Assembly: GCF_012927455.1 (NCBI RefSeq)
Contig: NZ_JABBPE010000002.1
Span: 744,001 to 808,000 of the forward strand
Length of the DNA stretch: 64,000 nucleotides
Direction of reading: 5' to 3'
Origin: Polaromonas sp.
GTDB lineage: Bacteria; Pseudomonadota; Gammaproteobacteria; Burkholderiales; Burkholderiaceae_C
In this document: positions 1 to 64,000 of the stretch, one piece after another
How positions within the stretch are numbered: position 1 is the first letter of the stretch
Layout of the letters: every line of letters starts with the position of its first letter
Notes under the pieces: generated by a model
Seen by the model: only the letters and a program-made list of their open reading frames with translations
What the model was told of the DNA's origin: nothing
Database searches by the model: none
Made by a program: the position numbers and the translations under genes

Positions 1-57
1 CCAAAAGCGGGGCTGGCAGTTAGCATCGGCCAAACCCACCGATGTTCCAAGCATTCC

Positions 58-969
58 ATGAACTCCCATCAGACCCTGCTCCCCCTGCCCGACGCGCGGC
101 GGCTTTGGCGAGTGCCGGGTGGGCGCGGGGCGGGTTGGGCAGTGTCAATTGCAGTGTTCATCCTGCTGGTTCTGCACACTCCGCGAGCAATGGCCGACAT
201 CTGGGCTTTTATTGACGCCGAGCGCATACCGCATTTTTCGTCCACTCGCCTGGATGAACGCTATGAGCTGCTGCTTCGCGACAGCAAGGAAGTGGAACCA
301 TACCGGCGCATCGGGGCGGCCGACACCGCCCAGCAGGTTTCTGAGGAAGCCTACGACACGGAAGCTGGCAAGCCTGCTGTGGCTGCGGCCGACACGTCCA
401 GCATCGGTGCGATTTCGCCCAGATTCCTGAGCTTGTTTGCGCGCTCAGAAAATTACCGGACCGTCAGCCCCTTGCTGCGCGAGGCCTCAAAAACCCACGG
501 CATTGACTATTCACTGCTCAAGGCCCTGGTTGCCACGGAGTCCGGCTTCAACCCTAATGCCATATCACCGAAAGGCGCGGTGGGCCTGATGCAGCTGATC
601 CCGCCAACTGCGCAGCGTTACGGCGTCACCGCCAGCAAAGGCAGCACGATTGCCAAAAAGCTGACCGATCCCCGGATCAACATCAAGGCGGGTGCCCGCT
701 ACCTGGCTGACCTGATCAGAATGTTTCCTGGCCGCCTGGACCTGGCGCTGGCGGCCTACAACGCCGGCGAAGGCGCGGTGCAGCGCGCCGGAAATAAAAT
801 TCCCAACTACCCCGAAACCCAAAATTATGTGAAGACCGTGATGCAGCTCCACACCGGGCTGGCGCCGCCTCCGGTCAAAACGGCGGAAGGGCGGGTGCGT
901 GTGGAAACGCAGGGTGTGGGTATTGCGCGCGTCGACATGCCGCCGGTGCGCGAATCGCTCGATCCTTAG
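58..969 (+). CDS. Lytic transglycosylase, SLT family
   Basis: Likely cleaves the MurNAc-GlcNAc bond of peptidoglycan in the periplasm. The 303-residue product starts with a charged stretch and a hydrophobic segment (about residues 28-46) ending in AMA, which reads as a signal peptide or anchor. A DUF4124-like piece follows (ADIWAFIDAERIPHFS). The SLT domain covers about residues 140-260: the catalytic glutamate is E161 in ATESGF, followed by GLMQLIP and the AAYNAGEGAV motif. The C-terminal tail after about residue 265 is low-complexity. The first ATG is used; a start at M45 would remove the signal, so I reject it. It stands alone, with a 500-bp repeat-bearing spacer after it. The exact substrate preference cannot be read from sequence. 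Confidence 0.88.
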   Translation: MNSHQTLLPLPDARRLWRVPGGRGAGWAVSIAVFILLVLHTPRAMADIWAFIDAERIPHFSSTRLDERYELLLRDSKEVEPYRRIGAADTAQQVSEEAYDTEAGKPAVAAADTSSIGAISPRFLSLFARSENYRTVSPLLREASKTHGIDYSLLKALVATESGFNPNAISPKGAVGLMQLIPPTAQRYGVTASKGSTIAKKLTDPRINIKAGARYLADLIRMFPGRLDLALAAYNAGEGAVQRAGNKIPNYPETQNYVKTVMQLHTGLAPPPVKTAEGRVRVETQGVGIARVDMPPVRESLDP

Positions 970-1052
970 CGCGCGCTTATTGCCCGCACAGCAGAGCATT
1001 GCGTCGGGCCTGCTGGGTGGAGAGAATTACTGCCGCAGCGCCCGTCGAAAAT

Positions 1053-1080
1053 GCGCAAGCAGCTATCTTTTTAATAGCAA
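1053..1080 (-). repeat. Family-A repeat, partial copy
   Basis: Contains GCGCAAGCAGCTAT, an 8-base spacer and AATAGCAA: hairpin 1 of the family (GCTAT/ATAGC arms). Hairpin 2 is only partly visible upstream, as GCGCCCGTC. Confidence 0.7.
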
Positions 1081-1430
1081 ATAAAACTTCAATCGAGCCA
1101 CGGGCTTTAATCCCCGACATTTGCGCGTACGCCCGGCAGCGGCTCCAGAGCAACACGCCGGGTCATCATTTTGAGGATGGATGTGGTGTCTTAGGCGGTG
1201 GAGCCGACACGGCCCTTCTTCACATGCGGGGCCGATCAGCAGCGTGGCTGACTGGCTTTTATGGCTGGTCTGCGGTTGCTTGTTGTTGCAATGGCTTGGC
1301 CTGATTTCAAGTCGGCAGGCAACGATAGTGTTCGGCAGGGCTGGCCGCGTGAGATGGGCGATGCGGCGCTGGTTCTTCGAAGTCGGCTTAAGCCTTCTGT
1401 CAACTCGACAACGGAGACAAATACAGCTAC

Positions 1431-1474
1431 AGCCCATACACAACGGGCGCATACAGCTATCACTTTAATAGCAA
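1431..1474 (-). repeat. Family-A repeat
   Basis: AGCCCAT...ACGGGCGC followed by CAGCTAT and TTAATAGCAA. Both hairpin units are recognisable. Confidence 0.8.
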
Positions 1475-1475
1475 A

Positions 1476-2696
1476 TCAGAAACCCGTAGGCGTTTTTCCA
1501 TAAAGCCAGGGCAGATCAAGTAGCTTCTCGCCCAGCAGCCTGAGCGACGCATCGCGCGCCCAGCGCAACGGGCCACTGGCGTGAAATATCTGGCCGTTGC
1601 GCAGCGAGCGCGCCTGCACCTGGGCATTGCGCTGCCAACGGCGCTGAGCGTAGCGCTGCAGCAGGGCCGGCACTTCCACGGCCTGGTCTTGCGCCTGGGC
1701 CAGCGCCGAACCCAGCTCGGCCGCGTCTTCAATCGCCATGCCGGCGCCTTGCGCCAGATAAGGCCGCATCGGGTGCGCGGCATCGCCGAGCAAGGCAACG
1801 CGGCCCTGCGCCTGCTGCTGCGCGCCGCGCATGGGCGGGCGGTCGCACAGCGCCCACAAGCCCCAGCCAGCACCTGCCTCGCCACCGCAATCGGCAACTG
1901 CCTGGACCAGCTCACGCAGGGGCCAGGCGGTGTGCAGAAGCGCCGCCTGCAAATCGGTGGCGTTGCTGACGTGGTCCCAGCTTTGCAAGTCGCCATCGAG
2001 CTGGCCGTGCACGATGGCCACCACATTGAGCCATTCGCCGCCGCGCACTGGGTATTGCACGACGTGCAAGTTGGGGCCCAGCCAGGCCGTCACCTGCTGG
2101 CTGCGCAGGCGCTCGGGCAGGCTGGCCTGCGGCAGCAGCGCGCGGTAGGCCAAGTGGCCGGTAACGCGCGGCGGGCCGTCGGCCAGCAACTGCTCGCGCA
2201 CGCGGCTCCACAGGCCGTCGGCGCCGATCAGCGCATCGCCCTGTACCTCCAGGCCGTCGCTGGTTTGAAGGGTGACCGCCTGCTCGCTGTCGGCAAAGCT
2301 GGCCACCGCGCTGTTCAGATTGAGCCGGACGTGATCACGCGCTTGCACGGCTTGCAGCAGCAGGCCGTGCAAGTCGGCGCGGTGGATGGTGGCGTAGGGC
2401 GCGCCGTATTTTTGCAACGCCCGCTGGCCCAGCGGCAGCACGCCAAGTTCGTCACCCGTGACCGCGTCGCGCACCTGCAAGCGGTGCGGAAAAGCCGCGA
2501 TGCGTGCCAAATCATCCTGCAGCCCCCAACCGTGCAGCACCCGCACGACATTCGGGCCCAACTGGATGCCCGCGCCGACTTCGCCAAAGGCGGGCGCCTG
2601 CTCGAACAGGCGCACGTCCCAGCCCGCGCGGGATGCAGCCAGCGCCGCCGCCAGCCCGCCTATGCCGCCGCCGGCAATCAAGGCCTGCTGGATCAC
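1476..2696 (-). CDS. FAD-dependent aromatic monooxygenase (group A)
   Basis: A flavoprotein hydroxylase of the UbiH/salicylate-hydroxylase superfamily, using NAD(P)H and O2 on an aromatic ring. The dinucleotide motif GGGIGGLAAAL is at the N-terminus, GADGLWSRVREQ in the middle (the DG motif), and LLGDAAHPMRPYLAQGAGMAIEDA toward the C-terminus is the second FAD motif. I choose the GTG at 2696 because the flavin motif follows at once and any ATG upstream lies inside acnA. No strong ribosome site is visible, so translation may be coupled to acnA, which ends 70 bp upstream. The substrate is unknown; 3-hydroxybenzoate or salicylate-like acids are family guesses only. Confidence 0.85.
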   Translation of the reverse strand: MIQQALIAGGGIGGLAAALAASRAGWDVRLFEQAPAFGEVGAGIQLGPNVVRVLHGWGLQDDLARIAAFPHRLQVRDAVTGDELGVLPLGQRALQKYGAPYATIHRADLHGLLLQAVQARDHVRLNLNSAVASFADSEQAVTLQTSDGLEVQGDALIGADGLWSRVREQLLADGPPRVTGHLAYRALLPQASLPERLRSQQVTAWLGPNLHVVQYPVRGGEWLNVVAIVHGQLDGDLQSWDHVSNATDLQAALLHTAWPLRELVQAVADCGGEAGAGWGLWALCDRPPMRGAQQQAQGRVALLGDAAHPMRPYLAQGAGMAIEDAAELGSALAQAQDQAVEVPALLQRYAQRRWQRNAQVQARSLRNGQIFHASGPLRWARDASLRLLGEKLLDLPWLYGKTPTGF

Positions 2697-2766
2697 GCCG
2701 GACAAACCGCCACCATCCTTCGCCGTAAAGGCGCTCGATGATCCAACGAAAACATAGTCTGCGCGC

Positions 2767-5691
2767 TCATGCAGCCAACAACTGCCGCAACACAAAAGGA
2801 AGGATGCCGCCATTGCGGTAGTAGTCCACCTCGATGGGCGTGTCGACACGCAGGATCACCGTGACTTGCTGGCGCGAGCCGTCGGCGCGTGTGATGACAA
2901 GCTGCGCCTCGCTTTGCGGCTTCAACTCGGGGTGCGGAATCACGTCGATGATTTCCGAGCCCCTGAGCTTGAGGGTCTGCCACGATTCGCCCGGCTTGAA
3001 CTGCAACGGCAGCACCCCCATGCCAACCAGGTTGCTGCGGTGAATGCGCTCAAAACTGCGCGCCACCACGGCCTTGATGCCGAGCAGCTGGGTGCCCTTG
3101 GCGGCCCAGTCGCGCGACGAGCCGGTGCCGTATTCCTCGCCGGCAAAAATCACCGTCGGCGTGCCCTCTTCCATGTACTTCATGGCGGCGTCGTAGATCG
3201 GCATTTTCTGAACCACGCTGTCTGGCGTGCGATGGCCGGGGTGGAACAGAGTCACGCCGCCCTCTTCGCGCGAACCCTCTTTGTCGGCAGGGATCATCAG
3301 ATTCTTGATGCGCACATTGGCAAAAGTGCCACGCATCATCACGTCGTGGTTGCCGCGGCGCGCGCCATAGCTGTTGAAGTCTGCCTTCTGCACGCCATGC
3401 GCCTGCAGCCACAGGCCTGCCGGTGAGCTCGCCTTGATGGCGCCGGCTGGCGAAATATGGTCGGTGGTGATGGAGTCGCCAAACAGCGCCATGATGCGCG
3501 CGCTTTGCACCGAGATGCTGCCGGCCTCGGCCCTGGCCAGGGTGAAATCCTTGAAGAACGGCGGCTCGGCAATATAGGTGCTGGCCGGCCAGGTGTAAGC
3601 CGTGCCGGTCACGCCCTTGATCTTTTCCCAGAGCTGGCCCGGCTCGGTTTTGACCTTGGCGTAGTTGGCGCGAAAAGCCTCGCCATTCATCGCGTACTTC
3701 ATGAGGGCATGGATTTCCTCGCTGCTTGGCCAGATGTCGCCCAGGTACACATCCTTCCCGCCTTTGCCTTTGCCAACCGGCTCGGTCATCAGGTCGCGCA
3801 ACACGGTGCCGGCAATTGCGTAGGCCACCACCAGCGGCGGGCTGGCCAGAAAGTTGGCCTTGAGGTTGGGGTGAATGCGCGCCTCGAAGTTGCGGTTACC
3901 CGACAGCACGGCGGCGCACACCAAGTCAGCATTGCTGATGGCTTCGTTGAGCTCGGGCGTCAAATCACCGGAGTTGCCGATGCAGGTGGTGCAGCCATAG
4001 CCAGCCAGTGCAAAGCCGAGTTTTTCCAGATAAGGCAGCAGGCCGGTGGCCGTGAGGTATTCGGTCACGATGCGCGAGCCCGGCGCCAACGAGGTCTTGA
4101 TGTGCGGCTGCACGCGCAGGCCAGCCTCCACCGCCTTCTTGGCCAGCAGACCGGCGGCCAACAGCACACTGGGATTGGAGGTATTGGTGCAGCTGGTGAT
4201 CGCCGCTATCAGCACGTCGCCGTTGCCGACGGTAAGACCTTTTACATCTTGTGTTGCCGGGCTCTGGCTGCTGGCTGCCTCGCCGCTCTGTTCATGCGCC
4301 GTCGCCAACGTCGGGCGATTCCCCTCCATTTCCACCACGGAGCGCGCCGCGCCCGCCGGGGTGGGCGGCGCGGCGGGCAAGACATCGGGCCGGCCTTCGA
4401 CGCTGTGACCTACCAGATGGCGCGTCTTCAAAATAGCAGCGGGCTGGTTAAAACCGTTTTCTGCAATCGGCTTGCTAAACAGCGATTCAAACTGTTGTGC
4501 AACCTGGCCCAGCTCGATGCGATCTTGCGGCCGCTTCGGGCCGGCCAGGCTGGGCGTGACATCGCCCAGGTCCAGCCTGACCACCTGCGAGTAATCGATC
4601 TCTCCGGCCCTGGCCACGCCAAACAGACCCTGCGCCTTGAAATAAGCCTCAAAGGCTTCTATCTCTTCGGTGCTGCGGCCAGTGCCCTTGAAGTAGTCAA
4701 TCGTCTTTTCGTCCACCGGGAAGAATCCCATGGTGGCGCCGTATTCGGGCGCCATGTTGCCAATGGTGGCGCGGTCAGGCAGCGCCAGGGTGCGCGTGCC
4801 TTCGCCAAAAAATTCGACAAACTTGCCCACCACTTTTTCACGTCTCAAGGTTTCCGTCACGCGCAGCACCAGGTCGGTGGCGGTGACGCCCTCGCGCAGC
4901 CGGCCGCTCAGCTCCATGCCGACCACGTCGGGCGTGAGGAAGTACACCGGCTGGCCCAGCATGGCGGCCTCGGCCTCGATGCCGCCTACGCCCCAGCCCA
5001 CCACGCCAATGCCGTTGATCATGGTGGTGTGGCTGTCGGTACCGACCAATGAATCGGCGTAAAAAACGCCGTCTTTGTTTTGATGCACACCGCGCGCCAG
5101 ATATTCAAGATTGACCTGGTGCACGATGCCAAAGCCCGGCGGCACCACGCCAAAGGTGTCAAAGGCCTGCATGCCCCATTTCATGAATTCGTAGCGCTCC
5201 TGGTTGCGCTTAAATTCGAGCTTCATGTTCAGGTCCAGCGAGTTTTTCTTGCCGTAGTGATCGACCATGATGGAGTGGTCGACCACCAGGTCGACCGGCA
5301 CCAGCGGCTCGATCAATTCCGGGTTCTTTCCCAGCCGCGCCGCAACGCTGCGCATGGCGGCCAGGTCGGCCAGCAGCGGCACGCCGGTAAAGTCTTGCAG
5401 CACCACGCGCGACACGACAAACGGGATTTCCTGCGAACGCACGCCGCCAGTTTGCCAGTTGGCAAGCTCGCTGACATGCGCCGCCGTGACTTTTTGGCCG
5501 TCGCAGTTGCGCAGCACCGACTCCAGCACAATGCGCAGCGAAACCGGCAGGCGGGAAATCCTGGGGAACTGCTTGGCCAGTTCGGGCAGGGAATAAAACT
5601 TGCCCGTTTTCCCCGGGGTGATCTTGAAGGTTTTGAGGGTGGCTGCGAATGCGTGGCTGCCTGGGCGCACGGGGGCAGGCATCTGGGTCAT
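2767..5691 (-). CDS. acnA: Aconitate hydratase A
   Basis: Interconverts citrate and isocitrate with a [4Fe-4S] cluster. The three ligand cysteines are C501 (in SCTNTSNPS) and C567 and C570 (in [10 protein letters not shown]). The swivel domain holds [13 protein letters not shown] and [16 protein letters not shown]. At 974 residues it is about 80 longer than E. coli AcnA. Much of the excess is a low-complexity linker before C501 (about residues 425-485, rich in Pro, Ala, Ser and Glu). The first ATG has AAGGAG about 9 bases upstream. An AcnB-type enzyme is also present at 8463-11078, so the strain has both aconitase classes. A 2-methylcitrate role is possible but nothing nearby is a prp gene. 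Confidence 0.96.
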
Positions 5692-6246
5692 GGCGAACTC
5701 CTTTTATTAAACAAGCAGCCTCCATTCTGGCAGGCGATGGGCCGGTGCGAAAGCGTTGGCAGGCCCGGGCTTGTGCCACCGGGCGGCAGCACCGCCTTCC
5801 AAGCCAACTGGCGCTGGCGCAGAAAGGCAACATCTCGACACGTTCGGCGAGCGCCCCGGCGCGGTCGTGTTTTTGAGGCCTAGGACCCCGGCAGGCACGC
5901 TCAGCGTCATCAGCAGCACCACCACCAGCATATTTAGCTCCCCAGCATGTAGCGCTGCAGGAACTGGCATGAATAGACCTTTTTCTGCCGATGATTTCAC
6001 GCGCCAGGCACTGCAGGCGCTGGTCCCGCAAGCTTGAAGACATGCTATGTCTTCGATAGCAGCTTACGCCCGTGCCTATTGGGCTACAGCGATTTTTTAT
6101 CAAACCTTTCGGGTTGCGAGCGGTAGCCACCAACACGGGCCTGGCTGTCGGTGCGCACTGACAGCCAGCCACGGCAGCGGCTGATGACAGCAGCTGGCGC
6201 GCTCTTTTACGCTTAACCGTTGACCATCCAACATAAAGGAGTCCTC
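5692..6246. other. Intergenic spacer upstream of acnA
   Basis: 555 bp between divergent acnA and the PNPOx-fold gene, so it should hold promoters for both. It contains one family-A repeat (6043-6090). A minus-strand frame (5707-6000) has a hydrophobic stretch MLVVVLLMTLSVPAGVLGL but no supporting ribosome site; I do not call it a gene. Confidence 0.5.
6043..6090 (+). repeat. Family-A repeat
   Basis: TGCTATGTCTTCGATAGCAG, then CGCCCGTGCCTATTGGGC. Hairpin 1 has GCTAT/ATAGC arms; hairpin 2 has GCCCG/GGGC arms. Confidence 0.8.
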
Positions 6247-6747
6247 ATGAGCAATACAACATCCGACCAGCAAACCCTTTGGGCGCTGATCAGGGACATC
6301 AAATTCGGCATGCTGACGCACCGCCATGGCAACGGCATGCTGCACAGCTTTCCGCTGACCACGCAAAACAAATCAATCGACGAAGGTGCAGCCCTGTATT
6401 TCTTCATTTCACGCAAAAGCGAACTGGTGCAAACCCTGCAGCAAGACAACAACGTCAATGTTTCGTATACCGATCCCGGCGATGACCGCTACGTCTCTGT
6501 CTCCGGCCAGGCGCGCATCAGCGAAGACGCCGCCAAAAAGGAGGCGCTCTGGTCTCCCATGGCCAAGCCATGGTTCGCCGGGGGTGTCACAGATCCTGAC
6601 CTGGCGCTGCTGGAAGTCGGTATCAGCCACGCCGAGTACTGGGACGTGAAGGAAAGCAAGATGGTGCAGCTGGCAAAAATGGCCAAGGCAGCCGTCACCG
6701 GCAAACGGCCTGAACTGGGTGAGCACAAGGAAGTACGCGTTTCTTGA
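6247..6747 (+). CDS. Pyridoxamine 5'-phosphate oxidase-fold, general stress protein 26 family
   Basis: A 166-residue split-barrel flavin-binding-fold protein of the general stress protein 26 type. Recognisable parts are the N-terminal strand IKFGMLTHR, LYFFISRKSELV in the middle, and VNVSYTDPGDDRYVSVSGQARIS. The ATG at 6247 follows AAGGAG at 6236-6241, which settles the start over the upstream in-frame ATG at 6220. It is monocistronic. Members bind FMN, FAD or F420-like cofactors and are often stress-induced; the substrate is not predictable. Confidence 0.85.
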   Translation: MSNTTSDQQTLWALIRDIKFGMLTHRHGNGMLHSFPLTTQNKSIDEGAALYFFISRKSELVQTLQQDNNVNVSYTDPGDDRYVSVSGQARISEDAAKKEALWSPMAKPWFAGGVTDPDLALLEVGISHAEYWDVKESKMVQLAKMAKAAVTGKRPELGEHKEVRVS

Positions 6748-6853
6748 ACTTGATGTGCCCAACTGGCGTTGTTGAAACCGAGTTTTCTCGCGCGACAGCC
6801 CGCCTGATTTTTCACTAAAGCTTGGCCAGCCACCCGAGGCGGACAATGGGGGA

Positions 6854-8221
6854 ATGACGCTCAAGATCCCCGAACTGCTCCTGCCCGCCGGCTCGCTCGA
6901 CAAGATGCGTGCCGCCTACGACTTCGGCGCTGACGCGGTGTACGCCGGACAGCCGCGCTATTCTTTGCGCGCGCGTAACAACGAATTTCGGCTGGAGCAA
7001 ATCCAGACCGGTATAGAGGAGGCGCACGCTCGAGGCAAGAAGTTTTTTGTTACCAGCAATTTGCTGCCGCACAACGATAAGGTGCGCACCTACCTGCGCG
7101 ACATCGAACCCATCATTGCGATGCAGCCCGATGCGCTGATCATGGCCGACCCGGGGCTGATCATGATGGTGCGCGAGAAGTGGCCAGCGGTGCCGATTCA
7201 TCTGTCGGTGCAGGCCAACACCATGAATTGGGCGGCTGTGAAGTTCTGGCAAACGATGGGCGTGGCGCGCATTATTTTGTCGCGCGAATTGAGCCTGGAC
7301 GAGATCGAAAAAATCCGCCAGGAATGCTCCGACATGGAGATCGAAGTGTTTGTGCATGGCGCCTTGTGCATGGCGTATTCGGGTCGCTGCCTGCTGTCGG
7401 GCTACTTCAACCGGCGCGACTCCAACCAGGGCACCTGCACCAACGCCTGCCGCTGGAACTACACACCGCAGGCCGGCACCGACGAGACCGATTCGGGCGA
7501 AGTTCAGCCCATCAAGCTGACGGGCGACTTCAGCTTTTCCGGCGAGCAGCAAGCGGCGGAAGAGTCGTTTTCAGCCTGCGGCGGCAGCCCGCGCCATCCA
7601 CTGGCCGACGGCGTTTATTTGCTCGAGGAAAAAGAGCGCCCGGGCCAGCTCGTGCCCATCATGGAAGATGAGCATGGCACCTACATCATGAACAGCAAGG
7701 ATTTGCGTGCCGTCGAGCATGTGGAGCGGCTGGTCAAAATCGGCGTCGATTCGCTGAAAATCGAGGGCCGCACCAAGAGCCGCTACTACGTCTCGCGCAC
7801 CGCCCAGGTCTATCGCCGCGCCATTGACGACGCCGTGGCCGGCCGGCCCTTCAACCCAGCGTTAATCACCGAACTCGAAGGCCTGGCCAATCGCGGCTAC
7901 ACCAGCGGATTTCTGGAACGCCGCCCAGCGCAGGATTACCAGAACTATGAAAGCGGCAGCTCGGAAATGCGGCGCAGCCAGTTTGTCGGCGAGGTCATGG
8001 CCACGCAGGACGGCTGGGCCGAGGTGGAAACCAAAAACCGCTTTCAGGTTGGCGACACGCTGGAAGTCATTCATCCGGGTGGCAACCGCCACGTGCAGGT
8101 TACGCAGATGAAAAATCTGGAGGGTGAAGAAATCAGCGTCGCCTCGGGCAACCCGCTGCGCGTGTGGATTCCGCTGAAAGCGCCCGCCGACGGGGCATTG
8201 CTGGCGCGCTTGTTTGAATGA
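6854..8221 (+). CDS. trhP: tRNA 5-hydroxyuridine modification protein, peptidase U32 family (TrhP/YegQ)
   Basis: Matches YegQ/TrhP, which with prephenate-derived chemistry hydroxylates U34 of tRNAs that later carry cmo5U/mcmo5U. The start PELLLPAGSLDKMRAAYDFG and the block GADAVYAGQPRYSLRARNNEF are close to the E. coli protein. The U32 signature region reads EVFVHGALCMAYSGRCLLSGYF, followed by the conserved GTCTNACRW cysteines. Its 455 residues equal the family length. It is annotated as a collagenase-like peptidase in older databases, but tRNA modification is the established role of this subgroup. It converges on acnB across a shared terminator. Confidence 0.9.
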   Translation: MTLKIPELLLPAGSLDKMRAAYDFGADAVYAGQPRYSLRARNNEFRLEQIQTGIEEAHARGKKFFVTSNLLPHNDKVRTYLRDIEPIIAMQPDALIMADPGLIMMVREKWPAVPIHLSVQANTMNWAAVKFWQTMGVARIILSRELSLDEIEKIRQECSDMEIEVFVHGALCMAYSGRCLLSGYFNRRDSNQGTCTNACRWNYTPQAGTDETDSGEVQPIKLTGDFSFSGEQQAAEESFSACGGSPRHPLADGVYLLEEKERPGQLVPIMEDEHGTYIMNSKDLRAVEHVERLVKIGVDSLKIEGRTKSRYYVSRTAQVYRRAIDDAVAGRPFNPALITELEGLANRGYTSGFLERRPAQDYQNYESGSSEMRRSQFVGEVMATQDGWAEVETKNRFQVGDTLEVIHPGGNRHVQVTQMKNLEGEEISVASGNPLRVWIPLKAPADGALLARLFE

Positions 8222-8365
8222 ACGATATTGGGAGCGCTACATTCGTGATGAACGGCATCTGCAGGTCATCATTCACTACATTCATGGAAATCCGGTCACG
8301 GCGGGGCTTGGCCAAACCGTCCTAAACCGGCATTGGTCCAGCGCCCGGCTTTACGCATAAAAAAT

Positions 8366-8413
8366 GGCTGCAGCCCATACAGGACGGGCGCTAGCAGCTA
8401 TCAAAAAAATAGC
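8366..8413 (-). repeat. Family-A repeat
   Basis: GGCTGCAGCCCATACAGGAC then GGGCGCTAGCAGCTATC and AAAATAGCG. It lies just before the convergent terminator. Confidence 0.8.
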
Positions 8414-8419
8414 GCTTAT

Positions 8420-8447
8420 AAAAAAGCAGCCCAAAGGCCGCTTTTTT
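8420..8447. terminator. Bidirectional terminator between trhP and acnB
   Basis: AAAAAGC-A-GCC-CAAA-GGC-C-GCTTTTT forms a strong hairpin with an A-tract on one side and a T-tract on the other, between convergent genes. Confidence 0.8.
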
Positions 8448-8462
8448 AGAATCAGACCAAAC

Positions 8463-11078
8463 TTATACAGCCACGCCGTCTTTCACCGTGTCAGCCATGT
8501 CCGTGTAATCCTTGACCTGGTCAAAGTTCAGGTACTGATAAACCTGTTCGCTGGCTACCGTCAGAACCTTCATGTCGGCCATGTATTCGGCCTTGGTCGG
8601 GATGCGACCGAGCTTGGAACAGATGGCGGCCAGTTCGGCCGAGCCCAGGTAGACATTGGAGTTTTTACCAAGGCGGTTGGGGAAGTTGCGCGTCGAGGTG
8701 GAGAACACCGTGGCGCCCTCTTTCACCTGCGCCTGATTGCCCATGCACAGGCTGCAGCCCGGCATTTCCATACGCGCGCCCGCTGAGCCCAGCACGCCGT
8801 AGTGGCCTTCTTCGCTGAGCTGCTTGGCGTCCATCTTGGTCGGCGGTGCCATCCAGAGCTTGACCGGAATGTCGCGCTTTCCTTCGAGCAGCTTGGAGGC
8901 GGCGCGGAAGTGGCCGATGTTGGTCATGCAGCTGCCAATGAAGACTTCTTCGATGACGGTGCCGGCGACATCGCTGAGCGTCTTCACGTCATCGGGGTCG
9001 TTCGGGCAGGCCACGATGGGCTCATGGATCTCGGCCAGGTCGATCTCGATCACGGCGGCGTATTCGGCATCGGCGTCGGCCTTGAGCAGCTGCGGGTCGG
9101 CCAGCCAGGCCTCCATCGCGGCGATGCGGCGCGTTATGGTACGCACGTCCGAGTAGCCCGTCGCAATCATCCACTTCAGCATCGTGATGTTGCTGGTGAT
9201 GTACTCGATGATGGGTTCTTTGTTCAGGTGTACCGTGCAGCCGCCGGCAGAACGCTCGGCCGACGAGTCGCTCAGTTCAAACGCCTGCTCTACCTTGAGG
9301 TCAGGCAGGCCTTCGATTTCAAGAATGCGGCCCGAGAAAATATTGACCTTGCCCTGCTTGGCAACCGTCAGCAAGCCGGCCTTGATGGCGTACAGCGGAA
9401 TGGCGCTCACCAGGTCGCGCAAGGTGACGCCGGGCTGCAGCGCACCCTTGAAACGCACCAGCACACTCTCGGGCATGTCCAGTGGCATCACGCCGGTGGC
9501 GGCGCCAAAAGCCACCAGGCCGGAGCCGGCCGGAAAGCTGATGCCGATGGGAAAACGCGTGTGGCTGTCGCCACCGGTGCCGACGGTGTCGGGCAGCAGC
9601 ATGCGATTCAGCCAGCTGTGGATGATGCCGTCGCCCGGACGCAGCGGAATGCCACCGCGCGTGCTCATGAAATCGGGGAGCTCGTGGTGCATTTTTACGT
9701 CAACCGGCTTCGGGTAAGCAGCCGTGTGGCAAAACGATTGCATCACCAGGTCGGCGGAAAAGCCCAGGCAGGCGAGGTCTTTCAGCTCGTCGCGCGTCAT
9801 CGGTCCGGTGGTGTCCTGCGAGCCGACCGAGGTCATTTTGGGTTCGCAATAGGTACCGGGGCGCACGCCCTGGCCTTCGGGCAGACCAACCGCGCGGCCG
9901 ACCATTTTTTGCGCCAGCGTGAAGCCGCGGAGGGTGTCAACCGGGTTTTGCGGCAACCGGAACAGCGTAGACACCGGCAGGCCCAGCGCCCAGCGCGCCT
10001 TGGCGGTCAGGCCCCGGCCGACGATCAGCGGAATGCGGCCGCCGGCGCGCACTTCGTCAAACAGCACCTCGCTTTTGAGCTTGAACTCGGCAACACACAA
10101 GCCGTCTTTGAATGCCTTGCCTTCGTAGGGACGCAGTTCAATCACATCGCCCATGGCCATCTGGCTCACGTCGAGTTCGATCGGCAGCGCGCCCGAGTCT
10201 TCCATGGTGTTGTAGAAAATCGGCGCGATCTTGCTGCCCAGACAGACGCCGCCAAAGCGCTTGTTCGGCACGAAAGGAATGTCTTGACCGGTAAACCACA
10301 GCACCGAGTTAGTGGCGGACTTGCGCGAAGAACCGGTACCCACCACGTCGCCGACATAGGCCACCAGGTGGCCTTTGGCCTTGAGTTCGTCAATGAATTT
10401 GACCGGGCCGCGTTTGCCGTCTTCCTCAGGGGTAACGCCAGGGCGGGCGTTCTTGTGCATGGCCAGCGCGTGCAGCGGAATATCGGGGCGGCTCCAGGCG
10501 TCGGGTGCGGGCGACAGATCGTCGGTGTTGATTTCGCCGGCTACCTTGAACACGGTCAAAAGGATGGATGGCGGCACTTCGGGGCGGCTGGTGAACCATT
10601 CGGCATCGGCCCAGCTTTGCAGCACGGCTTTGGCGTATTTGTTGCCTTTTTCGGCTTTTTCCTGGACGTCATGGAACTGGTCAAACATCAGCAGCGTGTT
10701 TTTCAGGCCGCTGGCAGCCTGCGTGGCAACGCTGTCTTCGGCATCGCCCAGCAGCTCGATCATCGGGCCGATGTTGTAGCCGCCCAGCATGGTGCCCAGC
10801 AGCTGCGTGGCCTTTTCGCGCGAGATCAGCGCGCATTTCTCCGGACCGTGCGCCACCGCGGCAAGGTAACTGGCCTTGACCTTGGCCGCGTCGTCAACAC
10901 CGGCCGGCACGCGGTGCGTGATCAGGTCCAGCAGAAATGACTCCTCGCCTTGGGGCGGGTTTTTCAGCAGCTCGATGAGCTCGCCGGTCTGTCTGGCCGA
11001 CAGCGGCAACGGTGGAATACCCAATACCGCGCGTTCGGCGACATGGTTGCGGTAGCTTGACAAGAACTCGGATGACAT
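8463..11078 (-). CDS. acnB: Bifunctional aconitate hydratase 2 / 2-methylisocitrate dehydratase
   Basis: The main TCA aconitase of the AcnB class. The N-terminal HEAT-like domain precedes the swivel domain, the reverse of AcnA order. The [4Fe-4S] ligands are C717 (in SCMTNIGHF) and C775 and C778 (in GCSLCMGNQA), almost superposable on the E. coli positions. The ATG at 11078 (MSSEFLSSYRNH) is preceded by AGGAGA about 7 bases away; the open frame continues upstream but lacks family resemblance there. Length is 871 residues. AcnB proteins can bind mRNA when the cluster is lost; that is family knowledge, not visible here. Confidence 0.97.
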   Translation of the reverse strand: MSSEFLSSYRNHVAERAVLGIPPLPLSARQTGELIELLKNPPQGEESFLLDLITHRVPAGVDDAAKVKASYLAAVAHGPEKCALISREKATQLLGTMLGGYNIGPMIELLGDAEDSVATQAASGLKNTLLMFDQFHDVQEKAEKGNKYAKAVLQSWADAEWFTSRPEVPPSILLTVFKVAGEINTDDLSPAPDAWSRPDIPLHALAMHKNARPGVTPEEDGKRGPVKFIDELKAKGHLVAYVGDVVGTGSSRKSATNSVLWFTGQDIPFVPNKRFGGVCLGSKIAPIFYNTMEDSGALPIELDVSQMAMGDVIELRPYEGKAFKDGLCVAEFKLKSEVLFDEVRAGGRIPLIVGRGLTAKARWALGLPVSTLFRLPQNPVDTLRGFTLAQKMVGRAVGLPEGQGVRPGTYCEPKMTSVGSQDTTGPMTRDELKDLACLGFSADLVMQSFCHTAAYPKPVDVKMHHELPDFMSTRGGIPLRPGDGIIHSWLNRMLLPDTVGTGGDSHTRFPIGISFPAGSGLVAFGAATGVMPLDMPESVLVRFKGALQPGVTLRDLVSAIPLYAIKAGLLTVAKQGKVNIFSGRILEIEGLPDLKVEQAFELSDSSAERSAGGCTVHLNKEPIIEYITSNITMLKWMIATGYSDVRTITRRIAAMEAWLADPQLLKADADAEYAAVIEIDLAEIHEPIVACPNDPDDVKTLSDVAGTVIEEVFIGSCMTNIGHFRAASKLLEGKRDIPVKLWMAPPTKMDAKQLSEEGHYGVLGSAGARMEMPGCSLCMGNQAQVKEGATVFSTSTRNFPNRLGKNSNVYLGSAELAAICSKLGRIPTKAEYMADMKVLTVASEQVYQYLNFDQVKDYTDMADTVKDGVAV

Positions 11079-11170
11079 GCGGCTTTCTCCTGAATGCAAA
11101 ATCGTATAAAAACTGATTGGGCTGGCGTTCGCGCTCCAGTGCCGAGACCGGAAAAGCGTCGCTTGACTGC

Positions 11171-11785
11171 TTACTTGGCCGGAGCGTCTTTGCCGTCGGC
11201 CGGCTTGGGCGCATCCAGCACGCTGGCGGGCGGGTTGGTCTTCATGTTCTCGGCCATGGCCACCTGCGCAGGGCTCATGCACTCATCGGCCAGGCGAATG
11301 CCCTGCTTCTGGTTCATCAGCATGGATTTGTTCGCCAGCTGCAGCCATACCGCGCCAGCCTTCTGGTCTTCCAGTCGAATCGCGCCGGTGGTGGTGGCAA
11401 CCGGGAACATGCGGTACTTGAAGTTCTTTCCCTGTACGTCGAAGTAACCGGCTTGCTTCTCATCTGGCGTCAGGGTCACCGAGGCACCGAGTTCGCACGG
11501 CAGTTTGCCCACATGCACACGCTCGGCAATCGCCAGCTCGTCAGGGGTGCGTGCGTCCTCGGCGGCCTCAATGCCGGCGGCCACGTTCTTGGCAGCGGTC
11601 TTCAGGTTGGTTCGATTGGCATTAACGGCAGGTTTCTTTTTGGCGACCTTGGCCGCCGGTTTGGCACTTTTCGCAGCGGGTTTAGCGTCGCTGCCGGCGC
11701 TGGTTTGGGCCGCAGCGAAGCCGGGTGCCAATAAAACGACGGCAGCCAGAGTGGCTGCCAAGGTTGCAGTAAGAGTGGTTTTCAT
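11171..11785 (-). CDS. Secreted protein with Lys/Ala-rich linker and possible MliC-like domain
   Basis: No firm family. The first 26 residues form a signal peptide ending in AAAQ. A histone H1-like Lys/Ala/Pro tract follows (about residues 30-60), then a compact domain of about 100 residues with two cysteines (KLPCELG and LADECM). The spacing CELGASVTLTP ... AIRLEDQKAGAVWLQL ... DEC resembles the MliC/PliC lysozyme-inhibitor layout, but this is a motif impression only. It lies between the CitE-like gene and acnB on the same strand, so it may be cotranscribed. Role unknown; a periplasmic location is well supported. Confidence 0.65.
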   Translation of the reverse strand: MKTTLTATLAATLAAVVLLAPGFAAAQTSAGSDAKPAAKSAKPAAKVAKKKPAVNANRTNLKTAAKNVAAGIEAAEDARTPDELAIAERVHVGKLPCELGASVTLTPDEKQAGYFDVQGKNFKYRMFPVATTTGAIRLEDQKAGAVWLQLANKSMLMNQKQGIRLADECMSPAQVAMAENMKTNPPASVLDAPKPADGKDAPAK

Positions 11786-11845
11786 AGGGCCTTCGAATGG
11801 TTGGATGGAATGTTTAGCGCTGAAGGCTCAAGGGCTCAGGAAGCC

Positions 11846-12793
11846 TCAAGGCAGCGCTGGCTGAAAAAAAACCTGCACCTCGGCGGGTAACGCGCGGCCG
11901 GTCTGGTGAGCGCGTTCAAGTACCTGCCAGAAGTAGCGGTAGCTTGCACGGTCGTGCAATTTACCATCAAAACTAGTGGGAGCCCAATCAGCACGGGCGG
12001 CACTAGCTATTATTTTTGTAGCATCTTCGATTTCGCCCTCGGTCGGGGCAAAGGCCTCCAGGATGGGCCGGATCTGGTTCGGATGAATGCTCCACATGCG
12101 GGTGTAGCCCATTTTTCGGGCGGCATGGCGTGCGGCTGTTTTCATCGCTTCGGGGTCATTGAACTCGGTGACCACGCAGTGCGACGGCACTTTTCCGTGG
12201 GCGTGGCAGGCCGAAGCGATCTCCAGCTTGGCGCGCACCACCAGCGGATGGCTGAACTGGCCCTGGCTGCTCATGCCGGCGGCCGGAATCGCGCCGCCGT
12301 GGGCCGACACGAAATCCATCAAGCCAAAACTGAGCGACTGCACCCGCGGGTGCGCCGCGATCTCGAAGGCGTGATGCACGGCGGCGGGCGATTCGATCAG
12401 CACATGCAGCGGTAAATCGTCAGCCGAGGCCGCTTTCAAGGCCTGCTCGGCCCGGATCACGTCAGCTACCGACTCCACCTTGGGAATCATGATGTGCGAG
12501 AGCTGGCGCGACAGCCTTCCGGCGATCACGTCCATATCCGCCTCAAAAGACGGATGGTCCACCGCGTGCACGCGCACCGCCACGCGGGCCTGTTCACGGG
12601 CCAGCAAGGCCAGCGCCACCACCATTGCCGCATGCTCGGCCTCGCCGCCCACGGGCGCGCCGTCCTCGCAGTCCAGCGTCACGTCAAAAACGCAGGCGCC
12701 GAACTCTTCCATCATGTCGGCCTGCAACTGCAGACTTTTGCGCATGCGCGCCTCAATGCCGCTGTAGTGGTCGCAAACCGGTAAAACCGCCAT
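11846..12793 (-). CDS. HpcH/HpaI aldolase / citrate lyase beta-like protein
   Basis: A CitE-like TIM-barrel lyase. Motifs are [19 protein letters not shown] near the N-terminus, [44 protein letters not shown] and the C-terminal [14 protein letters not shown]. Members act on malyl-CoA, citramalyl-CoA or related acyl-CoA esters with Mg2+; the true substrate is unknown. The ATG at 12793 is a compromise: family members usually begin about 12 residues earlier, and here [10 protein letters not shown] lies upstream in frame without an ATG, GTG or TTG. The frame runs on through family-B repeat DNA to an ATG at 12997, so the native start may have been displaced. A family-A repeat encodes residues near the C-terminus, in frame. 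Confidence 0.8.
11973..12023 (-). repeat. Family-A repeat inside the CitE-like gene
   Basis: On the minus strand: GATGCTACAAAAATAATAGC followed by GCCCGTGCTGATTGGGC. It is read in frame as [15 protein letters not shown] without disrupting the gene. Confidence 0.75.
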
Positions 12794-12857
12794 TGCGGCC
12801 TGAGCGCCGAGAAGTATTTGGCGGGGGTGCCTGGCTCCCGCGATGGTCGCTGCATGC

Positions 12858-12995
12858 GCTGCGCCGCCGCCCAAAAGAGCTGTGTTTGCTTGGGGCGGCC
12901 CGGCGCGGAATTCGGTTGCCCCCACGCTATTCACTTCGTGTAATGCGCGGCCTCCCGAGGAGGCTGTGCTTGCTTGGGGCGGCCCGGCGCGGCGC
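12858..12995. repeat. Family-B repeat, tandem double copy
   Basis: Two modules ending in GCTTGGGGCGGCCCGGCGCGG (12890-12910 and 12972-12992) flank GCCCCCACGCT-TTCACTTCGTGTAATGCGC. Short inverted arms such as CCTCC-CGA-GGAGG are present. A related copy occurs at 30395-30485. It fills the gap between mdh and the CitE-like gene and runs in frame into the latter's 5' end. Confidence 0.7.
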
Positions 12996-13013
12996 ACGAC
13001 GTTTCCTTTTGCC

Positions 13014-14000
13014 TCAGAGCAGGTGGGCGACGCCGGCTTGCTCGTCCTGCAGCTCTTTCAGGGTCTTGTTGATGCGTTCCTGGCTAAACGCGTCAATGGC
13101 AAGACCCTCGACCAGCTGGTATTCGCCGCCTTTGCAGGTGACGGGGAAACCAAACATCGTGTCCTTCGGAATGCCGTACTGGCCATCCGACGGAATGCCC
13201 ATGGTGACCCACTTGCCATCGGTGCCCAAAGCCCAGTCCCGCATGTGGTCGATCGCCGCGTTGGCAGCCGACGCGGCGGAAGACAGGCCGCGTGCCTCGA
13301 TGATGGCTGCGCCGCGCTTGCCGACGGTTGGCAAGAAGGTGTTGGCGTTCCATTCCTGGTCGTTAATCATCTTGGCCACGCTCTCGCCCTCGATGGTGGC
13401 AAAGCGGTAGTCGGCGTACATCGTCGGCGAGTGGTTGCCCCAAACCGTGAGTTTCTCGATGTCGGCGACAGGCTTGCCGGTTTTGGCGGCGATCTGGCTG
13501 GCGGCGCGGTTATGGTCAAGCCGCAACATGGCGGTGAAGTTCCTGCGTGGCAGATCCGGCGCGCTTTTCATGGCGATGTAGGCATTGGTGTTGGCCGGGT
13601 TGCCAACCACCAGCACGCGCACGTCGCGGCTGGCGACGGCGTTAAGCGCCTTGCCCTGGGCCGTGAAGATGGCGCCATTGACGGCCAGCAACTCGGCGCG
13701 TTCCATGCCAGGTCCGCGCGGACGTGAACCAACCAACAGCGCGTAGTCCACATCCTTGAAGGCGGTCATCGGATCGCTGTGCGCCTCCATGCCGACCAGC
13801 AGCGGGAAAGCGCAATCGTCGAGTTCCATCATCACGCCCTTGAGGGCTTTTTGCGGGCCTTCGACCGGCACTTCCAGCAACTGCAAGATCACCGGCTGAT
13901 CTTTGCCAAGCATTTCGCCAGAAGCAATGCGGAACAGCAAGGCGTAACCAATTTGGCCAGCTGCACCGGTGACGGCAACACGGACGGGTTTTTTGCTCAT
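13014..14000 (-). CDS. mdh: Malate dehydrogenase, NAD-dependent
   Basis: Oxidises malate to oxaloacetate in the TCA cycle. The N-terminus [25 protein letters not shown] is the NAD-binding fold of the cytosolic-type (327-residue) bacterial enzyme. Catalytic features include the substrate loop around [14 protein letters not shown] and the active histidine in [11 protein letters not shown]. The ATG at 14000 has GGAG about 8 bases upstream. It is divergent from the gntR gene across 325 bp that carry a palindromic operator candidate, and heads a minus-strand run mdh/citE-like/secreted protein/acnB. Confidence 0.97.
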
Positions 14001-14325
14001 GATTGAAGGACTCCAGGAAAGTTAAAAATCAGTTGAAAAAAGGGGCGCGAGGTGAGAGGCTTGACGTCGACCTGGCGTTTGTCAAAACTTTCGGAAGGCG
14101 CTGAACCAGCATCGAATAATCCGAAAATACTCCAAAATCGGGCTGGCCTTGCATTTGGCTTAGCCCATGATTTTACGCTTGAAAATGACTGACCGTCAAT
14201 TTGTCTTATGTCTTATATAAGATATGATTGCGTCTTGGCGTCGGCCCGGTCCAGTACCAGTACCCTGAGCGCGTCACACCGCCACACCAAGCCGACCCTT
14301 TACCTGTTGTTCAACTGCTGTTCTT
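14001..14325. other. Divergent mdh-gntR regulatory region
   Basis: 325 bp without a gene. The gntR-facing part holds the promoter and palindrome listed separately. The mdh-facing promoter is not obvious to me. Confidence 0.5.
14201..14228 (+). promoter_or_regulatory. Promoter of gntR-type gene with embedded palindrome
   Basis: TTGTCT (14201-14206) and TATGAT (14223-14228) are separated by 16 bp. Between them lies the perfect 12-bp palindrome TCTTATATAAGA (14211-14222), extended to an 18-bp near-palindrome at 14208-14225. Its position between -35 and -10 would suit repression by a dimeric regulator, most simply the adjacent GntR protein. Confidence 0.6.
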
Positions 14326-15138
14326 ATGGCAACCACATTTTTATCACCCCCTGACCCAGCCAGCAACGCCAGCGAAGCGGGCCCGGTTGCCGTGGCCAGC
14401 GGCGCCAGTGCTACCCCGGCATTCAGTCCGCTGTACCAGCAAATCAAGGTATTGATTTTGCAAAGTCTGCAGGCCGGAGAGTGGAAACCGGGCGATCCGA
14501 TTCCCAGCGAGATGGAACTGGCCGCGCGCTTTCGCGTCAGCCAGGGCACCGTGCGCAAGGCGATTGACGAACTCGCTGCCGAAAACCTGGTAGTGCGCCG
14601 CCAAGGCAAAGGCACCTTTGTCGCGACCCATGCCGAGCAACATGTGCAATACCGTTTTTTGCGGCTGATGCCTGACAGCGGCGACCTGCAAAGCGAAGGC
14701 CCGGCCGAGCGCCAGATCATCAACTGCAAGCGCCTGCGCGCCACCGCCGACATTGCCCGGCCGCTGGCGCTGCGCACGGGCGACGCCGTGCTGCAGTTGC
14801 GCCGCGTGCTGGCTTTTCAAGGCGCGCCTACCATTCTTGAAGATGTCTGGCTACCGGGCGGCCCCTTCAAAGGCCTGACCGCAGAGCGGCTGGCAACGCA
14901 TCGCGGCCCGATGTACGCCCTGTTTGAAACCGAGTTTGGTGTGCGCATGGTGCGCGCCGAAGAAAAAATCCGGGCGGTAGCCGCTGACGTAGCTTCTGCC
15001 GAACTGCTGGGCGTGACGGTGGGCGAGCCGCTGCTCAGCGTGGAGCGCATTGCCTACACCTACAACGACATGCCTATGGAGCTGCGACGCGGCCTGTACC
15101 GCACCGACGGCCACTACTACAGTAACAAACTCAGTTAA
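14326..15138 (+). CDS. GntR-family regulator, HutC subfamily
   Basis: A winged-helix DNA-binding domain covers about residues 30-100 (PLYQQIKVLILQSL, GDPIPSEMELAARFRVSQGTVRKAIDEL, RRQGKGTFVA). A UTRA ligand-binding domain follows to the end (GDAVLQLRRVLAF, SVERIAYTYNDMPMELRRGLY). It stands directly before sdhC and divergent from mdh, so a role in sensing a small metabolite and controlling TCA genes is a reasonable inference. A palindrome in its own promoter suggests autoregulation. The ligand is unknown. Confidence 0.88.
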   Translation: MATTFLSPPDPASNASEAGPVAVASGASATPAFSPLYQQIKVLILQSLQAGEWKPGDPIPSEMELAARFRVSQGTVRKAIDELAAENLVVRRQGKGTFVATHAEQHVQYRFLRLMPDSGDLQSEGPAERQIINCKRLRATADIARPLALRTGDAVLQLRRVLAFQGAPTILEDVWLPGGPFKGLTAERLATHRGPMYALFETEFGVRMVRAEEKIRAVAADVASAELLGVTVGEPLLSVERIAYTYNDMPMELRRGLYRTDGHYYSNKLS

Positions 15139-15170
15139 AGCCATTAGTTAAGCAGCGCAGCACGGCCCCT

Positions 15171-15202
15171 TTGCAATTGGTTTTGCTGCATTGCAATAGA
15201 AT
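15171..15202 (+). promoter_or_regulatory. Inverted repeat upstream of sdhC
   Basis: TTGCAAT (15171-15177) and ATTGCAA (15190-15196) form an inverted repeat overlapping a possible -10, TAGAAT (15197-15202). It may be an operator or part of the sdh promoter. The evidence is sequence symmetry only. Confidence 0.35.
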
Positions 15203-15269
15203 TAGAACGTTTTGGAGGTCAACCGCATCCCCGGTTAGCACCCAGTTACATCCAAGAAAGCCCAAAAAA

Positions 15270-15716
15270 ATGACAGAGCTGGCCACCCCACAGCGTCCCA
15301 AGCGGCCTGAGTTCCGCAACATCAACGCCTTCACCGACCTCCCCGCTTACCGCCTCCCGCTTGCAGGCATCGTCTCCATCCTCCACCGCGTCAGTGGGGC
15401 CATCATGTTTATCCTGCTGCCCTTCATCCTCTGGATGTTTGACGCCTCGGTTTCCTCTGAAATTTCCTTTGCCAGATTCAAGTCCGCCTTCAACGTCGGC
15501 ATGCTGGGCCTGCCCGGCGTGCTTTGGAAGCTGGCCGCGCTGGCGCTGATCTGGGCCTACCTGCACCATGCGATTGCCGGCCTTCGGCATCTGGTGATGG
15601 ACACCAACCACGCAGCCGTCAGCAAGGAATTCGGCAAGTCGTCAGCTATTTTCACGCTGGCCGTGAGCATTGGCTTGACGCTGGTGCTAGGCGCCAAGCT
15701 GTTTGGTCTTTACTAA
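15270..15716 (+). CDS. sdhC: Succinate dehydrogenase cytochrome b556 subunit
   Basis: Membrane anchor of complex II, 148 residues with three hydrophobic segments. The early SILHRVSGAIMF is the SdhC signature, and LHHAIAGLRHLVMD carries the likely haem-ligand histidine. It opens the operon sdhC-D-A-B-E; sdhD starts 16 bp downstream. The ATG at 15270 fits family N-termini (RPEFRNINAFTDLPAYRLP). Confidence 0.95.
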   Translation: MTELATPQRPKRPEFRNINAFTDLPAYRLPLAGIVSILHRVSGAIMFILLPFILWMFDASVSSEISFARFKSAFNVGMLGLPGVLWKLAALALIWAYLHHAIAGLRHLVMDTNHAAVSKEFGKSSAIFTLAVSIGLTLVLGAKLFGLY

Positions 15717-15732
15717 TTCAAGGAAAGCAAGC

Positions 15733-16098
15733 ATGTCTGTCAATTACGGCTCCAAGCGCATCGTTGTCGGCGCTCACTACGGCGTGCGCGACTGGCTGGC
15801 CCAGCGCATCACCGCGGCCCTGATGGCCCTCTTCACCCTGCTGCTGCTGGCCCAGGTCATTTTCAGCAAGGGACCTATCGGCTACGACAAGTGGGCCGGC
15901 ATCTTCTCCTCGCAGTGGATGAAAGTGCTGACCTTCACCATCATCATCGCGCTGGCCTACCACGTGTGGGTCGGCATGCGCGACATCTGGATGGACTACA
16001 TCAAGCCGGTTGGTTCACGCCTGGCCCTGCAGGTTTTCACCATGGTCTGGCTGCTGGCTTGCGCGGGCTGGGGCATACAGGTGCTGTGGCGCCTCTAA
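15733..16098 (+). CDS. sdhD: Succinate dehydrogenase hydrophobic anchor subunit
   Basis: Second anchor subunit, 121 residues with three membrane segments. GVRDWLAQRITAALMALF at the N-terminus and ALAYHVWVGMRDIWMDYIKP toward the C-terminus are typical; the histidine in AYHVW is the expected haem b ligand. The start has AGGAAAG upstream. It lies between sdhC and sdhA. Confidence 0.94.
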   Translation: MSVNYGSKRIVVGAHYGVRDWLAQRITAALMALFTLLLLAQVIFSKGPIGYDKWAGIFSSQWMKVLTFTIIIALAYHVWVGMRDIWMDYIKPVGSRLALQVFTMVWLLACAGWGIQVLWRL

Positions 16099-16159
16099 AA
16101 CCCCGCCCCGGCCCTCTTGCTTACCCGGGCCGCATCCGACTACCGAGACTGAAAGAAAC

Positions 16160-17953
16160 ATGACTGCTACTTCCAAACTTCCCAAGCGCAAATTTGACGT
16201 CGTCATTGTCGGTGCTGGCGGCTCCGGCATGCGCGCCTCGCTGCAACTGGCCCGCGCCGGCCTGAATGTGGCCGTCCTCTCCAAAGTGTTTCCGACACGT
16301 TCGCACACCGTGGCAGCGCAAGGCGGCATTGGCGCTTCCCTGGGCAATATGTCCGAGGACAACTGGCACTACCATTTTTACGACACCGTCAAGGGTTCCG
16401 ACTGGCTTGGCGACCAGGACGCAATCGAGTACATGTGCCGCGAAGCTCCCAAGGTGGTGTACGACCTGGAACACATGGGCATGCCGTTTGACCGTAACCC
16501 GGACGGCACGATTTACCAGCGTCCGTTTGGCGGCCACACCGCCAACTACGGCGAAAAACCGGTGCAGCGCGCCTGCGCCGCCGCCGACCGCACCGGTCAC
16601 GCCATGCTGCACACGCTGTACCAGCAAAACGTGAAGGAGAAAACCAATTTCTTCGTCGAGTGGCTGGCCATGGACCTGATTCGCGACGCCGACGGCGACG
16701 TGGTGGGCGTGACCGCGCTGGAAATGGAAACCGGTGACCTGCATATTTTCGAGGCCAAGACCACGCTGCTGGCGACTGGCGGCGCCGGCCGCATTTTTGC
16801 GGCATCGACCAATGCATTCATCAACACCGGCGACGGTTTGGGCATGGCTGCGCGCGCCGGCATTCCGCTGGAAGACATGGAGTTCTGGCAGTTTCACCCG
16901 ACCGGCGTGGCCGGCGCCGGCGTGCTGCTGACCGAAGGCTGCCGCGGCGAGGGCGCAATTTTGCGCAACAGCGACGGCGAGCGTTTCATGGAGCGTTATG
17001 CACCGGCCTATAAAGACCTGTCGCCACGCGACTACGTGTCGCGCTGCATGGACCAGGAAATCAAGGAAGGCCGCGGTTGCGGCCCCAACAAGGATTACAT
17101 CAATCTGGACATGACCCATCTGGGCGTCGATACCATCATGAAGCGCCTGCCTTCAGTGTTCGAGATTGGCCACAACTTTGCCAACGTCGACATCACCAAG
17201 GAACCGATTCCCGTGGTGCCCACCATTCATTACCAGATGGGCGGCATCCCGACCAATATCCACGGCCAGGTGGTGACGCAGAACGCCGCCAACCAGAGCG
17301 AAGTCGTCAAGGGCCTGTACGCGGTGGGCGAATGCTCCTGCGTCAGCGTGCACGGCGCCAATCGGCTAGGCACCAATTCGCTGCTCGACCTGCTGGTGTT
17401 CGGCCGCGCTGCCGGCAACCACATTGTTGAATTCAACCCAAGCACGGTGCACAAGCCGCTGCCGCTTGACGCCGCAGACAAGGCGCTGGCACGTATTGCC
17501 CGCCTTGACAACGCGGCCGATGGCGAGTACGCGCAGGACGTGGCCAATGACATCCGCGCGACGATGCAACAGCACGCCGGCGTATTCCGCACCCAGGCCA
17601 CCATGGATGCGGGCGCGAGCAAAATCGCTGAACTGCGCAAGCGCGTCAACACCATTGGCCTCAAAGACAAGTCGAAGATTTTCAACACCGCGCGCATCGA
17701 GGCGCTGGAAGTTGAAAACCTGATCGAAGCGGCCGAGGCCACCATCGTTTCCGCCGCTGCCCGCCATGAAAGCCGTGGCGCGCATTCGGTGGACGAGTAC
17801 TCCGACACGCCCGAACATCCGAACGGCCGCAACGACACCGACTGGCACAAGCACACCCTGTGGTACAGCGAAGGCAACCGCCTGGCCTACAAGCCGGTGC
17901 AGATGACGCCTTTGACCGTCGCATCGGTGCCGCTCACCGTTCGCTCCTTCTAA
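16160..17953 (+). CDS. sdhA: Succinate dehydrogenase flavoprotein subunit
   Basis: Oxidises succinate to fumarate with covalent FAD. FAD-binding motif VVIVGAGGSGMRASLQLA; the FAD-linking histidine is in SHTVAAQGGIGASLG; catalytic segments include FHPTGVAGAGVLLTEGCRGEGA and SCVSVHGANRLGTNSLLDLLVFGRAAG. 597 residues. The ATG at 16160 follows GAAAGAAAC. The FAD attachment is normally helped by SdhE, whose gene closes the operon. Confidence 0.97.
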   Translation: MTATSKLPKRKFDVVIVGAGGSGMRASLQLARAGLNVAVLSKVFPTRSHTVAAQGGIGASLGNMSEDNWHYHFYDTVKGSDWLGDQDAIEYMCREAPKVVYDLEHMGMPFDRNPDGTIYQRPFGGHTANYGEKPVQRACAAADRTGHAMLHTLYQQNVKEKTNFFVEWLAMDLIRDADGDVVGVTALEMETGDLHIFEAKTTLLATGGAGRIFAASTNAFINTGDGLGMAARAGIPLEDMEFWQFHPTGVAGAGVLLTEGCRGEGAILRNSDGERFMERYAPAYKDLSPRDYVSRCMDQEIKEGRGCGPNKDYINLDMTHLGVDTIMKRLPSVFEIGHNFANVDITKEPIPVVPTIHYQMGGIPTNIHGQVVTQNAANQSEVVKGLYAVGECSCVSVHGANRLGTNSLLDLLVFGRAAGNHIVEFNPSTVHKPLPLDAADKALARIARLDNAADGEYAQDVANDIRATMQQHAGVFRTQATMDAGASKIAELRKRVNTIGLKDKSKIFNTARIEALEVENLIEAAEATIVSAAARHESRGAHSVDEYSDTPEHPNGRNDTDWHKHTLWYSEGNRLAYKPVQMTPLTVASVPLTVRSF

Positions 17954-17974
17954 AAATACCAGCGGGAACCCCCC

Positions 17975-18679
17975 ATGACCACACGCACATTCCAGATTTA
18001 CCGTTACGACCCGGACGCCGACACCAAGCCCTATATGCAGACGCTGGAGGTCGAGCTCGACGGCAGCGAACGCATGCTGCTTGATGCGCTGATGAAGCTG
18101 AAGGCGCTGGACCCAAGCATTTCCTTTCGCCGCTCCTGCCGCGAAGGCGTGTGCGGCTCGGACGCGATGAACATCAACGGCAAAAATGGTCTGGCTTGCC
18201 TGACCAACATGCGCACGCTGACGGGCACGATTGTGCTCAAGCCGCTGCCCGGCCTGCCTGTGGTGCGCGACCTGATTGTCGACATGACGCAGTTTTTCAA
18301 GCAGTACAACTCGATCAAGCCCTACCTGATCAATGACAACGTGCCGCCCGAGAAAGAACGCCTGCAAAGCCCGGAAGAGCGCGAAGAGCTCAACGGCTTG
18401 TACGAGTGCATTCTGTGCGCCAGCTGCTCCACGGCCTGCCCCAGCTTCTGGTGGAATCCCGACAAGTTCGTGGGGCCGGCCGGCCTGCTGCAGGCCTACC
18501 GTTTCATTGCCGACAGCCGCGACGAAGCCACCGCCGAAAGACTTGACAACCTGGAAGACCCGTACCGCCTGTTCCGCTGCCACACCATCATGAACTGCGT
18601 CGACGTCTGCCCAAAAAACCTGAACCCGACCAAGGCGATCGGCAAGATCAAGGAAATGCTGGTGTTGCGTACTGTCTAA
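17975..18679 (+). CDS. sdhB: Succinate dehydrogenase iron-sulfur subunit
   Basis: Passes electrons from FAD to quinone through three clusters. The [2Fe-2S] ligands are in SCREGVCGSDAM; the [4Fe-4S] and [3Fe-4S] ligands are in CILCASCSTACPSFWWN and CHTIMNCVDVCPKNLNP. 234 residues, the usual length. It starts 21 bp after sdhA. Confidence 0.97.
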   Translation: MTTRTFQIYRYDPDADTKPYMQTLEVELDGSERMLLDALMKLKALDPSISFRRSCREGVCGSDAMNINGKNGLACLTNMRTLTGTIVLKPLPGLPVVRDLIVDMTQFFKQYNSIKPYLINDNVPPEKERLQSPEEREELNGLYECILCASCSTACPSFWWNPDKFVGPAGLLQAYRFIADSRDEATAERLDNLEDPYRLFRCHTIMNCVDVCPKNLNPTKAIGKIKEMLVLRTV

Positions 18680-18688
18680 GCTAAAAGT

Positions 18689-19021
18689 ATGGACTCCCCT
18701 GACGTGTCGCCGCTGCTTGATGAGCGCGGCCTGAGCAAGCTGAAGTGGCGCTGCCGCCGCGGCTTGCTGGAAAACGACCTGCTGATTGAGAAGTTCTTCC
18801 AGCGCCATGAGGTTACCTTGACCGTCAGGCAGGCTAAAGGCTTGGATGATTTAATGGCGCTTGCTGATAACGATTTGCTGGACCTGTTGCTAGAGCGAAA
18901 ACAACCCGGACAGCTGTCTGATGCCGATGCGCAAGCCAGCGCCTCTACCCTTGAATCGCTGGAAGTTTTAAACTTGCTGCGCCCACCTGCCAAAACAGTG
19001 CCCCGACAGTCCCCGTATTGA
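18689..19021 (+). CDS. sdhE: FAD assembly factor SdhE
   Basis: Small helical protein that promotes covalent flavinylation of SdhA. The family motif RGxxE reads RRGLLENDLLIEKFF (about residues 24-38). At 110 residues it is slightly longer than the usual 80-100, with a disordered C-terminal tail. Its place between sdhB and gltA is the conserved betaproteobacterial order. Confidence 0.9.
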   Translation: MDSPDVSPLLDERGLSKLKWRCRRGLLENDLLIEKFFQRHEVTLTVRQAKGLDDLMALADNDLLDLLLERKQPGQLSDADAQASASTLESLEVLNLLRPPAKTVPRQSPY

Positions 19022-19041
19022 TTTGAGAGAAAGAACCGATC

Positions 19042-20352
19042 ATGAAGCTAGCTGACATCAAAGCCACCCTGTCATTCAGCAACGGCAGCCCAAATGTCGA
19101 TTTACCGGTGTACCAAGGCACGGTGGGCCCGGATGTGCTGGACATTCGCAAGCTGTATGCCCAGACCGGCATGTTTACCTATGACCCTGGCTTCATGTCA
19201 ACGGCCGCTTGCCAATCCGCCATCACTTACATTGACGGCGACAAGGGCGAACTGCTGTACCGCGGCTACCCGATCGAGCAACTTGCCACCAACTGCGATT
19301 ATCTCGAGACCTGCCATCTGCTGCTGTACGGCGAACTGCCCAACGGCGATCAGAAAAAAGACTTTGTCAGCCGCGTGACCAACCACACCATGGTTAACGA
19401 GCAGATGCAGTTTTTCCTGCGTGGTTTTCGCCGTGACGCGCACCCGATGGCCATCATGACCGGCCTGGTTGGCGCCCTGTCGGCCTTCTACCATGACAGC
19501 ACCGACATCAACAATCCCGAACACCGAGAAATTGCGGCCATCCGCCTGATTGCCAAAATGCCGACGCTGGTGGCCATGGCCTACAAGTACACCGTGGGCC
19601 AGCCCTACGTGTACCCCCGCAACGACCTGAGTTATGCCGGCAACTTCCTGCACACGATGTTTGCCACGCCGTGCGAGGAGTACAAGGTCAACCCGGTGCT
19701 TGAGCGCGCACTCGACCGTATCTTTATCTTGCACGCCGACCACGAGCAGAATGCATCGACCTCCACGGTGCGCCTGTGCGGCTCGTCGGGCACCAACCCG
19801 TTCGCGGCCATTGCCGCCGGCGTGGCCTGCCTTTGGGGCCCGGCGCATGGCGGCGCCAACGAAGCCGCGCTGAACATGCTGGGCGATATCCAGAAAAATG
19901 GCGGCGTCGAGAAAATCGGTGACTTCATCAAACAGGTCAAGGACAAGAACTCCACCGTCAAGCTGATGGGCTTTGGTCACCGCGTTTATAAAAACTATGA
20001 CCCGCGCGCCACGCTGATGCAGGAAACCTGCAAGGAAGTGCTGCAGGAAATGGGGCTGGGAAACGACCCGCTGTTCAAGCTGGCCATGGCACTGGAAAAG
20101 ATTGCATTGGAAGACGACTACTTCGTCTCACGCAAGCTTTATCCCAACGTGGATTTTTACTCCGGCATCGTGCAGCGCGCCATCGGCATACCGGTGCCGC
20201 TGTTCACCGCCGTTTTTGCGCTGGCCCGCACCGTCGGCTGGATTGCCCAGCTCAATGAAATGATTGGCGACCCCGAGTACAAGATCGGCCGTCCACGCCA
20301 GCTTTTCATCGGCTCGATGCCGCGTGACGTGAAACCGATCGCTCAGCGTTAA
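19042..20352 (+). CDS. gltA: Citrate synthase, type II
   Basis: Condenses oxaloacetate and acetyl-CoA. 436 residues, the hexameric Gram-negative type. Catalytic blocks are [40 protein letters not shown] and [15 protein letters not shown]. The ATG at 19042 follows GAGAGAAAG. Cotranscription with sdh is likely; a terminator follows the gene. Confidence 0.97.
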
Positions 20353-20387
20353 GCCGCCCGGATCCAGCGCCTTGGCGCTTTGCATCC

Positions 20388-20419
20388 GCCCGCCAGATGG
20401 CAACATCGGCGGGCTTTTT
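20388..20419 (+). terminator. Rho-independent terminator after gltA
   Basis: GCCCGCC (20388-20394) and GGCGGGC (20408-20414) pair across a 13-base loop and are followed by TTTTT. Confidence 0.8.
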
Positions 20420-20443
20420 AACGCGTGGGCATCGCACTCTGAC

Positions 20444-20490
20444 TGCTATAGTTTTTATAGCTGGTTACGTCCGTGCTGTATGGCCTAGAG
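20444..20490 (+). repeat. Family-A repeat
   Basis: TGCTATAGTTTTTATAGCTG, then ACGTCCGTGCTGTATGGCCTAGAG. Hairpin 2 is degenerate. Confidence 0.7.
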
Positions 20491-20550
20491 GCCAAAAATA
20501 CCGCTTATTTCATGAAAATGGGGTTTCACCAGCCATTTCGGCAAGCCTGT

Positions 20551-20618
20551 CATCGCATATTGCGATGACCAAGACTTCATTTATGCAGCAAAATAGAAAC
20601 CCATCGCCAACTGCGATG
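20551..20618. promoter_or_regulatory. Paired LysR-type boxes
   Basis: CATCGC-N5-GCGATG occurs at 20551-20567 and again at 20602-20618. Each contains the T-N11-A form expected of a LysR box, with identical arms. Their centres are 51 bp apart and the second ends 10 bp before the LysR start codon. Autoregulation is the simplest reading. Confidence 0.55.
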
Positions 20619-20628
20619 GCTCCACGCC

Positions 20629-21558
20629 ATGTCCCTCTTAAGCTCCGAACGCAATTTCGCCCGCCGCATCGACCTGACCTCGCTTCAGCTGTTTGTCGCG
20701 GTGTGCGAACTCGGCAGCATTGGCAAGGCGGCCGAGCGCGAATTCATTGCGGCGTCGGCCATCAGCAAACGCCTGAGCGACCTGGAAGCCGCGCTGGGCA
20801 CCCCGCTGCTGTACCGCCACACGCGCGGCGTAGACCTGACGCCAGCCGGGCAAAGCCTGCTGCACCATGCACGCTCGGTGCTTTTCAGTCTGGAGAAAAT
20901 GCAGGCCGAGCTGAGCGAATACGCCGATGGCGTGCGCGGCCATGTACGCGTGCACGCCAGCATTTCGGCCATCGTGCAGTTTTTGCCCGAAGACCTGGGC
21001 GCCTTCATACGCCAGCACGCCGAGATCAAGATTGACCTGGAAGAACACCTGAGCACCGAGGTTGTGCGCGCCGTTCAGGAAGGCGCCGCCGACCTGGGCG
21101 TCTGCAACACCGCCAACGGCGTGGGCGAGCTGCAAACGCGCCCTTACCGCACCGACCAATTGGTGTTGATAGTGCCCAAAGGCCATGATCTATGCGCGCA
21201 AGGTGCTATCAATTTTGAATCAGCTCTGGACTACGACCAGGTCGGCCTGCATTCGACCAGCTCGATTTATCTGGCGCTGCGCCAGGCCGCCGCAGCGGTC
21301 GGGCGCACCATCAAGCTGCGCATTCATGTGACCGGACTGGACGCAATGTGCCGCATGATAGACAACGGCCTCGGCGTAGGCGTGATGCCGCAGCGCGCCT
21401 TTGCGCTGATGCATGGCGTCGGCGAGCTGCAAGCCATAGCGCTGCTCGATGCCTGGGCGACGCGCCGGATCGAGCTGGTGGCGCGCGATTTTTCAAGCTT
21501 GCCGGTGACCGCCCGCCTGCTGGTCGATCATCTCGCGCAGCAGCCGCTCACCGCCTAA
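20629..21558 (+). CDS. LysR-family transcriptional regulator
   Basis: 309 residues. The N-terminal helix-turn-helix domain reads LTSLQLFVAVCELGSIGKAAEREFIAASAISKRLSDLEAALGTPLLYRHTRGVDLTPAG; a periplasmic-binding-like effector domain follows. It lies 54 bp upstream of leuC in the same direction. Control of the leu genes is therefore possible but not shown, and the boxes found precede this gene, not leuC. The effector is unknown. Confidence 0.9.
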   Translation: MSLLSSERNFARRIDLTSLQLFVAVCELGSIGKAAEREFIAASAISKRLSDLEAALGTPLLYRHTRGVDLTPAGQSLLHHARSVLFSLEKMQAELSEYADGVRGHVRVHASISAIVQFLPEDLGAFIRQHAEIKIDLEEHLSTEVVRAVQEGAADLGVCNTANGVGELQTRPYRTDQLVLIVPKGHDLCAQGAINFESALDYDQVGLHSTSSIYLALRQAAAAVGRTIKLRIHVTGLDAMCRMIDNGLGVGVMPQRAFALMHGVGELQAIALLDAWATRRIELVARDFSSLPVTARLLVDHLAQQPLTA

Positions 21559-21612
21559 AATTACTTTTTAGACCACGAAAAAGACTACGAAGAAGACCAC
21601 AAAGGAAGAGCC

Positions 21613-23088
21613 ATGACACCTATCACCACTGAAGCGCACGGTCGCACGCTGTACGACAAAATCTGGGACGAGCACGTCGTTCACACCGAAGAAGACGGCA
21701 CCTCGATTCTTTATATCGACCGGCATCTGGTGCACGAAGTCACCAGCCCGCAAGCCTTTGAGGGCCTGCGCGAAACCGGCCGCAAGGTCTGGCGCATCAG
21801 CTCCATCGTCGCCACGGCCGACCACAACACACCCACCACCGGCTGGGAGTTGGGCTATGACGGCATCACGGACCTGGTCAGCAAGGAACAGATCACCACG
21901 CTGGACGCCAACATCAAGGAATTTGGCGCAGCCGCCTTCTTTCCTTTCCTCTCCAAACGCCAGGGCATCGTCCATGTGATTGGGCCCGAAAACGGCGCCA
22001 CCCTGCCCGGCATGACCGTCGTCTGCGGCGACTCGCACACCTCCACCCACGGCGCATTTGGCGCGCTGGCGCACGGCATAGGTACCAGCGAAGTCGAGCA
22101 TGTGATGGCCACGCAAACCCTGCTGGCCAAGAAAGCCAAGAATATGCAGATATTGGTGGAAGGCACGCTGCCCAAAGGCTGCACCGCCAAGGACATCGTG
22201 CTGGCCATCATCGGCAAGATTGGCACCGCAGGCGGCACCGGCTACACGCTTGAATTTGCTGGATCGGCAATTCGCGCCCTCAGCATGGAAGGCCGCATGA
22301 CGGTCTGCAACATGGCGATTGAAGGCGGCGCGCGCGCCGGTCTGGTGGCGGTGGACCAGAAAACCATAGACTACGTCAAGGGCCGCCTGCTGGCCCCGGG
22401 CACCGACGCCAAAACCGGCCAGTTTGTGGGAGGTCCCGAATGGGACTTGGCCGCGCAATACTGGGCCACGCTGCATTCCGACGCCAATGCCAGATTTGAC
22501 GCCGTGGTCGAGCTGGACGCCAGCCAGATCCTGCCGCAGGTGAGCTGGGGCACCTCGCCCGAAATGGTGCTGTCGATTGAAGACCAGGTGCCGGACCCCG
22601 AGAAGGAAAAAGACGCCAACAAGCGCGGCGCCATCGAACGCGCACTGGCCTACATGGGCCTGGAGCCGGGCAAGGCGCTCAACGATATTTTCATCGACAA
22701 GGTATTCATTGGCTCTTGCACCAACAGCCGCATCGAGGACATGCGCGAAGCCGCCTCGGTGGTGAAAAGAATTGGCCGAAAAGTCGCCAAAAACGTCAAG
22801 CTGGCCATGGTGGTGCCGGGCTCCGGCCTGGTCAAGGAACAGGCCGAGCGCGAAGGTCTGGACAAGATTTTTATCGCTGCCGGCTTTGAATGGCGCGAAC
22901 CGGGCTGCTCGATGTGCCTGGCCATGAATGCCGACCGGCTCGAACCCGGTGAGCGTTGCGCTTCCACCAGCAACCGCAACTTTGAAGGACGCCAGGGCGC
23001 GGGCGGCCGCACCCATCTGGTCAGCCCGGCCATGGCGGCGGCGGCGGCCGTGCATGGCCATTTCGTCGATATCCGTCAATTTGTCTAG
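21613..23088 (+). CDS. leuC: 3-isopropylmalate dehydratase large subunit
   Basis: With LeuD isomerises 2- to 3-isopropylmalate in leucine synthesis, using a [4Fe-4S] cluster bound by C369 (GSCTNSR), C432 and C435 (GCSMCLAMN). Substrate and cluster regions [24 protein letters not shown] are intact. 491 residues, about 20 longer than the common form. AAGGAAGAG precedes the ATG. First gene of leuC-(lipoprotein)-leuD-leuB. Confidence 0.97.
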
Positions 23089-23112
23089 AAAAAAGTTTGA
23101 AGGAGAATTCTG

Positions 23113-23253
23113 ATGAAAAAATTGACACCGCTGCTGTTGCTTGCGTTTTCTGTGTTGTCTGCCTCCCTGCTGGGCGGCTGCAACACCATGAGGGGATTCG
23201 GTCAGGACGTGCAGCGTGCCGGCACCGCCGTTGAAAACGCTGCAAAAAAATAG
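23113..23253 (+). CDS. Entericidin A/B-like small lipoprotein
   Basis: A 46-residue product with signal peptide MKKLTPLLLLAFSVLSASLL and lipobox LGGC, so a lipid-anchored envelope peptide. The mature part, CNTMRGFGQDVQRAGTAVEN followed by AAKK, matches the entericidin pattern (CNT-GxGxDVxxAGxAxE). AAGGAG lies about 10 bases upstream of the ATG. It lies between leuC and leuD, 24 bp after leuC and 12 bp before leuD, so it is almost surely cotranscribed. Enterobacterial entericidins form an antidote/toxin pair (EcnA/EcnB); only one is present here, so a toxin role is not implied. Confidence 0.85.
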   Translation: MKKLTPLLLLAFSVLSASLLGGCNTMRGFGQDVQRAGTAVENAAKK

Positions 23254-23265
23254 GCTTTGAACCAT

Positions 23266-23916
23266 ATGCAAAAATTTATCCAACACTGCGGCCTCGTTGC
23301 CCCCATGGACCGCGAGAACGTCGACACCGACGCCATCATTCCCAAGCAGTTTCTCAAATCAATCCGCAAGACCGGCTTTGGACCCAACCTATTTGACGCC
23401 TGGCGCTACCTCGATGCCGGCTTTCCCGGCCAGGACCCGGCCACGCGCCTGCCGAATCCGGATTTCGTGCTGAACCAGCCGCGCTACGCCGGTGCCTCGG
23501 TGCTGCTGGCGCGCAAGAACTTCGGCTGCGGCTCGTCGCGCGAGCACGCGCCCTGGGCGCTCGATCAATTCGGCTTTCGCGCCATCATCGCGCCCAGCTA
23601 CGCCGACATCTTTTTCAACAACAGCTTCAAAAACGGCCTGCTGCCCATTGTGTTGCCCGAGTCGCAAGTGGCGCAGCTGTTTGACGAGGTACTGGCCTTT
23701 CCCGGCTACACGCTGACCATCGATCTGGAGCGCCAGGTCGTCATCAAGGCGCAAGGCGAAGAGCTGCCCTTCGAGGTGCAGGCTTTTCGCAAATACTGCC
23801 TGCTCAATGGTTTTGACGACATTGGCCTGACGCTGCTGCAAAGCGACAAGATCAAGGCGTTTGAAGCGGAACGGCTGGCGACCAAGCCCTGGCTCAACCA
23901 CACGCTGGCAGGCTGA
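23266..23916 (+). CDS. leuD: 3-isopropylmalate dehydratase small subunit
   Basis: The swivel-domain partner of LeuC. Signature [19 protein letters not shown] near the N-terminus and [18 protein letters not shown] in the middle. 216 residues. I use the ATG at 23266 ([18 protein letters not shown]); an in-frame TTG lies three codons upstream. Confidence 0.96.
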
Positions 23917-23939
23917 TCGAAATTAACGGGTAAATCATG

Positions 23940-23985
23940 CTCTAGCCCAATAGCCACGAGCGTTAGCAGCTATAAAAAAGATAGT
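23940..23985 (-). repeat. Family-A repeat abutting the leuB start
   Basis: CTCTAGCCCAATAGCCACGAGCG, then AGCAGCTATAAAAAAGATAG. It ends 4 bp before the leuB ATG and replaces any recognisable ribosome site. Confidence 0.8.
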
Positions 23986-23989
23986 AATC

Positions 23990-25075
23990 ATGAAAATCGC
24001 AATTCTCCCGGGTGACGGCATCGGCACCGAAATCGTTGCCGAGGCCGTCAAGGTCCTGCAGGCTTTGGATCTGACATTCGAAACCGAGAGCGCATTGGTA
24101 GGCGGCGCCGCCTACGAGGCTTACGGTCATCCGCTGCCCGACGCCACGCTGAAGCTGGCCAAAGAGGCCGACGCCGTGCTGTTTGGCGCAGTCGGCGACT
24201 GGAAGTACGACAAACTCGACCGGCCATTGCGGCCCGAGCAGGCCATTTTGGGTCTGCGCAAAAACCTCGGCCTGTTCGCCAATTTCCGCCCGGCGATCTG
24301 CTATGCGCAACTGGTAGACGCCTCCAGCCTGAAACGCGAACTGGTGTCCGGCCTGGACATCTTGATCATTCGCGAGCTGACCGGCGACATCTACTTTGGC
24401 CAGCCCAGAGGGCGCCGGGTGGCGACCGATGGCCACTTTCCGGGTGCCGAGGAAGCCTTCGACACCATGCGCTATTCCCGCCCCGAGATCGAACGCATTG
24501 CCCATGTGGCGTTTCAGGCTGCGCGCAAACGCAAGGCATCGGGTGGTGAAGGGCGCGTCACCAGCGTCGACAAGGCCAACGTGCTGGAGACCTTCCAGTT
24601 CTGGAAAGACGTGGTCACTGAAGTAGGGCTGCAGTACCCCGATGTGGCGCTGGACCACATGTACGTGGACAACGCGGCCATGCAGCTGGTCAAGGCGCCA
24701 AAGAAGTTCGACGTGGTGGTCACCGGCAATATGTTTGGCGACATCCTCAGTGACGCCGCCGCCATGCTGACCGGCTCCATCGGCATGCTGCCTTCGGCCA
24801 GCCTGAACGACAAAAATCAGGGCCTGTACGAGCCCAGCCACGGCAGCGCGCCCGACATTGCCGGCAAAGGCGTGGCCAATCCGCTGGCGACCATTTTGAG
24901 CGCCGCTATGATGCTGCGCTTTAGCCTGAACCAGCCAGAAGCGGCCGCGCGTATTGAACGCGCCGTTGACCAGGTGCTGACGCAGGGCCTGCGCACCCCG
25001 GATATTTTCAGCGCAGGCACGACCCGGGTCGGCACGGTCGCGATGGGCGATGCGGTGGTCAAGGCGCTCGGTTAA
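23990..25075 (+). CDS. leuB: 3-isopropylmalate dehydrogenase
   Basis: Oxidative decarboxylation of 3-isopropylmalate. [21 protein letters not shown] at the N-terminus; [15 protein letters not shown]; catalytic K and Y regions; [47 protein letters not shown]. 361 residues. The start codon stands 4 bp after a family-A repeat, with no Shine-Dalgarno sequence visible, so initiation may depend on coupling or on the repeat's structure. Confidence 0.97.
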
Positions 25076-25142
25076 GAAAGTAGACTCCCTTTTCGCTGGA
25101 CTGGCAGGCCCTCATCGGCTTGTCAGGCTTATCCAGGCAAAA

Positions 25143-25170
25143 TTGGCATTTGGGCTGGCCTCGCTACAAT
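25143..25170 (+). promoter_or_regulatory. Promoter upstream of the asd leader
   Basis: TTGGCA (25143-25148) and TACAAT (25165-25170) with a 16-bp spacer. Predicted transcription start is about 25177, one base before the leader ATG, so the leader could be translated without a 5' UTR. Confidence 0.6.
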
Positions 25171-25177
25171 CAGAGCC

Positions 25178-25279
25178 ATGTGCAACCACGTCGTCGTCCA
25201 TCTCCCTGCCGCTTTGCGGACAGGCTATGGCGCGCCGGTTTTTGCCCAGACCACAATCACGACCACCATTAAAGGCTAG
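25178..25279 (+). CDS. Candidate asd leader peptide (Thr/Ile attenuator)
   Basis: A 33-codon frame, M-C-N-H-V-V-V-H to Q-T-T-I-T-T-T-I-K-G, with five Thr and two Ile codons in the eight codons before Lys-Gly-stop. The layout recalls the enterobacterial thr operon leader. It follows a good promoter and precedes hairpins that overlap the asd ribosome site. No Shine-Dalgarno sequence is present, so translation would have to be leaderless or inefficient. Asd makes the precursor of threonine, and isoleucine derives from threonine, so the codon choice fits the pathway. No homologue is known to me. Confidence 0.45.
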   Translation: MCNHVVVHLPAALRTGYGAPVFAQTTITTTIKG

Positions 25280-25301
25280 CAAGCCTGGTTCGTCGTGCCC
25301 T

Positions 25302-25357
25302 CCGGCTCGATGAGCCGGGTCAAAAAGCCACTTTTTCGTACTTTTTGAAGGGCTTTT
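25302..25357 (+). promoter_or_regulatory. Alternative hairpins in the asd leader
   Basis: CCGGCTC-GAT-GAGCCGG (25302-25318) is a perfect 7-bp stem. TCAAAAAG (25320-25327) can pair with CTTTTTGA (25341-25348), or AAAAGCC (25323-25329) with GGCTTTT (25351-25357). The last two are mutually exclusive and overlap the asd ribosome site near 25347-25352. Confidence 0.45.
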
Positions 25358-25361
25358 CGCC

Positions 25362-26510
25362 ATGAACAACATGAAACTCACAGGCAATCTCACCGGACTC
25401 GTAGGCTGGCGCGGCATGGTCGGCTCGGTGTTGATAGACCGCATGCAGGCAGAAGGCGATTTCGAGCTGATCGAGCCGGTTTTCTTCTCGACCTCCAACG
25501 CGGGCGGCAAAGCGCCGGCGCAAGCCAGGAACGAAAACACCCTGAAAGACGCTTTTGACCTTGGAGCGCTCAAGCAGTGCGACATCATCATCACCGCACA
25601 AGGCGGCGACTACACCGCCGACGTATTCCCCAAGCTGCGCGCTGCCGGCTGGAAGGGCCACTGGATTGACGCGGCATCAACCCTGCGCATGAACGACGAC
25701 GCCGTCATCGTCCTGGACCCGGTCAATCTTCCCGTCATCAAAAATGCTATGGCCAAAGGCGGCAACAATTGGGTCGGCGGCAACTGCACTGTGAGCTGCA
25801 TGCTGATGGGCGTAGGCGCGCTGTACAAGGCCGGCCTGGTCGAATGGATGACCAGCATGACCTACCAGGCGGCGTCGGGTGGCGGCGCGCAGCACATGCG
25901 CGAGCTGCTGACCCAGTTCGGCACGCTGAACAGCGAAGTCAAGGCGCTGCTGGACGATCCGAAATCGGCCATCCTGGAAATCGACCGGCGCGTACTGACC
26001 AGACAGCAGTCGCTGAGCGCCAGCGAGACCGCCAACTTCGGTGTTCCGCTCGGTGGCTCGCTCATCCCCTGGATCGACAAGGATCTGGATAACGGCATGA
26101 GCAAGGAAGAATGGAAAGCCGGCGCCGAAACCAACAAGATTCTGGGCCAGGGCGCGGGCTTTGGTACGCCGCCTGTCCCTGTCGACGGCTTTTGCGTGCG
26201 CGTGGGCGCGATGCGCTGCCATAGCCAGGCGCTAACCTTCAAGCTCAAGAAAGACGTGCCGCTGGCCGACATCGAGGCCCTGATCGCGGCGGACAATGCC
26301 TGGGTCAAAGTGGTGCCGAACACGCGCGAAGCCTCCATCAAGGACCTAACGCCGGTAGCCGTCACGGGCACCATGCAAATTCCGGTCGGTCGCCTTCGCA
26401 AGTTGGCCATGGGACCCGAGTATCTGGGCGCGTTCACCGTGGGCGACCAACTGCTTTGGGGTGCCGCTGAACCGCTGCGCCGCATGTTGAGGATCCTGCT
26501 GGATGCCTGA
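25362..26510 (+). CDS. asd: Aspartate-semialdehyde dehydrogenase
   Basis: Reduces aspartyl phosphate for Lys, Met, Thr and peptidoglycan precursor synthesis. NADP-binding [17 protein letters not shown]; active cysteine in [44 protein letters not shown]. 382 residues. GAAGGG stands about 9 bases before the ATG. A leader peptide candidate lies upstream. Confidence 0.96.
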
Positions 26511-26660
26511 GATAATAGTGGCCGTCGGTTGCAGTTAGTCAGCCACCGACCCTGAACACTTGTTACATAGCGTTGCCTTCAGACAACATCAAAATCTTGT
26601 AAGTCAGCACTAACCCGAGGTGTCAAGACTTAAGCGATGTCTTAGCTTGTCAGCGTAATG

Positions 26661-26705
26661 CCTTGATGTTAAGGTTGTTTTTCGAAAATTAGCATCAAGG
26701 TTTTT
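26661..26705 (+). terminator. Hairpin with T-run before fimV
   Basis: CCTTGATG (26661-26668) pairs with CATCAAGG (26693-26700) and is followed by TTTTT. The loop is long (24 bases). It may end asd transcripts or act in the fimV leader. Confidence 0.45.
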
Positions 26706-26762
26706 GTGTCCTCAGGCAAAAAAAAGTTACATGCAGTCCGAGCACTGGAGGCTCAAAACCCC

Positions 26763-29558
26763 ATGAATAATCGCGGTCGTTGGCGTATTGGCGCCCTGGC
26801 GAGTGCCATTGCCTTGCTCGGTAGCCTGGCAAGCTTGGAAGCCCACGCCATGGCGCTGGGTCGAATCACCGTTCAATCTGCATTGGGCGAGCCGCTGCGT
26901 GCCGAGATCGAAGTGGCAGACATCACTGCCGAAGAAGCCGCCAGCCTGAAAGCCGGCGTAGCACCGGCAGACGCTTTCAAGGCGGCAGGGTTTGAATACA
27001 CCGCCGCGGTCTCCGGGCTGGAAGTCAAACTGCAGCGCCGCGCCGACGGCAGGGCTTTTCTGCGACTGACCAGCAGCCGCCCCGTGACCGAGCCATTCGT
27101 GGATCTGATCCTGGAGGCCAACTGGTCCAGCGGACGCATCACGCGCGACTACACCATGCTGTTTGACCCGCCTAACCTGCGCGCCGCCAACGCGGCTGCG
27201 GCGGTGGCGCCAACCGCCCCTATTTTGTCCCGGCCGGCAGCGCCGAATCTTCAGCCCATTCAGCCAACGGGCCGAGCCGTCGCCGCCAGTCCGCCTGCAG
27301 CCGCCAGCCCACCACCTGCGCGGCCAGCGCCAACGGTCAAAGTGCCCGCGGTCAAGGTCAGTCCCGCAGAAAAAGCGCCCGCCGACAACAAACAAATTAC
27401 AGTCAAGACTGGTGACACTGCCGGAAAAATTGCGGCCCAAAACAAGCCGGCGAGCGTGTCGCTGGACCAGATGCTGGTGGCATTGCTTAAAGGCAATCCG
27501 GATGCCTTCATTGCCGGCAACGTCAACCGCATCAAGGCCGGCGCCGTGTTGGACGTACCCGGCGCGCAAGCCGCCAGCGCCATTTCAGTTGGCGAGGCCA
27601 GCCAGACCATCGTCGCCCAAAGCAAGGATTTCAACGCTTTTAGACGCAAGCTCGCGGAGGGCGTGCCCAGCACGCAAGTCGCCGGCGCCGACCGCCAGGC
27701 GGCTGGCAAGGTGCAGGCCAAGGTTGAAGACCGCGCGTCGGCCAACAGCGCGCCCGATAAATTGACGCTCTCCAAAGGCTCGATCCAGGGCAAGTCCGGT
27801 GCGCAGGCCGAAGACAAGATCGTCAAGGACAGACAGGCCCAGGACGCGTCGACCCGTTTGGCCGAACTGTCCAAAAACATCAACGATCTCAACAAGCTGG
27901 GCATCGGGCCTGGCCGGGCTGAAGCGCCAGCGGCCGATGCAGTCAAGGCGCCGGGTGTTACTGTGCCAGCGCCTTCCAGTCTGGCTGTACCGGCAACCAT
28001 TCCAGCGCTAGCGGCCAGTTCAGCCGCAGCCAGCAGCGGCGCAGCAGCGCCGGCCGTGGTAGCCTCGGCTGCCGCCCTCGCGCCGCCGGTCACGCCGGTC
28101 GCCAGTACAACAGCCAGCAGCAGCACGGCAACTGCCACCATCGCCCCCGCCTCTGCCCCATCTTCGGTTCTCGCGCCTGTCGTTGCAGCGTCGGCGCCGG
28201 TCGCAGCAGCCAGCAACGTTGTGGCCGCAACGTCTGCTACCAAGCCCCTGGTCAAGGTCGAAACGCCGACTGATGCCAGCCTGCTCGACGAGTGGCTGGA
28301 AAATCCGCTGACCAAGCCTTTGGCCGCTGGTCTGCTTGTGCTGCTGGCCGGATTCGGTTTATACCGCTACCGCAGGCGCAACCGCGCGTCCCAGATCGAC
28401 AGCTCATTCCTTGAAAGCCGCCTGCAGCCCGACTCCTTCTTTGGCGCGAGTGGCGGCCAGCACGTGGACACCAAGGAAGGGAACGCCACGGGCTCGTCCC
28501 TGGTCTATTCCCCCAGCCAGCTTGACGCCGCCGGCGATGTGGATCCGGTAGCCGAAGCCGATGTCTACCTCGCCTACGGCCGCGATTTGCAAGCCGAGGA
28601 AATCCTCAAGGAGGCCGTGCGCACCAGTCCGAAGCGCGTGGCTATCCATGCCAAACTGCTTGAAATTTATGCCAAGCGTAGCGACAGCAAGGCTTTCGAG
28701 AACGTGGCGCTGGATGCCTTTAACCTGACGCAAGGCTTCGGCCCCGAATGGGCACACATCACGGAATTGGGTCGTGAGCTGGATCCTGCCAATCCGATGT
28801 ACCTGCCCGGCGGACAGCCCTTGGGCAACGTTCCCGCAAGCGGCGCAGCTTTCAGTTCGGCCAGCTTGCTGGCTCATCTGGATTCCACTGACACTCCTCC
28901 AGTCACTGTGCCGCCGTCTGATGTTGATGTTGACCTTGATCTGGATTTTTCGCTGGACGAAACGCCCGATATGGGGACCATGCCAGCCCCCTTTACGCTT
29001 TCTTCTCCCCCTGCGCTCCTGCAGACGCCCGAGCTCCCTGAAGCGATGAAACCGATCCTGAATCTGGATGATCTTGATGATCTGGATCTCGATGATCTGA
29101 ATCTTGATGACCTGGACATGGATTTTGACAATGCAAAAGCCGCCCCACCGGCTGCCGGGCCCGTCAACGAACTGCTGCCGGAGATTTCCTTCCCCTCCAA
29201 CGGATTGGACTTCTCCCCGGAGCCTTTGGCCACGGCGTCCAAGCCTGTTGCGGCATCCAAGCCGGAGCTGCCCCCTGCGGCTGTCGCGCCTGCGCCGGTC
29301 GCTGCCGACAGTGGCATGCTGGAGTTTGATCTGAGCTCCTTGTCCCTGGACCTGCACGAGCCCGCGACCGATAGCCTTCCTATTGCGGACTTGGTGACCC
29401 AGTCGGATGACCCGCTGGAAACCAAATTCCTGCTGGCTGAAGAATTCCGTTCCCTGGGCGATCCAGATGGCGCTCGAGCGCTGGCCGAAGAGGTGTTGGC
29501 CAAAGCCGCAGGGCCCCTGAAAGTCAAAGCACAGGCGTTTCTCAGCGCCCTGTCATGA
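26763..29558 (+). CDS. fimV: FimV-like pilus/polarity protein
   Basis: Inner-membrane protein with a periplasmic N-terminal part that binds peptidoglycan and a cytoplasmic C-terminal part; in Pseudomonas it organises type IV pili and cell poles. Signal peptide about residues 7-31; conserved FimV N-domain LGRITVQSALGEPLRAEIEV; LysM-like segment ITVKTGDTAGKIAAQ; a long Ala/Pro/Ser linker; one membrane span at about 519-538; TPR-like repeats (YLAYGRDLQAEEILKEAV); an Asp-Leu run (LDDLDLDDLNLDDLDMD); and the C-terminal domain LETKFLLAEEFRSLGDPDGARALAEEV. The ATG at 26763 follows GGAG and gives a clean signal peptide. The usual genomic neighbour truA follows. Confidence 0.9.
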   Translation: MNNRGRWRIGALASAIALLGSLASLEAHAMALGRITVQSALGEPLRAEIEVADITAEEAASLKAGVAPADAFKAAGFEYTAAVSGLEVKLQRRADGRAFLRLTSSRPVTEPFVDLILEANWSSGRITRDYTMLFDPPNLRAANAAAAVAPTAPILSRPAAPNLQPIQPTGRAVAASPPAAASPPPARPAPTVKVPAVKVSPAEKAPADNKQITVKTGDTAGKIAAQNKPASVSLDQMLVALLKGNPDAFIAGNVNRIKAGAVLDVPGAQAASAISVGEASQTIVAQSKDFNAFRRKLAEGVPSTQVAGADRQAAGKVQAKVEDRASANSAPDKLTLSKGSIQGKSGAQAEDKIVKDRQAQDASTRLAELSKNINDLNKLGIGPGRAEAPAADAVKAPGVTVPAPSSLAVPATIPALAASSAAASSGAAAPAVVASAAALAPPVTPVASTTASSSTATATIAPASAPSSVLAPVVAASAPVAAASNVVAATSATKPLVKVETPTDASLLDEWLENPLTKPLAAGLLVLLAGFGLYRYRRRNRASQIDSSFLESRLQPDSFFGASGGQHVDTKEGNATGSSLVYSPSQLDAAGDVDPVAEADVYLAYGRDLQAEEILKEAVRTSPKRVAIHAKLLEIYAKRSDSKAFENVALDAFNLTQGFGPEWAHITELGRELDPANPMYLPGGQPLGNVPASGAAFSSASLLAHLDSTDTPPVTVPPSDVDVDLDLDFSLDETPDMGTMPAPFTLSSPPALLQTPELPEAMKPILNLDDLDDLDLDDLNLDDLDMDFDNAKAAPPAAGPVNELLPEISFPSNGLDFSPEPLATASKPVAASKPELPPAAVAPAPVAADSGMLEFDLSSLSLDLHEPATDSLPIADLVTQSDDPLETKFLLAEEFRSLGDPDGARALAEEVLAKAAGPLKVKAQAFLSALS

Positions 29559-29600
29559 ACGCCGGCTGAACGCCTGGCGTCACGTGGTGAATTGCTGCCT

Positions 29601-30395
29601 GTGAGGATTGCGCTCGGTATCACTTACAGCGGCAGCGCCTACGAAGGCTGGCAAAGCCAGTTGTCGGGCAAGACCGTTCAAGACAAGCTGGAGCAGGCCT
29701 TGGCCAAGTTTGCCGTACAGCCCGTGCGAATCATGTGCGCCGGGCGTACCGATGCGGGCGTACACGCTCTGATGCAGGTCGCGCACTTCGACACCCCCCT
29801 GCAGCGTGAAACCGCGTCCTGGGTACGTGGCACCAACACCTTTTTGCCGCCCGACATTGCCGTGCAGTGGGCGCGGCAGGTCCCCGATGAATTCCATTCA
29901 CGCGGCAGCGCCATCGCGCGCCGCTATGCCTACGTGGTCCTGGAATCCCCGGTGCGCCCCAGCGTCGAGGCCGGGCGCGTCGGCTGGGTCTACCGGCCGC
30001 TGGATGGCGCGGCGATGCAACGGGCACTCGCCCATTTGCTGGGCGAGCACGACTTCAGCTCCTTTCGCGCGGCACAGTGTCAGGCCAGGTCACCCGTCAA
30101 AACCATCAGCCGCATTGAGATTTCCCAGCGCGCAAGCACAGCTTCACGCTACTGGCGCTTCGAGTTCGAAGCCAACGCGTTTTTGCACCACATGATTCGC
30201 AACATCATGGGTTGCCTACTGGCGATTGGCCAGGGCACCCATCCGCCAGATTGGCTGGCCGAGGTCGTTGCCGCACGCAGCCGCGCTGCAGCCGCTCCCA
30301 CTTTTTCTCCCGACGGCCTGTATTTTCTGGGCCCGGTTTACGAAGCGCGTTACGGCTTGCCAAATCGCACTGCCGCTTATGATTGGTTGCCATGA
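29601..30395 (+). CDS. truA: tRNA pseudouridine(38-40) synthase
   Basis: Isomerises uridines 38-40 of the anticodon stem-loop. The catalytic aspartate is in CAGRTDAGVHA; further blocks are FHSRGSAIARRYAYVV, HDFSSFRAAQCQARSPVKTI and FLHHMIRNIMGCLLAIGQG. The GTG at 29601 gives the family N-terminus VRIALGITYSGSAYEGWQSQ; a TTG three codons earlier is possible. Confidence 0.95.
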   Translation: MRIALGITYSGSAYEGWQSQLSGKTVQDKLEQALAKFAVQPVRIMCAGRTDAGVHALMQVAHFDTPLQRETASWVRGTNTFLPPDIAVQWARQVPDEFHSRGSAIARRYAYVVLESPVRPSVEAGRVGWVYRPLDGAAMQRALAHLLGEHDFSSFRAAQCQARSPVKTISRIEISQRASTASRYWRFEFEANAFLHHMIRNIMGCLLAIGQGTHPPDWLAEVVAARSRAAAAPTFSPDGLYFLGPVYEARYGLPNRTAAYDWLP

Positions 30396-30485
30396 TTGCC
30401 CCCACGCTTTTCACTTCGTGTAATGCGCTGCCGCCCGAGGGGGCCGCTGCGCCTGCGGCCCGGCGAAGCCGGTTCCGCGGCCCAG
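30395..30485 (+). repeat. Family-B repeat
   Basis: GCCCCCACGCTTTTCACTTC, then GTGTAATGCGCTGCCGCCCG and AGGGGGCCGCTGCGCC; related to the copies at 12858-12995. It begins at the truA stop codon and fills the truA-trpF gap. Confidence 0.7.
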
Positions 30486-30531
30486 GCCGGAGTGAAGAGT
30501 TACTGCGCTGTCTTCCGTTCGGGTATGGCTT

Positions 30532-31257
30532 ATGACCTCTTCTTTGCCTTTGCGCACCCGCATCAAGATTTGCGGCCTGACGCGCGAGCAAGACGTGGAC
30601 GCGGCGGTGGCCGCCGGCGCCGATGCGGTCGGCTTTGTCTTGTACGAAGCCAGCCCGCGCCATGTGACGGCCGAGCGCGCCGCCGAACTGGCGCGCCGTT
30701 TACCCCCCTTCGTCACACCGGTGCTGCTGTTCGTCAACGCAACTGCTATCAAAATAATAGCTGCCTGCGCCCGTATTCCCTCGGCTATGGTGCAATTTCA
30801 TGGTGATGAGTCACCCAATGCCTGCCTGCAGATCGGCCGGCCCTTCCTGCGTGCCGCGCGCATTCCGCTGGACGAAAACGCGGCGGCGGACGATCACCGC
30901 TTCGATCTCGTAAAATATGTCGAAGACTTCAAAGCCGCCCAGGCCATACTTTTAGACGCCCATGTCGAGGGCTATGGCGGCGGCGGAAAAACATTCAATT
31001 GGTCACTTCTTCCTCCAAACGTCAACGCTCACCTCGTCTTGTCTGGTGGGTTGACGCCTGCAAACGTGACCGATGGCATTTTGCAAGTCAGGCCGCGCTG
31101 TAAAACGCTGGCCGTTGATGTGAGCTCAGGCGTCGAGATTTCAAAAGGAATCAAGAGTCTGGAGAAAATCAATCAGTTTGTCGCAGCCGTTCGCGCTGCC
31201 GACGAACATTTCAAAAACCTTGCGGGACAGACCAGGCTACATGAGCGCAGCAAATGA
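30532..31257 (+). CDS. trpF: Phosphoribosylanthranilate isomerase
   Basis: Third step of the tryptophan branch. TIM barrel with RIKICGLTREQDVDAAVAAGADAVGFVLY (catalytic cysteine in KICG), QFHGDES, LLDAHVEGYGGGGKTFNW and the phosphate site LSGGLTPANV ... VDVSSGVE. 241 residues, slightly long, with the excess at the C-terminus. A family-A repeat encodes the stretch ATAIKIIAACARIPSAM just before QFHGDE, in frame and at the length expected of the native helix. The gene therefore looks functional. Confidence 0.93.
   Translation: MTSSLPLRTRIKICGLTREQDVDAAVAAGADAVGFVLYEASPRHVTAERAAELARRLPPFVTPVLLFVNATAIKIIAACARIPSAMVQFHGDESPNACLQIGRPFLRAARIPLDENAAADDHRFDLVKYVEDFKAAQAILLDAHVEGYGGGGKTFNWSLLPPNVNAHLVLSGGLTPANVTDGILQVRPRCKTLAVDVSSGVEISKGIKSLEKINQFVAAVRAADEHFKNLAGQTRLHERSK
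30744..30789 (+). repeat. Family-A repeat inside trpF
   Basis: TGCTATCAAAATAATAGCTG, then CCTGCGCCCGTATTCCCTCGG. It is read in frame as AIKIIAACARIPSA. Hairpin 1 is perfect (GCTAT/ATAGC). Confidence 0.8.
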
Positions 31258-31285
31258 GTTGCTCTGTCCTTAACTAAACAAGACT

Positions 31286-32566
31286 ATGTACGACTACCAC
31301 CAACCTGACCCTGCCGGTCATTTCGGAATTTACGGCGGCAGTTTCGTGTCTGAAACACTGACCGCCGCGATCAATGAGCTGAAAGAGGCTTACGCCAGAT
31401 ACCAGAACGACCCGGAGTTTCTGGCCGAGTTCCGCTATGAGCTCAAGCACTTTGTCGGCCGGCCCTCGCCGATCTACCATGCCGCCCGCATGAGCCGCGA
31501 GCAGGGCGGCGCGCAGATTTACCTCAAGCGCGAAGACCTCAACCACACCGGCGCGCACAAGATCAACAACACCATAGGCCAGGCCATGCTGGCACGCCGC
31601 ATGGGCAAGCCGCGCATCATTGCCGAAACCGGCGCCGGCCAGCACGGCGTGGCCACGGCCACGATTTGCGCGCGTTATGGCTTGGAGTGCGTGGTCTACA
31701 TGGGCAGCGAAGACGTCAAGCGCCAAAGCCCCAATGTTTACCGCATGAAGCTGCTGGGCGCCACCGTAGTTCCAGTGACCAGCGGCAGCAAAACCCTAAA
31801 AGACGCGCTCAACGAAGCCATGCGCGACTGGGTCGCCAACGTGGACAACACCTTCTACATCATCGGCACGGTAGCCGGACCGCACCCCTACCCCATGATG
31901 GTGCGTGATTTCCAGAGCGTGATTGGCGCCGAGTGCCTCACCCAGATGCCGGAAGTCAACGCCGGCAAGCAGCCCGACGCGGTGATTGCCTGTGTCGGCG
32001 GCGGCAGCAACGCCATGGGGATTTTTCATCCCTATATTTCGTATGAAAAAACCCGGCTGATTGGCGTCGAAGCGGCCGGCGAAGGCATGGACAGCGGCAA
32101 GCATTCCGCATCGCTGCAGCGTGGCCTGCCTGGCGTTTTGCACGGTAACCGCACCTATGTGCTGCAAGACGAGGACGGCCAAGTCACGGAGACGCACAGC
32201 ATCAGCGCTGGCCTGGACTACCCCGGTGTCGGCCCCGAGCACGCTTTTCTGAAAGACATAGGCCGCGCCGAATATGTCGGCATCACCGACAGCGAAGCGC
32301 TGGCAGCCTTTCACTACCTGTGCCGTACCGAGGGCATCATTCCGGCGCTGGAATCGGCCCACGCCGTGGCCTACGCGATGAAACTGGCCAAAACCATGCG
32401 CAGCGACCAGAGCATTCTGGTCAACCTGTCGGGCCGCGGCGACAAAGACATAGGCACCGTGGCCGACCTGTCGCAGGCGGATTTTTTCTGCCGCCCATCC
32501 TGCCATGGCCAAAGCATCAAGGGCGCGTCTGCTTTGGCCGGGCAAGTTGTGGGGTTTGTGCGATGA
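31286..32566 (+). CDS. trpB: Tryptophan synthase beta chain
   Basis: Joins indole and serine with PLP. The PLP lysine is K92 in [22 protein letters not shown]; the phosphate site [27 protein letters not shown]. 426 residues, about 25 longer than the E. coli chain because of a C-terminal extension after [11 protein letters not shown]. The stop overlaps the trpA start (ATGA). DNA encoding the last 20 residues recurs, inverted, at about 37.7 kb. Confidence 0.96.
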
Positions 32567-33381
32567 GCCGCATTCAACCCACCCTGGCCGCGCTGCTGGC
32601 CCAGGGCCGCAAAGCCTTGATTCCGTATGTCATGGCCGGTTTCCCCTATGCCGACGTCACCCCCGAACTGATGCACGGTCTGGTGGCCGGCGGCGCCGAT
32701 GTGATTGAACTGGGCGTGCCTTTTTCCGACCCCAGCGCCGACGGCCCGGTGATTCAGAAGGCCGGCGAGAAAGCGCTGGCGCTGGGCATTGGCCTGGCCG
32801 ATGTGCTGGAGATGGTGCGCGTCTTTCGCACCCGCGACAGCGCCACGCCGGTCGTGCTGATGGGCTACGCCAACCCGGTGGAGCGCTACGACATCAAGTA
32901 CGGCGCCAGCACCACCGAGAGCGCCTTTATCCGCGACGCCGCAGCGGCCGGTGTCGACGGCATGCTGATTGTTGACTACCCACCCGAGGAATGCGTGGAA
33001 TTCGCCTCCCGGTTGCGCGCGCATGGCATGGACCTGATCTTCTTGCTGGCACCCACCAGCACTGACGCCCGCATGGCGCAGGTGGCCGAAGTGGCGAGCG
33101 GCTACGTCTATTACGTCTCGCTCAAGGGCGTGACCGGTTCCGGCGCGCTGGACGTCGATGCCGTCGAAGCCATGCTGCCGCGCATTCGTCAGCATGTAAA
33201 GGTGCCGGTAGGCGTTGGTTTTGGCATTCGCGATGCGGCCACCGCCAAGGCCATCGGCCAAGTGGCAGACGCCGTGGTGATTGGCAGCAAGATCATCCAG
33301 TTGATTGAGCAGCAGCCGCGCGATAAAGTGGCCGCCGTGGCCAGGGATTTCCTGAAGGAAATCCGTGCGGCGCTGGACTGA
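32563..33381 (+). CDS. trpA: Tryptophan synthase alpha chain
   Basis: Releases indole from indole-3-glycerol phosphate. Catalytic Glu and Asp are in [19 protein letters not shown] and [13 protein letters not shown]; phosphate-binding GVGFGIRD and VIGSKI. 272 residues. It begins inside the trpB stop, so the two chains are translationally coupled. Confidence 0.96.
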
Positions 33382-33505
33382 TATTTGACGCAGCAAAACC
33401 CATCCACCCGGCTCACCCGACGTAAACGACATACACGACGTACAAAGCGCCCCTCCCCCAGCGGCAACGGCTAAACGCAGATGCAAACCCACAAGGACTG
33501 ACTTC

Positions 33506-34378
33506 ATGTCTTGGCTAGAAAAACTCCTCCCCCCGAAAATCAACCCGACCGACCCGACCGAGCGCCGCAGTGTGCCCGAGGGTCTGTGGATCAAGTGCCC
33601 GAGCTGCGAAGCCGTGCTATACAAGACCGACCTGGAAAAAAACCAGAACGTCTGCCCGCAGTGCAGCCACCACCACCGTATTGGCGCGCGCGCCCGGCTC
33701 GATGCCTTTTTGGACGCCGAGGGACGCTATGAACTGGGGCAGGAAGTGCTGCCGGTGGACGCCCTCAAATTCAAGGACAGCCGCAAATACCCGGAACGCC
33801 TGAAAGAAGCCCTGGAAAACACCGGCGAAACCGATGCCCTCGTCGTGATGGGCGGCGCCGTCCACAGCATAGGCGTGGTGGTGGCCTGCTTTGAGTTTGA
33901 TTTTATGGGCGGCAGCATGGGCAGCGTCGTGGGCGAGCGCTTTGTACGCGGCGTGCATGCCGCCATTGAGCAAAAAGTGCCTTTTATCTGCTTTACCGCC
34001 ACCGGCGGCGCACGCATGCAGGAAGGCCTGCTTAGCCTGATGCAAATGGCCAAAACCAACGCCTCGCTGACCCGCCTGGCCAAAAAAGGCCTGCCCTTCA
34101 TCAGCATACTGACCGACCCGACCATGGGCGGCGTGAGCGCCGGCTTTGCCTTTGTCGGCGATATCGTGATTGCCGAGCCCAAAGCCCTGATCGGCTTTGC
34201 CGGCCCACGCGTCATCGAATCGACGGTGCGCGTCACCCTGCCCGAAGGCTTTCAGCGCGCCGAGTTCCTGCTGACCAAGGGCGCAATCGACTTTATCTGC
34301 GACCGCAGGGAACTGCGCAAAACGGTAGCGAGCGCGCTGGCGATGCTGCTGAAGCAGCCGGCAGATGCGGTGAGCTAA
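33506..34378 (+). CDS. accD: Acetyl-CoA carboxylase carboxyltransferase beta subunit
   Basis: Makes malonyl-CoA for fatty acid synthesis with AccA. The zinc ribbon ligands are C31, C34, C50 and C53 (CPSC ... CPQC). The carboxyltransferase core shows [44 protein letters not shown] and [11 protein letters not shown]. 290 residues. It follows trpA, a common proteobacterial order. Confidence 0.96.
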
Positions 34379-34392
34379 AGTTTTACCGGATT

Positions 34393-34440
34393 TGCTCCTT
34401 TTTTTATAGCTGCTTGCGCCCGTATTCATTGGGCTGCAGC
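34393..34440 (+). repeat. Family-A repeat
   Basis: TGCTCCTTTTTTTATAGCTG, then CTTGCGCCCGTATTCATTGG and GCTGCAGC. The left arm of hairpin 1 is degenerate and hairpin 2 is good. It starts 15 bp after the accD stop. Confidence 0.8.
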
Positions 34441-34550
34441 TCAAAATGATATCCAACTGGCAGGCCCCGCCAGAATTTTGATGGCATGATGTCCAATTTG
34501 TGTTTTGACGATCACATTTCGCAACGCACCTCAATTTGAAGCGCCCTATC

Positions 34551-35225
34551 ATGTCTGATGCCCTGACACTCACGTCCCTCCCGCTGTTCCCGCTGGGCTC
34601 GGTTCTTTACCCCGGCGGCCTGCTGCCGCTGCGGATCTTTGAAGTCCGTTACCTGGACATGATTGGCAAATGCCACAAGACGGGCGCGCCTTTTGGCGTC
34701 GTTTCGCTGATCGAGGGCACGGAAGTTCGCCGGCCCAGCGACGCGACCGTGCAGGGCGCGGTGCCCAGCGGCGACGGCTTTGCGCGCGAGGACTTCACTG
34801 CGGTTGGCACGCTGGCAACGATCACCGGGTTCTCGGTGCCGCAGCCGGGCCTGATGGTGATCGACTGCGTGGGAACGCAGCGCTTTGAGATTTCTCGCCG
34901 CGAAAAACTCAAGCATGGCTTGTGGGTGGCCGACGTCACCCGGCTTGCGGACGATCAGGCCGTCACGATTCCGCCGGACCTGCAAGGCACGGCCGATGCG
35001 CTGGGCAAGCTGATCAGGACGCTGCAGCAGCGCAGCGTGGCTGCCGCGCAGATGCCGCTGCAAGCGCCTTACCAGTTGAGCGACTGCGGCTGGGTGGCCA
35101 ATCGGTGGTGCGAATTGCTGCCGATGCCGCTGGACTTAAAACAGCGGCTGATGGCGCTGGACAACCCTTTGCTGCGGTTGGAACTGGTCAGCGACATTCT
35201 GGAGCGCAACGGCATTGCGTTGTGA
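34551..35225 (+). CDS. LON substrate-binding-domain protein
   Basis: 224 residues carrying only the N-terminal (substrate-binding) domain of Lon protease; there is no ATPase or protease part. LPLFPLGSVLYPGGLLPLRIFEVRYLDMI is the family start and FGVVSLIEGTEV follows. The ATG at 34551 matches family N-termini; an upstream in-frame start at 34536 is less likely. Such stand-alone proteins are widespread, and their role is not established. Confidence 0.88.
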   Translation: MSDALTLTSLPLFPLGSVLYPGGLLPLRIFEVRYLDMIGKCHKTGAPFGVVSLIEGTEVRRPSDATVQGAVPSGDGFAREDFTAVGTLATITGFSVPQPGLMVIDCVGTQRFEISRREKLKHGLWVADVTRLADDQAVTIPPDLQGTADALGKLIRTLQQRSVAAAQMPLQAPYQLSDCGWVANRWCELLPMPLDLKQRLMALDNPLLRLELVSDILERNGIAL

Positions 35226-35431
35226 TTCGCTGCGAATTGGCGCTCAGGCGCTGACGTCGGCAGCATCGATGCAGACCAATATGCATTTTGCGCGTCCCCG
35301 CCGGCGAATCGGCCGGTTAAAAACTTAAAATCAGTGGCTGGGAGGTTCTTTCGCCCCATGCTGACCAATTCTTCCTGGCCTAGCCTTCCTGACCCTTTTT
35401 TTTCTGCTCTTTTCCCCGGAACACCGACCTC

Positions 35432-37006
35432 ATGCCCATCCAGACTATCCCGTCCATGTCGCCCGCTGCCGGCCACCTTGCCAGCGTCCCGCACGATGAG
35501 AACCAGTTGATCATCGAGCGTCGGGAAAAGCTCAAGGCCTTGCGCCAGCAGCAGGCCGATGGCAAAGGCGTGGCGTTTCCCAACGACATCAAGCCCGCGC
35601 ACCGGGCCGAGGCGCTGTTTGCGCAGTACGACAGCCAGACCAAGGAAGAGCTGGAGCCGCTGGCGGTGCTGGTGCATGTGGCGGGCCGCATGATGCTCAA
35701 GCGCGTGATGGGCAAGGCCAGCTTTGCCACGCTGCAGGACGCCTCGTTTGGCCCGTCGGGCGGGCGCATTCAGGTCTACATCAACAACGAAGGCGTGGGC
35801 GAAGCGGTGCACAGCGCCTTCAAACATTGGGACCTGGGCGACATCGTGTCGGCCACCGGCACGCTGTTCAAGACCAAGACCGGCGAGCTGTCGATTCACG
35901 CCACCGCCATCCGGCTGGTGACCAAAAGCCTGCGCCCGCTGCCCGACAAGTTCCACGGCATGGCCGACCAGGAGGTCAAATACCGCCAGCGCTATGTCGA
36001 TTTGATCATGGACGAGTCTGCCCGCAAGCGCTTCATGGCGCGCAGCAAGGCGGTCAGCGGCATTCGCGACTTCATGGTGGCGCATGACTTTCTGGAAGTC
36101 GAAACGCCGATGCTGCACCCGATTCCGGGCGGCGCCAATGCCAGGCCCTTCAAAACCCATCACAACGCGCTGGACCAGGAGATGTTTTTGCGCATCGCAC
36201 CCGAGCTTTACCTGAAGCGCCTGATCGTCGGCGGTTTTGAGCGGGTGTTTGAAATCAACCGCAGCTACCGCAACGAGGGCATCAGCGTGCGCCACAACCC
36301 CGAGTTCACCATGATGGAGTTCTACGCGGCGTGGTGGAATTACTCGGACCTGATGACGTTTACCGAGGCGCTTATTCGGGACGCCGCGCAGAAGGTCTGC
36401 GGCGGGCTGCAACTGAGCTACGGCGGCAGGGCGGTAGACTTGCAACCTGCCTTTGAACGCCTGACGATCCGCGAGGCCATCATCAAGCACACCGAGGCAG
36501 GCGAGCATGTCGACGACGCGGCATGGCTGACCAGCGCCCTGAGAAAGCTCGGCTTCACCGAAGCCAAAGACCGCCTGCAGGCCCGCTCGCTAGCGAGTTT
36601 GCAGGTTATGTACTTTGAGGAAACGGTGGAAGAAAAGCTCTGGCAACCCACCTTTATCTGCGAACACCCGGTGGAAATCTCGCCACTCGCCCGTGCCAGC
36701 GACAGCAACCCGGGCGTTACCGAGCGTTTTGAGCTGTACATCACGGGCCGCGAGTTCGGCAACGGGTTCAGTGAGCTCAACGATGCCGAGGAGCAGGCGG
36801 CACGCTTCAATGCACAGGTAACGGCCAAGGACAGCGGCGACGACGAAGCCATGTTTTACGACCATGACTTCATCCGCGCGCTGGAGTACGGCATGCCACC
36901 TGCCGGCGGCTGCGGCATCGGCATAGACCGGCTGATGATGCTGCTGACCGACAGCCCGAGCATTCGCGACGTGATTTTGTTTCCGGCGCTGCGCCGCGAG
37001 GTTTGA
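35432..37006 (+). CDS. lysS: Lysine-tRNA ligase, class II
   Basis: Charges tRNA-Lys. The N-terminal OB-fold anticodon domain ([21 protein letters not shown]) precedes motif 1 ([18 protein letters not shown]), motif 2 ([27 protein letters not shown]) and motif 3 ([15 protein letters not shown]). 524 residues. The N-terminus has a short disordered extension before [13 protein letters not shown], so an internal start cannot be excluded. Confidence 0.96.
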
Positions 37007-37029
37007 CGAGTTTTAGGGGTGTTTTATGC

Positions 37030-37077
37030 CTCTAGCCTAATAGACACGGGCGCAAGCAGCTATTAATTTCATAGCAA
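37030..37077 (-). repeat. Family-A repeat before the ygjP-like gene
   Basis: CTCTAGCCTAATAGACACGG, then GCGCAAGCAGCTATTAATTT and CATAGCAA. It ends 13 bp before the next ATG. Confidence 0.85.
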
Positions 37078-37090
37078 TTCAGCAGCAGAC

Positions 37091-37633
37091 ATGACGACGA
37101 TGAAATACCTCTCGGGTTACCCCGACAGCCTGAAGGCGCAGGTGCAAGAGCTGCTGGTGCAGGGCCGGCTCGGTGACATGCTGCTCAAAAAATACCGCCA
37201 TGCCCACGCCGTGCGCACCGACAAAGCCTTATACGACTACGTGATGGCGCTGAAGAACGATTTTCTGCGCAACGCCGACCCACTGTCCAAAGTGGCGTTT
37301 GACAGCAAGCTGCAGGTGATTGCCCACGCGCTGGGCACGCACACCACGGTGTCGCGCGTGCAGGGCAACAAGCTCAAGGCCAAACGCGAAATCCGCGTGG
37401 CCACGCTGTTCAAGGATGTACCGGCGGAGTTTCTCAAGATGATTGCTGTGCACGAGCTGGCCCACCTCAAGGAAAAAGACCACGACAAGGCGTTTTACCA
37501 GCTTTGCAATTACATGGAACCGCAATACCACCAGTATGAATTTGACCTGCGGGTGTATCTGACGCATATCGATGCGGCGGGCAAGCTGGCCTGGCCAGCG
37601 CTTTTAGCCAGCAGCGTGACCAGGGCGGGGTGA
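37091..37633 (+). CDS. YgjP-like zinc metallopeptidase-domain protein
   Basis: 180 residues with the zinc motif HELAHLKEKDHDKAFYQL (HExxH plus a third histidine) of the YgjP/WLM class. The upstream strand VQGNKLKAKREIRVATLF fits the family. The last 15 or so residues (LAWPALLASSVTRAG) are encoded antisense to a displaced piece of trpA, so the C-terminus was probably rewritten by a rearrangement. The catalytic part is intact. Biological role unknown. Confidence 0.8.
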   Translation: MTTMKYLSGYPDSLKAQVQELLVQGRLGDMLLKKYRHAHAVRTDKALYDYVMALKNDFLRNADPLSKVAFDSKLQVIAHALGTHTTVSRVQGNKLKAKREIRVATLFKDVPAEFLKMIAVHELAHLKEKDHDKAFYQLCNYMEPQYHQYEFDLRVYLTHIDAAGKLAWPALLASSVTRAG

Positions 37634-37717
37634 ACTGAATGCGGCCCATCGTACAAATCCCGCAACTTACCCGGCTGCCTTGGCCTAGCCCTTGATGCTT
37701 TGGCCATGGTGGGGGGA
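37602..37717 (-). repeat. Inverted fragment of the trpB-trpA junction
   Basis: The minus strand reads CCATGGCCAAAGCATCAAGG, then ..AAGTTGCGGGATTTGTACG and ATGGGCCGCATTCAG. It aligns with 32499-32600 (end of trpB, start of trpA) over about 100 bp at roughly 80% identity by eye, with a 4-bp insertion. It overlaps the 3' end of the ygjP-like gene. Confidence 0.75.
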
Positions 37718-37739
37718 ACACCGGGCGCTCAGATCCACG

Positions 37740-37930
<191 letters not shown>

Positions 37931-38318
37931 CATCATCAGCGAAGACGCGCTGCGTCAGGACAAGAACACAAGAAATTTTAGCTTTGCAAGCGTTTCGGCG
38001 CAGCGTACCATGCGCTCATTCACTGTTTAGTTGCCTCCCCTACGAGATAAACCCAATGAACACCGCAAGCCTCAATCGCTCATGGAAGCCGACGGATCGA
38101 TTCGGCTGGACGCTTGAGCGTGAGCAATTCAGGTCCGGGCCGCTATCCCCTTATCTCCTAACCCCCTTCTCCTTAACTCCTGGAACTTCGCATGTTTGCG
38201 TTTATCCATTGAGTATCGTGCAGGGTTTTGCATCGGAGTAATCAGATTTAATGGGCCATAGTCACTTCGATATCAAAAAAGCAAATAATATGGCAGCATC
38301 AATAAAAAAAGGCATCTT

Positions 38319-39359
38319 ATGCGACTAAAGTCCCATTTACAAAAGATTGAAAAATCGGCAATCTCCGCCTTTAATTCGTTACTCAGATATCGAAATTACA
38401 AATTGATAGAAAACCGGCTTCTATATGAATGGCAGAAATCTTCAGAAGCAAAACCAACTTATAACAGATCAACATTACCCGAGGGTGCCTCGGATTATTT
38501 GCATAAAAATAATCCAAAACTTGAACAGCTTAATAAAACATATAATATTTTTGATACAGAGGTGACAACGCCACTAGTTTGGACCGACGCTCACGTAAAA
38601 CCCGATGATGTTGTTTACTTCAGAGGAGACAATGCTTATGTTTGGCAATTGAGGGGCCAAAACATGAACACTATGGGCTATGCTTTGACCACATATTATG
38701 TCAAGTCAATCGATACGCTTCAGCTTTTGGACCTATTGAAAGAAGATAATTTATTTGGTAACTTCACTTTCCGTATCGACAACCGCGTGATATCTCGAGA
38801 CCTGCTGGATTCCATTATAGAAATTTATTTCCTGGAGAAGCACCTCAATATTTCGAAGTTAAATAAGGCTACTATTTTGGATATTGGCGCAGGTTATGGC
38901 AGATTGGCCCACAGAATGACTAGTGCAATACCTCAAATCAGCAGTTACCTGTGCACCGATGCAGTTGCCATTTCCTCCTTTATTTCAGATTACTACATAA
39001 AATTCCGCAAGCTGGATAAGATAGCTAAAGTGATTGGCCTGGACGCAATCGAGAAAACGCTAGGCTACGAACCGGTAGATATTGCAATCAATATTCATAG
39101 CTTTTCAGAATGCAAGATATCAGCCATCGACTGGTGGCTGTCCCTGCTTTCCCGATACAAGGTGAGATACTTGATGATTGTGCCCAACGCTGGTGACCAC
39201 GGTGGCGAACGCCTGCTGACTCATGAAGGCGAAGATTTTGGTAAAGTGATTGAAAATCATGGCTATAAACTCATTGCCAAAGAACCAAAATTCAGAGATC
39301 CTGTGGTTCAGACATTCGGGATAAATCCCACTTATCACTATTTATTTGAACTTCAATAA
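38319..39359 (+). CDS. Putative sugar O-methyltransferase
   Basis: 346 residues with SAM-binding motif I at about 186-194 (ILDIGAGYG) and a later acidic segment; the C-terminal NPTYHYLFEL and the overall plan fit putative sugar O-methyltransferases of polysaccharide loci. Base composition is visibly AT-rich and codon use (AAA, ATA, TTA) differs sharply from all neighbours, which points to recent transfer. It lies among IS scraps, about 6 kb from the polysaccharide cluster. The acceptor is unknown. Confidence 0.7.
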   Translation: MRLKSHLQKIEKSAISAFNSLLRYRNYKLIENRLLYEWQKSSEAKPTYNRSTLPEGASDYLHKNNPKLEQLNKTYNIFDTEVTTPLVWTDAHVKPDDVVYFRGDNAYVWQLRGQNMNTMGYALTTYYVKSIDTLQLLDLLKEDNLFGNFTFRIDNRVISRDLLDSIIEIYFLEKHLNISKLNKATILDIGAGYGRLAHRMTSAIPQISSYLCTDAVAISSFISDYYIKFRKLDKIAKVIGLDAIEKTLGYEPVDIAINIHSFSECKISAIDWWLSLLSRYKVRYLMIVPNAGDHGGERLLTHEGEDFGKVIENHGYKLIAKEPKFRDPVVQTFGINPTYHYLFELQ

Positions 39360-39711
39360 GTGTCCTCGTGCCAATGGGCGGGTATGGTTTTTCCATGAAA
39401 TCGTTGAGCGGGAGCGCTCTCAATTTACGGAAAATTTATTCGTAGGTGGTTGCGAATATAAAATCCCTTCAAGCAGTTCGCGGTACGACCATCTGTGAAA
39501 GCCAAAGAGGCCGGAATTTATCAATCACTTTGCTACACCTTGCGTCATAAATTTACTGTGCGGTGTTGCGCATGTGTTTGCACCTTCAGTATTGGAGGGT
39601 TGATCCAAACGGCAGTGGGCATGGGAGCCAGGCAAGGGTTGATGCCTTTGAAACGATTTGGCGTTGCCAGGAATGCCGCGTCCAAGGCGGCCTATTGGCC
39701 GGCCCCTTGAG
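39360..39711. other. Spacer without recognisable gene
   Basis: Mixed-composition DNA between the methyltransferase and the IS3 remnant. A 71-codon plus-strand frame (39495-39710) shows no family resemblance. I see nothing further. Confidence 0.4.
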
Positions 39712-40095
39712 TTAGGTGGATATCCCAGGACCAAATTTGGTTGTGCGCAACCGGCGGCAGTTCAGGCTTTGTGTAGGCAGGATGACGCAACTGGTTGCGT
39801 CGCTCGCTTACTGCTTCCCGTGCCCTGCAGCAACCGATACATGGTGCGCACCGATCCCGGAAAGCACCCCTGGCCCAGCAAGGTGGCATGCGCTACCGCA
39901 GGCGCGGCGTCAACGAAACGATCACTGTTGAGCGTCTCCAGCAGCACTTTGCGCTCGATGATATCCAGGGCCAATGGCGCTTTGGGGCGCGCCACACTAG
40001 GGCGATGCGGCCCCACCATAGTCTGACGATCGGCGCCTGCTTGGTGGCGCTTGGGCGCCCCGCGCGACATGCCCATGGCTTTGCAGGCAGCACCC
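39712..40095 (-). pseudogene. IS3-family transposase (orfB) remnant
   Basis: The minus strand reads ACKAMGMSRG, ... LALDIIERKVLLETLNSDRF and MYRLLQGTG in one frame, then ERRNQLRHPAYTKPELPPV and NQIWSWDI in another. These are the N-terminal half of an IS3 OrfB up to the first Asp of the DDE domain. A frameshift lies at about 39825-39830, and the rest of the catalytic domain is missing. Confidence 0.75.
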
Positions 40096-40099
40096 GTAC

Positions 40100-40530
40100 C
40101 CAGTACCGGTGGATGTCAACCTCGATATCGCGGACATTCAGGAACTGTGGTCGATTCCCGGCGGCCCCGCCGTGGCAACCAATCAACTCCTCTACAACCT
40201 CGCCCGCCGCGGCATCGAATGGGATTTGCTTCCTTGGCTCCGCGAGCGCCGCATCCCGATCATGGCTTATCTCCGATTGAGCAAGCCAAACTTACCCTAA
40301 ATCCGAAGCTCGTCGACTTCGCGAGGCGCCACGGCATGACACCCGCACAGGCCGGACTGTCATGGCTGCTGGCTCATGACGACGTGATCGTCATTCCTAA
40401 AACCGGCCGTCGCGACCGGCTGAAGAAAAATATCGGCGCGTTGGATCATCGTCTGACGCAAGCGCAACTTGCCGAACTGGATCGGTTGTGCCCACCGCCG
40501 ATAGGCTCCCGTCCGTTGGAGATGCTTTGA
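40100..40530 (+). pseudogene. Aldo/keto reductase, truncated and frameshifted
   Basis: The C-terminal half of an aldo/keto reductase: NLDIADIQELWSIPGG, ATNQLLYNLARRGIEWDLL, RIPIMAY, then after a one-base deletion near 40268 SPIEQAKL, MTPAQAGLSWLLAHDDVIVI and PKTGRRDRLKKNIGALDHRL. The N-terminal barrel with the catalytic Asp, Tyr and Lys is missing; the 5' break coincides with the IS3 remnant. Not functional. Confidence 0.8.
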
Positions 40531-41008
40531 TGAGCGAAGCCAAAAATCGACGATACCTTTACGGATTTATTTCCGGCAAAACGTCCGAACTTTTCGCGCT
40601 ACCCAGCTATTAAGAATGTGGTTGTGCTTGCGTCCAAGTTACACAGAACAAAGCAAAGGTGATCGCACGAAAAAAGACAAGCCTGACCAAGTGGTAGTTG
40701 GGGTCCGGGGAGTAATGGAACAGTGAACCTCCGCGGCGGCCTGCGCACAAAAAACAGCGCAGTCCGGCGCATTGCCCCGACCGGTTGCCGCAAGCTTCGC
40801 CATTTAGCTATCAATATAATAGCTGTTTGCGCCCGCCCATCATGGGCTTCAGGCACCTTTTATGTCAATACGGGGTAGGCGCATGGGCCTGATCTTCAAC
40901 CAATCCGCTGGCGCATCAAGTCCGGCAGGGCATTGGTTTTTGCATCTCATGGACCAGTTTTTCTTCTCGGGAATTTCAATTTTTATGGGTTGGTAGTTCA
41001 CCAGTAGA
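40531..41008. other. Spacer with one family-A repeat
   Basis: 478 bp between the broken reductase and the end of the transporter gene. Apart from the repeat at 40804-40852 I see no gene. Confidence 0.5.
40804..40852 (+). repeat. Family-A repeat
   Basis: TTAGCTATCAATATAATAGC, then TGTTTGCGCCCGCCCATCATGGGC. Both hairpins are clear. Confidence 0.85.
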
Positions 41009-41911
41009 TTAGCGGTGAGCCCGTATAGAGGCCAAAATGCCCAGCGTGAAAAGCACGCAGGCAACCTGCTGGAGCGGCGTGGGCCAGAGCCCATTCCAGA
41101 CAAAAGAATACAGCAGAGCGAACAGGGTTTCGCTAACGATGAGCTGCCCGCACAGGCTGGCGCTGAGCCGCTGACTGGCCAGGTTCCACAAAATGGTAGC
41201 CAGCCAGGCCGAGCCGACGCCAGTGGCCAGGCACAGCAGCGCAAACACGGGCAGGTCTTCCCTCGCTGTCAGCACGGACAGGCTTGAGCCTGCTGCCAGC
41301 CACATCAGCAGCGCGCCCAGGCCAGTGGCAATGCCCAGCCAGTTGGCCCAGTCGGTGGCATTGACTTCGGTGTGCCGCTTGAGCCAGGCTGAATTGAGAA
41401 TGGCGAATGTCGTCCAGCACACCATAGAGGCTGTCACAAAAGCCACGCCACGCCAGAAATTTGAGGCCGGCCCGTGAGCCGCCTGCTGCGTGGAGTCCAT
41501 CATTAGCAGCAAGCCCGCCAGCGTAAGTGCCAGCCCCGGCAACAGCGCAGCCCAGCGCAGGCCCTGCGGCTTGCCCAGCAGCATGACCCACAGCGGGATG
41601 GTGCCGATGATCAGCGTCGGCACCTCCGTGCCGGCATCGCGTATGGCCAGCACCAGCAGCAGGTAGTAGCCACTGAAACCCAGCACGCTCAGCAGCAGCG
41701 CGGCTGCGGCCTGGCGCCAGGTGGGCAGGCGCCGCGTGCGCAGCCCCGCCAGCATCACCACAGCTGCCAGCGCGCCGTACACGGCAAAGCGCCCGGCGCT
41801 AAGGTCGATGGACGAATAACCGCCTTCGCCCATGTTGAGCATGCGCGGCGCCACGAACACCAGCCCCCACAGCGCACCCGCCGCGAGACCGGCCAGAATG
41901 CCGATCAGCAT
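41009..41911 (-). CDS. DMT-family (EamA) transporter
   Basis: About 300 residues with ten hydrophobic segments arranged as two EamA repeats (GILAGLAAGALWGLVFVAPR opens the first; GVAFVTASMVCWTTFAILNS the second). Members export amino acids or metabolites; the substrate is unknown. I place the start at the ATG at 41911, which has AGGAAA upstream and begins the first membrane segment. ATGs at 41980 and 41989 would add a hydrophilic stretch and overlap the SDR gene. It follows the SDR gene on the same strand and may share its transcript. Confidence 0.85.
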   Translation of the reverse strand: MLIGILAGLAAGALWGLVFVAPRMLNMGEGGYSSIDLSAGRFAVYGALAAVVMLAGLRTRRLPTWRQAAAALLLSVLGFSGYYLLLVLAIRDAGTEVPTLIIGTIPLWVMLLGKPQGLRWAALLPGLALTLAGLLLMMDSTQQAAHGPASNFWRGVAFVTASMVCWTTFAILNSAWLKRHTEVNATDWANWLGIATGLGALLMWLAAGSSLSVLTAREDLPVFALLCLATGVGSAWLATILWNLASQRLSASLCGQLIVSETLFALLYSFVWNGLWPTPLQQVACVLFTLGILASIRAHR

Positions 41912-41960
41912 TCGTGAGCGGGTTTCCTGAGCGCTGGTTGGCGCGCCTTGGCGACACTGA

Positions 41961-42743
41961 TCAAGCTCCAAAACCGTCATCGGCCGCAATCACGGCACCG
42001 TTAACGAAATGGCTCTCGCCGCTGGCCAGCATGACAAGCAGCGCATCGAGGTCTTCCGGTTTGCCGATACGCTTGCGCGGCAACATTTGCACCAGCTTTT
42101 TACCCTGTTCGGTTTCCCAATGGTGGTGGTTGATTTCGGTGTCGATATAGCCGGGGCAGATCGCATTGACGTTGATGCCGAACTTGCCCCATTCCAGCGC
42201 CATGGCACGCGTCATCTGCACCACGGCGGCCTTGCTCATGCAGTACACACCGATCTGCGGCAACACGCGCAGGCCGGCCATCGATGCGATGTTGATGATG
42301 CGTCCGCCGGAGTAAGTGCCGGGAGCTGCCCCTTTGGAGCGGGCCAGCATGCGTTTGCCGACTTCCTGCGCGACAAAAAACGCGCCCTTGACATTGGTAT
42401 TGAAAATAAAGTCGTAGTCTTCCTCGGCCACATCCTGAATGCGCTGCGTTGTGCTGACGCCCGAATTGTTGACCAAAATGTCGATGGGGCCGACCTCTGT
42501 TTCGGCATGGGCCACACCCGACTTGATGCTGGCGATGTCGGTCACGTCGAGCGACACCACATGGGCATCGCCACCTTCGGCTTCGATCTGCGCGCGCAGC
42601 TCCTTGAGCTTGTCGAGCCGGCGGCTTGCCAGCACCACGGCGGCACCGGCGCGGCTCAGGGTTTTTGCAAACTGCGCACCCAAGCCACCGGAAGCGCCAG
42701 TCACCAGCGCGACGCGCCCGGAAAGATCAATGCTGTAAGCCAT
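41961..42743 (-). CDS. SDR-family oxidoreductase
   Basis: Classical short-chain dehydrogenase of 260 residues. The cofactor motif TGASGGLGAQFAKTL, NNSGVST, and the catalytic Ser-Tyr-Lys set in NIASMAGLRVLPQIGVYCMSKAAV are all present; ICPGYIDTEI follows. ASRRLDKL after the second strand, with its basic residues, suggests NADP(H). Such genes near ETF-QO are often 3-hydroxyacyl-CoA or alcohol dehydrogenases, but no substrate can be assigned. It is divergent from the ETF-QO gene. Confidence 0.9.
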   Translation of the reverse strand: MAYSIDLSGRVALVTGASGGLGAQFAKTLSRAGAAVVLASRRLDKLKELRAQIEAEGGDAHVVSLDVTDIASIKSGVAHAETEVGPIDILVNNSGVSTTQRIQDVAEEDYDFIFNTNVKGAFFVAQEVGKRMLARSKGAAPGTYSGGRIINIASMAGLRVLPQIGVYCMSKAAVVQMTRAMALEWGKFGINVNAICPGYIDTEINHHHWETEQGKKLVQMLPRKRIGKPEDLDALLVMLASGESHFVNGAVIAADDGFGA

Positions 42744-42855
42744 CAGAAACTCCTCTAGATTAAAAGTGAACGATCGTTCGGTGCCCTGTGATCACGACAT
42801 AAAATCAGCCGCAAACCGACAACCTTTCCTGAAATTCATTATCAGCGAGTCCCCA

Positions 42856-44541
42856 ATGAACAACCAAGAAATTCTGGCTCAGTTTGGCCCCCGCGAAGCC
42901 ATGGAATACGACGTGGTGGTGGTGGGCGGCGGTCCCGGCGGTCTGGCGACGGCCATTCGCCTGAAGCAGCTAGCCGCAGAAAAAGGCGCTGACGTCTCTG
43001 TGGTGGTGCTGGAAAAGGGCTCTGAGCCGGGTGCGCACATTTTGAGCGGCGCCATCATGGATCCGCGGGCGCTGACCGAGCTGTTCCCGAAGTGGAAAGA
43101 GCTGGGTGCACCGGTGACTCAAGCCGTCACGGGCGACGAGATGCTGTTCTTGAGCCAAACCGGCAAGATCAGCACGCCCGAATTCCTGATCCCGAAATCC
43201 CTGCACAACGAAGGCAACTACGTCATCAGCCTGGGCAACTTTGTGCGCTGGCTGGGCCAGCAGGCTGAGGCGCTTGGCGTGGAAATCTTTCCCGGCTTTG
43301 CGGCTGCCGAAGTCCTTTACAACGACGACGGCTCTGTGAAAGGCGTTGCCACCGGCAACCTCGGCGTCGGCAAAGACGGCCAGCCCATGGAGAACTTCCA
43401 GCTCGGCATGGAACTGCACGGCAAGTACACGATCTTTGCTGAAGGTTCGCGCGGCCACCTCGGCAAAAATCTGATCGCGAACTACAAGCTCGACGCAGAC
43501 AAAGACCCGCAAACCTACGCCCTCGGCATCAAGGAGTTGTGGGAGATTGATCCGGCTAAAGCCAAACCCGGCCATGTGGTGCACTCCTTGGGCTGGCCCA
43601 TGGACAACCAGACTTATGGCGGCGGTTTTCTCTATCACCTGGAAGACAACAAAGTTACGCTCGGCTTTATCACAGGCCTTGAATACAGCAACCCTTGGCT
43701 TAGCCCGTTTGAGGAAATGCAGCGTTGGAAGACCCATCCTGCAATTCGCCACTACCTTGAAGGCGGCAAGCGCATCAGCTACGGCGCCCGTGCCATCACC
43801 TGCGGCGGTTTGATGAGCTTGCCCAAGACCATTTTCCCCGGCGGTGCACTGGTGGGCTGCGACGCCGGCTTCCTCAACTTTGCGCGCATCAAGGGCAGCC
43901 ATGCCGCCATCAAAACGGGCATGCTGGCTGCAGACGCTGCATATGCAGCGGTGACCGGTGGCCGCCAGCACGATGAGCTGTCGGCCTACCCCGAAGCATT
44001 TGAAAAGAGCTGGTTGCACGAGGAGCTTGAAGCCTCACGCAACACCAAGCAATGGATGAAAAAAGGTCTGTTTCTGTCTTCCTTCATGAACGGAATTGAG
44101 CTGTGGCTAATGCCCAAGCTGGGCTTCAAGGCCCCGCCCTGGACCATTCATAACAAGGTAGCGGACCACGCGAAACTCAAGCTTGCGTCGGAATGCCCGC
44201 AAATCGTCTACCCCAAGCCGGATAACAAAATCACTTTTGATCGTTTAAGTTCGGTGTTTGTGTCCAACACCAACCACGAAGAGCAACAGCCGGCCCACCT
44301 GACACTCAAGGATGCCAGCATTCCGGTCACTATCAACCTGGCCCTGTATGCCGGTCCCGAAAGCCGCTATTGCCCGGCCGGCGTGTATGAATTTGTGAAA
44401 AACGCCGACAACACGGACCGGCTGCAGATCAATGCACAGAACTGCGTGCACTGCAAGACCTGTGACATCAAGGACCCCACGCAGAACATCGTGTGGGTGA
44501 CACCTGAAGGCGGCGGCGGACCGAACTACAGCGGCATGTAG
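42856..44541 (+). CDS. Electron transfer flavoprotein-ubiquinone oxidoreductase
   Basis: Passes electrons from ETF (fatty acid and amino acid oxidation) to ubiquinone at the membrane. FAD motif VVVVGGGPGGLATAIRLKQ; SEPGAHILSGAIMDP; the ubiquinone/FAD region KTIFPGGALVGCDAGFLNFARIKG; C-terminal [4Fe-4S] ligands in YCPAGVYEF and NAQNCVHCKTCDIKDPTQNI. 561 residues. The ATG at 42856 matches family starts; the frame extends upstream without support. Confidence 0.95.
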   Translation: MNNQEILAQFGPREAMEYDVVVVGGGPGGLATAIRLKQLAAEKGADVSVVVLEKGSEPGAHILSGAIMDPRALTELFPKWKELGAPVTQAVTGDEMLFLSQTGKISTPEFLIPKSLHNEGNYVISLGNFVRWLGQQAEALGVEIFPGFAAAEVLYNDDGSVKGVATGNLGVGKDGQPMENFQLGMELHGKYTIFAEGSRGHLGKNLIANYKLDADKDPQTYALGIKELWEIDPAKAKPGHVVHSLGWPMDNQTYGGGFLYHLEDNKVTLGFITGLEYSNPWLSPFEEMQRWKTHPAIRHYLEGGKRISYGARAITCGGLMSLPKTIFPGGALVGCDAGFLNFARIKGSHAAIKTGMLAADAAYAAVTGGRQHDELSAYPEAFEKSWLHEELEASRNTKQWMKKGLFLSSFMNGIELWLMPKLGFKAPPWTIHNKVADHAKLKLASECPQIVYPKPDNKITFDRLSSVFVSNTNHEEQQPAHLTLKDASIPVTINLALYAGPESRYCPAGVYEFVKNADNTDRLQINAQNCVHCKTCDIKDPTQNIVWVTPEGGGGPNYSGM

Positions 44542-45096
44542 TTCCATTTCCTGATCTTTAGCACGGAAGGGCAGTTTAGATACGACTCCCCGTTTGCCTT
44601 TTAAAGCGTACCCATTGCAATAAGTAACGTCAAAAAATTCGCATTTTCAACACTTTTTACATTCGCAGGGAGAGGAAGGGCTCAACGCAAGCTTTGAGCG
44701 CGCGGGAACCTCATCCCGGAATCGACCGGCGCGCTTCACAAATCTGACGCATTGAAGCGTTTCCTATCGGACGAATTCTGATCCACCAGAGTGCTTTTTT
44801 CTGATCTCGCCTTGAGACTTGGCGAAGATGACAGTGGAAATCGGACACGCAAACAATTGCTGACGCAGGCCGAAGAATCGATCGTTTGGTGACATGCGCG
44901 ACTGTAGGGTTGCACGGGTGCTACCCAGCCTGGAACGGCCAGGTAGACACATCCGGCACTTCGACTGAATGTAAGCTAATTTTTAGTAAGAATTCGCTAC
45001 GAAAGTCTTGAAATAACGCGGGCCATGGGCCATTCGGACTATTGCCGATTGCTGCTCAGATCTACAAACTTGCTTCATTTAGCAGTGAGGAAAACC
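44542..45096. other. Spacer upstream of the polysaccharide locus
   Basis: 555 bp, more AT-rich than its surroundings, probably carrying the promoter of the polysaccharide locus. I find no convincing -35/-10 pair, JUMPstart-like element or small gene. Confidence 0.4.
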
Positions 45097-45426
45097 ATGT
45101 CGCCCGCCCTGCTTAGTGTCTTGTTGGTAGCTGGCTTGGCTGTTGTAGCGCCCACGTCGGCGTCAACGTCAATCCAGGTTGACTCAACAACCTCCCCGTA
45201 TTCGAACTTGGAAATCGCCGCGCGCATGCCGCTGCAACCTGTAGCAGTACCCGTCCCTGTCGTCGCGGCAGGCACCGTGCCAGAGCGTCGCAGCATTCCC
45301 CAAAGCGCAGCCGACGGCCGATCCAGCGCGGACGGTTCTGGCTGGCGGACTTATGGCACCTTGTTAGCAATCCTGGTGCTAATGGCAGCCATTGCGCTAC
45401 GGCGCCACAAAGCGGGGGAAATCTAG
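45097..45426 (+). CDS. Small exported protein with C-terminal membrane anchor
   Basis: 109 residues. An N-terminal signal peptide (LLSVLLVAGLAVVAPTSAS), a short Pro/Val-rich body, then a C-terminal membrane segment (YGTLLAILVLMAAIALRR) ending in basic residues. That plan resembles sorting-signal proteins but lacks a PEP or LPXTG motif. GAGGAAA stands before the ATG. It is the first gene of the polysaccharide operon and its stop almost touches the flippase start, so a link to glycan export is plausible. No family recognised. Confidence 0.6.
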   Translation: MSPALLSVLLVAGLAVVAPTSASTSIQVDSTTSPYSNLEIAARMPLQPVAVPVPVVAAGTVPERRSIPQSAADGRSSADGSGWRTYGTLLAILVLMAAIALRRHKAGEI

Positions 45427-45427
45427 C

Positions 45428-46945
45428 GTGGGTGAACTCGGCCGTTCTGGTGTGGCCGCAGTTAAATGGAGTACTGCCGCCTCTGCGGGCCGCTTTGCAC
45501 TTCAACTACTGGCACAAGTTGTATTGGCACGAACCCTGGGGCCGGATACTTTCGGTATCTTCGCCATCGGCATGATAATTCTGACTTTCGCAAACTTCGT
45601 CTCAGGCTTTGGCTTCAGCTGGAATTTGTTGCAACGCACTACTCTGCGTGAGGAAGACATCCGTTTTGCCTGGACCTGGCAGTGCATCGTGGGAGCCGTC
45701 ACGATGCTCGGCTTGTATCTGTTGGCGCCCGTGCTGGCGGATTATTTCCGCGAGCCTAGAGCCCAGTCGGTCATTGAGTGGCTGTCGTTGGCGTGCCTGC
45801 TCGGTGCGGCTGCCGCTCCCGCGACCTACTTGTTGCAACGCGACCTGAATTTTCGTGCAGTTGGCTTGGTTCAGGTGGGCAGCTATGCCGCAGGCTATCT
45901 GGCAGTGGGTATTCCGATGGCACTGCTGGGTTGGGGAATAACGTCTCTGGTGGCCTCCTGGCTGGTCCAGGCTACGGTTGTTCTGGTGGCCAGCTATTGG
46001 CTAAAGCCGCATGCCTTGCGTCCGCTTTTTTGGTACCCCGATGCGGTCTCGTCCGTGGGCACGGGTCGTGCCGTCTTTTTCACCAACATCGTCAACTGGT
46101 TGCTCAACAATCTTGACCGCGTGCTGGTAGGACGTCTGCTCAGCGCCGAGGCCTTGGGTCTGTACAACATGGCTTACAACCTGGCAACGCTGCCCAACAC
46201 TTTGCTCGTAGGTGCCCTGCAGCCGGCATTCATGGCGGCAGGAGCGCGCCTGCAAAATGAGGTGCAACGGCTGGGCCGCGTGTACTTTCAGATGCTGGCC
46301 ACGATTTTTGTTTTGGGGCTGCCGGCTTTCGTGTTTCTTGCCCTTATTTCAAGCGACCTTGTGCGCCTGCTTTATGGTCCGCAATGGCGTGAAGCAGGCG
46401 GGGTGCTAAGCATTTTGTTCCTTGCCATGCCAGCGTACGTTGTTTGGGGTCTGTCTACCCCAATTCTCTGGAATACGGGGCGAAGGCACTATGAATATGC
46501 ATTGCAGCTGCCCCTGGTTGGCTTGGGAGTGATGGGCTTTTACTTCTTTGCCGGGCAAGGGATTCAAGCAGCGGCCACCGTCGCGGCCTTGCTGCTGGTA
46601 GTGCGTGCCATCGTGATCAGTACTGCAGCGTTTCGGGCGCTGGGGCTGCACGGGTCAACCGTGCTACAGCATGTCGCGCGCGGCTTGATGCTTAGCGCAC
46701 TGTGTTGCGCCGGGGTGTTGTCTGGCCAGCTGGCTGTCGCGCGCTTTGAAATGCCACTTCTTTCGCTGGTGACCAGCACGCTCGCGGTCTTTTTCCCCCT
46801 GACTTTGCTGCTGGCCCTGCGCCCTCAGATATTGGGTGATCAGGCAGCGGCCATGGTGCTTAGGTTTTGTCCAGGACTGGAACGCTTTTTGAGTCGCACG
46901 AAGCCGGTGCCGCTGCCGGAAAACTTGGGCGAACAGATCTTGTAG
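45428..46945 (+). CDS. Oligosaccharide flippase (Wzx/MATE-like)
   Basis: 505 residues with about 12-14 membrane segments. The N-terminal region KWSTAASAGRFALQLLAQVVLARTLGPDTFGIFAIGMI and the central LLNNLDRVLVGRLLSAEALGLYNMAYNLATLP are typical of lipid-linked oligosaccharide flippases. GTG at 45428 follows GGGGGA and comes 2 bp after the preceding stop, so translation is coupled. It should move undecaprenyl-linked repeat units across the inner membrane. Confidence 0.88.
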   Translation: MGELGRSGVAAVKWSTAASAGRFALQLLAQVVLARTLGPDTFGIFAIGMIILTFANFVSGFGFSWNLLQRTTLREEDIRFAWTWQCIVGAVTMLGLYLLAPVLADYFREPRAQSVIEWLSLACLLGAAAAPATYLLQRDLNFRAVGLVQVGSYAAGYLAVGIPMALLGWGITSLVASWLVQATVVLVASYWLKPHALRPLFWYPDAVSSVGTGRAVFFTNIVNWLLNNLDRVLVGRLLSAEALGLYNMAYNLATLPNTLLVGALQPAFMAAGARLQNEVQRLGRVYFQMLATIFVLGLPAFVFLALISSDLVRLLYGPQWREAGGVLSILFLAMPAYVVWGLSTPILWNTGRRHYEYALQLPLVGLGVMGFYFFAGQGIQAAATVAALLLVVRAIVISTAAFRALGLHGSTVLQHVARGLMLSALCCAGVLSGQLAVARFEMPLLSLVTSTLAVFFPLTLLLALRPQILGDQAAAMVLRFCPGLERFLSRTKPVPLPENLGEQIL

Positions 46946-46956
46946 GTCGAGGCATC

Positions 46957-48432
46957 ATGAATCAAGTTGTCATCATTTCCGTCCTGATCACGGGCGCTGT
47001 TCTTGCGGCACTGGCCGCAACGCTAGGCATGGCGGGCACAGTCCATCTGACTTCGCGCCGTACCCACGGCTACATGCATTTAATTTTCTATGCCTTATTG
47101 TTTACCGCGGCACTCAGTAGTCTGTTGTCCGGGCGCGACTTCGCAAACGCCAGCATAAACATTAGCCAGCAGGCTGCGCCGGGACGTCACCCCATCATGA
47201 TGTTTGCGCAGCCGCTGATCTCGCTGTTAATACTGACCGTCGCCGGCGAACGCATCGTGACGCATTGGCTAAAACGGGACAAATCGGCGCACGCGCCAGC
47301 GTTGCTATTGGTAACGTTTCTTGTCTTTTGGGCGGGTACGGTGGCAGCGCCCGCTTTAATGGGCGCCCACCCTTACCTGGCACACGACTATGTCTACCCG
47401 CTGGTCATGGGGATTGCAGCTTTACTGGTTAACGGCGCCGAACGTGACCTGGCCGTCCGGGCAGCGCGCAATGCCCTTGTGTTATTCGTCGCGGCAGGCC
47501 TGCTGCTGATTCCATTTAAAACCAGCCTGATGCTTGACACCTCCTATGCACAGGGAATGTTCCAGGGTGTGCCGCGCCTCGCAGGTCTGGCATCTCACCC
47601 GGTCACATTGGGCCTCCTTTCCCAACTTGGCTTGCTGTGCCTAATGGCATTCCCTTATCAGCGCAACTGGCTAAACCGGCTTGCATGGATGATCGGTCTC
47701 GGATCGCTCTTCATGGCGCAGTCGAAGACCGCGTGGATCGCTTTCACCCTGTGCTCGGTATGCATACTCGCTGTGCGGCGTGGCCCAGCGTGGTGGCGAC
47801 GCGTCAGCGATCCAGCGCGTCCCGAGAGCGGCGTCGTTTCTGTGCTGTTGTTCATGGTTGCGGTGGCGTCGATAAGTTTGGTTTTGATTTTTGCCGATCT
47901 AGGTTCCAGGTGGGTCAGCTTTTTCGACAGCGCAGAAGGCGCACAGTTCGCCTCGCTAACCGGCCGGGATCTTATATGGGCGATTGCCTATGACGAATGG
48001 CAACGCAACCCGCTGTTCGGTTATGGACCCACTTTGTGGGACGAAAGTTTCCGGGCCGTCATTGGCATGCCCAACGCAACCAGTGCACACAATCAGTTCA
48101 TGGATACGCTGTCGCGATCCGGATCCGTGGGCGCGTTGGCCCTGACGCTTTATGCGCTGGTGCTGCTGGTGCTGTCGCTTTACTATGCGCGAGCCAGCCG
48201 TGGGCTTTCACTGGCTCTGTTCGTCGCATTGATAGTGCGCTCAGTGAGTGAAGTTCCGCTTTCTCTCTTTGGATACGGCACAGAACTGATCACACACATC
48301 TTGCTGTTGATCACACTGGCGGCTTCTGCCGGCGAAGCCCGTGTTCGTCTGGCGCAAAGCACTGAGGACCGAAAACACGCGCCTGTTAATCCTGCCCGAG
48401 ACCCTTTAGCACCAGCCAGATTCTCTCTATGA
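46957..48432 (+). CDS. O-antigen ligase / Wzy-type polymerase
   Basis: 491 residues with about 11-12 membrane segments and a large periplasmic loop. The Wzy_C-like motif appears as GRDLIWAIAYDEWQRNPLFGYGPTLW ... SAHNQFMDTLSRSGSVGAL, the usual catalytic-loop pattern. It lies 11 bp after the flippase and its stop overlaps the next start. Ligase and polymerase roles cannot be separated by sequence; polymerase is favoured beside a flippase. Confidence 0.82.
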   Translation: MNQVVIISVLITGAVLAALAATLGMAGTVHLTSRRTHGYMHLIFYALLFTAALSSLLSGRDFANASINISQQAAPGRHPIMMFAQPLISLLILTVAGERIVTHWLKRDKSAHAPALLLVTFLVFWAGTVAAPALMGAHPYLAHDYVYPLVMGIAALLVNGAERDLAVRAARNALVLFVAAGLLLIPFKTSLMLDTSYAQGMFQGVPRLAGLASHPVTLGLLSQLGLLCLMAFPYQRNWLNRLAWMIGLGSLFMAQSKTAWIAFTLCSVCILAVRRGPAWWRRVSDPARPESGVVSVLLFMVAVASISLVLIFADLGSRWVSFFDSAEGAQFASLTGRDLIWAIAYDEWQRNPLFGYGPTLWDESFRAVIGMPNATSAHNQFMDTLSRSGSVGALALTLYALVLLVLSLYYARASRGLSLALFVALIVRSVSEVPLSLFGYGTELITHILLLITLAASAGEARVRLAQSTEDRKHAPVNPARDPLAPARFSL

Positions 48433-49418
48433 AGTTCTCTATCGTCATTCCGCTTTACAACAAAGCGCCTTACATTACCAGCACCATCGAAGCGGTCCTG
48501 GCACAGACCTTGACGGACTTCGAGGTGATTGTTGTCGACGACGGTTCAAGTGACGGCGGAGCCGAACTGGTTGCGGCCTTAACCGATCCACGCTTGTGTC
48601 TGGTGCGTCAGGACAACGCGGGTGTTTCGGTGGCCCGTAACCGGGGAATTGCACGGGCACGCGGTGACTGGGTCGTATTTCTGGACGCCGATGACGGGCA
48701 CCATCCTCGCTTCCTGGCGTCTTTGGCGGCGGCCCAAAAAATCTACCCTCAGGCGGACGCCGTAGCCACCCAATTTATGTCTCTTCCCGACAGCAGGGAC
48801 AACTGGCCGCCGCGTTGGCCAGACATAGGCGATCGCCTGAACATTGAACTCATCACGGATCTGCCTACCCGCTGGATGATGGGTCCGACTTTATGCACCG
48901 GCTCGGTAGCCATACGAACGGTGCTGCTCCAGCAAATGCAGCCCTGCTTTCCTGTTGGAGAATCGCAAGGCGAAGATATTGACCTGTGGTTTCGAATTGC
49001 CGAAAAAACATCCATCGCCCTGGTAACGAGTCCTTTGTTGGCCTACCGTACTTCGGTGGAAGGAAGTTTGACAGCGCAACACGACCCTATGCTGTTTCGG
49101 TATCCGGCAATTCAGCGGATGCGAAGACGGGCACTTTCGGGTTCCCTGTCAGCACAGCAGAGCCGGTCCACCTTGTGGTTTATAGCGCAGCAGGAAGTGT
49201 CCGGGGCCCGCCACGCAATGGCTTCAGGTCAACGTCTAGAGGGTATGCGCTGGCTGATTCGCGGACGCCACGCGGTAAGCGGCAGGCGCTGGTGGTTAAC
49301 AGCTGTTATGACGTTGCTTTTTCCAGGAAAACTGGTGAGGATTTGGGATTACCGTCGTTCGCGCCGGGCGTTGCACCCCCTCGACACCGCCAGGGCAGGA
49401 AACAGAAATGAAACCTGA
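48429..49418 (+). CDS. Glycosyltransferase family 2
   Basis: GT-A fold of 329 residues: FSIVIPLYNKAPYITSTIEAVLAQ at the N-terminus, VVDDGSSD, NAGVSVARNRGIARARGDWVVFLDADD (the DXD-type metal site) and the acceptor region GEDIDLWFRIA. It overlaps the previous gene by 4 bp (ATGA). Donor and acceptor sugars unknown. Confidence 0.9.
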   Translation: MKFSIVIPLYNKAPYITSTIEAVLAQTLTDFEVIVVDDGSSDGGAELVAALTDPRLCLVRQDNAGVSVARNRGIARARGDWVVFLDADDGHHPRFLASLAAAQKIYPQADAVATQFMSLPDSRDNWPPRWPDIGDRLNIELITDLPTRWMMGPTLCTGSVAIRTVLLQQMQPCFPVGESQGEDIDLWFRIAEKTSIALVTSPLLAYRTSVEGSLTAQHDPMLFRYPAIQRMRRRALSGSLSAQQSRSTLWFIAQQEVSGARHAMASGQRLEGMRWLIRGRHAVSGRRWWLTAVMTLLFPGKLVRIWDYRRSRRALHPLDTARAGNRNET

Positions 49419-50547
49419 GAACTTTTCCAGAACATTTCCGCTACCTGCCTGCCGCGCCGCTGTAATCGTCAAGGCGTTCAATAAAGAAAAGCGCATCCAG
49501 GCAGCAACAGAGAGCGCGCTGCGCGCAGTGCCCACCGTGAATGGTGAGGTGGTGTTTGCAGATTCCGACTCTTTCGACCGGACCGTTGAGTTGGCTCAGG
49601 CTCATCCGATAAGCATCGCGCAACTCGCGCACCCGGATAAACGCTCCTGCGGCATCGGGCCTCAATTGGGCTTTCAGCATTCGCGCGGTGAATTCATATG
49701 CCTACTTGACGGGGACATGCAAATGCTTGGTGGTTCTCTAGAGCAGGCGCTGGCTCTCCTCACGCAGCATGGGGATGTTGCCGGAACCAGTGGTCGCGTG
49801 GTCGAGCAGAACAAGAAAAGCCTAGAACACCTTGCGCGTGGGGAACGCCTCTGCACCCAACGGTCGCCAGGCAGCGTGGACCGGCGCGATGGCGGTGGAC
49901 TTTATCGGCGCAGCGCCATCGAAGACGCGGGCTATTTGTCCGACCGCAATCTTCATAGCTACGAAGAGTTTGACCTGGCGGTACGTTTGCGCGTCCTGCG
50001 CTGGCGTCTGTGGCTCCTGCCCGTGGACGCTGCCAATCACTTTGGTCAGGACGCCCCGCCCTACCGTTTGCTGATGCAGAGCTGGAGCACGCGCTACACA
50101 TCCAGACTGGGGGAACTGGTTCGCTCTGCAGCTGGTCAGCCCCGCCTTCGTTGGGTACTACACGGTCTGCGTGATCTGCAGCTCTTCGTGGCTGTTATGG
50201 CATGGTGGCTCGCGATGGTCAGCATAGCTTTCTGGCCGGTTTCTGCAGCTTGGCGCCTGGCGTTTTTTTGCGCGCTGCTTACCGCACCCGTGCTACTAAT
50301 GACCTGGCGCAAGCGGTCTGTCACCAAGGCTGTTTATGCCGTGGTGTCCTGGTGTTTCAATGCTGCCGGGTTGTTGCGCGCGCGGAGCCCTGCGCGCGCG
50401 CTCATCTCCAGACGGATTTTCAAGGAGCCCGCCATCCCAACCGCCGCAGTCGATGCCAACAGCGACTTTTTGGAACCCTTACCGGTTCCCTGCAAAAACA
50501 GATATGAATCAACATCGTGGTTCCTGCCAACTCCTACATTTAGCTAG
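49408..50547 (+). CDS. Glycosyltransferase family 2 with C-terminal membrane segments
   Basis: 379 residues. AAVIVKAFNKEKRIQAATES, ADSDSFDRTVELA and ICLLDGDMQMLGG give the GT-A nucleotide and metal sites; EEFDLAVRLRVL is the acceptor-side motif. Two hydrophobic segments at about residues 255-300 suggest membrane attachment. It overlaps the preceding gene by 11 bp. Confidence 0.85.
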   Translation: MKPENFSRTFPLPACRAAVIVKAFNKEKRIQAATESALRAVPTVNGEVVFADSDSFDRTVELAQAHPISIAQLAHPDKRSCGIGPQLGFQHSRGEFICLLDGDMQMLGGSLEQALALLTQHGDVAGTSGRVVEQNKKSLEHLARGERLCTQRSPGSVDRRDGGGLYRRSAIEDAGYLSDRNLHSYEEFDLAVRLRVLRWRLWLLPVDAANHFGQDAPPYRLLMQSWSTRYTSRLGELVRSAAGQPRLRWVLHGLRDLQLFVAVMAWWLAMVSIAFWPVSAAWRLAFFCALLTAPVLLMTWRKRSVTKAVYAVVSWCFNAAGLLRARSPARALISRRIFKEPAIPTAAVDANSDFLEPLPVPCKNRYESTSWFLPTPTFS

Positions 50548-50625
50548 AACGCCCCATGACCAACCTTCTTAAGCCTGCGCTGTCCCGGATGCCGAAACTC
50601 ACCTCTCCAGATACCGAAAACACCC

Positions 50626-51813
50626 ATGCGAAGTGAACCGATGCCCCGAACCGCTGCCCGCGAGCGTGGCGGCCGCTATATCTACATTGCCTGCCCGTGG
50701 GCACCCAAAGGCGGGGGCATGTTCAAGGTTGCGGATTACCTGATACAGGCCCAGGCATTTTCCACGCCCGCCGAGGCAGCCGAGTTACGCCCCCTTGATA
50801 CGCGCGGCGGTGCCCATGCGCTTTTTTCTGTTTGGGTTCTTGCTACTGCCCTGGCCAAGCTGGTGCGCGGACGCTTGAATGGCCAGCTGGTAGGCGTGCA
50901 TGTCAATATGGCCGAACGACTGAGCCTGTTTCGCAAGAGTGCCATCGTCGTCATGAGCCGCGCTCTGGGTGTGCCCGTGGTGCTGCATCTGCACGCTGCA
51001 CAGATGCCCAATTTTTACCGTTCGCTGCCTCTTCTTCTGCAGGCCATGACTCGCTGGGTATTTTCCTTGCCAGCCAGCTGTGTGGTGCTGGGCGCTATTG
51101 CACAGCGCTTTGTCATCGACGAACTACGAGTTCCTGCTGATCGTGTCGAGGTCGTCATTAACGGTGTTCCCGAGCCGACGCAGACGCGTCGCAAGGCCGT
51201 GGTTGATAGCGTACAGCGCGTGCTGTTTGTGGGCAACCTTTTAGAACGCAAGGGCGTTTCAGATCTCTTGAGGGCACTGGCGTTGCCCGGGTTTGAAGCC
51301 TTGCGCTTGGAGGTTAACCTGGCGGGAGGCGGCGATCTGGAGACCTACCAGATGAAAGCGCGGCAGCTTGGCGTGGACGGCTTTGTGCGCTTTGAAGGCT
51401 GGTCGGATCAACAACAGGTCGCGCATTTGATGGCGCGTGCCGATGTGCTTGTTTTGCCCGCCTACGACGAGGGCTTACCGCTGGTCATTTTGGAGGCACT
51501 GGCCAATGGCGTTGCCGTGGTCTGTACTCCTGTCGGAGAAATACCTTCGTTGCTGACCGATGGCGTCAACGCCTGCTTTGTTCAACCCGGCGATGTCGCG
51601 AGCATCGCGGCTGGCCTGCAACGCGTGTTGCTCCAACCGGCGCTGAGAGAAGCGCTCGAACGCAACGGACGCGTGCTCTACGAACAGCAATTTTCATTGA
51701 CCCGGTTTTTTGCAAACATTGCACGCGTTCATCAGCGCTGTTTCGGCATCGCAGGCCGGCCCCTGCGAAGCAGCAACACAACAGAGCAGAGCAGCGATCG
51801 CCATGATTACTGA
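50626..51813 (+). CDS. Glycosyltransferase family 4
   Basis: GT-B fold of 395 residues. N-terminal ACPWAPKGGGMFKVADYL; C-terminal donor domain VLFVGNLLERKGVSDLLRAL and the EX7E motif in DEGLPLVILEALANGVAVVCTPVGEIPSLL. A retaining transferase, probably adding a sugar from a nucleotide donor to the lipid-linked unit. The stop overlaps the next gene's start region. Confidence 0.9.
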   Translation: MRSEPMPRTAARERGGRYIYIACPWAPKGGGMFKVADYLIQAQAFSTPAEAAELRPLDTRGGAHALFSVWVLATALAKLVRGRLNGQLVGVHVNMAERLSLFRKSAIVVMSRALGVPVVLHLHAAQMPNFYRSLPLLLQAMTRWVFSLPASCVVLGAIAQRFVIDELRVPADRVEVVINGVPEPTQTRRKAVVDSVQRVLFVGNLLERKGVSDLLRALALPGFEALRLEVNLAGGGDLETYQMKARQLGVDGFVRFEGWSDQQQVAHLMARADVLVLPAYDEGLPLVILEALANGVAVVCTPVGEIPSLLTDGVNACFVQPGDVASIAAGLQRVLLQPALREALERNGRVLYEQQFSLTRFFANIARVHQRCFGIAGRPLRSSNTTEQSSDRHDY

Positions 51814-53479
51814 GGCCAACAGCATTCCGAACGGGACCTGCTTGCAGGTTGACGTCTGCGTGGTGGGCGGCGGCCCGGCTGGCATCGCGCTGACGCTGGC
51901 GTTGTCAAAGCGCGGTTTTTCAGTGACGATGCTCGAATCCGGGCAGTTGGCGTTGGACGCAAAAACCCAGTCACTCTATGAGGGTGAAGTTGCCGATGAG
52001 CGACTGCACAGCCCGCCTGACAAATATCGACAACGGCGTCTGGGTGGCTCGACAGCCATTTGGGGCGGTCGCTGCACGCCGCTAGACCCGATTGATTTCG
52101 AAACGCGCAGCCATGTTGCGCACAGTGGCTGGCCGCTGTCCTACGACGACTTGTTGCCCTACTATCCTGAAGCCAATGCACTGGCCGAAGCCGGACGCTT
52201 CAACTATGACGCGGGAGAGACGCTCGGCCCGCAGGCCTTGCCCATGATCCGCGGTTTCGACAGCCCTCGGGTACACACCAGCGGACTCGAGCGCTTTTCA
52301 TGTCCCACTCACTTCGGCAGTCGTTATATGAAACGGCTGCAAGTGGCTCCAAGCGTGCAGGTCCTGCTAGGTGCCAATTGCACGGCGGTGCGACTGGAGG
52401 CCGACGGGCGTTCAGTGCGCGCTCTGGACGTCGCCACACTGGAGGGCAAACGTTTTTCAGTAGCCCCGCGCGCGGCGGTACTGGCCGCAGGTGGCCTTGA
52501 GACCGCTCGCTTGCTGCTGGCTTCGCGTGATGTGGTACCGGCCGGTGTTGGCAATCTCAACGACGTGGTTGGTCGCTACTACATGTGCCACATTGCTGGC
52601 AATGTGGGTACGCTGACGGTCCACGGCCCAACCCGCAATGTCAGTCACGGCTACGAGATGACGCCCGAAGGGGTCTACTGCCGGCGCCGCCTGCAGGTGG
52701 CTGCGGGAGAGCAGCGGCGCCTGGGGCTGTGCAACGCCGTGGCCCGCCTGCACTTTCCTCGCATCACCGACCCTGCGCACCATAACGGTGTGCTTTCTGG
52801 GCTATTTCTATCACGTAAGCTAATCAGCTACGAATATGGCAAACGACTCAACGATGGCGCCCAGCATTCGCCAGGCACATACACCCGCCACCTGCTTAAT
52901 GTGGCTACCGACCCGTTGGACACCGCAGCATTTCTCGTGCACTGGCTGACCCGGCGATCTCTGGCGGAACGAAAATTTCCATCGGTGATCCTGCGCAACC
53001 GCAGCAATCGTTTCAGCCTTGAGGTGCATGGTGAGCAAATACCGCAAGCGGTCAGCCGCGTCTCGTTGACTGACAAAGTCGACGCGCTCGGCATGCCGCA
53101 GCTGCGCGTGGACTGGCGCTATTGCGCGGAAGATATTGACTCGATCAAGCGCACGCTCGATCTGTTGGCGCGGGAATTTGCACAGAGTGGCACCGCCGTG
53201 TTTGAATACAACCGCGACACGCTGGAAGAAGACATCATGCGTTTTGGCGCATATGGTGGACACCACATCGGCACGGCACGCATGGGCACCGATGTCCGTA
53301 CCAGCGTGGTCAACGCCGACTGCCAGGTGCATTCTGTGCACAATCTTTTTGTAGCAGGAAGCGCCGTGTTTCCGACATCCAGCCAGGCCAATCCCACCCT
53401 GACGCTCATCGCCCTGTCGCTCAAGTTGGGCAACACCCTGGGGCAGCGTCTGGTTACCGCTCACGCGGCCAGCTTTTAG
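51803..53479 (+). CDS. GMC-family FAD oxidoreductase
   Basis: 558 residues. FAD motif VCVVGGGPAGIALTLALSKRGF; GGSTAIWGGRCTPLDP; and the C-terminal catalytic region GGHHIGTARMG ... HNLFVAGSAVFPTSSQANPTLTLIAL, where the histidine pair is the expected base. It overlaps the GT4 gene by 11 bp and is followed 12 bp later by an NAD-dependent epimerase. Oxidation of a sugar hydroxyl on the growing glycan or lipid carrier is an inference from context. I cannot name the substrate. Confidence 0.85.
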   Translation: MITEANSIPNGTCLQVDVCVVGGGPAGIALTLALSKRGFSVTMLESGQLALDAKTQSLYEGEVADERLHSPPDKYRQRRLGGSTAIWGGRCTPLDPIDFETRSHVAHSGWPLSYDDLLPYYPEANALAEAGRFNYDAGETLGPQALPMIRGFDSPRVHTSGLERFSCPTHFGSRYMKRLQVAPSVQVLLGANCTAVRLEADGRSVRALDVATLEGKRFSVAPRAAVLAAGGLETARLLLASRDVVPAGVGNLNDVVGRYYMCHIAGNVGTLTVHGPTRNVSHGYEMTPEGVYCRRRLQVAAGEQRRLGLCNAVARLHFPRITDPAHHNGVLSGLFLSRKLISYEYGKRLNDGAQHSPGTYTRHLLNVATDPLDTAAFLVHWLTRRSLAERKFPSVILRNRSNRFSLEVHGEQIPQAVSRVSLTDKVDALGMPQLRVDWRYCAEDIDSIKRTLDLLAREFAQSGTAVFEYNRDTLEEDIMRFGAYGGHHIGTARMGTDVRTSVVNADCQVHSVHNLFVAGSAVFPTSSQANPTLTLIALSLKLGNTLGQRLVTAHAASF

Positions 53480-53491
53480 CGGAGATCTGAC

Positions 53492-54517
53492 ATGAAAATA
53501 TTGGTTTTAGGCGGCTCTGGCCACATTGGCAAACAACTTCTGAACGTACTCCGAAGTACCTCCTGGGCCGAGCCTGTGGGGGCTTCACGGGCAGCACAAC
53601 CAAATCACGCTAGCAACGGGAGCGCTGACTGGGTGAGAGTTGACACGACAGACCTGTCGGCGCTAACAGCGGCGCTGCAAGGCTTTGATGCCGTGGTGAA
53701 CTGCGTGGCGGGTGACGCAGGTTCGATTTCCGAAGGCACACGGATATTGGTTCAGGCCGCTCGCACTGCCCATTGCCGGCGTATTGTCCACCTGAGCACC
53801 ATGGCGGTCTATGGTCCTGTCGAGGGCATCGTCCACGAAGACGCGCCGCTCAACCCCAGCCTCGGATGGTACGGTCGGGCCAAGTGCCAGGCTGAAATCC
53901 AAATCGAGGATTTTGTGCGCCAGGGCGGCGAAGCGGTGGTGCTGCGGCCAGGCTGTGTTTTTGGGCAGGGCAGCGAGCTATGGGTTGGGCGGGTAGCGCG
54001 ATGGCTTCAGGCCGGACGCCTCGGCGATCTTGGTGTCGCCGGCGACGGCTGGTCCAACCTGGTCGATGTAGCCGATGTCTGCCAGGCCATTGTGGGTTCG
54101 TTGCGTTTGCCGCTTGAGCCCGGTGAATTGCCAATCTTTAATCTGGCGGCGCCCGACAGTCCGCGCTGGAACAACTACTTCGTCGATCTGGCTCTTGCGC
54201 TTAAGGCGACGCCGGTTCGCCGCATCGGACCACGTCAACTCCGGATTGACGCCTGGCTGGCGGGTCCGGCGCTGAAAACCGCGCAACGGGTGGTGAAGTA
54301 TATGAACATGAAAACCGCGACCGTGCCGGACCCAATGCCGCCCGGGCTGCTGCGCTTGTGGGCGCAACATATTCACCTGGACGCGAGCTCCGCTACGCAA
54401 GAACTCGGGCTTGCCTGGACGCCCTATGGCATCGGCCTGCAAAGCTCCGTTGGCTGGTTTTGTGGGGGCGGCTCCTCAGACGTCCAAGCGATTGCCGGGA
54501 CCGTATGCACACCCTGA
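53492..54517 (+). CDS. NAD-dependent epimerase/dehydratase (extended SDR)
   Basis: About 341 residues. Rossmann motif VLGGSGHIGKQLL; HLSTMAVYG and the YGRAKCQAE block supply the catalytic Tyr and Lys; LRPGCVFG; DVADVCQAI. GGAGATCTGAC precedes the ATG. The normal C-terminus should end near residue 320 (LAWTPYGIGLQSSVGWF); the last 18 residues look like read-through into IS-derived DNA. Last gene of the polysaccharide operon. Confidence 0.85.
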   Translation: MKILVLGGSGHIGKQLLNVLRSTSWAEPVGASRAAQPNHASNGSADWVRVDTTDLSALTAALQGFDAVVNCVAGDAGSISEGTRILVQAARTAHCRRIVHLSTMAVYGPVEGIVHEDAPLNPSLGWYGRAKCQAEIQIEDFVRQGGEAVVLRPGCVFGQGSELWVGRVARWLQAGRLGDLGVAGDGWSNLVDVADVCQAIVGSLRLPLEPGELPIFNLAAPDSPRWNNYFVDLALALKATPVRRIGPRQLRIDAWLAGPALKTAQRVVKYMNMKTATVPDPMPPGLLRLWAQHIHLDASSATQELGLAWTPYGIGLQSSVGWFCGGGSSDVQAIAGTVCTP

Positions 54518-54529
54518 GGCCGATGCCCG

Positions 54530-54785
54530 CCAGTCTGGACGTCGTGTGGCAGCTGGATTTGAAGCCAAGGTCCTTAACAGGGCATCCGAGAACGGTTTGT
54601 CGTTACTGCCAACCGGTCGGCTGCGAGAGGCTGCCACGCCTAGGCGCTGCATGGTGGCGAGGATTGTTTCTCCCCCTTCATCGGTGAGTCGTTGTCCGAG
54701 TGAACGGCGAGCTGATTTGGCGTATGGTTGACGACGATTGCCTTGCCCGGCGTGTTGCGGGCAGTCATAAATAAGTAAGCGGTTA
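54530..54785 (-). pseudogene. IS3-family transposase, C-terminal remnant
   Basis: The minus strand reads NQLAVHSDNDSPMKG in one frame, then TILATMQRLGVAASRSRPVG and SNDKPFSDALLRTL in the next. This is the second Asp and the Glu-side part of an IS3 DDE domain, although the usual glutamate position is altered. A frameshift lies in the run of five C at 54672-54676. It abuts the epimerase gene. Confidence 0.75.
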
Positions 54786-54845
54786 GCAAAGTCATCTTGA
54801 GTCCTGTCAAAGAGTTGGCCAACATGGTGTCCACAATACAAACAG

Positions 54846-55200
54846 GTGGACACGATAGAAACCAAGAAAGTGACGCGCAGAAAGGACAGCGCTGAGTTTC
54901 GAGACGAGGTGCTTCAGGCCTGCCGCCAGAGTGGCGCATTCGTTGCCGCGATAGCGCTGCGCAGCGGGCTGAACGCCCACGTGGCGCACCGGTGGTTGAG
55001 CCAAGATGGCCGAACGCATGATGGCGGTGGCGGCAATCGTGGCACGGTGACTGGCAACTCTGACACGGAATTTTTGCCTTTGCAGTTGCCGCAGCCAACT
55101 GTGGCCACTCCCTCGCCAGAAATTGGCGTCGAGGTGCGCCGAGGAGCGTCACAGTGAACTGGCCACTGCAAGCAAGTGCCGAGTGTGCCGCTTGGCTGCG
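54846..55200 (+). pseudogene. tnpA: IS66-family accessory protein TnpA, frameshifted
   Basis: Starts MDTIETKKVTRRKDSAEFRD and continues SGLNAHVAHRWLSQ, the helix-turn-helix of IS66 TnpA. The first frame ends in EIGVEVRRGASQ. The true C-terminus (VTVNWPLQASAECAAWLRKW) continues in another frame, so one base was lost near 55150. Confidence 0.75.
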
Positions 55201-55203
55201 CAA

Positions 55204-55425
55204 GTGGCTGCGGCGATTCGCATTGACGCGCTGTGACTGGCGGCGGAACCGGTGGACATGCGAGCAAGCCGAGCGCTTGCTGGCCGGGGTGGTTAAGGTG
55301 TTCGGCTGCGCCCAGGCGCATCACGGCTACCTGTTTGCCAATGCACGTGGCACGCGCATCGAACTGCTGGTGCATGACGGCTTTGGTGTGTGGTGCGCAC
55401 AGAGCGAACTGGCAATACCGATCAG
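55204..55425 (+). pseudogene. tnpB: IS66-family TnpB, nonsense and frameshift mutations
   Basis: The frame from GTG 55204 reads IRIDAL, then TGA (55234-55236) where the family has Trp, then LAAEPVDMRAS. A shift near 55275-55290 leads to GVVKVFGCAQAHHGYLFANA and IELLVHDGFGVW. The C-terminus and all of tnpC are missing. Inactive. Confidence 0.75.
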
Positions 55426-55581
55426 GCGTGTGAAAACCCTGCGTACAACCAAAACCCTCTGAGGGCTTGCTGCTCGTTAGATTCCGTTACATCTGAAATG
55501 CCTCTGACGTCACTTTTTCCGATGGGTCACGCGTTGTAGAGCTACCGGCCGTCAATCAGGCTTTAAACCAGGAAGCAATAA

Positions 55582-56181
55582 ATGGAAATGAATCAACCGT
55601 CCCGCCACCGCATCCACCCCTTGATGGCAGGGGCTGCCGTATCCGTCATGCTCGTGAGCTTGATTGGCGTCGCTGCCATGACGGGCGTGCTGCCCAACTC
55701 GCATGCAAGCGCTGCTGAAACAGCGCGCATTACCGCTGCGGAGACGGCGCGCATGACAGCCCAAGCTGCAGCTGTCGTACCGTTACCTGCGCCCGCGCAA
55801 CAAATGGTAGCGACGAATGCCTCGCCTGAATATAAGCAACCGTATGCCGGCCCGGTGTCGGTGTCCGCGCAACACGCAGCAATGGCTCCGGCCCTCCGCG
55901 ATGAAGCCCCAACGCGCAAGCCTGTCGTGCATCACCGCCGCCATCCTGTTCAGCATGCACAGGCTCAGTCCGGCCAGCAGTATTCGCAGGCACCCGCCTA
56001 CCAGCAGCCGGTTCCAGCGCCAGTTGCACGCTATAGCCCTATTGGCATCGGCGTAGGCGCGGTGGTCGGGGGCTTGCTGGGCAATCAGGTCGGGGGCGGC
56101 ACTGGCAAAACCTTGGCAACGGTTGCTGGGGCGGTGGGTGGCGGTTATATTGGCAATGAAATCGCCAAAAGAAACCCATAG
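55582..56181 (+). CDS. Glycine-zipper 2TM-domain envelope protein
   Basis: 199 residues. One N-terminal membrane segment (AVSVMLVSLIGVAAMTGV), a duplicated AAETARIT/AAETARMT stretch, a His/Pro/Gln-rich linker, then the glycine zipper GIGVGAVVGGLLGNQVGGG ... VAGAVGGGYIGNEIAKRNP as in Rickettsia 17-kDa and SlyB-type proteins. Probably an inner-membrane or periplasmic protein. It is bracketed by dead IS66 and ISL3 copies but is itself intact. Confidence 0.85.
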   Translation: MEMNQPSRHRIHPLMAGAAVSVMLVSLIGVAAMTGVLPNSHASAAETARITAAETARMTAQAAAVVPLPAPAQQMVATNASPEYKQPYAGPVSVSAQHAAMAPALRDEAPTRKPVVHHRRHPVQHAQAQSGQQYSQAPAYQQPVPAPVARYSPIGIGVGAVVGGLLGNQVGGGTGKTLATVAGAVGGGYIGNEIAKRNP

Positions 56182-56191
56182 CACTCATTTA

Positions 56192-56565
56192 AGCCGGCCA
56201 CATGTCCATGGCTACGGCCATGACCGACTTGCTTTGCGGCTCCGTGAGCGTCTGCATCAGTCCCACCGCCGCTTCAAGCTTTCTCTAAGGCACCAGATCC
56301 AGCACCCGCGAGCGCTCAATGTCGGTCAGGATGCTGGAGTAGGTGTGCCCCTTCTCGGAACTTTTTTCGTCAATGCCGAGGTAGGAAATCTTCTCCTCGG
56401 TGCGTCGCAGCATGCCTCGCTCCACTGCGCTGACCATGATAGCGCTGACTGTGCTCAAAGGCAGTTGTGTGAGAGTGCATACGGCTTGCGTAGTCGGACA
56501 GGCTTGCAGCAACTTGATAACAAACCCACCATCAAGGCGGTGACCCGACTGTAGCGCTCGGCCCA
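56192..56565 (-). pseudogene. ISL3-family transposase remnant
   Basis: The minus strand reads LLQACPTTQAVCTLTQLPLS, ISYLGIDEKSSEKGHTYSSI and LTDIERSRVLDLVP, then a stop, then RKLEAAVGLMQTL and SVMAVAMDMWPA. This is the DDE core of ISL3 transposases up to the second catalytic part, with an internal stop near 56287 and no C-terminus. Confidence 0.78.
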
Positions 56566-56748
56566 GGCATGAAGCCTTGGTATTCCATAGACAGCGCTTC
56601 AGCCAGAAATATCTGGTTTTCTTGCAGGATTCGATCCCCGCCAGGAATAGGCAAGCAGCCATGGTTGAATTCCTGCGCTGCCCAAATCGACAGAACCAGG
56701 CAGGTTGACACGGGTCGACCCAGGAATAAGCACTTGCGACAGGTTAGA

Positions 56749-56964
56749 TCAAAGCCTGCGGTGCGGGCTTTCATTCCCAAGCTGCCGCTTGCGTTTGCTC
56801 TTATTTCTCGATTCCGCCTCGACAGGCCGGTCGCGCAAGGTTTGCGCCTGGCGTGCTTGCGCCTCTTTCTTGCGCTTTTTATCGCGAAAATGCACATAGG
56901 TTCGGCCCAGCCCAAAGCTGATGGCGCTGCTGATGACCAGCAGGAAAATGCTTGAGGTTTCCAT
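56749..56964 (-). CDS. Small membrane protein with basic tail
   Basis: 71 residues: a membrane segment (IFLLVISSAISFGLGRTYV) followed by a strongly basic, Lys/Arg-rich tail. It lies 18 bp downstream of hemW on the same strand, so it may be cotranscribed. No family recognised. The 3' side runs into ISL3-derived DNA, so its C-terminus could be altered. Confidence 0.5.
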   Translation of the reverse strand: METSSIFLLVISSAISFGLGRTYVHFRDKKRKKEAQARQAQTLRDRPVEAESRNKSKRKRQLGNESPHRRL

Positions 56965-56982
56965 AAAAAGTGGCGCTTACCC

Positions 56983-58173
56983 TCACTCGGCCAAAAACAG
57001 TGCCTGCAAGTCGTTCAAAAAATCAAATCCGCGCTCGGTTGGCTTGACACGAACCATATCTCGCTCGATCAAGCCCTTGCGCTCGGCTTCTTCCAGAGCC
57101 TGCTGCACGGCAGTCAAAGGCAATCCGGTCTTGTCAGAAAAATCCTGCAGCTTGAAACCCTCTTTGAGCCGCAAGGCGTTGAGCATGAACTCGAAAGGCA
57201 GGTCGGCGCGGCTGACCTCGGTCTCTTGCGTGACGGCAGCGCCTTGCAGGGCTTTTTCCATGTAGAGCTTGGGCTCTCGGTAGCGCACCTGCCGGACTAC
57301 GCGATGAGCAAAGCTGAGCTTGCTGTGCGCCCCCGCGCCAATGCCCAGGTAATCACCAAACTGCCAGTAGTTGAGGTTGTGAAAACAGCGGTGCCCGGGC
57401 CTGGCGTAGGCCGACACTTCATAGCGCTGCAGCCCGGCGCCTTCGGTGATCTCGGTGATGCGGTCAAGCATGGCGTAGGCAGTGTCTTCTTCGGGCACCA
57501 CCGGCGGGAATTTCGCAAAGTAGGTGTTGGGCTCAATCGTCAGGTGGTAAATCGAAATATGCGGCGGCTGCAAGGCCAGCGCTTGCCGCATGTCCTGCTC
57601 CAGACCCTGCATGGTCTGGCTCGGCAAAGCGTACATGATGTCGAGGTTGAAGGTGTCAAAGGCCTGCGCCGCCTCTTCGACAGCGGCAATCGCCTGGGCG
57701 CGGTCATGCACGCGTCCCAGAGCCTTGAGGTGGCGGTCATCAAAGCTCTGCACCCCGACAGAAAGGCGCGTCACCCCAGCGCTCCGAAAGGCTCTGAAGC
57801 GGTCTTTTTCAAAGGTGCCGGGATTGGCTTCCAGCGTGATCTCGCAGTCGGCCGTTAACCTTAGACGGGCGCGCATGTCGCCCAGCAGACGGTCAATGGC
57901 CTGCGGCGAAAACAGGCTGGGCGTGCCGCCGCCTATGAAGATGCTGTGCACGGTGCGGCCCCAGATTAGCGGCAGCGCCGCCTCCAGATCGGCCACCAGC
58001 GCATCGAGGTAGCGCTGCTCGGGCATTTCACCGGAGACTTCGTGTGAATTGAAATCGCAGTACGGGCATTTTTTCAGGCACCAGGGCAGGTGCACGTAAA
58101 GCGACAGGGGCGGCAGCGCGGCGAGCTGCAGCGTGCCGCCGCGCATGTAGTGCTGAATGTCTTGCTGGGTCAT
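56983..58173 (-). CDS. hemW: Radical SAM heme chaperone HemW
   Basis: 396 residues, annotated in older work as oxygen-independent coproporphyrinogen III oxidase. LYVHLPWCLKKCPYCDFNSH holds the CxxxCxxC radical-SAM cluster; FIGGGTPSLF, SVGVQSFDDRHLKALGRVH and LDIMYALPSQTMQGLEQDM are conserved; a HemN C-terminal domain ends the protein. The HemW form lacks the extra N-terminal cysteine of true HemN and is established to bind and transfer haem. It follows rdgB by 33 bp. Confidence 0.92.
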   Translation of the reverse strand: MTQQDIQHYMRGGTLQLAALPPLSLYVHLPWCLKKCPYCDFNSHEVSGEMPEQRYLDALVADLEAALPLIWGRTVHSIFIGGGTPSLFSPQAIDRLLGDMRARLRLTADCEITLEANPGTFEKDRFRAFRSAGVTRLSVGVQSFDDRHLKALGRVHDRAQAIAAVEEAAQAFDTFNLDIMYALPSQTMQGLEQDMRQALALQPPHISIYHLTIEPNTYFAKFPPVVPEEDTAYAMLDRITEITEGAGLQRYEVSAYARPGHRCFHNLNYWQFGDYLGIGAGAHSKLSFAHRVVRQVRYREPKLYMEKALQGAAVTQETEVSRADLPFEFMLNALRLKEGFKLQDFSDKTGLPLTAVQQALEEAERKGLIERDMVRVKPTERGFDFLNDLQALFLAE

Positions 58174-58206
58174 GATTGATTGGGCGCCGCCTGGTCAAGC
58201 GGCGTT

Positions 58207-58815
58207 TTAAAGCCAGCGTTCACGTATCAGCTCCATCATCTGACTGGCGGCTTTGCCGCGGTGGCTGTTAGCGTTTTTCACGGCGGCGGGCAATTGCGCG
58301 AAGGTTTGGCCAAATTCCGGAATGAACATCACCGGATCGAAGCCAAAGCCGTTGCCGCCAACCGGTGCAAAAGTAATTTCACCCGACACCCGCCCGCAGG
58401 CAATCAGGGGCTCTGGATCGTCTGCCGAACGCAGCGCCACCAAGGTGCTGACCAGTGCTGCACGGCGCTGCGAGCGCTCGGTCAGGCCGGCCATCTGCTC
58501 CAGCAAGGCCTTGACGTTGTACTCGTCACCTTTAGGATAGCCAAACTGGGTGGCATAAAACGCCGTGTCCACGCCCGGCAGGCCGCCAAACGCGTCGACA
58601 CACAGGCCGGCATCGTCGGCCAGCGCCGGCAGGCCGCTGAGCCGGCAGGCGTGGCGGGCTTTGGCCAAGGCATTTTCTACAAAGGTGCGAAAAGGCTCCT
58701 CGGCCTCTGGCAGACCCAACTCGGCCTGACTAAGCAATTGCAGGCCTAGCGGCGCCAGCATGGTTTGCAGCTCGGCGAGCTTGCCCGGGTTATTCGACGC
58801 AAGTACTATTTTCAT
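58207..58815 (-). CDS. rdgB: XTP/dITP diphosphatase
   Basis: Removes non-canonical purine nucleotides. IVLASNNPGKLAELQTML, DDAGLCVDAFGGLPGVDTAFYA, GNGFGFDPVMFIP and NSHRGKAASQMM are the family blocks. 202 residues. The ATG at 58815 (MKIVLASNN) is preferred over an upstream ATG that lies in repeat DNA. A family-A repeat ends 11 bp before it. Confidence 0.95.
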   Translation of the reverse strand: MKIVLASNNPGKLAELQTMLAPLGLQLLSQAELGLPEAEEPFRTFVENALAKARHACRLSGLPALADDAGLCVDAFGGLPGVDTAFYATQFGYPKGDEYNVKALLEQMAGLTERSQRRAALVSTLVALRSADDPEPLIACGRVSGEITFAPVGGNGFGFDPVMFIPEFGQTFAQLPAAVKNANSHRGKAASQMMELIRERWL

Positions 58816-58825
58816 GATAAAAAGT

Positions 58826-58873
58826 GGCTCTAGCCCATATAGCACGGGCGCAAGCAGCTATTAATTTGATAGT
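58826..58873 (-). repeat. Family-A repeat between rph and rdgB
   Basis: GGCTCTAGCCCATATAGCAC, then GGGCGCAAGCAGCTATTAAT and TTGATAG. It supplies the last codons and stop of rph (TCACTATCAAATTAA on the minus strand) and ends just before the rdgB start. Confidence 0.85.
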
Positions 58874-59589
58874 GACCGCCGCTGCAAGGCGAGCAGTTCG
58901 GTGATGCCCTTTTCGGCCAGCCCAAGCAGCGCGTCCATTTCCTGGCGCGAAAAAGCCGCGCCTTCCGCCGTGCCCTGCACCTCCACGTAGTTGCCGGCGC
59001 CGGTCATCACCACATTCATGTCGGTGTCGCAGGCAGAGTCCTCGGTGTAATCCAGGTCCAGCAAGGGCGTGCCCTGCAGCAACCCCACCGAGACAGCTGC
59101 GACATGGTCACAAATTGGCGTTTCTTTGAGCTTGCCCTCGGCCAGCAAGCGGCTGACGGCATCTTGCGCGGCCACAAAGGCACCCGTGATGCTGGCCGTG
59201 CGCGTGCCGCCATCGGCCTGAAGCACGTCGCAATCGATATAAATACTGCGTTCGCCCAACTTCTTGAGGTCAAACACGGCGCGCAAGGAGCGGCCAATCA
59301 GGCGCTGGATTTCCTGCGTTCGCCCGCTTTGTTTGCCGCGCGCGGCTTCGCGGTCGCTGCGCGTGTGGGTGGCGCGCGGCAGCATGCCGTATTCGGCGGT
59401 GACCCAGCCTTCGCCGCTGCCTTTCTTATGGCCGGGGACCTTTTCTTCGATCGAGGCGGTGCACAACACCTTGGTGGCGCCGAACTCGATCAGAACCGAC
59501 CCCTCGGCGTGAACGGTGTAATGGCGGGTGATGCGCACCGGACGCAAGGCAGAGGCGGCACGCGCGCCGCTTCTCTCAAACTGACTCAT
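58861..59589 (-). CDS. rph: Ribonuclease PH
   Basis: Phosphorolytic 3' trimming of tRNA precursors. [72 protein letters not shown] and [20 protein letters not shown] are intact. 242 residues. The ATG at 59589 matches family starts. The stop codon lies inside a family-A repeat, which therefore forms the 3' end of the coding sequence. Confidence 0.96.
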
Positions 59590-59705
59590 GATGACTGGCT
59601 TTCTGGCGGCAGCGCCGGACTTGGGTAACAAAGGGAAAAAGGGGGAAAAGAAAACCGAAACCGCTCGTGCGAGGCCTCATCAGCTCCAGCTTACCCCGCT
59701 GGATT

Positions 59706-60608
59706 TCAGACTTTCCTGGCAGCCGAACGGCGTATCGCTTCGTTGATTTCGGCGATCGAGCGTTCGATGGACGCGTCGTCAAGCTCATCGTCGCCGGTAT
59801 CCAGCCCGCCCGCCTGGATGGTGGAGGCGAACACCCCGTCCATGATGCTGTCGGTGGACACGCCCCGGGTCGACTCAAAGGCATCGGGCGTTTCCCACTC
59901 CATCGCCAGAACGGTCACGTTGTCGCTGTGCTCTCCACCGACACGCAAGGCGTTTTCGACCAGGTCAGGCACCGCATCGGAAACGCTCTTGCTAGCCAGT
60001 TGTCCGACGATTTCGGCGTCGCTCAGGCTACCCCAGAGCCCGTCGGAACACAGCAGCAATTTGTCGCCCTGCTGCAGGATGACAGGCCCCGTGATGTCAA
60101 AAACGGGCTTGGTCGGCGAGCCCAGGCATGTGAAAAGAATGTTGCGGTTGATGCGCTTTAACTTGATCACGCCGGCGCTTTGCTGCTCGAGATAGGAGTG
60201 GTCGCGCGTGCGTGTGAGCAACTCGCCATCGCGCACGACGTACAGGCGCGAGTCGCCGCAATGCACCCACGTAGCGCCCGCTCCCTGCAGCAAGGCTGCC
60301 ACCAGTGTGGTGCGCGGCGTATCCAGCATGCCCTTCGCGGCGGCGTAGCGAAGAATCTGGTGATGCGCTGCCATCAACGCGGTAGTCAAAAATTCGGTGG
60401 TGTTGCGAATCACTGGGCGGGCTTCCTTCTGGTACAGCGCAGAGATTGTCTGCAGCGCCAGCTGAGCCGCCACTTCGCCTTCAGGATGGCCCCCCATGCC
60501 GTCGGCCAGCACGAACAGGCCCGATTCGCGCGTGTAGCAATAGCCCATGCGGTCTTCGTTTTTCTCCCGCCCACCTTTGCGACTCACCTGAAAGACTGAA
60601 AATTTCAT
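59706..60608 (-). CDS. PP2C-family protein phosphatase
   Basis: 300 residues. Metal-binding aspartates are in ADGMGGHPEGEVAA, HCGDSRLYVVRDG, CSDGLWGSLSD and EHSDNVTVLAME. The start KGGREKNEDRMGY is typical. The ATG overlaps the stop of the upstream kinase gene (ATGA), so kinase and phosphatase are made together and probably act on the same targets. An acidic C-terminal tail follows the domain. Confidence 0.93.
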   Translation of the reverse strand: MKFSVFQVSRKGGREKNEDRMGYCYTRESGLFVLADGMGGHPEGEVAAQLALQTISALYQKEARPVIRNTTEFLTTALMAAHHQILRYAAAKGMLDTPRTTLVAALLQGAGATWVHCGDSRLYVVRDGELLTRTRDHSYLEQQSAGVIKLKRINRNILFTCLGSPTKPVFDITGPVILQQGDKLLLCSDGLWGSLSDAEIVGQLASKSVSDAVPDLVENALRVGGEHSDNVTVLAMEWETPDAFESTRGVSTDSIMDGVFASTIQAGGLDTGDDELDDASIERSIAEINEAIRRSAARKV

Positions 60609-61612
60609 TTGAATCTGGTGGCAAAGGCCGTAGCCTTGCGCGCGGTTTTCTTGGTATCAGACACGATGTTGTCAAACTGAAGACGCACCTTCTCGCTGAC
60701 CGTGAGCCTGGTGTAACGGCGCTCACCTTCCCGGCTCAATTCCTTTTGCAGTGCAAATACCGACTGGGGCCGTGACAGCGGGTCCAGCGACATGCACCAC
60801 TCGACGACTTCAATCAGGTTGTCGGAGTAGACGCCGCGAAGACGCGACAGCGCCAGCGAAAGGCGGTCTTTTTCCAGGCGCTGCGGTGCGTCGTTGGGCG
60901 GGTAACCTTGCATGGAAGCGTAGATGCAGGCGCCGATCGCATAGATGTCGGTCCAGGGCCCCATGGACGAGTCGCGGCGGTACATTTCGGGCGCGGCGAA
61001 ACCCGGGGTGTACATGGGCCGAATGAAGTTGCCTTCTTTGCTCAACACTTCCCGGGCCGCGCCAAAGTCGATCATCACGGCCCGGTTGTCGTCCGTGATG
61101 AAAATGTTGGCAGGCTTGATGTCCAGGTGCAGCATCTTGTGCTGGTGCACGATGCGCAGCCCGCGCAGGATTTCGTCAAACAGCGAACGAATGGTCGACT
61201 CGCGAAAGACTTTTTGCTTTTTCAGCTCACGCGCCGTGATGATGAAGTCTTGAAGGGTGCCGCCTTCCAGGTAATTCATGACCATGTAGACGGTTTCGTT
61301 CTCGCGAAAGAAATTCAGCACGCTCACCACCGAGCTGTGTGAAATCTGCGCGAGGGCACGGCCCTCCTCAAAAAAGCTCTTCAGACCCAGCCGGTACAGC
61401 GACAGCTTGTCAGGCTGCACCTGTGGCAGCAATTCCCCGGGCGCACGGCTGGCCAGTGAAGACGGCAGGTACTCCTTAATGGCGATCTGCTGGCCTTCGT
61501 TGTCGACGGCCAAGTAAACTACTCCAAACCCGCCAGCCGAAAGCTTTCGCACAACACGATAGCCACCAATGACGGTGTCGGGCGGCAATGATGCGGGCTT
61601 GACCTTTGACAT
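60605..61612 (-). CDS. Serine/threonine protein kinase
   Basis: 335 residues, Hanks type. Gly loop LSAGGFGVVYLAV, ATP lysine in IAIKEYLP, catalytic loop HLDIKPANIF (Leu where most have Arg), MIDFGAAREV as DFG, and TPGFAAPEMYR as the APE region. There is no transmembrane segment or sensor domain, so it is cytosolic. The ATG at 61612 removes a non-family extension. It is divergent from yicC. Confidence 0.92.
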   Translation of the reverse strand: MSKVKPASLPPDTVIGGYRVVRKLSAGGFGVVYLAVDNEGQQIAIKEYLPSSLASRAPGELLPQVQPDKLSLYRLGLKSFFEEGRALAQISHSSVVSVLNFFRENETVYMVMNYLEGGTLQDFIITARELKKQKVFRESTIRSLFDEILRGLRIVHQHKMLHLDIKPANIFITDDNRAVMIDFGAAREVLSKEGNFIRPMYTPGFAAPEMYRRDSSMGPWTDIYAIGACIYASMQGYPPNDAPQRLEKDRLSLALSRLRGVYSDNLIEVVEWCMSLDPLSRPQSVFALQKELSREGERRYTRLTVSEKVRLQFDNIVSDTKKTARKATAFATRFK

Positions 61613-61677
61613 AATTTGGATGCGGCACGGTGACAGCATCACCAAGCCCTGTTCTCTCTAGTAAAGCGTATCAATAA

Positions 61678-62595
61678 ATGCCAGTTTATAGCATGACGGG
61701 TTATGCAGCGGTGCAGTCCAGCACGGCGCAATATGCCCCGGAAACCGAACCAAGCCATGATGCCACTTCCAGGCTGGGCGTCGAAATACGTTCTGTTAAC
61801 AGTCGTTTTCTTGACCTGGCCTTCCGCCTGCCCGATGAATTGCGGCAGGCTGAACCGGGTCTGCGTGAACTGCTCACCGGCAAGCTTAAGCGCGGCAAGA
61901 TAGAAATGCGGGTATCGCTTGAAAGCGCATCGACCAGCAGTCTGCGCCCGCCCTCACCCGCCACTTTGCAACGCCTGGGCTCACTGGAAGATAGCATCAA
62001 GTCGTGGTTGCCACAGGCTGCTGCACTCAGCGTGGCCGATGTCCTCAGAATCGCTACCAATGAAGACAAAAAACCGCATGACCACAGTGAAGAGCTGATC
62101 AAGCTGGCGAAGAAAGCTCTGAAAGATCTGATGTCTGCGCGGGAGCGAGAAGGTGCCCGGCTGGCCCACATGCTGCTGGACCGCACGGCGCAGTTGCGCG
62201 CGCTGGCGGAGTTGGCTGTACCCATGGTTCCCAAGCTGGTGGAGCAGCAAAAAACCCGTTTTCTGGAGCGCTGGAAAGAGGCCATGACCTTGGGAGGCAA
62301 TAGCACGCTGCCGGAAATAGCTCAGGACAGGGCCTTGACCGAGGCCACCGCCTTTGCCATCAGGATTGACGTGGCCGAGGAAATTACGCGCCTGTCATCG
62401 CACCTCGATGAAATCGACCGGCTGCTTTCGGTCGGCGGAGAATTAGGCAAGCGCCTGGACTTCTTGATTCAGGAACTGCACCGCGAAGCCAACACCCTGG
62501 GTTCCAAATCCGCCTCGCTGGAGCTGACGCACATTTCGGTGGACATGAAGGTGCTGATTGAGCAGATTCGCGAGCAGGTTCAAAACATCGAGTAG
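61678..62595 (+). CDS. yicC: YicC-family endoribonuclease
   Basis: 305 residues. YSMTGYAAVQ at the N-terminus, VEIRSVNSRFLDLAFRLPDELR, KRGKIEMRVSLES, and the C-terminal DUF1732 block LDFLIQELHREANTLGSKSASLELTHISVDMKVLIEQIREQVQNIE. E. coli YicC and its relatives have endoribonuclease activity and affect small-RNA turnover; that is family knowledge. It is adjacent to gmk, the usual order. Confidence 0.93.
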   Translation: MPVYSMTGYAAVQSSTAQYAPETEPSHDATSRLGVEIRSVNSRFLDLAFRLPDELRQAEPGLRELLTGKLKRGKIEMRVSLESASTSSLRPPSPATLQRLGSLEDSIKSWLPQAAALSVADVLRIATNEDKKPHDHSEELIKLAKKALKDLMSAREREGARLAHMLLDRTAQLRALAELAVPMVPKLVEQQKTRFLERWKEAMTLGGNSTLPEIAQDRALTEATAFAIRIDVAEEITRLSSHLDEIDRLLSVGGELGKRLDFLIQELHREANTLGSKSASLELTHISVDMKVLIEQIREQVQNIE

Positions 62596-62639
62596 TCGTT
62601 CGCCACTATCGAATTCATAGCAAACTATAACCAGTAAAT

Positions 62640-63260
62640 ATGGACTATCCCGGAAATCTCTTTGTTGTTGCGGCTCCAAGTGGCGCCGGCAAGTCCAGCT
62701 TGGTGAAGGCTTTGATGGAGCTCGACTCCCGTATTCAGCCCGCCGTTTCGCATACCACCCGGCCGCCGCGTGGACAGGAAAAGCACGGCAGGGAGTATTT
62801 TTTCCTGTCGCCCGAAGAGTTCGACTGCATGGTGCGGCGCGATGCCTTTCTGGAATGGGCGCATGTTCACGGTCACCGTTACGGCACGTCGCGCCACACC
62901 ATCGAAGAGCGGGTCGCGCATGGCGCCGATGTGATTCTTGAGATTGATTTTCAGGGCGCCATCAACATCAAGCGCATATTTACCAATGCAGTGATGATTT
63001 TCATACTTCCGCCGAGCTGGGAGGAATTGCGCTCTCGCCTGCAGCGGCGCGGTGAAGACAGCGCAGAAGTCATTGAATTGCGGCTTGAAAATGCCGCTGC
63101 CGAGATGGCGCAAGCTCGACAATTCGACTTCGTTATAATAAATGAGTTGTTTGAGCGGGCAGTTTTCGACTTAAAAACCATTGTTCACGCCCAGCGGCTC
63201 AAGTTTTCAGCCCAGCGACGCGCCCGTGCCGAAACGTTCAAGGCCTTAAATATTCCCTAA
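62640..63260 (+). CDS. gmk: Guanylate kinase
   Basis: Phosphorylates GMP. P-loop [17 protein letters not shown] site [61 protein letters not shown]. 206 residues. Followed 24 bp later by rpoZ, the conserved gmk-rpoZ-spoT order that links nucleotide supply to the stringent response. Confidence 0.97.
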
Positions 63261-63284
63261 GTTATCGATCACACCGGAGATCAC

Positions 63285-63488
63285 ATGGCACGCATTACCG
63301 TCGAAGATTGTCTCGAAAAAATCCCGAACCGCTTTCAGCTGGTTTTGGCTGCCACTTACCGTGCACGCATGCTGAGCCAGGGACATGCCGCCAAAATCGA
63401 AAGCAAAAACAAGCCCGGCGTCACCGCCTTGCGCGAAATCGCCGAGGGCAAAATCGGTCTGGAAATGTTGAAGAAAGTTCCCGGCTAA
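63285..63488 (+). CDS. rpoZ: RNA polymerase omega subunit
   Basis: 67 residues; [20 protein letters not shown] and the [17 protein letters not shown] region are diagnostic. GGAG lies before the ATG. Omega stabilises beta' and is part of a ppGpp binding site, in keeping with the following spoT. Confidence 0.97.
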
Positions 63489-63510
63489 AGTTGCCCGCTC
63501 TTTTGATAAA

Positions 63511-63545
63511 AACAAGCACCGCAAGCCGGTGCTTGTTGCATTTTT
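63511..63545 (+). terminator. Rho-independent terminator after rpoZ
   Basis: AACAAGCACCG pairs with CGGTGCTTGTT across a 5-base loop, followed by GCATTTTT. It lies 57 bp before the next start, so spoT probably has its own promoter or depends on read-through. Confidence 0.85.
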
Positions 63546-63601
63546 GGCTGAGTAAAACCCATTGTTTTCGGGTTTTATTCACGCCGCGATACATTTAAGG
63601 T

Positions 63602-64000
63602 ATGAGTGCAACGCTTTTGCCTGTCATTTCCGGTAAATCAACGCCGGCAGCAGCCAATGCCGCAGCGGCTAGCTTCGCCGCGCTCACAGCCAAACTGGAC
63701 TACCTGAACACGGCCGACATCGAGAACGTACGCCGTGCCTACCGATTCGCCGACGAAGCCCATTTAGGCCAATTGCGCAACAGCGGCGAACCTTACATCA
63801 CCCACCCCATCGCTGTGGCCCAGCGCTGCGCGGAATGGAAGCTGGACGCTCAGGCACTGATGGCCGCCTTGCTGCACGACGCCATTGAAGACTGCGGTGT
63901 TACTAAACCGGAACTGATTGAGCGTTTTGGTGCGTCTGTGGCCGACCTGGTGGATGGCTTGACCAAGCTGGAAAAGCTTGAGTTCAATACTCGGGAAGAA
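63602..64000 (+). CDS. spoT: RelA/SpoT-family (p)ppGpp hydrolase/synthetase, partial
   Basis: The first 133 codons of a gene cut by the window edge. After a short Ala-rich N-terminus comes the HD hydrolase domain: RRAYRFADEAH, GEPYITHPIAVAQ, AALLHDAIEDCGV (the HD pair) and LVDGLTKLEKLEF. The position after rpoZ and the intact hydrolase motif favour the bifunctional SpoT type. Confidence 0.93.
   Translation, partial: MSATLLPVISGKSTPAAANAAAASFAALTAKLDYLNTADIENVRRAYRFADEAHLGQLRNSGEPYITHPIAVAQRCAEWKLDAQALMAALLHDAIEDCGVTKPELIERFGASVADLVDGLTKLEKLEFNTREE

Follow-up and report, generated by a model that had tools for sequence, protein, structure and literature searches.

The trpF gene of this Polaromonas genome (4.47 Mb in 22 contigs) raises the question of how a sequence dispersed over the chromosome can also serve as part of a protein-coding gene. 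We analysed the stretch of 64,000 nucleotides that contains it, hereafter the window (G000:C9:744001-808000), in which an earlier note had reported copies of one repeat in the same frame in trpF and in a CitE-like gene. Profile searches recover both copies, in the same phase (sense p2), and the relevant features are the following:

30532..31257, plus strand: trpF (phosphoribosylanthranilate isomerase), the host gene; Pfam PF00697 PRAI, E 3.4e-35; solved homologues 1lbm/1nsj, E 1.9e-34
30744..30788, plus strand: motif copy in trpF, model positions 1-45, sense p2; 38.5 bits, E 5.2e-11
30795..30801, plus strand: continuation of the trpF copy in register, an ATTT block and the following AT, motif positions 52-58; read by eye against the wider profile
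11846..12793, minus strand: body of the CitE-like (HpcH/HpaI) gene; Pfam PF03328, E 9.7e-17; solved homologue 3r4i, E 1.7e-90
11981..12023, minus strand: motif copy in the CitE-like gene, model positions 1-43, sense p2; 31.0 bits, E 1.1e-8

The trpF copy is translated as (T)AIKIIAACARIPSA. The start of the CitE-like gene was placed by a home-made gene finder, and the open frame extends to 12997. Residues 1-56 of this long reading frame are the translation of a second repeat family, of 70% G+C, and so produce numerous additional protein matches in the genome; the real start is therefore more internal.

The sequence shared by the two genes belongs to a dispersed DNA motif of about 57-66 bp, in which the blocks GCTAT, ATAGCTGCTTGCGCCCGT, TGGGCTAGAGGC, ATTT and AA(A/T) follow each other in this order and at constant spacing, with free letters between them. 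With up to three mismatches, the 18-base core ATAGCTGCTTGCGCCCGT is matched 541 times in the genome, against 3 times for the reversed control. Predicted genes (701,574 bp) hold 32 stretches scoring at least 10 bits and 24 scoring at least 20 bits, against 1 and 0, respectively, when the same genes are reversed. The information content of the 71 copies spanning both ends of the model is 66.5 bits over 63 columns; letters are free at positions 7-13 and 32-37, and a wider profile made from 94 copies adds further AT blocks at 52-55 and 63-65, with one helical turn between them. At positions 9-10, 53-54 and 63-64, AA and TT are exchanged as units and TA steps are rare (3, 5 and 3 of 106, respectively), which suggests that these blocks are A-tracts and that the motif is read through the shape of the DNA.

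The motif contains two palindromic blocks, but compensatory change was found in neither stem (0 of 9 pairs, in 50 copies from the same genome). Between tandem genes the copies show no preference for either strand (28 versus 28). These two observations, along with the exchange of AA and TT as units, argue for a motif of double-stranded DNA rather than RNA. An RNA hairpin or terminator is likewise disfavoured by the even strand split and the lack of covariation, and the whole window has no Rfam match. However, in genus g40 palindromy is retained with different letters, the pairing of the second palindrome being shifted in register from i+j=68 to i+j=66; a hairpin could also explain this, and it counts against a reading in terms of DNA only.

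We surveyed a sample of 864 kb, consisting of the window and 40 stretches of 20 kb, and counted as strong those copies with E < 1e-3 in a search with an iterated profile; genes were called with a home-made hexamer finder and make up 86.8% of the sample. Among the 132 strong copies (about one per 6.5 kb overall), 97 are intergenic, 25 lie wholly within genes, eight overlap a 3' end and two a 5' end. The motif is therefore about 25 times denser between genes (97 copies in 114 kb, 0.85 per kb) than within them (25 in 750 kb, 0.033 per kb). By type of gap, there are 38 copies in 79 convergent, 56 in 323 tandem and 11 in 86 divergent ones. Copies are spaced at random rather than evenly (variance/mean 0.84, with a random range of 0.66-1.37). 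The intergenic copies that span both model ends (71 of the 97) served for the profile and for the count of open frames given below, and 50 of these, with none from trpF or CitE, make up model R1. A gap-free match to the model of 53 positions was obtained for all 25 intragenic and for 96 of the 97 intergenic strong copies. The other copies in the window are:

1053..1079, minus strand: partial motif copy, positions 1-27; 23.0 bits
1419..1473, minus strand: intergenic motif copy; 40.0 bits
6043..6098, plus strand: motif copy; 45.4 bits
8358..8413, minus strand: intergenic motif copy; 55.4 bits
20444..20497, plus strand: intergenic motif copy; 43.3 bits
21180..21215, minus strand: weak partial copy within the gene at 20629-21558; 18.4 bits, and with E 0.016 in the scan of the sample outside the 25 intragenic copies
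23932..23984, minus strand: intergenic motif copy; 39.1 bits
34393..34447, plus strand: intergenic motif copy; 48.0 bits
37024..37076, minus strand: intergenic motif copy; 55.4 bits
40807..40861, plus strand: motif copy; 43.9 bits
58819..58872, minus strand: motif copy over the 3' end of the gene at 58861-59589; 55.4 bits

The 18 kb from 40862 to 58818 have no motif copy and are partly of reduced G+C content (0.565-0.607 per 4 kb between 44 and 56 kb); the region may have been acquired recently, in which case uptake signals would be expected to be scarce.

The first part of the answer comes from protein length. We compared 159 trpF sequences from three overlapping sets (genus, 50; family search, 29; named records, 80), in which some genomes are repeated. 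The segment that holds the motif is 31 residues long in all 159, while its motif score spans 0-38 bits; none of 771 background windows taken from these genes exceeds -0.8 bits. Scores of at least 5 bits are found in 91 of the 159 (genus 30/50, family 17/29, named records 44/80). In the CitE-like gene the segment has equal length at 30 of 30 genus loci, and 25 of 29 relatives score at least 5 bits. There is thus no insertion boundary in either gene, and the motif comes and goes among orthologues at constant protein length. The earlier note was right that length is unchanged at both sites, but its proposal that a repeat had been inserted and exapted, replacing a native helix, does not hold, as segments that lack the motif are just as long as those that carry it and the helix is present in motif-free homologues. 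Moreover, of 28 genomes belonging to other genera of the family, 16 have the same nucleotides at the same place of trpF, an occurrence that the note itself had named as evidence against insertion. Among named records, the trpF motif is present in Polaromonas (19/27), Rhodoferax (7/11), Curvibacter (3/4), Comamonas (3/4), Hylemonella (1/1), Ramlibacter (1/5), Acidovorax (1/3), Paracidovorax (1/3) and others (8/18), and absent from the single records of Variovorax, Pseudorhodoferax, Caenimonas and Delftia (0/4).

Structures agree with this picture. The solved TrpF homologues 1lbm/1nsj, which we take to be the Thermotoga maritima enzyme, align across the motif segment without a gap. The predicted TrpF structure (mean pLDDT 84) places there a TIM-barrel helix at residues 72-81 (pLDDT about 95), in line with the helix that had been supposed from the sequence. 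Likewise, 3r4i aligns without a gap through the CitE segment, where the homologue has the peptide ATEILLAAQSAQWGPT, and judging from this alignment the CitE helix is native; a single-sequence structure prediction for CitE had a mean pLDDT of 46 and was left out.

In a trpF tree built without the segment, presence or absence of the motif needs 12 changes, at least 6 of them forced by well-supported branches. Within the genus, the trpF motif is found in 30 of the 34 genomes with at least 10 copies genome-wide, being missing in the other four, and in none of the 16 with fewer. However, this correlation is clustered by phylogeny, with one independent pair on well-supported branches and four on the best tree, so that it is weak as independent evidence.

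Motif-bearing trpF genes of the genus have TTT and CAT at codons 26-27 of the segment in 30/30 cases each, against 12/20 and 7/20 in motif-free ones (counts that exclude L057 and L058, whose gene appears to be interrupted by an insertion elsewhere). At matching residues, motif bearers use ATA in 25/25 cases and GCT in 23/23 and 26/28, whereas genome-wide these codons make up 6.4% of Ile and 8.9% of Ala codons. The continuation at 30795-30801 also uses synonymous codons. Nevertheless, synonymous conservation is not higher in the segment (0.257) than in the rest of the gene (0.277). In comparison with motif-free relatives, 72 codon changes in the segment are synonymous and 194 are not, the corresponding numbers for the remainder of the gene being 1273 and 789. 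As most changes in the segment are non-synonymous, the helix that houses the motif in trpF is permissive, and the match is not written in synonymous changes alone.

The 25 strong intragenic copies are spread over 23 predicted genes, 22 of them with a Pfam match, including those for TrpF, the CitE-like protein, NAD(P)H-hydrate dehydratase, EarP, a UvrD-like helicase, CoaBC, DprA, an HrpA-like and a FolC-like protein. The earP and uvrD-like genes (L067:6051-7199 and L068:16255-19530) have two copies each, in opposite orientation. The host without a Pfam match (L083:19705-19998) is probably not a gene.

By phase, 11 intragenic copies are sense p2, 8 anti p0, 3 anti p2, 2 sense p0, 1 anti p1 (in the gene without a Pfam match) and none sense p1, and even phases are rejected (p 0.00035). 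In the same order, the frame is open in 54, 30, 0, 0, 29 and 16 of the 71 intergenic copies, from which a filter against stop codons predicts 10.5, 5.8, 0, 0, 5.6 and 3.1 of the 25. Random insertion followed by such a filter alone is also rejected, since it predicts no copies in two phases where 5 of the 25 sit and about 8.7 in two phases where one sits; avoidance of stops accounts for the leading phase only, that is, for part of the bias. The phase bias suspected in the earlier note is thus real, and the favoured phases do give acceptable peptides, but a stop filter acting after insertion fails to explain it. The five copies in phases that are closed in 71/71 intergenic copies have lost the stop-forming base (two carry G in place of T15, and three are altered at position 3 or 5) and retain the motif on both sides. 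That trpF and CitE share one phase is a weak coincidence, as two random copies among the 24 in Pfam-supported genes do so with a probability of 0.32.

Over 14 intragenic sites, 141 of 170 comparisons with orthologues are length-neutral (excluding one empty row of DUF3025 and two of UvrD_b; orthologues for 12 sites other than trpF and CitE came from 8 chosen genomes). The remaining 29 concern Nnr, SpoU, UvrD_b, DprA and others, where the copies lie in variable linkers and gain or loss of pieces is possible.

At many sites, part of the motif is carried by synonymous codon choice. Across 525 synonymous differences in 14 motif copies, the codon of the genome under study raises the motif score over that of the orthologue by 3.39 bits on average, against a mean of 0.00 (sd 1.03) in 1597 control placements; a positive value is expected here, the sites having been picked for matching in this genome, and the weight of the test lies in the gain being borne by codons for identical residues. 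In CoaBC, for instance, a motif-poor relative (G031, 8 matches) has RAQAASVFIATAAVADWR where this genome has RAQTATIFIATAAVADWR, and codons differ throughout the motif part. EarP, FolC and DUF3025 differ from their relatives in a similar way.

The motif is not restricted to this genome. With up to two mismatches, the core is found in 90 of 250 genomes of the family, with 398 matches in the genome under study and 180 and 6 in two congeners; where counts per genome are low, single matches may be due to chance, as judged from the control column. The model is matched in 41 of 61 genus genomes (with at most 92 matches per genome listed) and in none of the other 20. All 13 family members chosen for having core matches also match the model, 2 to 150 times each. 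Twenty copies from each of three other genera display a consensus of their own at the same spacing, 59 of the 60 being gap-free and one dropped for an indel; g40, for example, has GCGCAGGT...TGCGCT where this genome has GCGCCCGT...TGGGCT. As these copies were picked with the Polaromonas model, the differences between such dialects are minimal estimates.

The best explanation for these data, to which we give a probability of about one half, is a motif of double-stranded DNA with constant spacing, blocks resembling A-tracts and dialects that differ between genera, which evolves in place and for which a drive like that of uptake signals is the favoured cause. We are confident of its first component, a motif acting at the DNA level and evolving in place, and hold the second, molecular drive of the uptake type, more tentatively. 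The motif would be written into permissive stretches by substitution, through point mutation and homologous replacement by better-matching alleles, and be maintained by a genome-wide process acting on DNA. This process may be biased DNA uptake followed by recombination, a molecular drive of the kind that applies to uptake signal sequences in Haemophilus and Neisseria. At helix 3 of TrpF and the C-terminal helix of CitE, the native peptides A..I.AACA and AT.I..AA..A.W would already be near one reading of the motif, so that it could form there at little cost.

Uptake with recombination is favoured because it fits the in-place evolution, avoidance of genes, frame preference, AT tracts and dialects known from USS of Pasteurellaceae and DUS of Neisseriaceae. 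USS evolve through point mutation rather than as inserted elements, contain AT tracts and are less frequent in coding sequence (PMC7811141), and both systems share with our motif hundreds of dispersed copies, preferred frames within genes, AT tracts beside the core and lineage dialects (PMC7811141, PMC3630211, PMC2346458). However, the USS/DUS core has 9-12 bp, whereas our motif is conserved over about 57 positions; USS and DUS are also denser, and their bearers belong to other families, two of which are named in PMC7811141. The great length of the motif, its low density and random spacing, and a ComEC that does not discriminate all weaken the uptake reading. ComEC occurs in 37 of the 41 genus genomes that carry the motif and in 16 of the 20 that do not (53/61), and its presence is no proof of competence. 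In the genome under study, ComEC matches the Competence domain as two segments separated by about 90 codons, within an open frame of 928 aa (L329 1906-2985, G000:C12:394405-395484), and the locus has a weak motif copy (L329 2343-2392, 17.2 bits).

It is conceivable, at a likelihood somewhat short of even, that Polaromonas and related Comamonadaceae have a third, independently evolved uptake-signal system, long, dependent on DNA shape and split into genus dialects, whose drive would rewrite codons of trpF, coaBC, earP and folC. We found no published description of the motif using its core letters or uptake sequences in Comamonadaceae as queries, in a search that covered few subscription papers and is not proof. 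Were the motif to serve as an uptake signal, sequence-biased DNA uptake would have originated a third time, and its length would break the rule of short signals. The long-standing question of drive or selection would then be testable in free-living bacteria, as one genus holds near relatives with and without the motif.

The main rival is that a regulatory protein, or one that organises the chromosome, binds the motif, which would be selected wherever it fits, genes included. We consider this unlikely, though it accounts for much: fixed spacing, two palindromic blocks, A-tract-like blocks, enrichment between convergent genes (38 copies in 79 gaps) and genus dialects would all suit such a site, and in-place evolution suits selection as well as drive. 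However, with 20 of 61 genus genomes lacking a model match it would be dispensable in near relatives, 4 of the 34 motif-rich genomes do not preserve the conserved positions within trpF, and no candidate protein emerged. If the motif were nonetheless a protein-binding site, it would be an unusually information-rich one that reshapes proteins.

Ectopic gene conversion, by which an intergenic copy overwrote codons of trpF and CitE through short similarity while keeping length, appears improbable. The native AACA codons resemble the motif core, hundreds of donor copies are available, and intermediate scores could reflect decay after a single conversion. A recombination step may also have contributed, since Treangen et al. 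(PMC2397512) argue that recent DUS are due to recombination rather than point mutation. However, matches in trpF end where coding constraint begins and return in register downstream, at 30795-30801. In addition, the copies in stop-containing frames keep the motif on either side of a single avoided base, as a tract copied in one step would not, and synonymous matches adjoin conserved residues in EarP, CoaBC and FolC.

Finally, a REP/MITE-like mobile repeat that inserted in genes and was exapted, on the model of the Rickettsia palindromic elements (the earlier note's reading), is very improbable: palindromic blocks, extragenic enrichment, a Y1 transposase-domain gene (Y1_Tnp) in 60 of 61 genus genomes with single copies near some Y1 loci, and motif copies in SpoU and Nnr that lie in linkers of variable length speak for it, but we reject it for trpF and CitE on length neutrality, gap-free PDB homologues and the trpF position shared between genera, and the stems lack compensatory changes while the Y1 gene is also present in all 20 motif-free genomes.

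Known repeat families differ from the motif in similar respects. REP sequences are short, palindromic and intergenic, prefer convergent gaps and have been reported inside genes (PMC3733652), all as seen here. However, neither of the REP tags GTAG/CGTC is present at either end of the motif consensus (read by eye), and the motif lacks flanking of a RAYT on both sides, stem covariation and insertion. Mobilisation by a RAYT is rejected, as Y1_Tnp is present whatever the motif content and two-sided flanking was seen at none of the 10 loci read; one motif copy lies within a few hundred bases at 2 of 8 Y1 loci of relatives, and the C15 locus of the genome under study has a weak copy (11.5 bits). Rickettsia palindromic elements are similarly dispersed and in frame in unrelated protein genes, but according to PMC10969869 they are insertions of about 150 bp that add a peptide, whereas our motif adds no length at trpF or CitE and is variable at SpoU and Nnr. 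Whichever process maintains the motif, dispersed "repeats" found in frame within genes should not be labelled exapted mobile elements until they have been examined for recoding that is synonymous and leaves length unchanged.

BRE, described from Bordetella and Polaromonas, are like the motif in occurring in Polaromonas sp. JS666 and other Comamonadaceae and in being partly intra-coding, but they measure about 90 bp with 69% G+C on average (PMC3110155), against 57-66 bp and 41-49% G+C for the motif copies of the window. Identity with BRE is rejected on base composition, and the 70% G+C family of the window, at 12834-12992 and 30391-30500 and with 16 matches in the 864-kb sample, resembles the published BRE better, in size and G+C, a likeness by description rather than by sequence.

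The trpF gene has two further peculiarities. Its codons 148-191 (window 30973-31104) have near-invariant synonymous codons across many genera: in 154 sequences, 74 of the 132 nucleotides are at least 97% identical, whereas codons 101-144 have 28 such columns among 156, and AAT, TCA, CCA, CTC and GGT are among the codons practically fixed. This suggests, from nucleotide conservation, a second and unrelated overlapping element. In the trpF genes of G043 and G050 (L057 and L058), the query is matched in two pieces around residues 114-121 within a single open frame, as if a short insertion were present there, and their motif match is, by score, at the usual trpF site.
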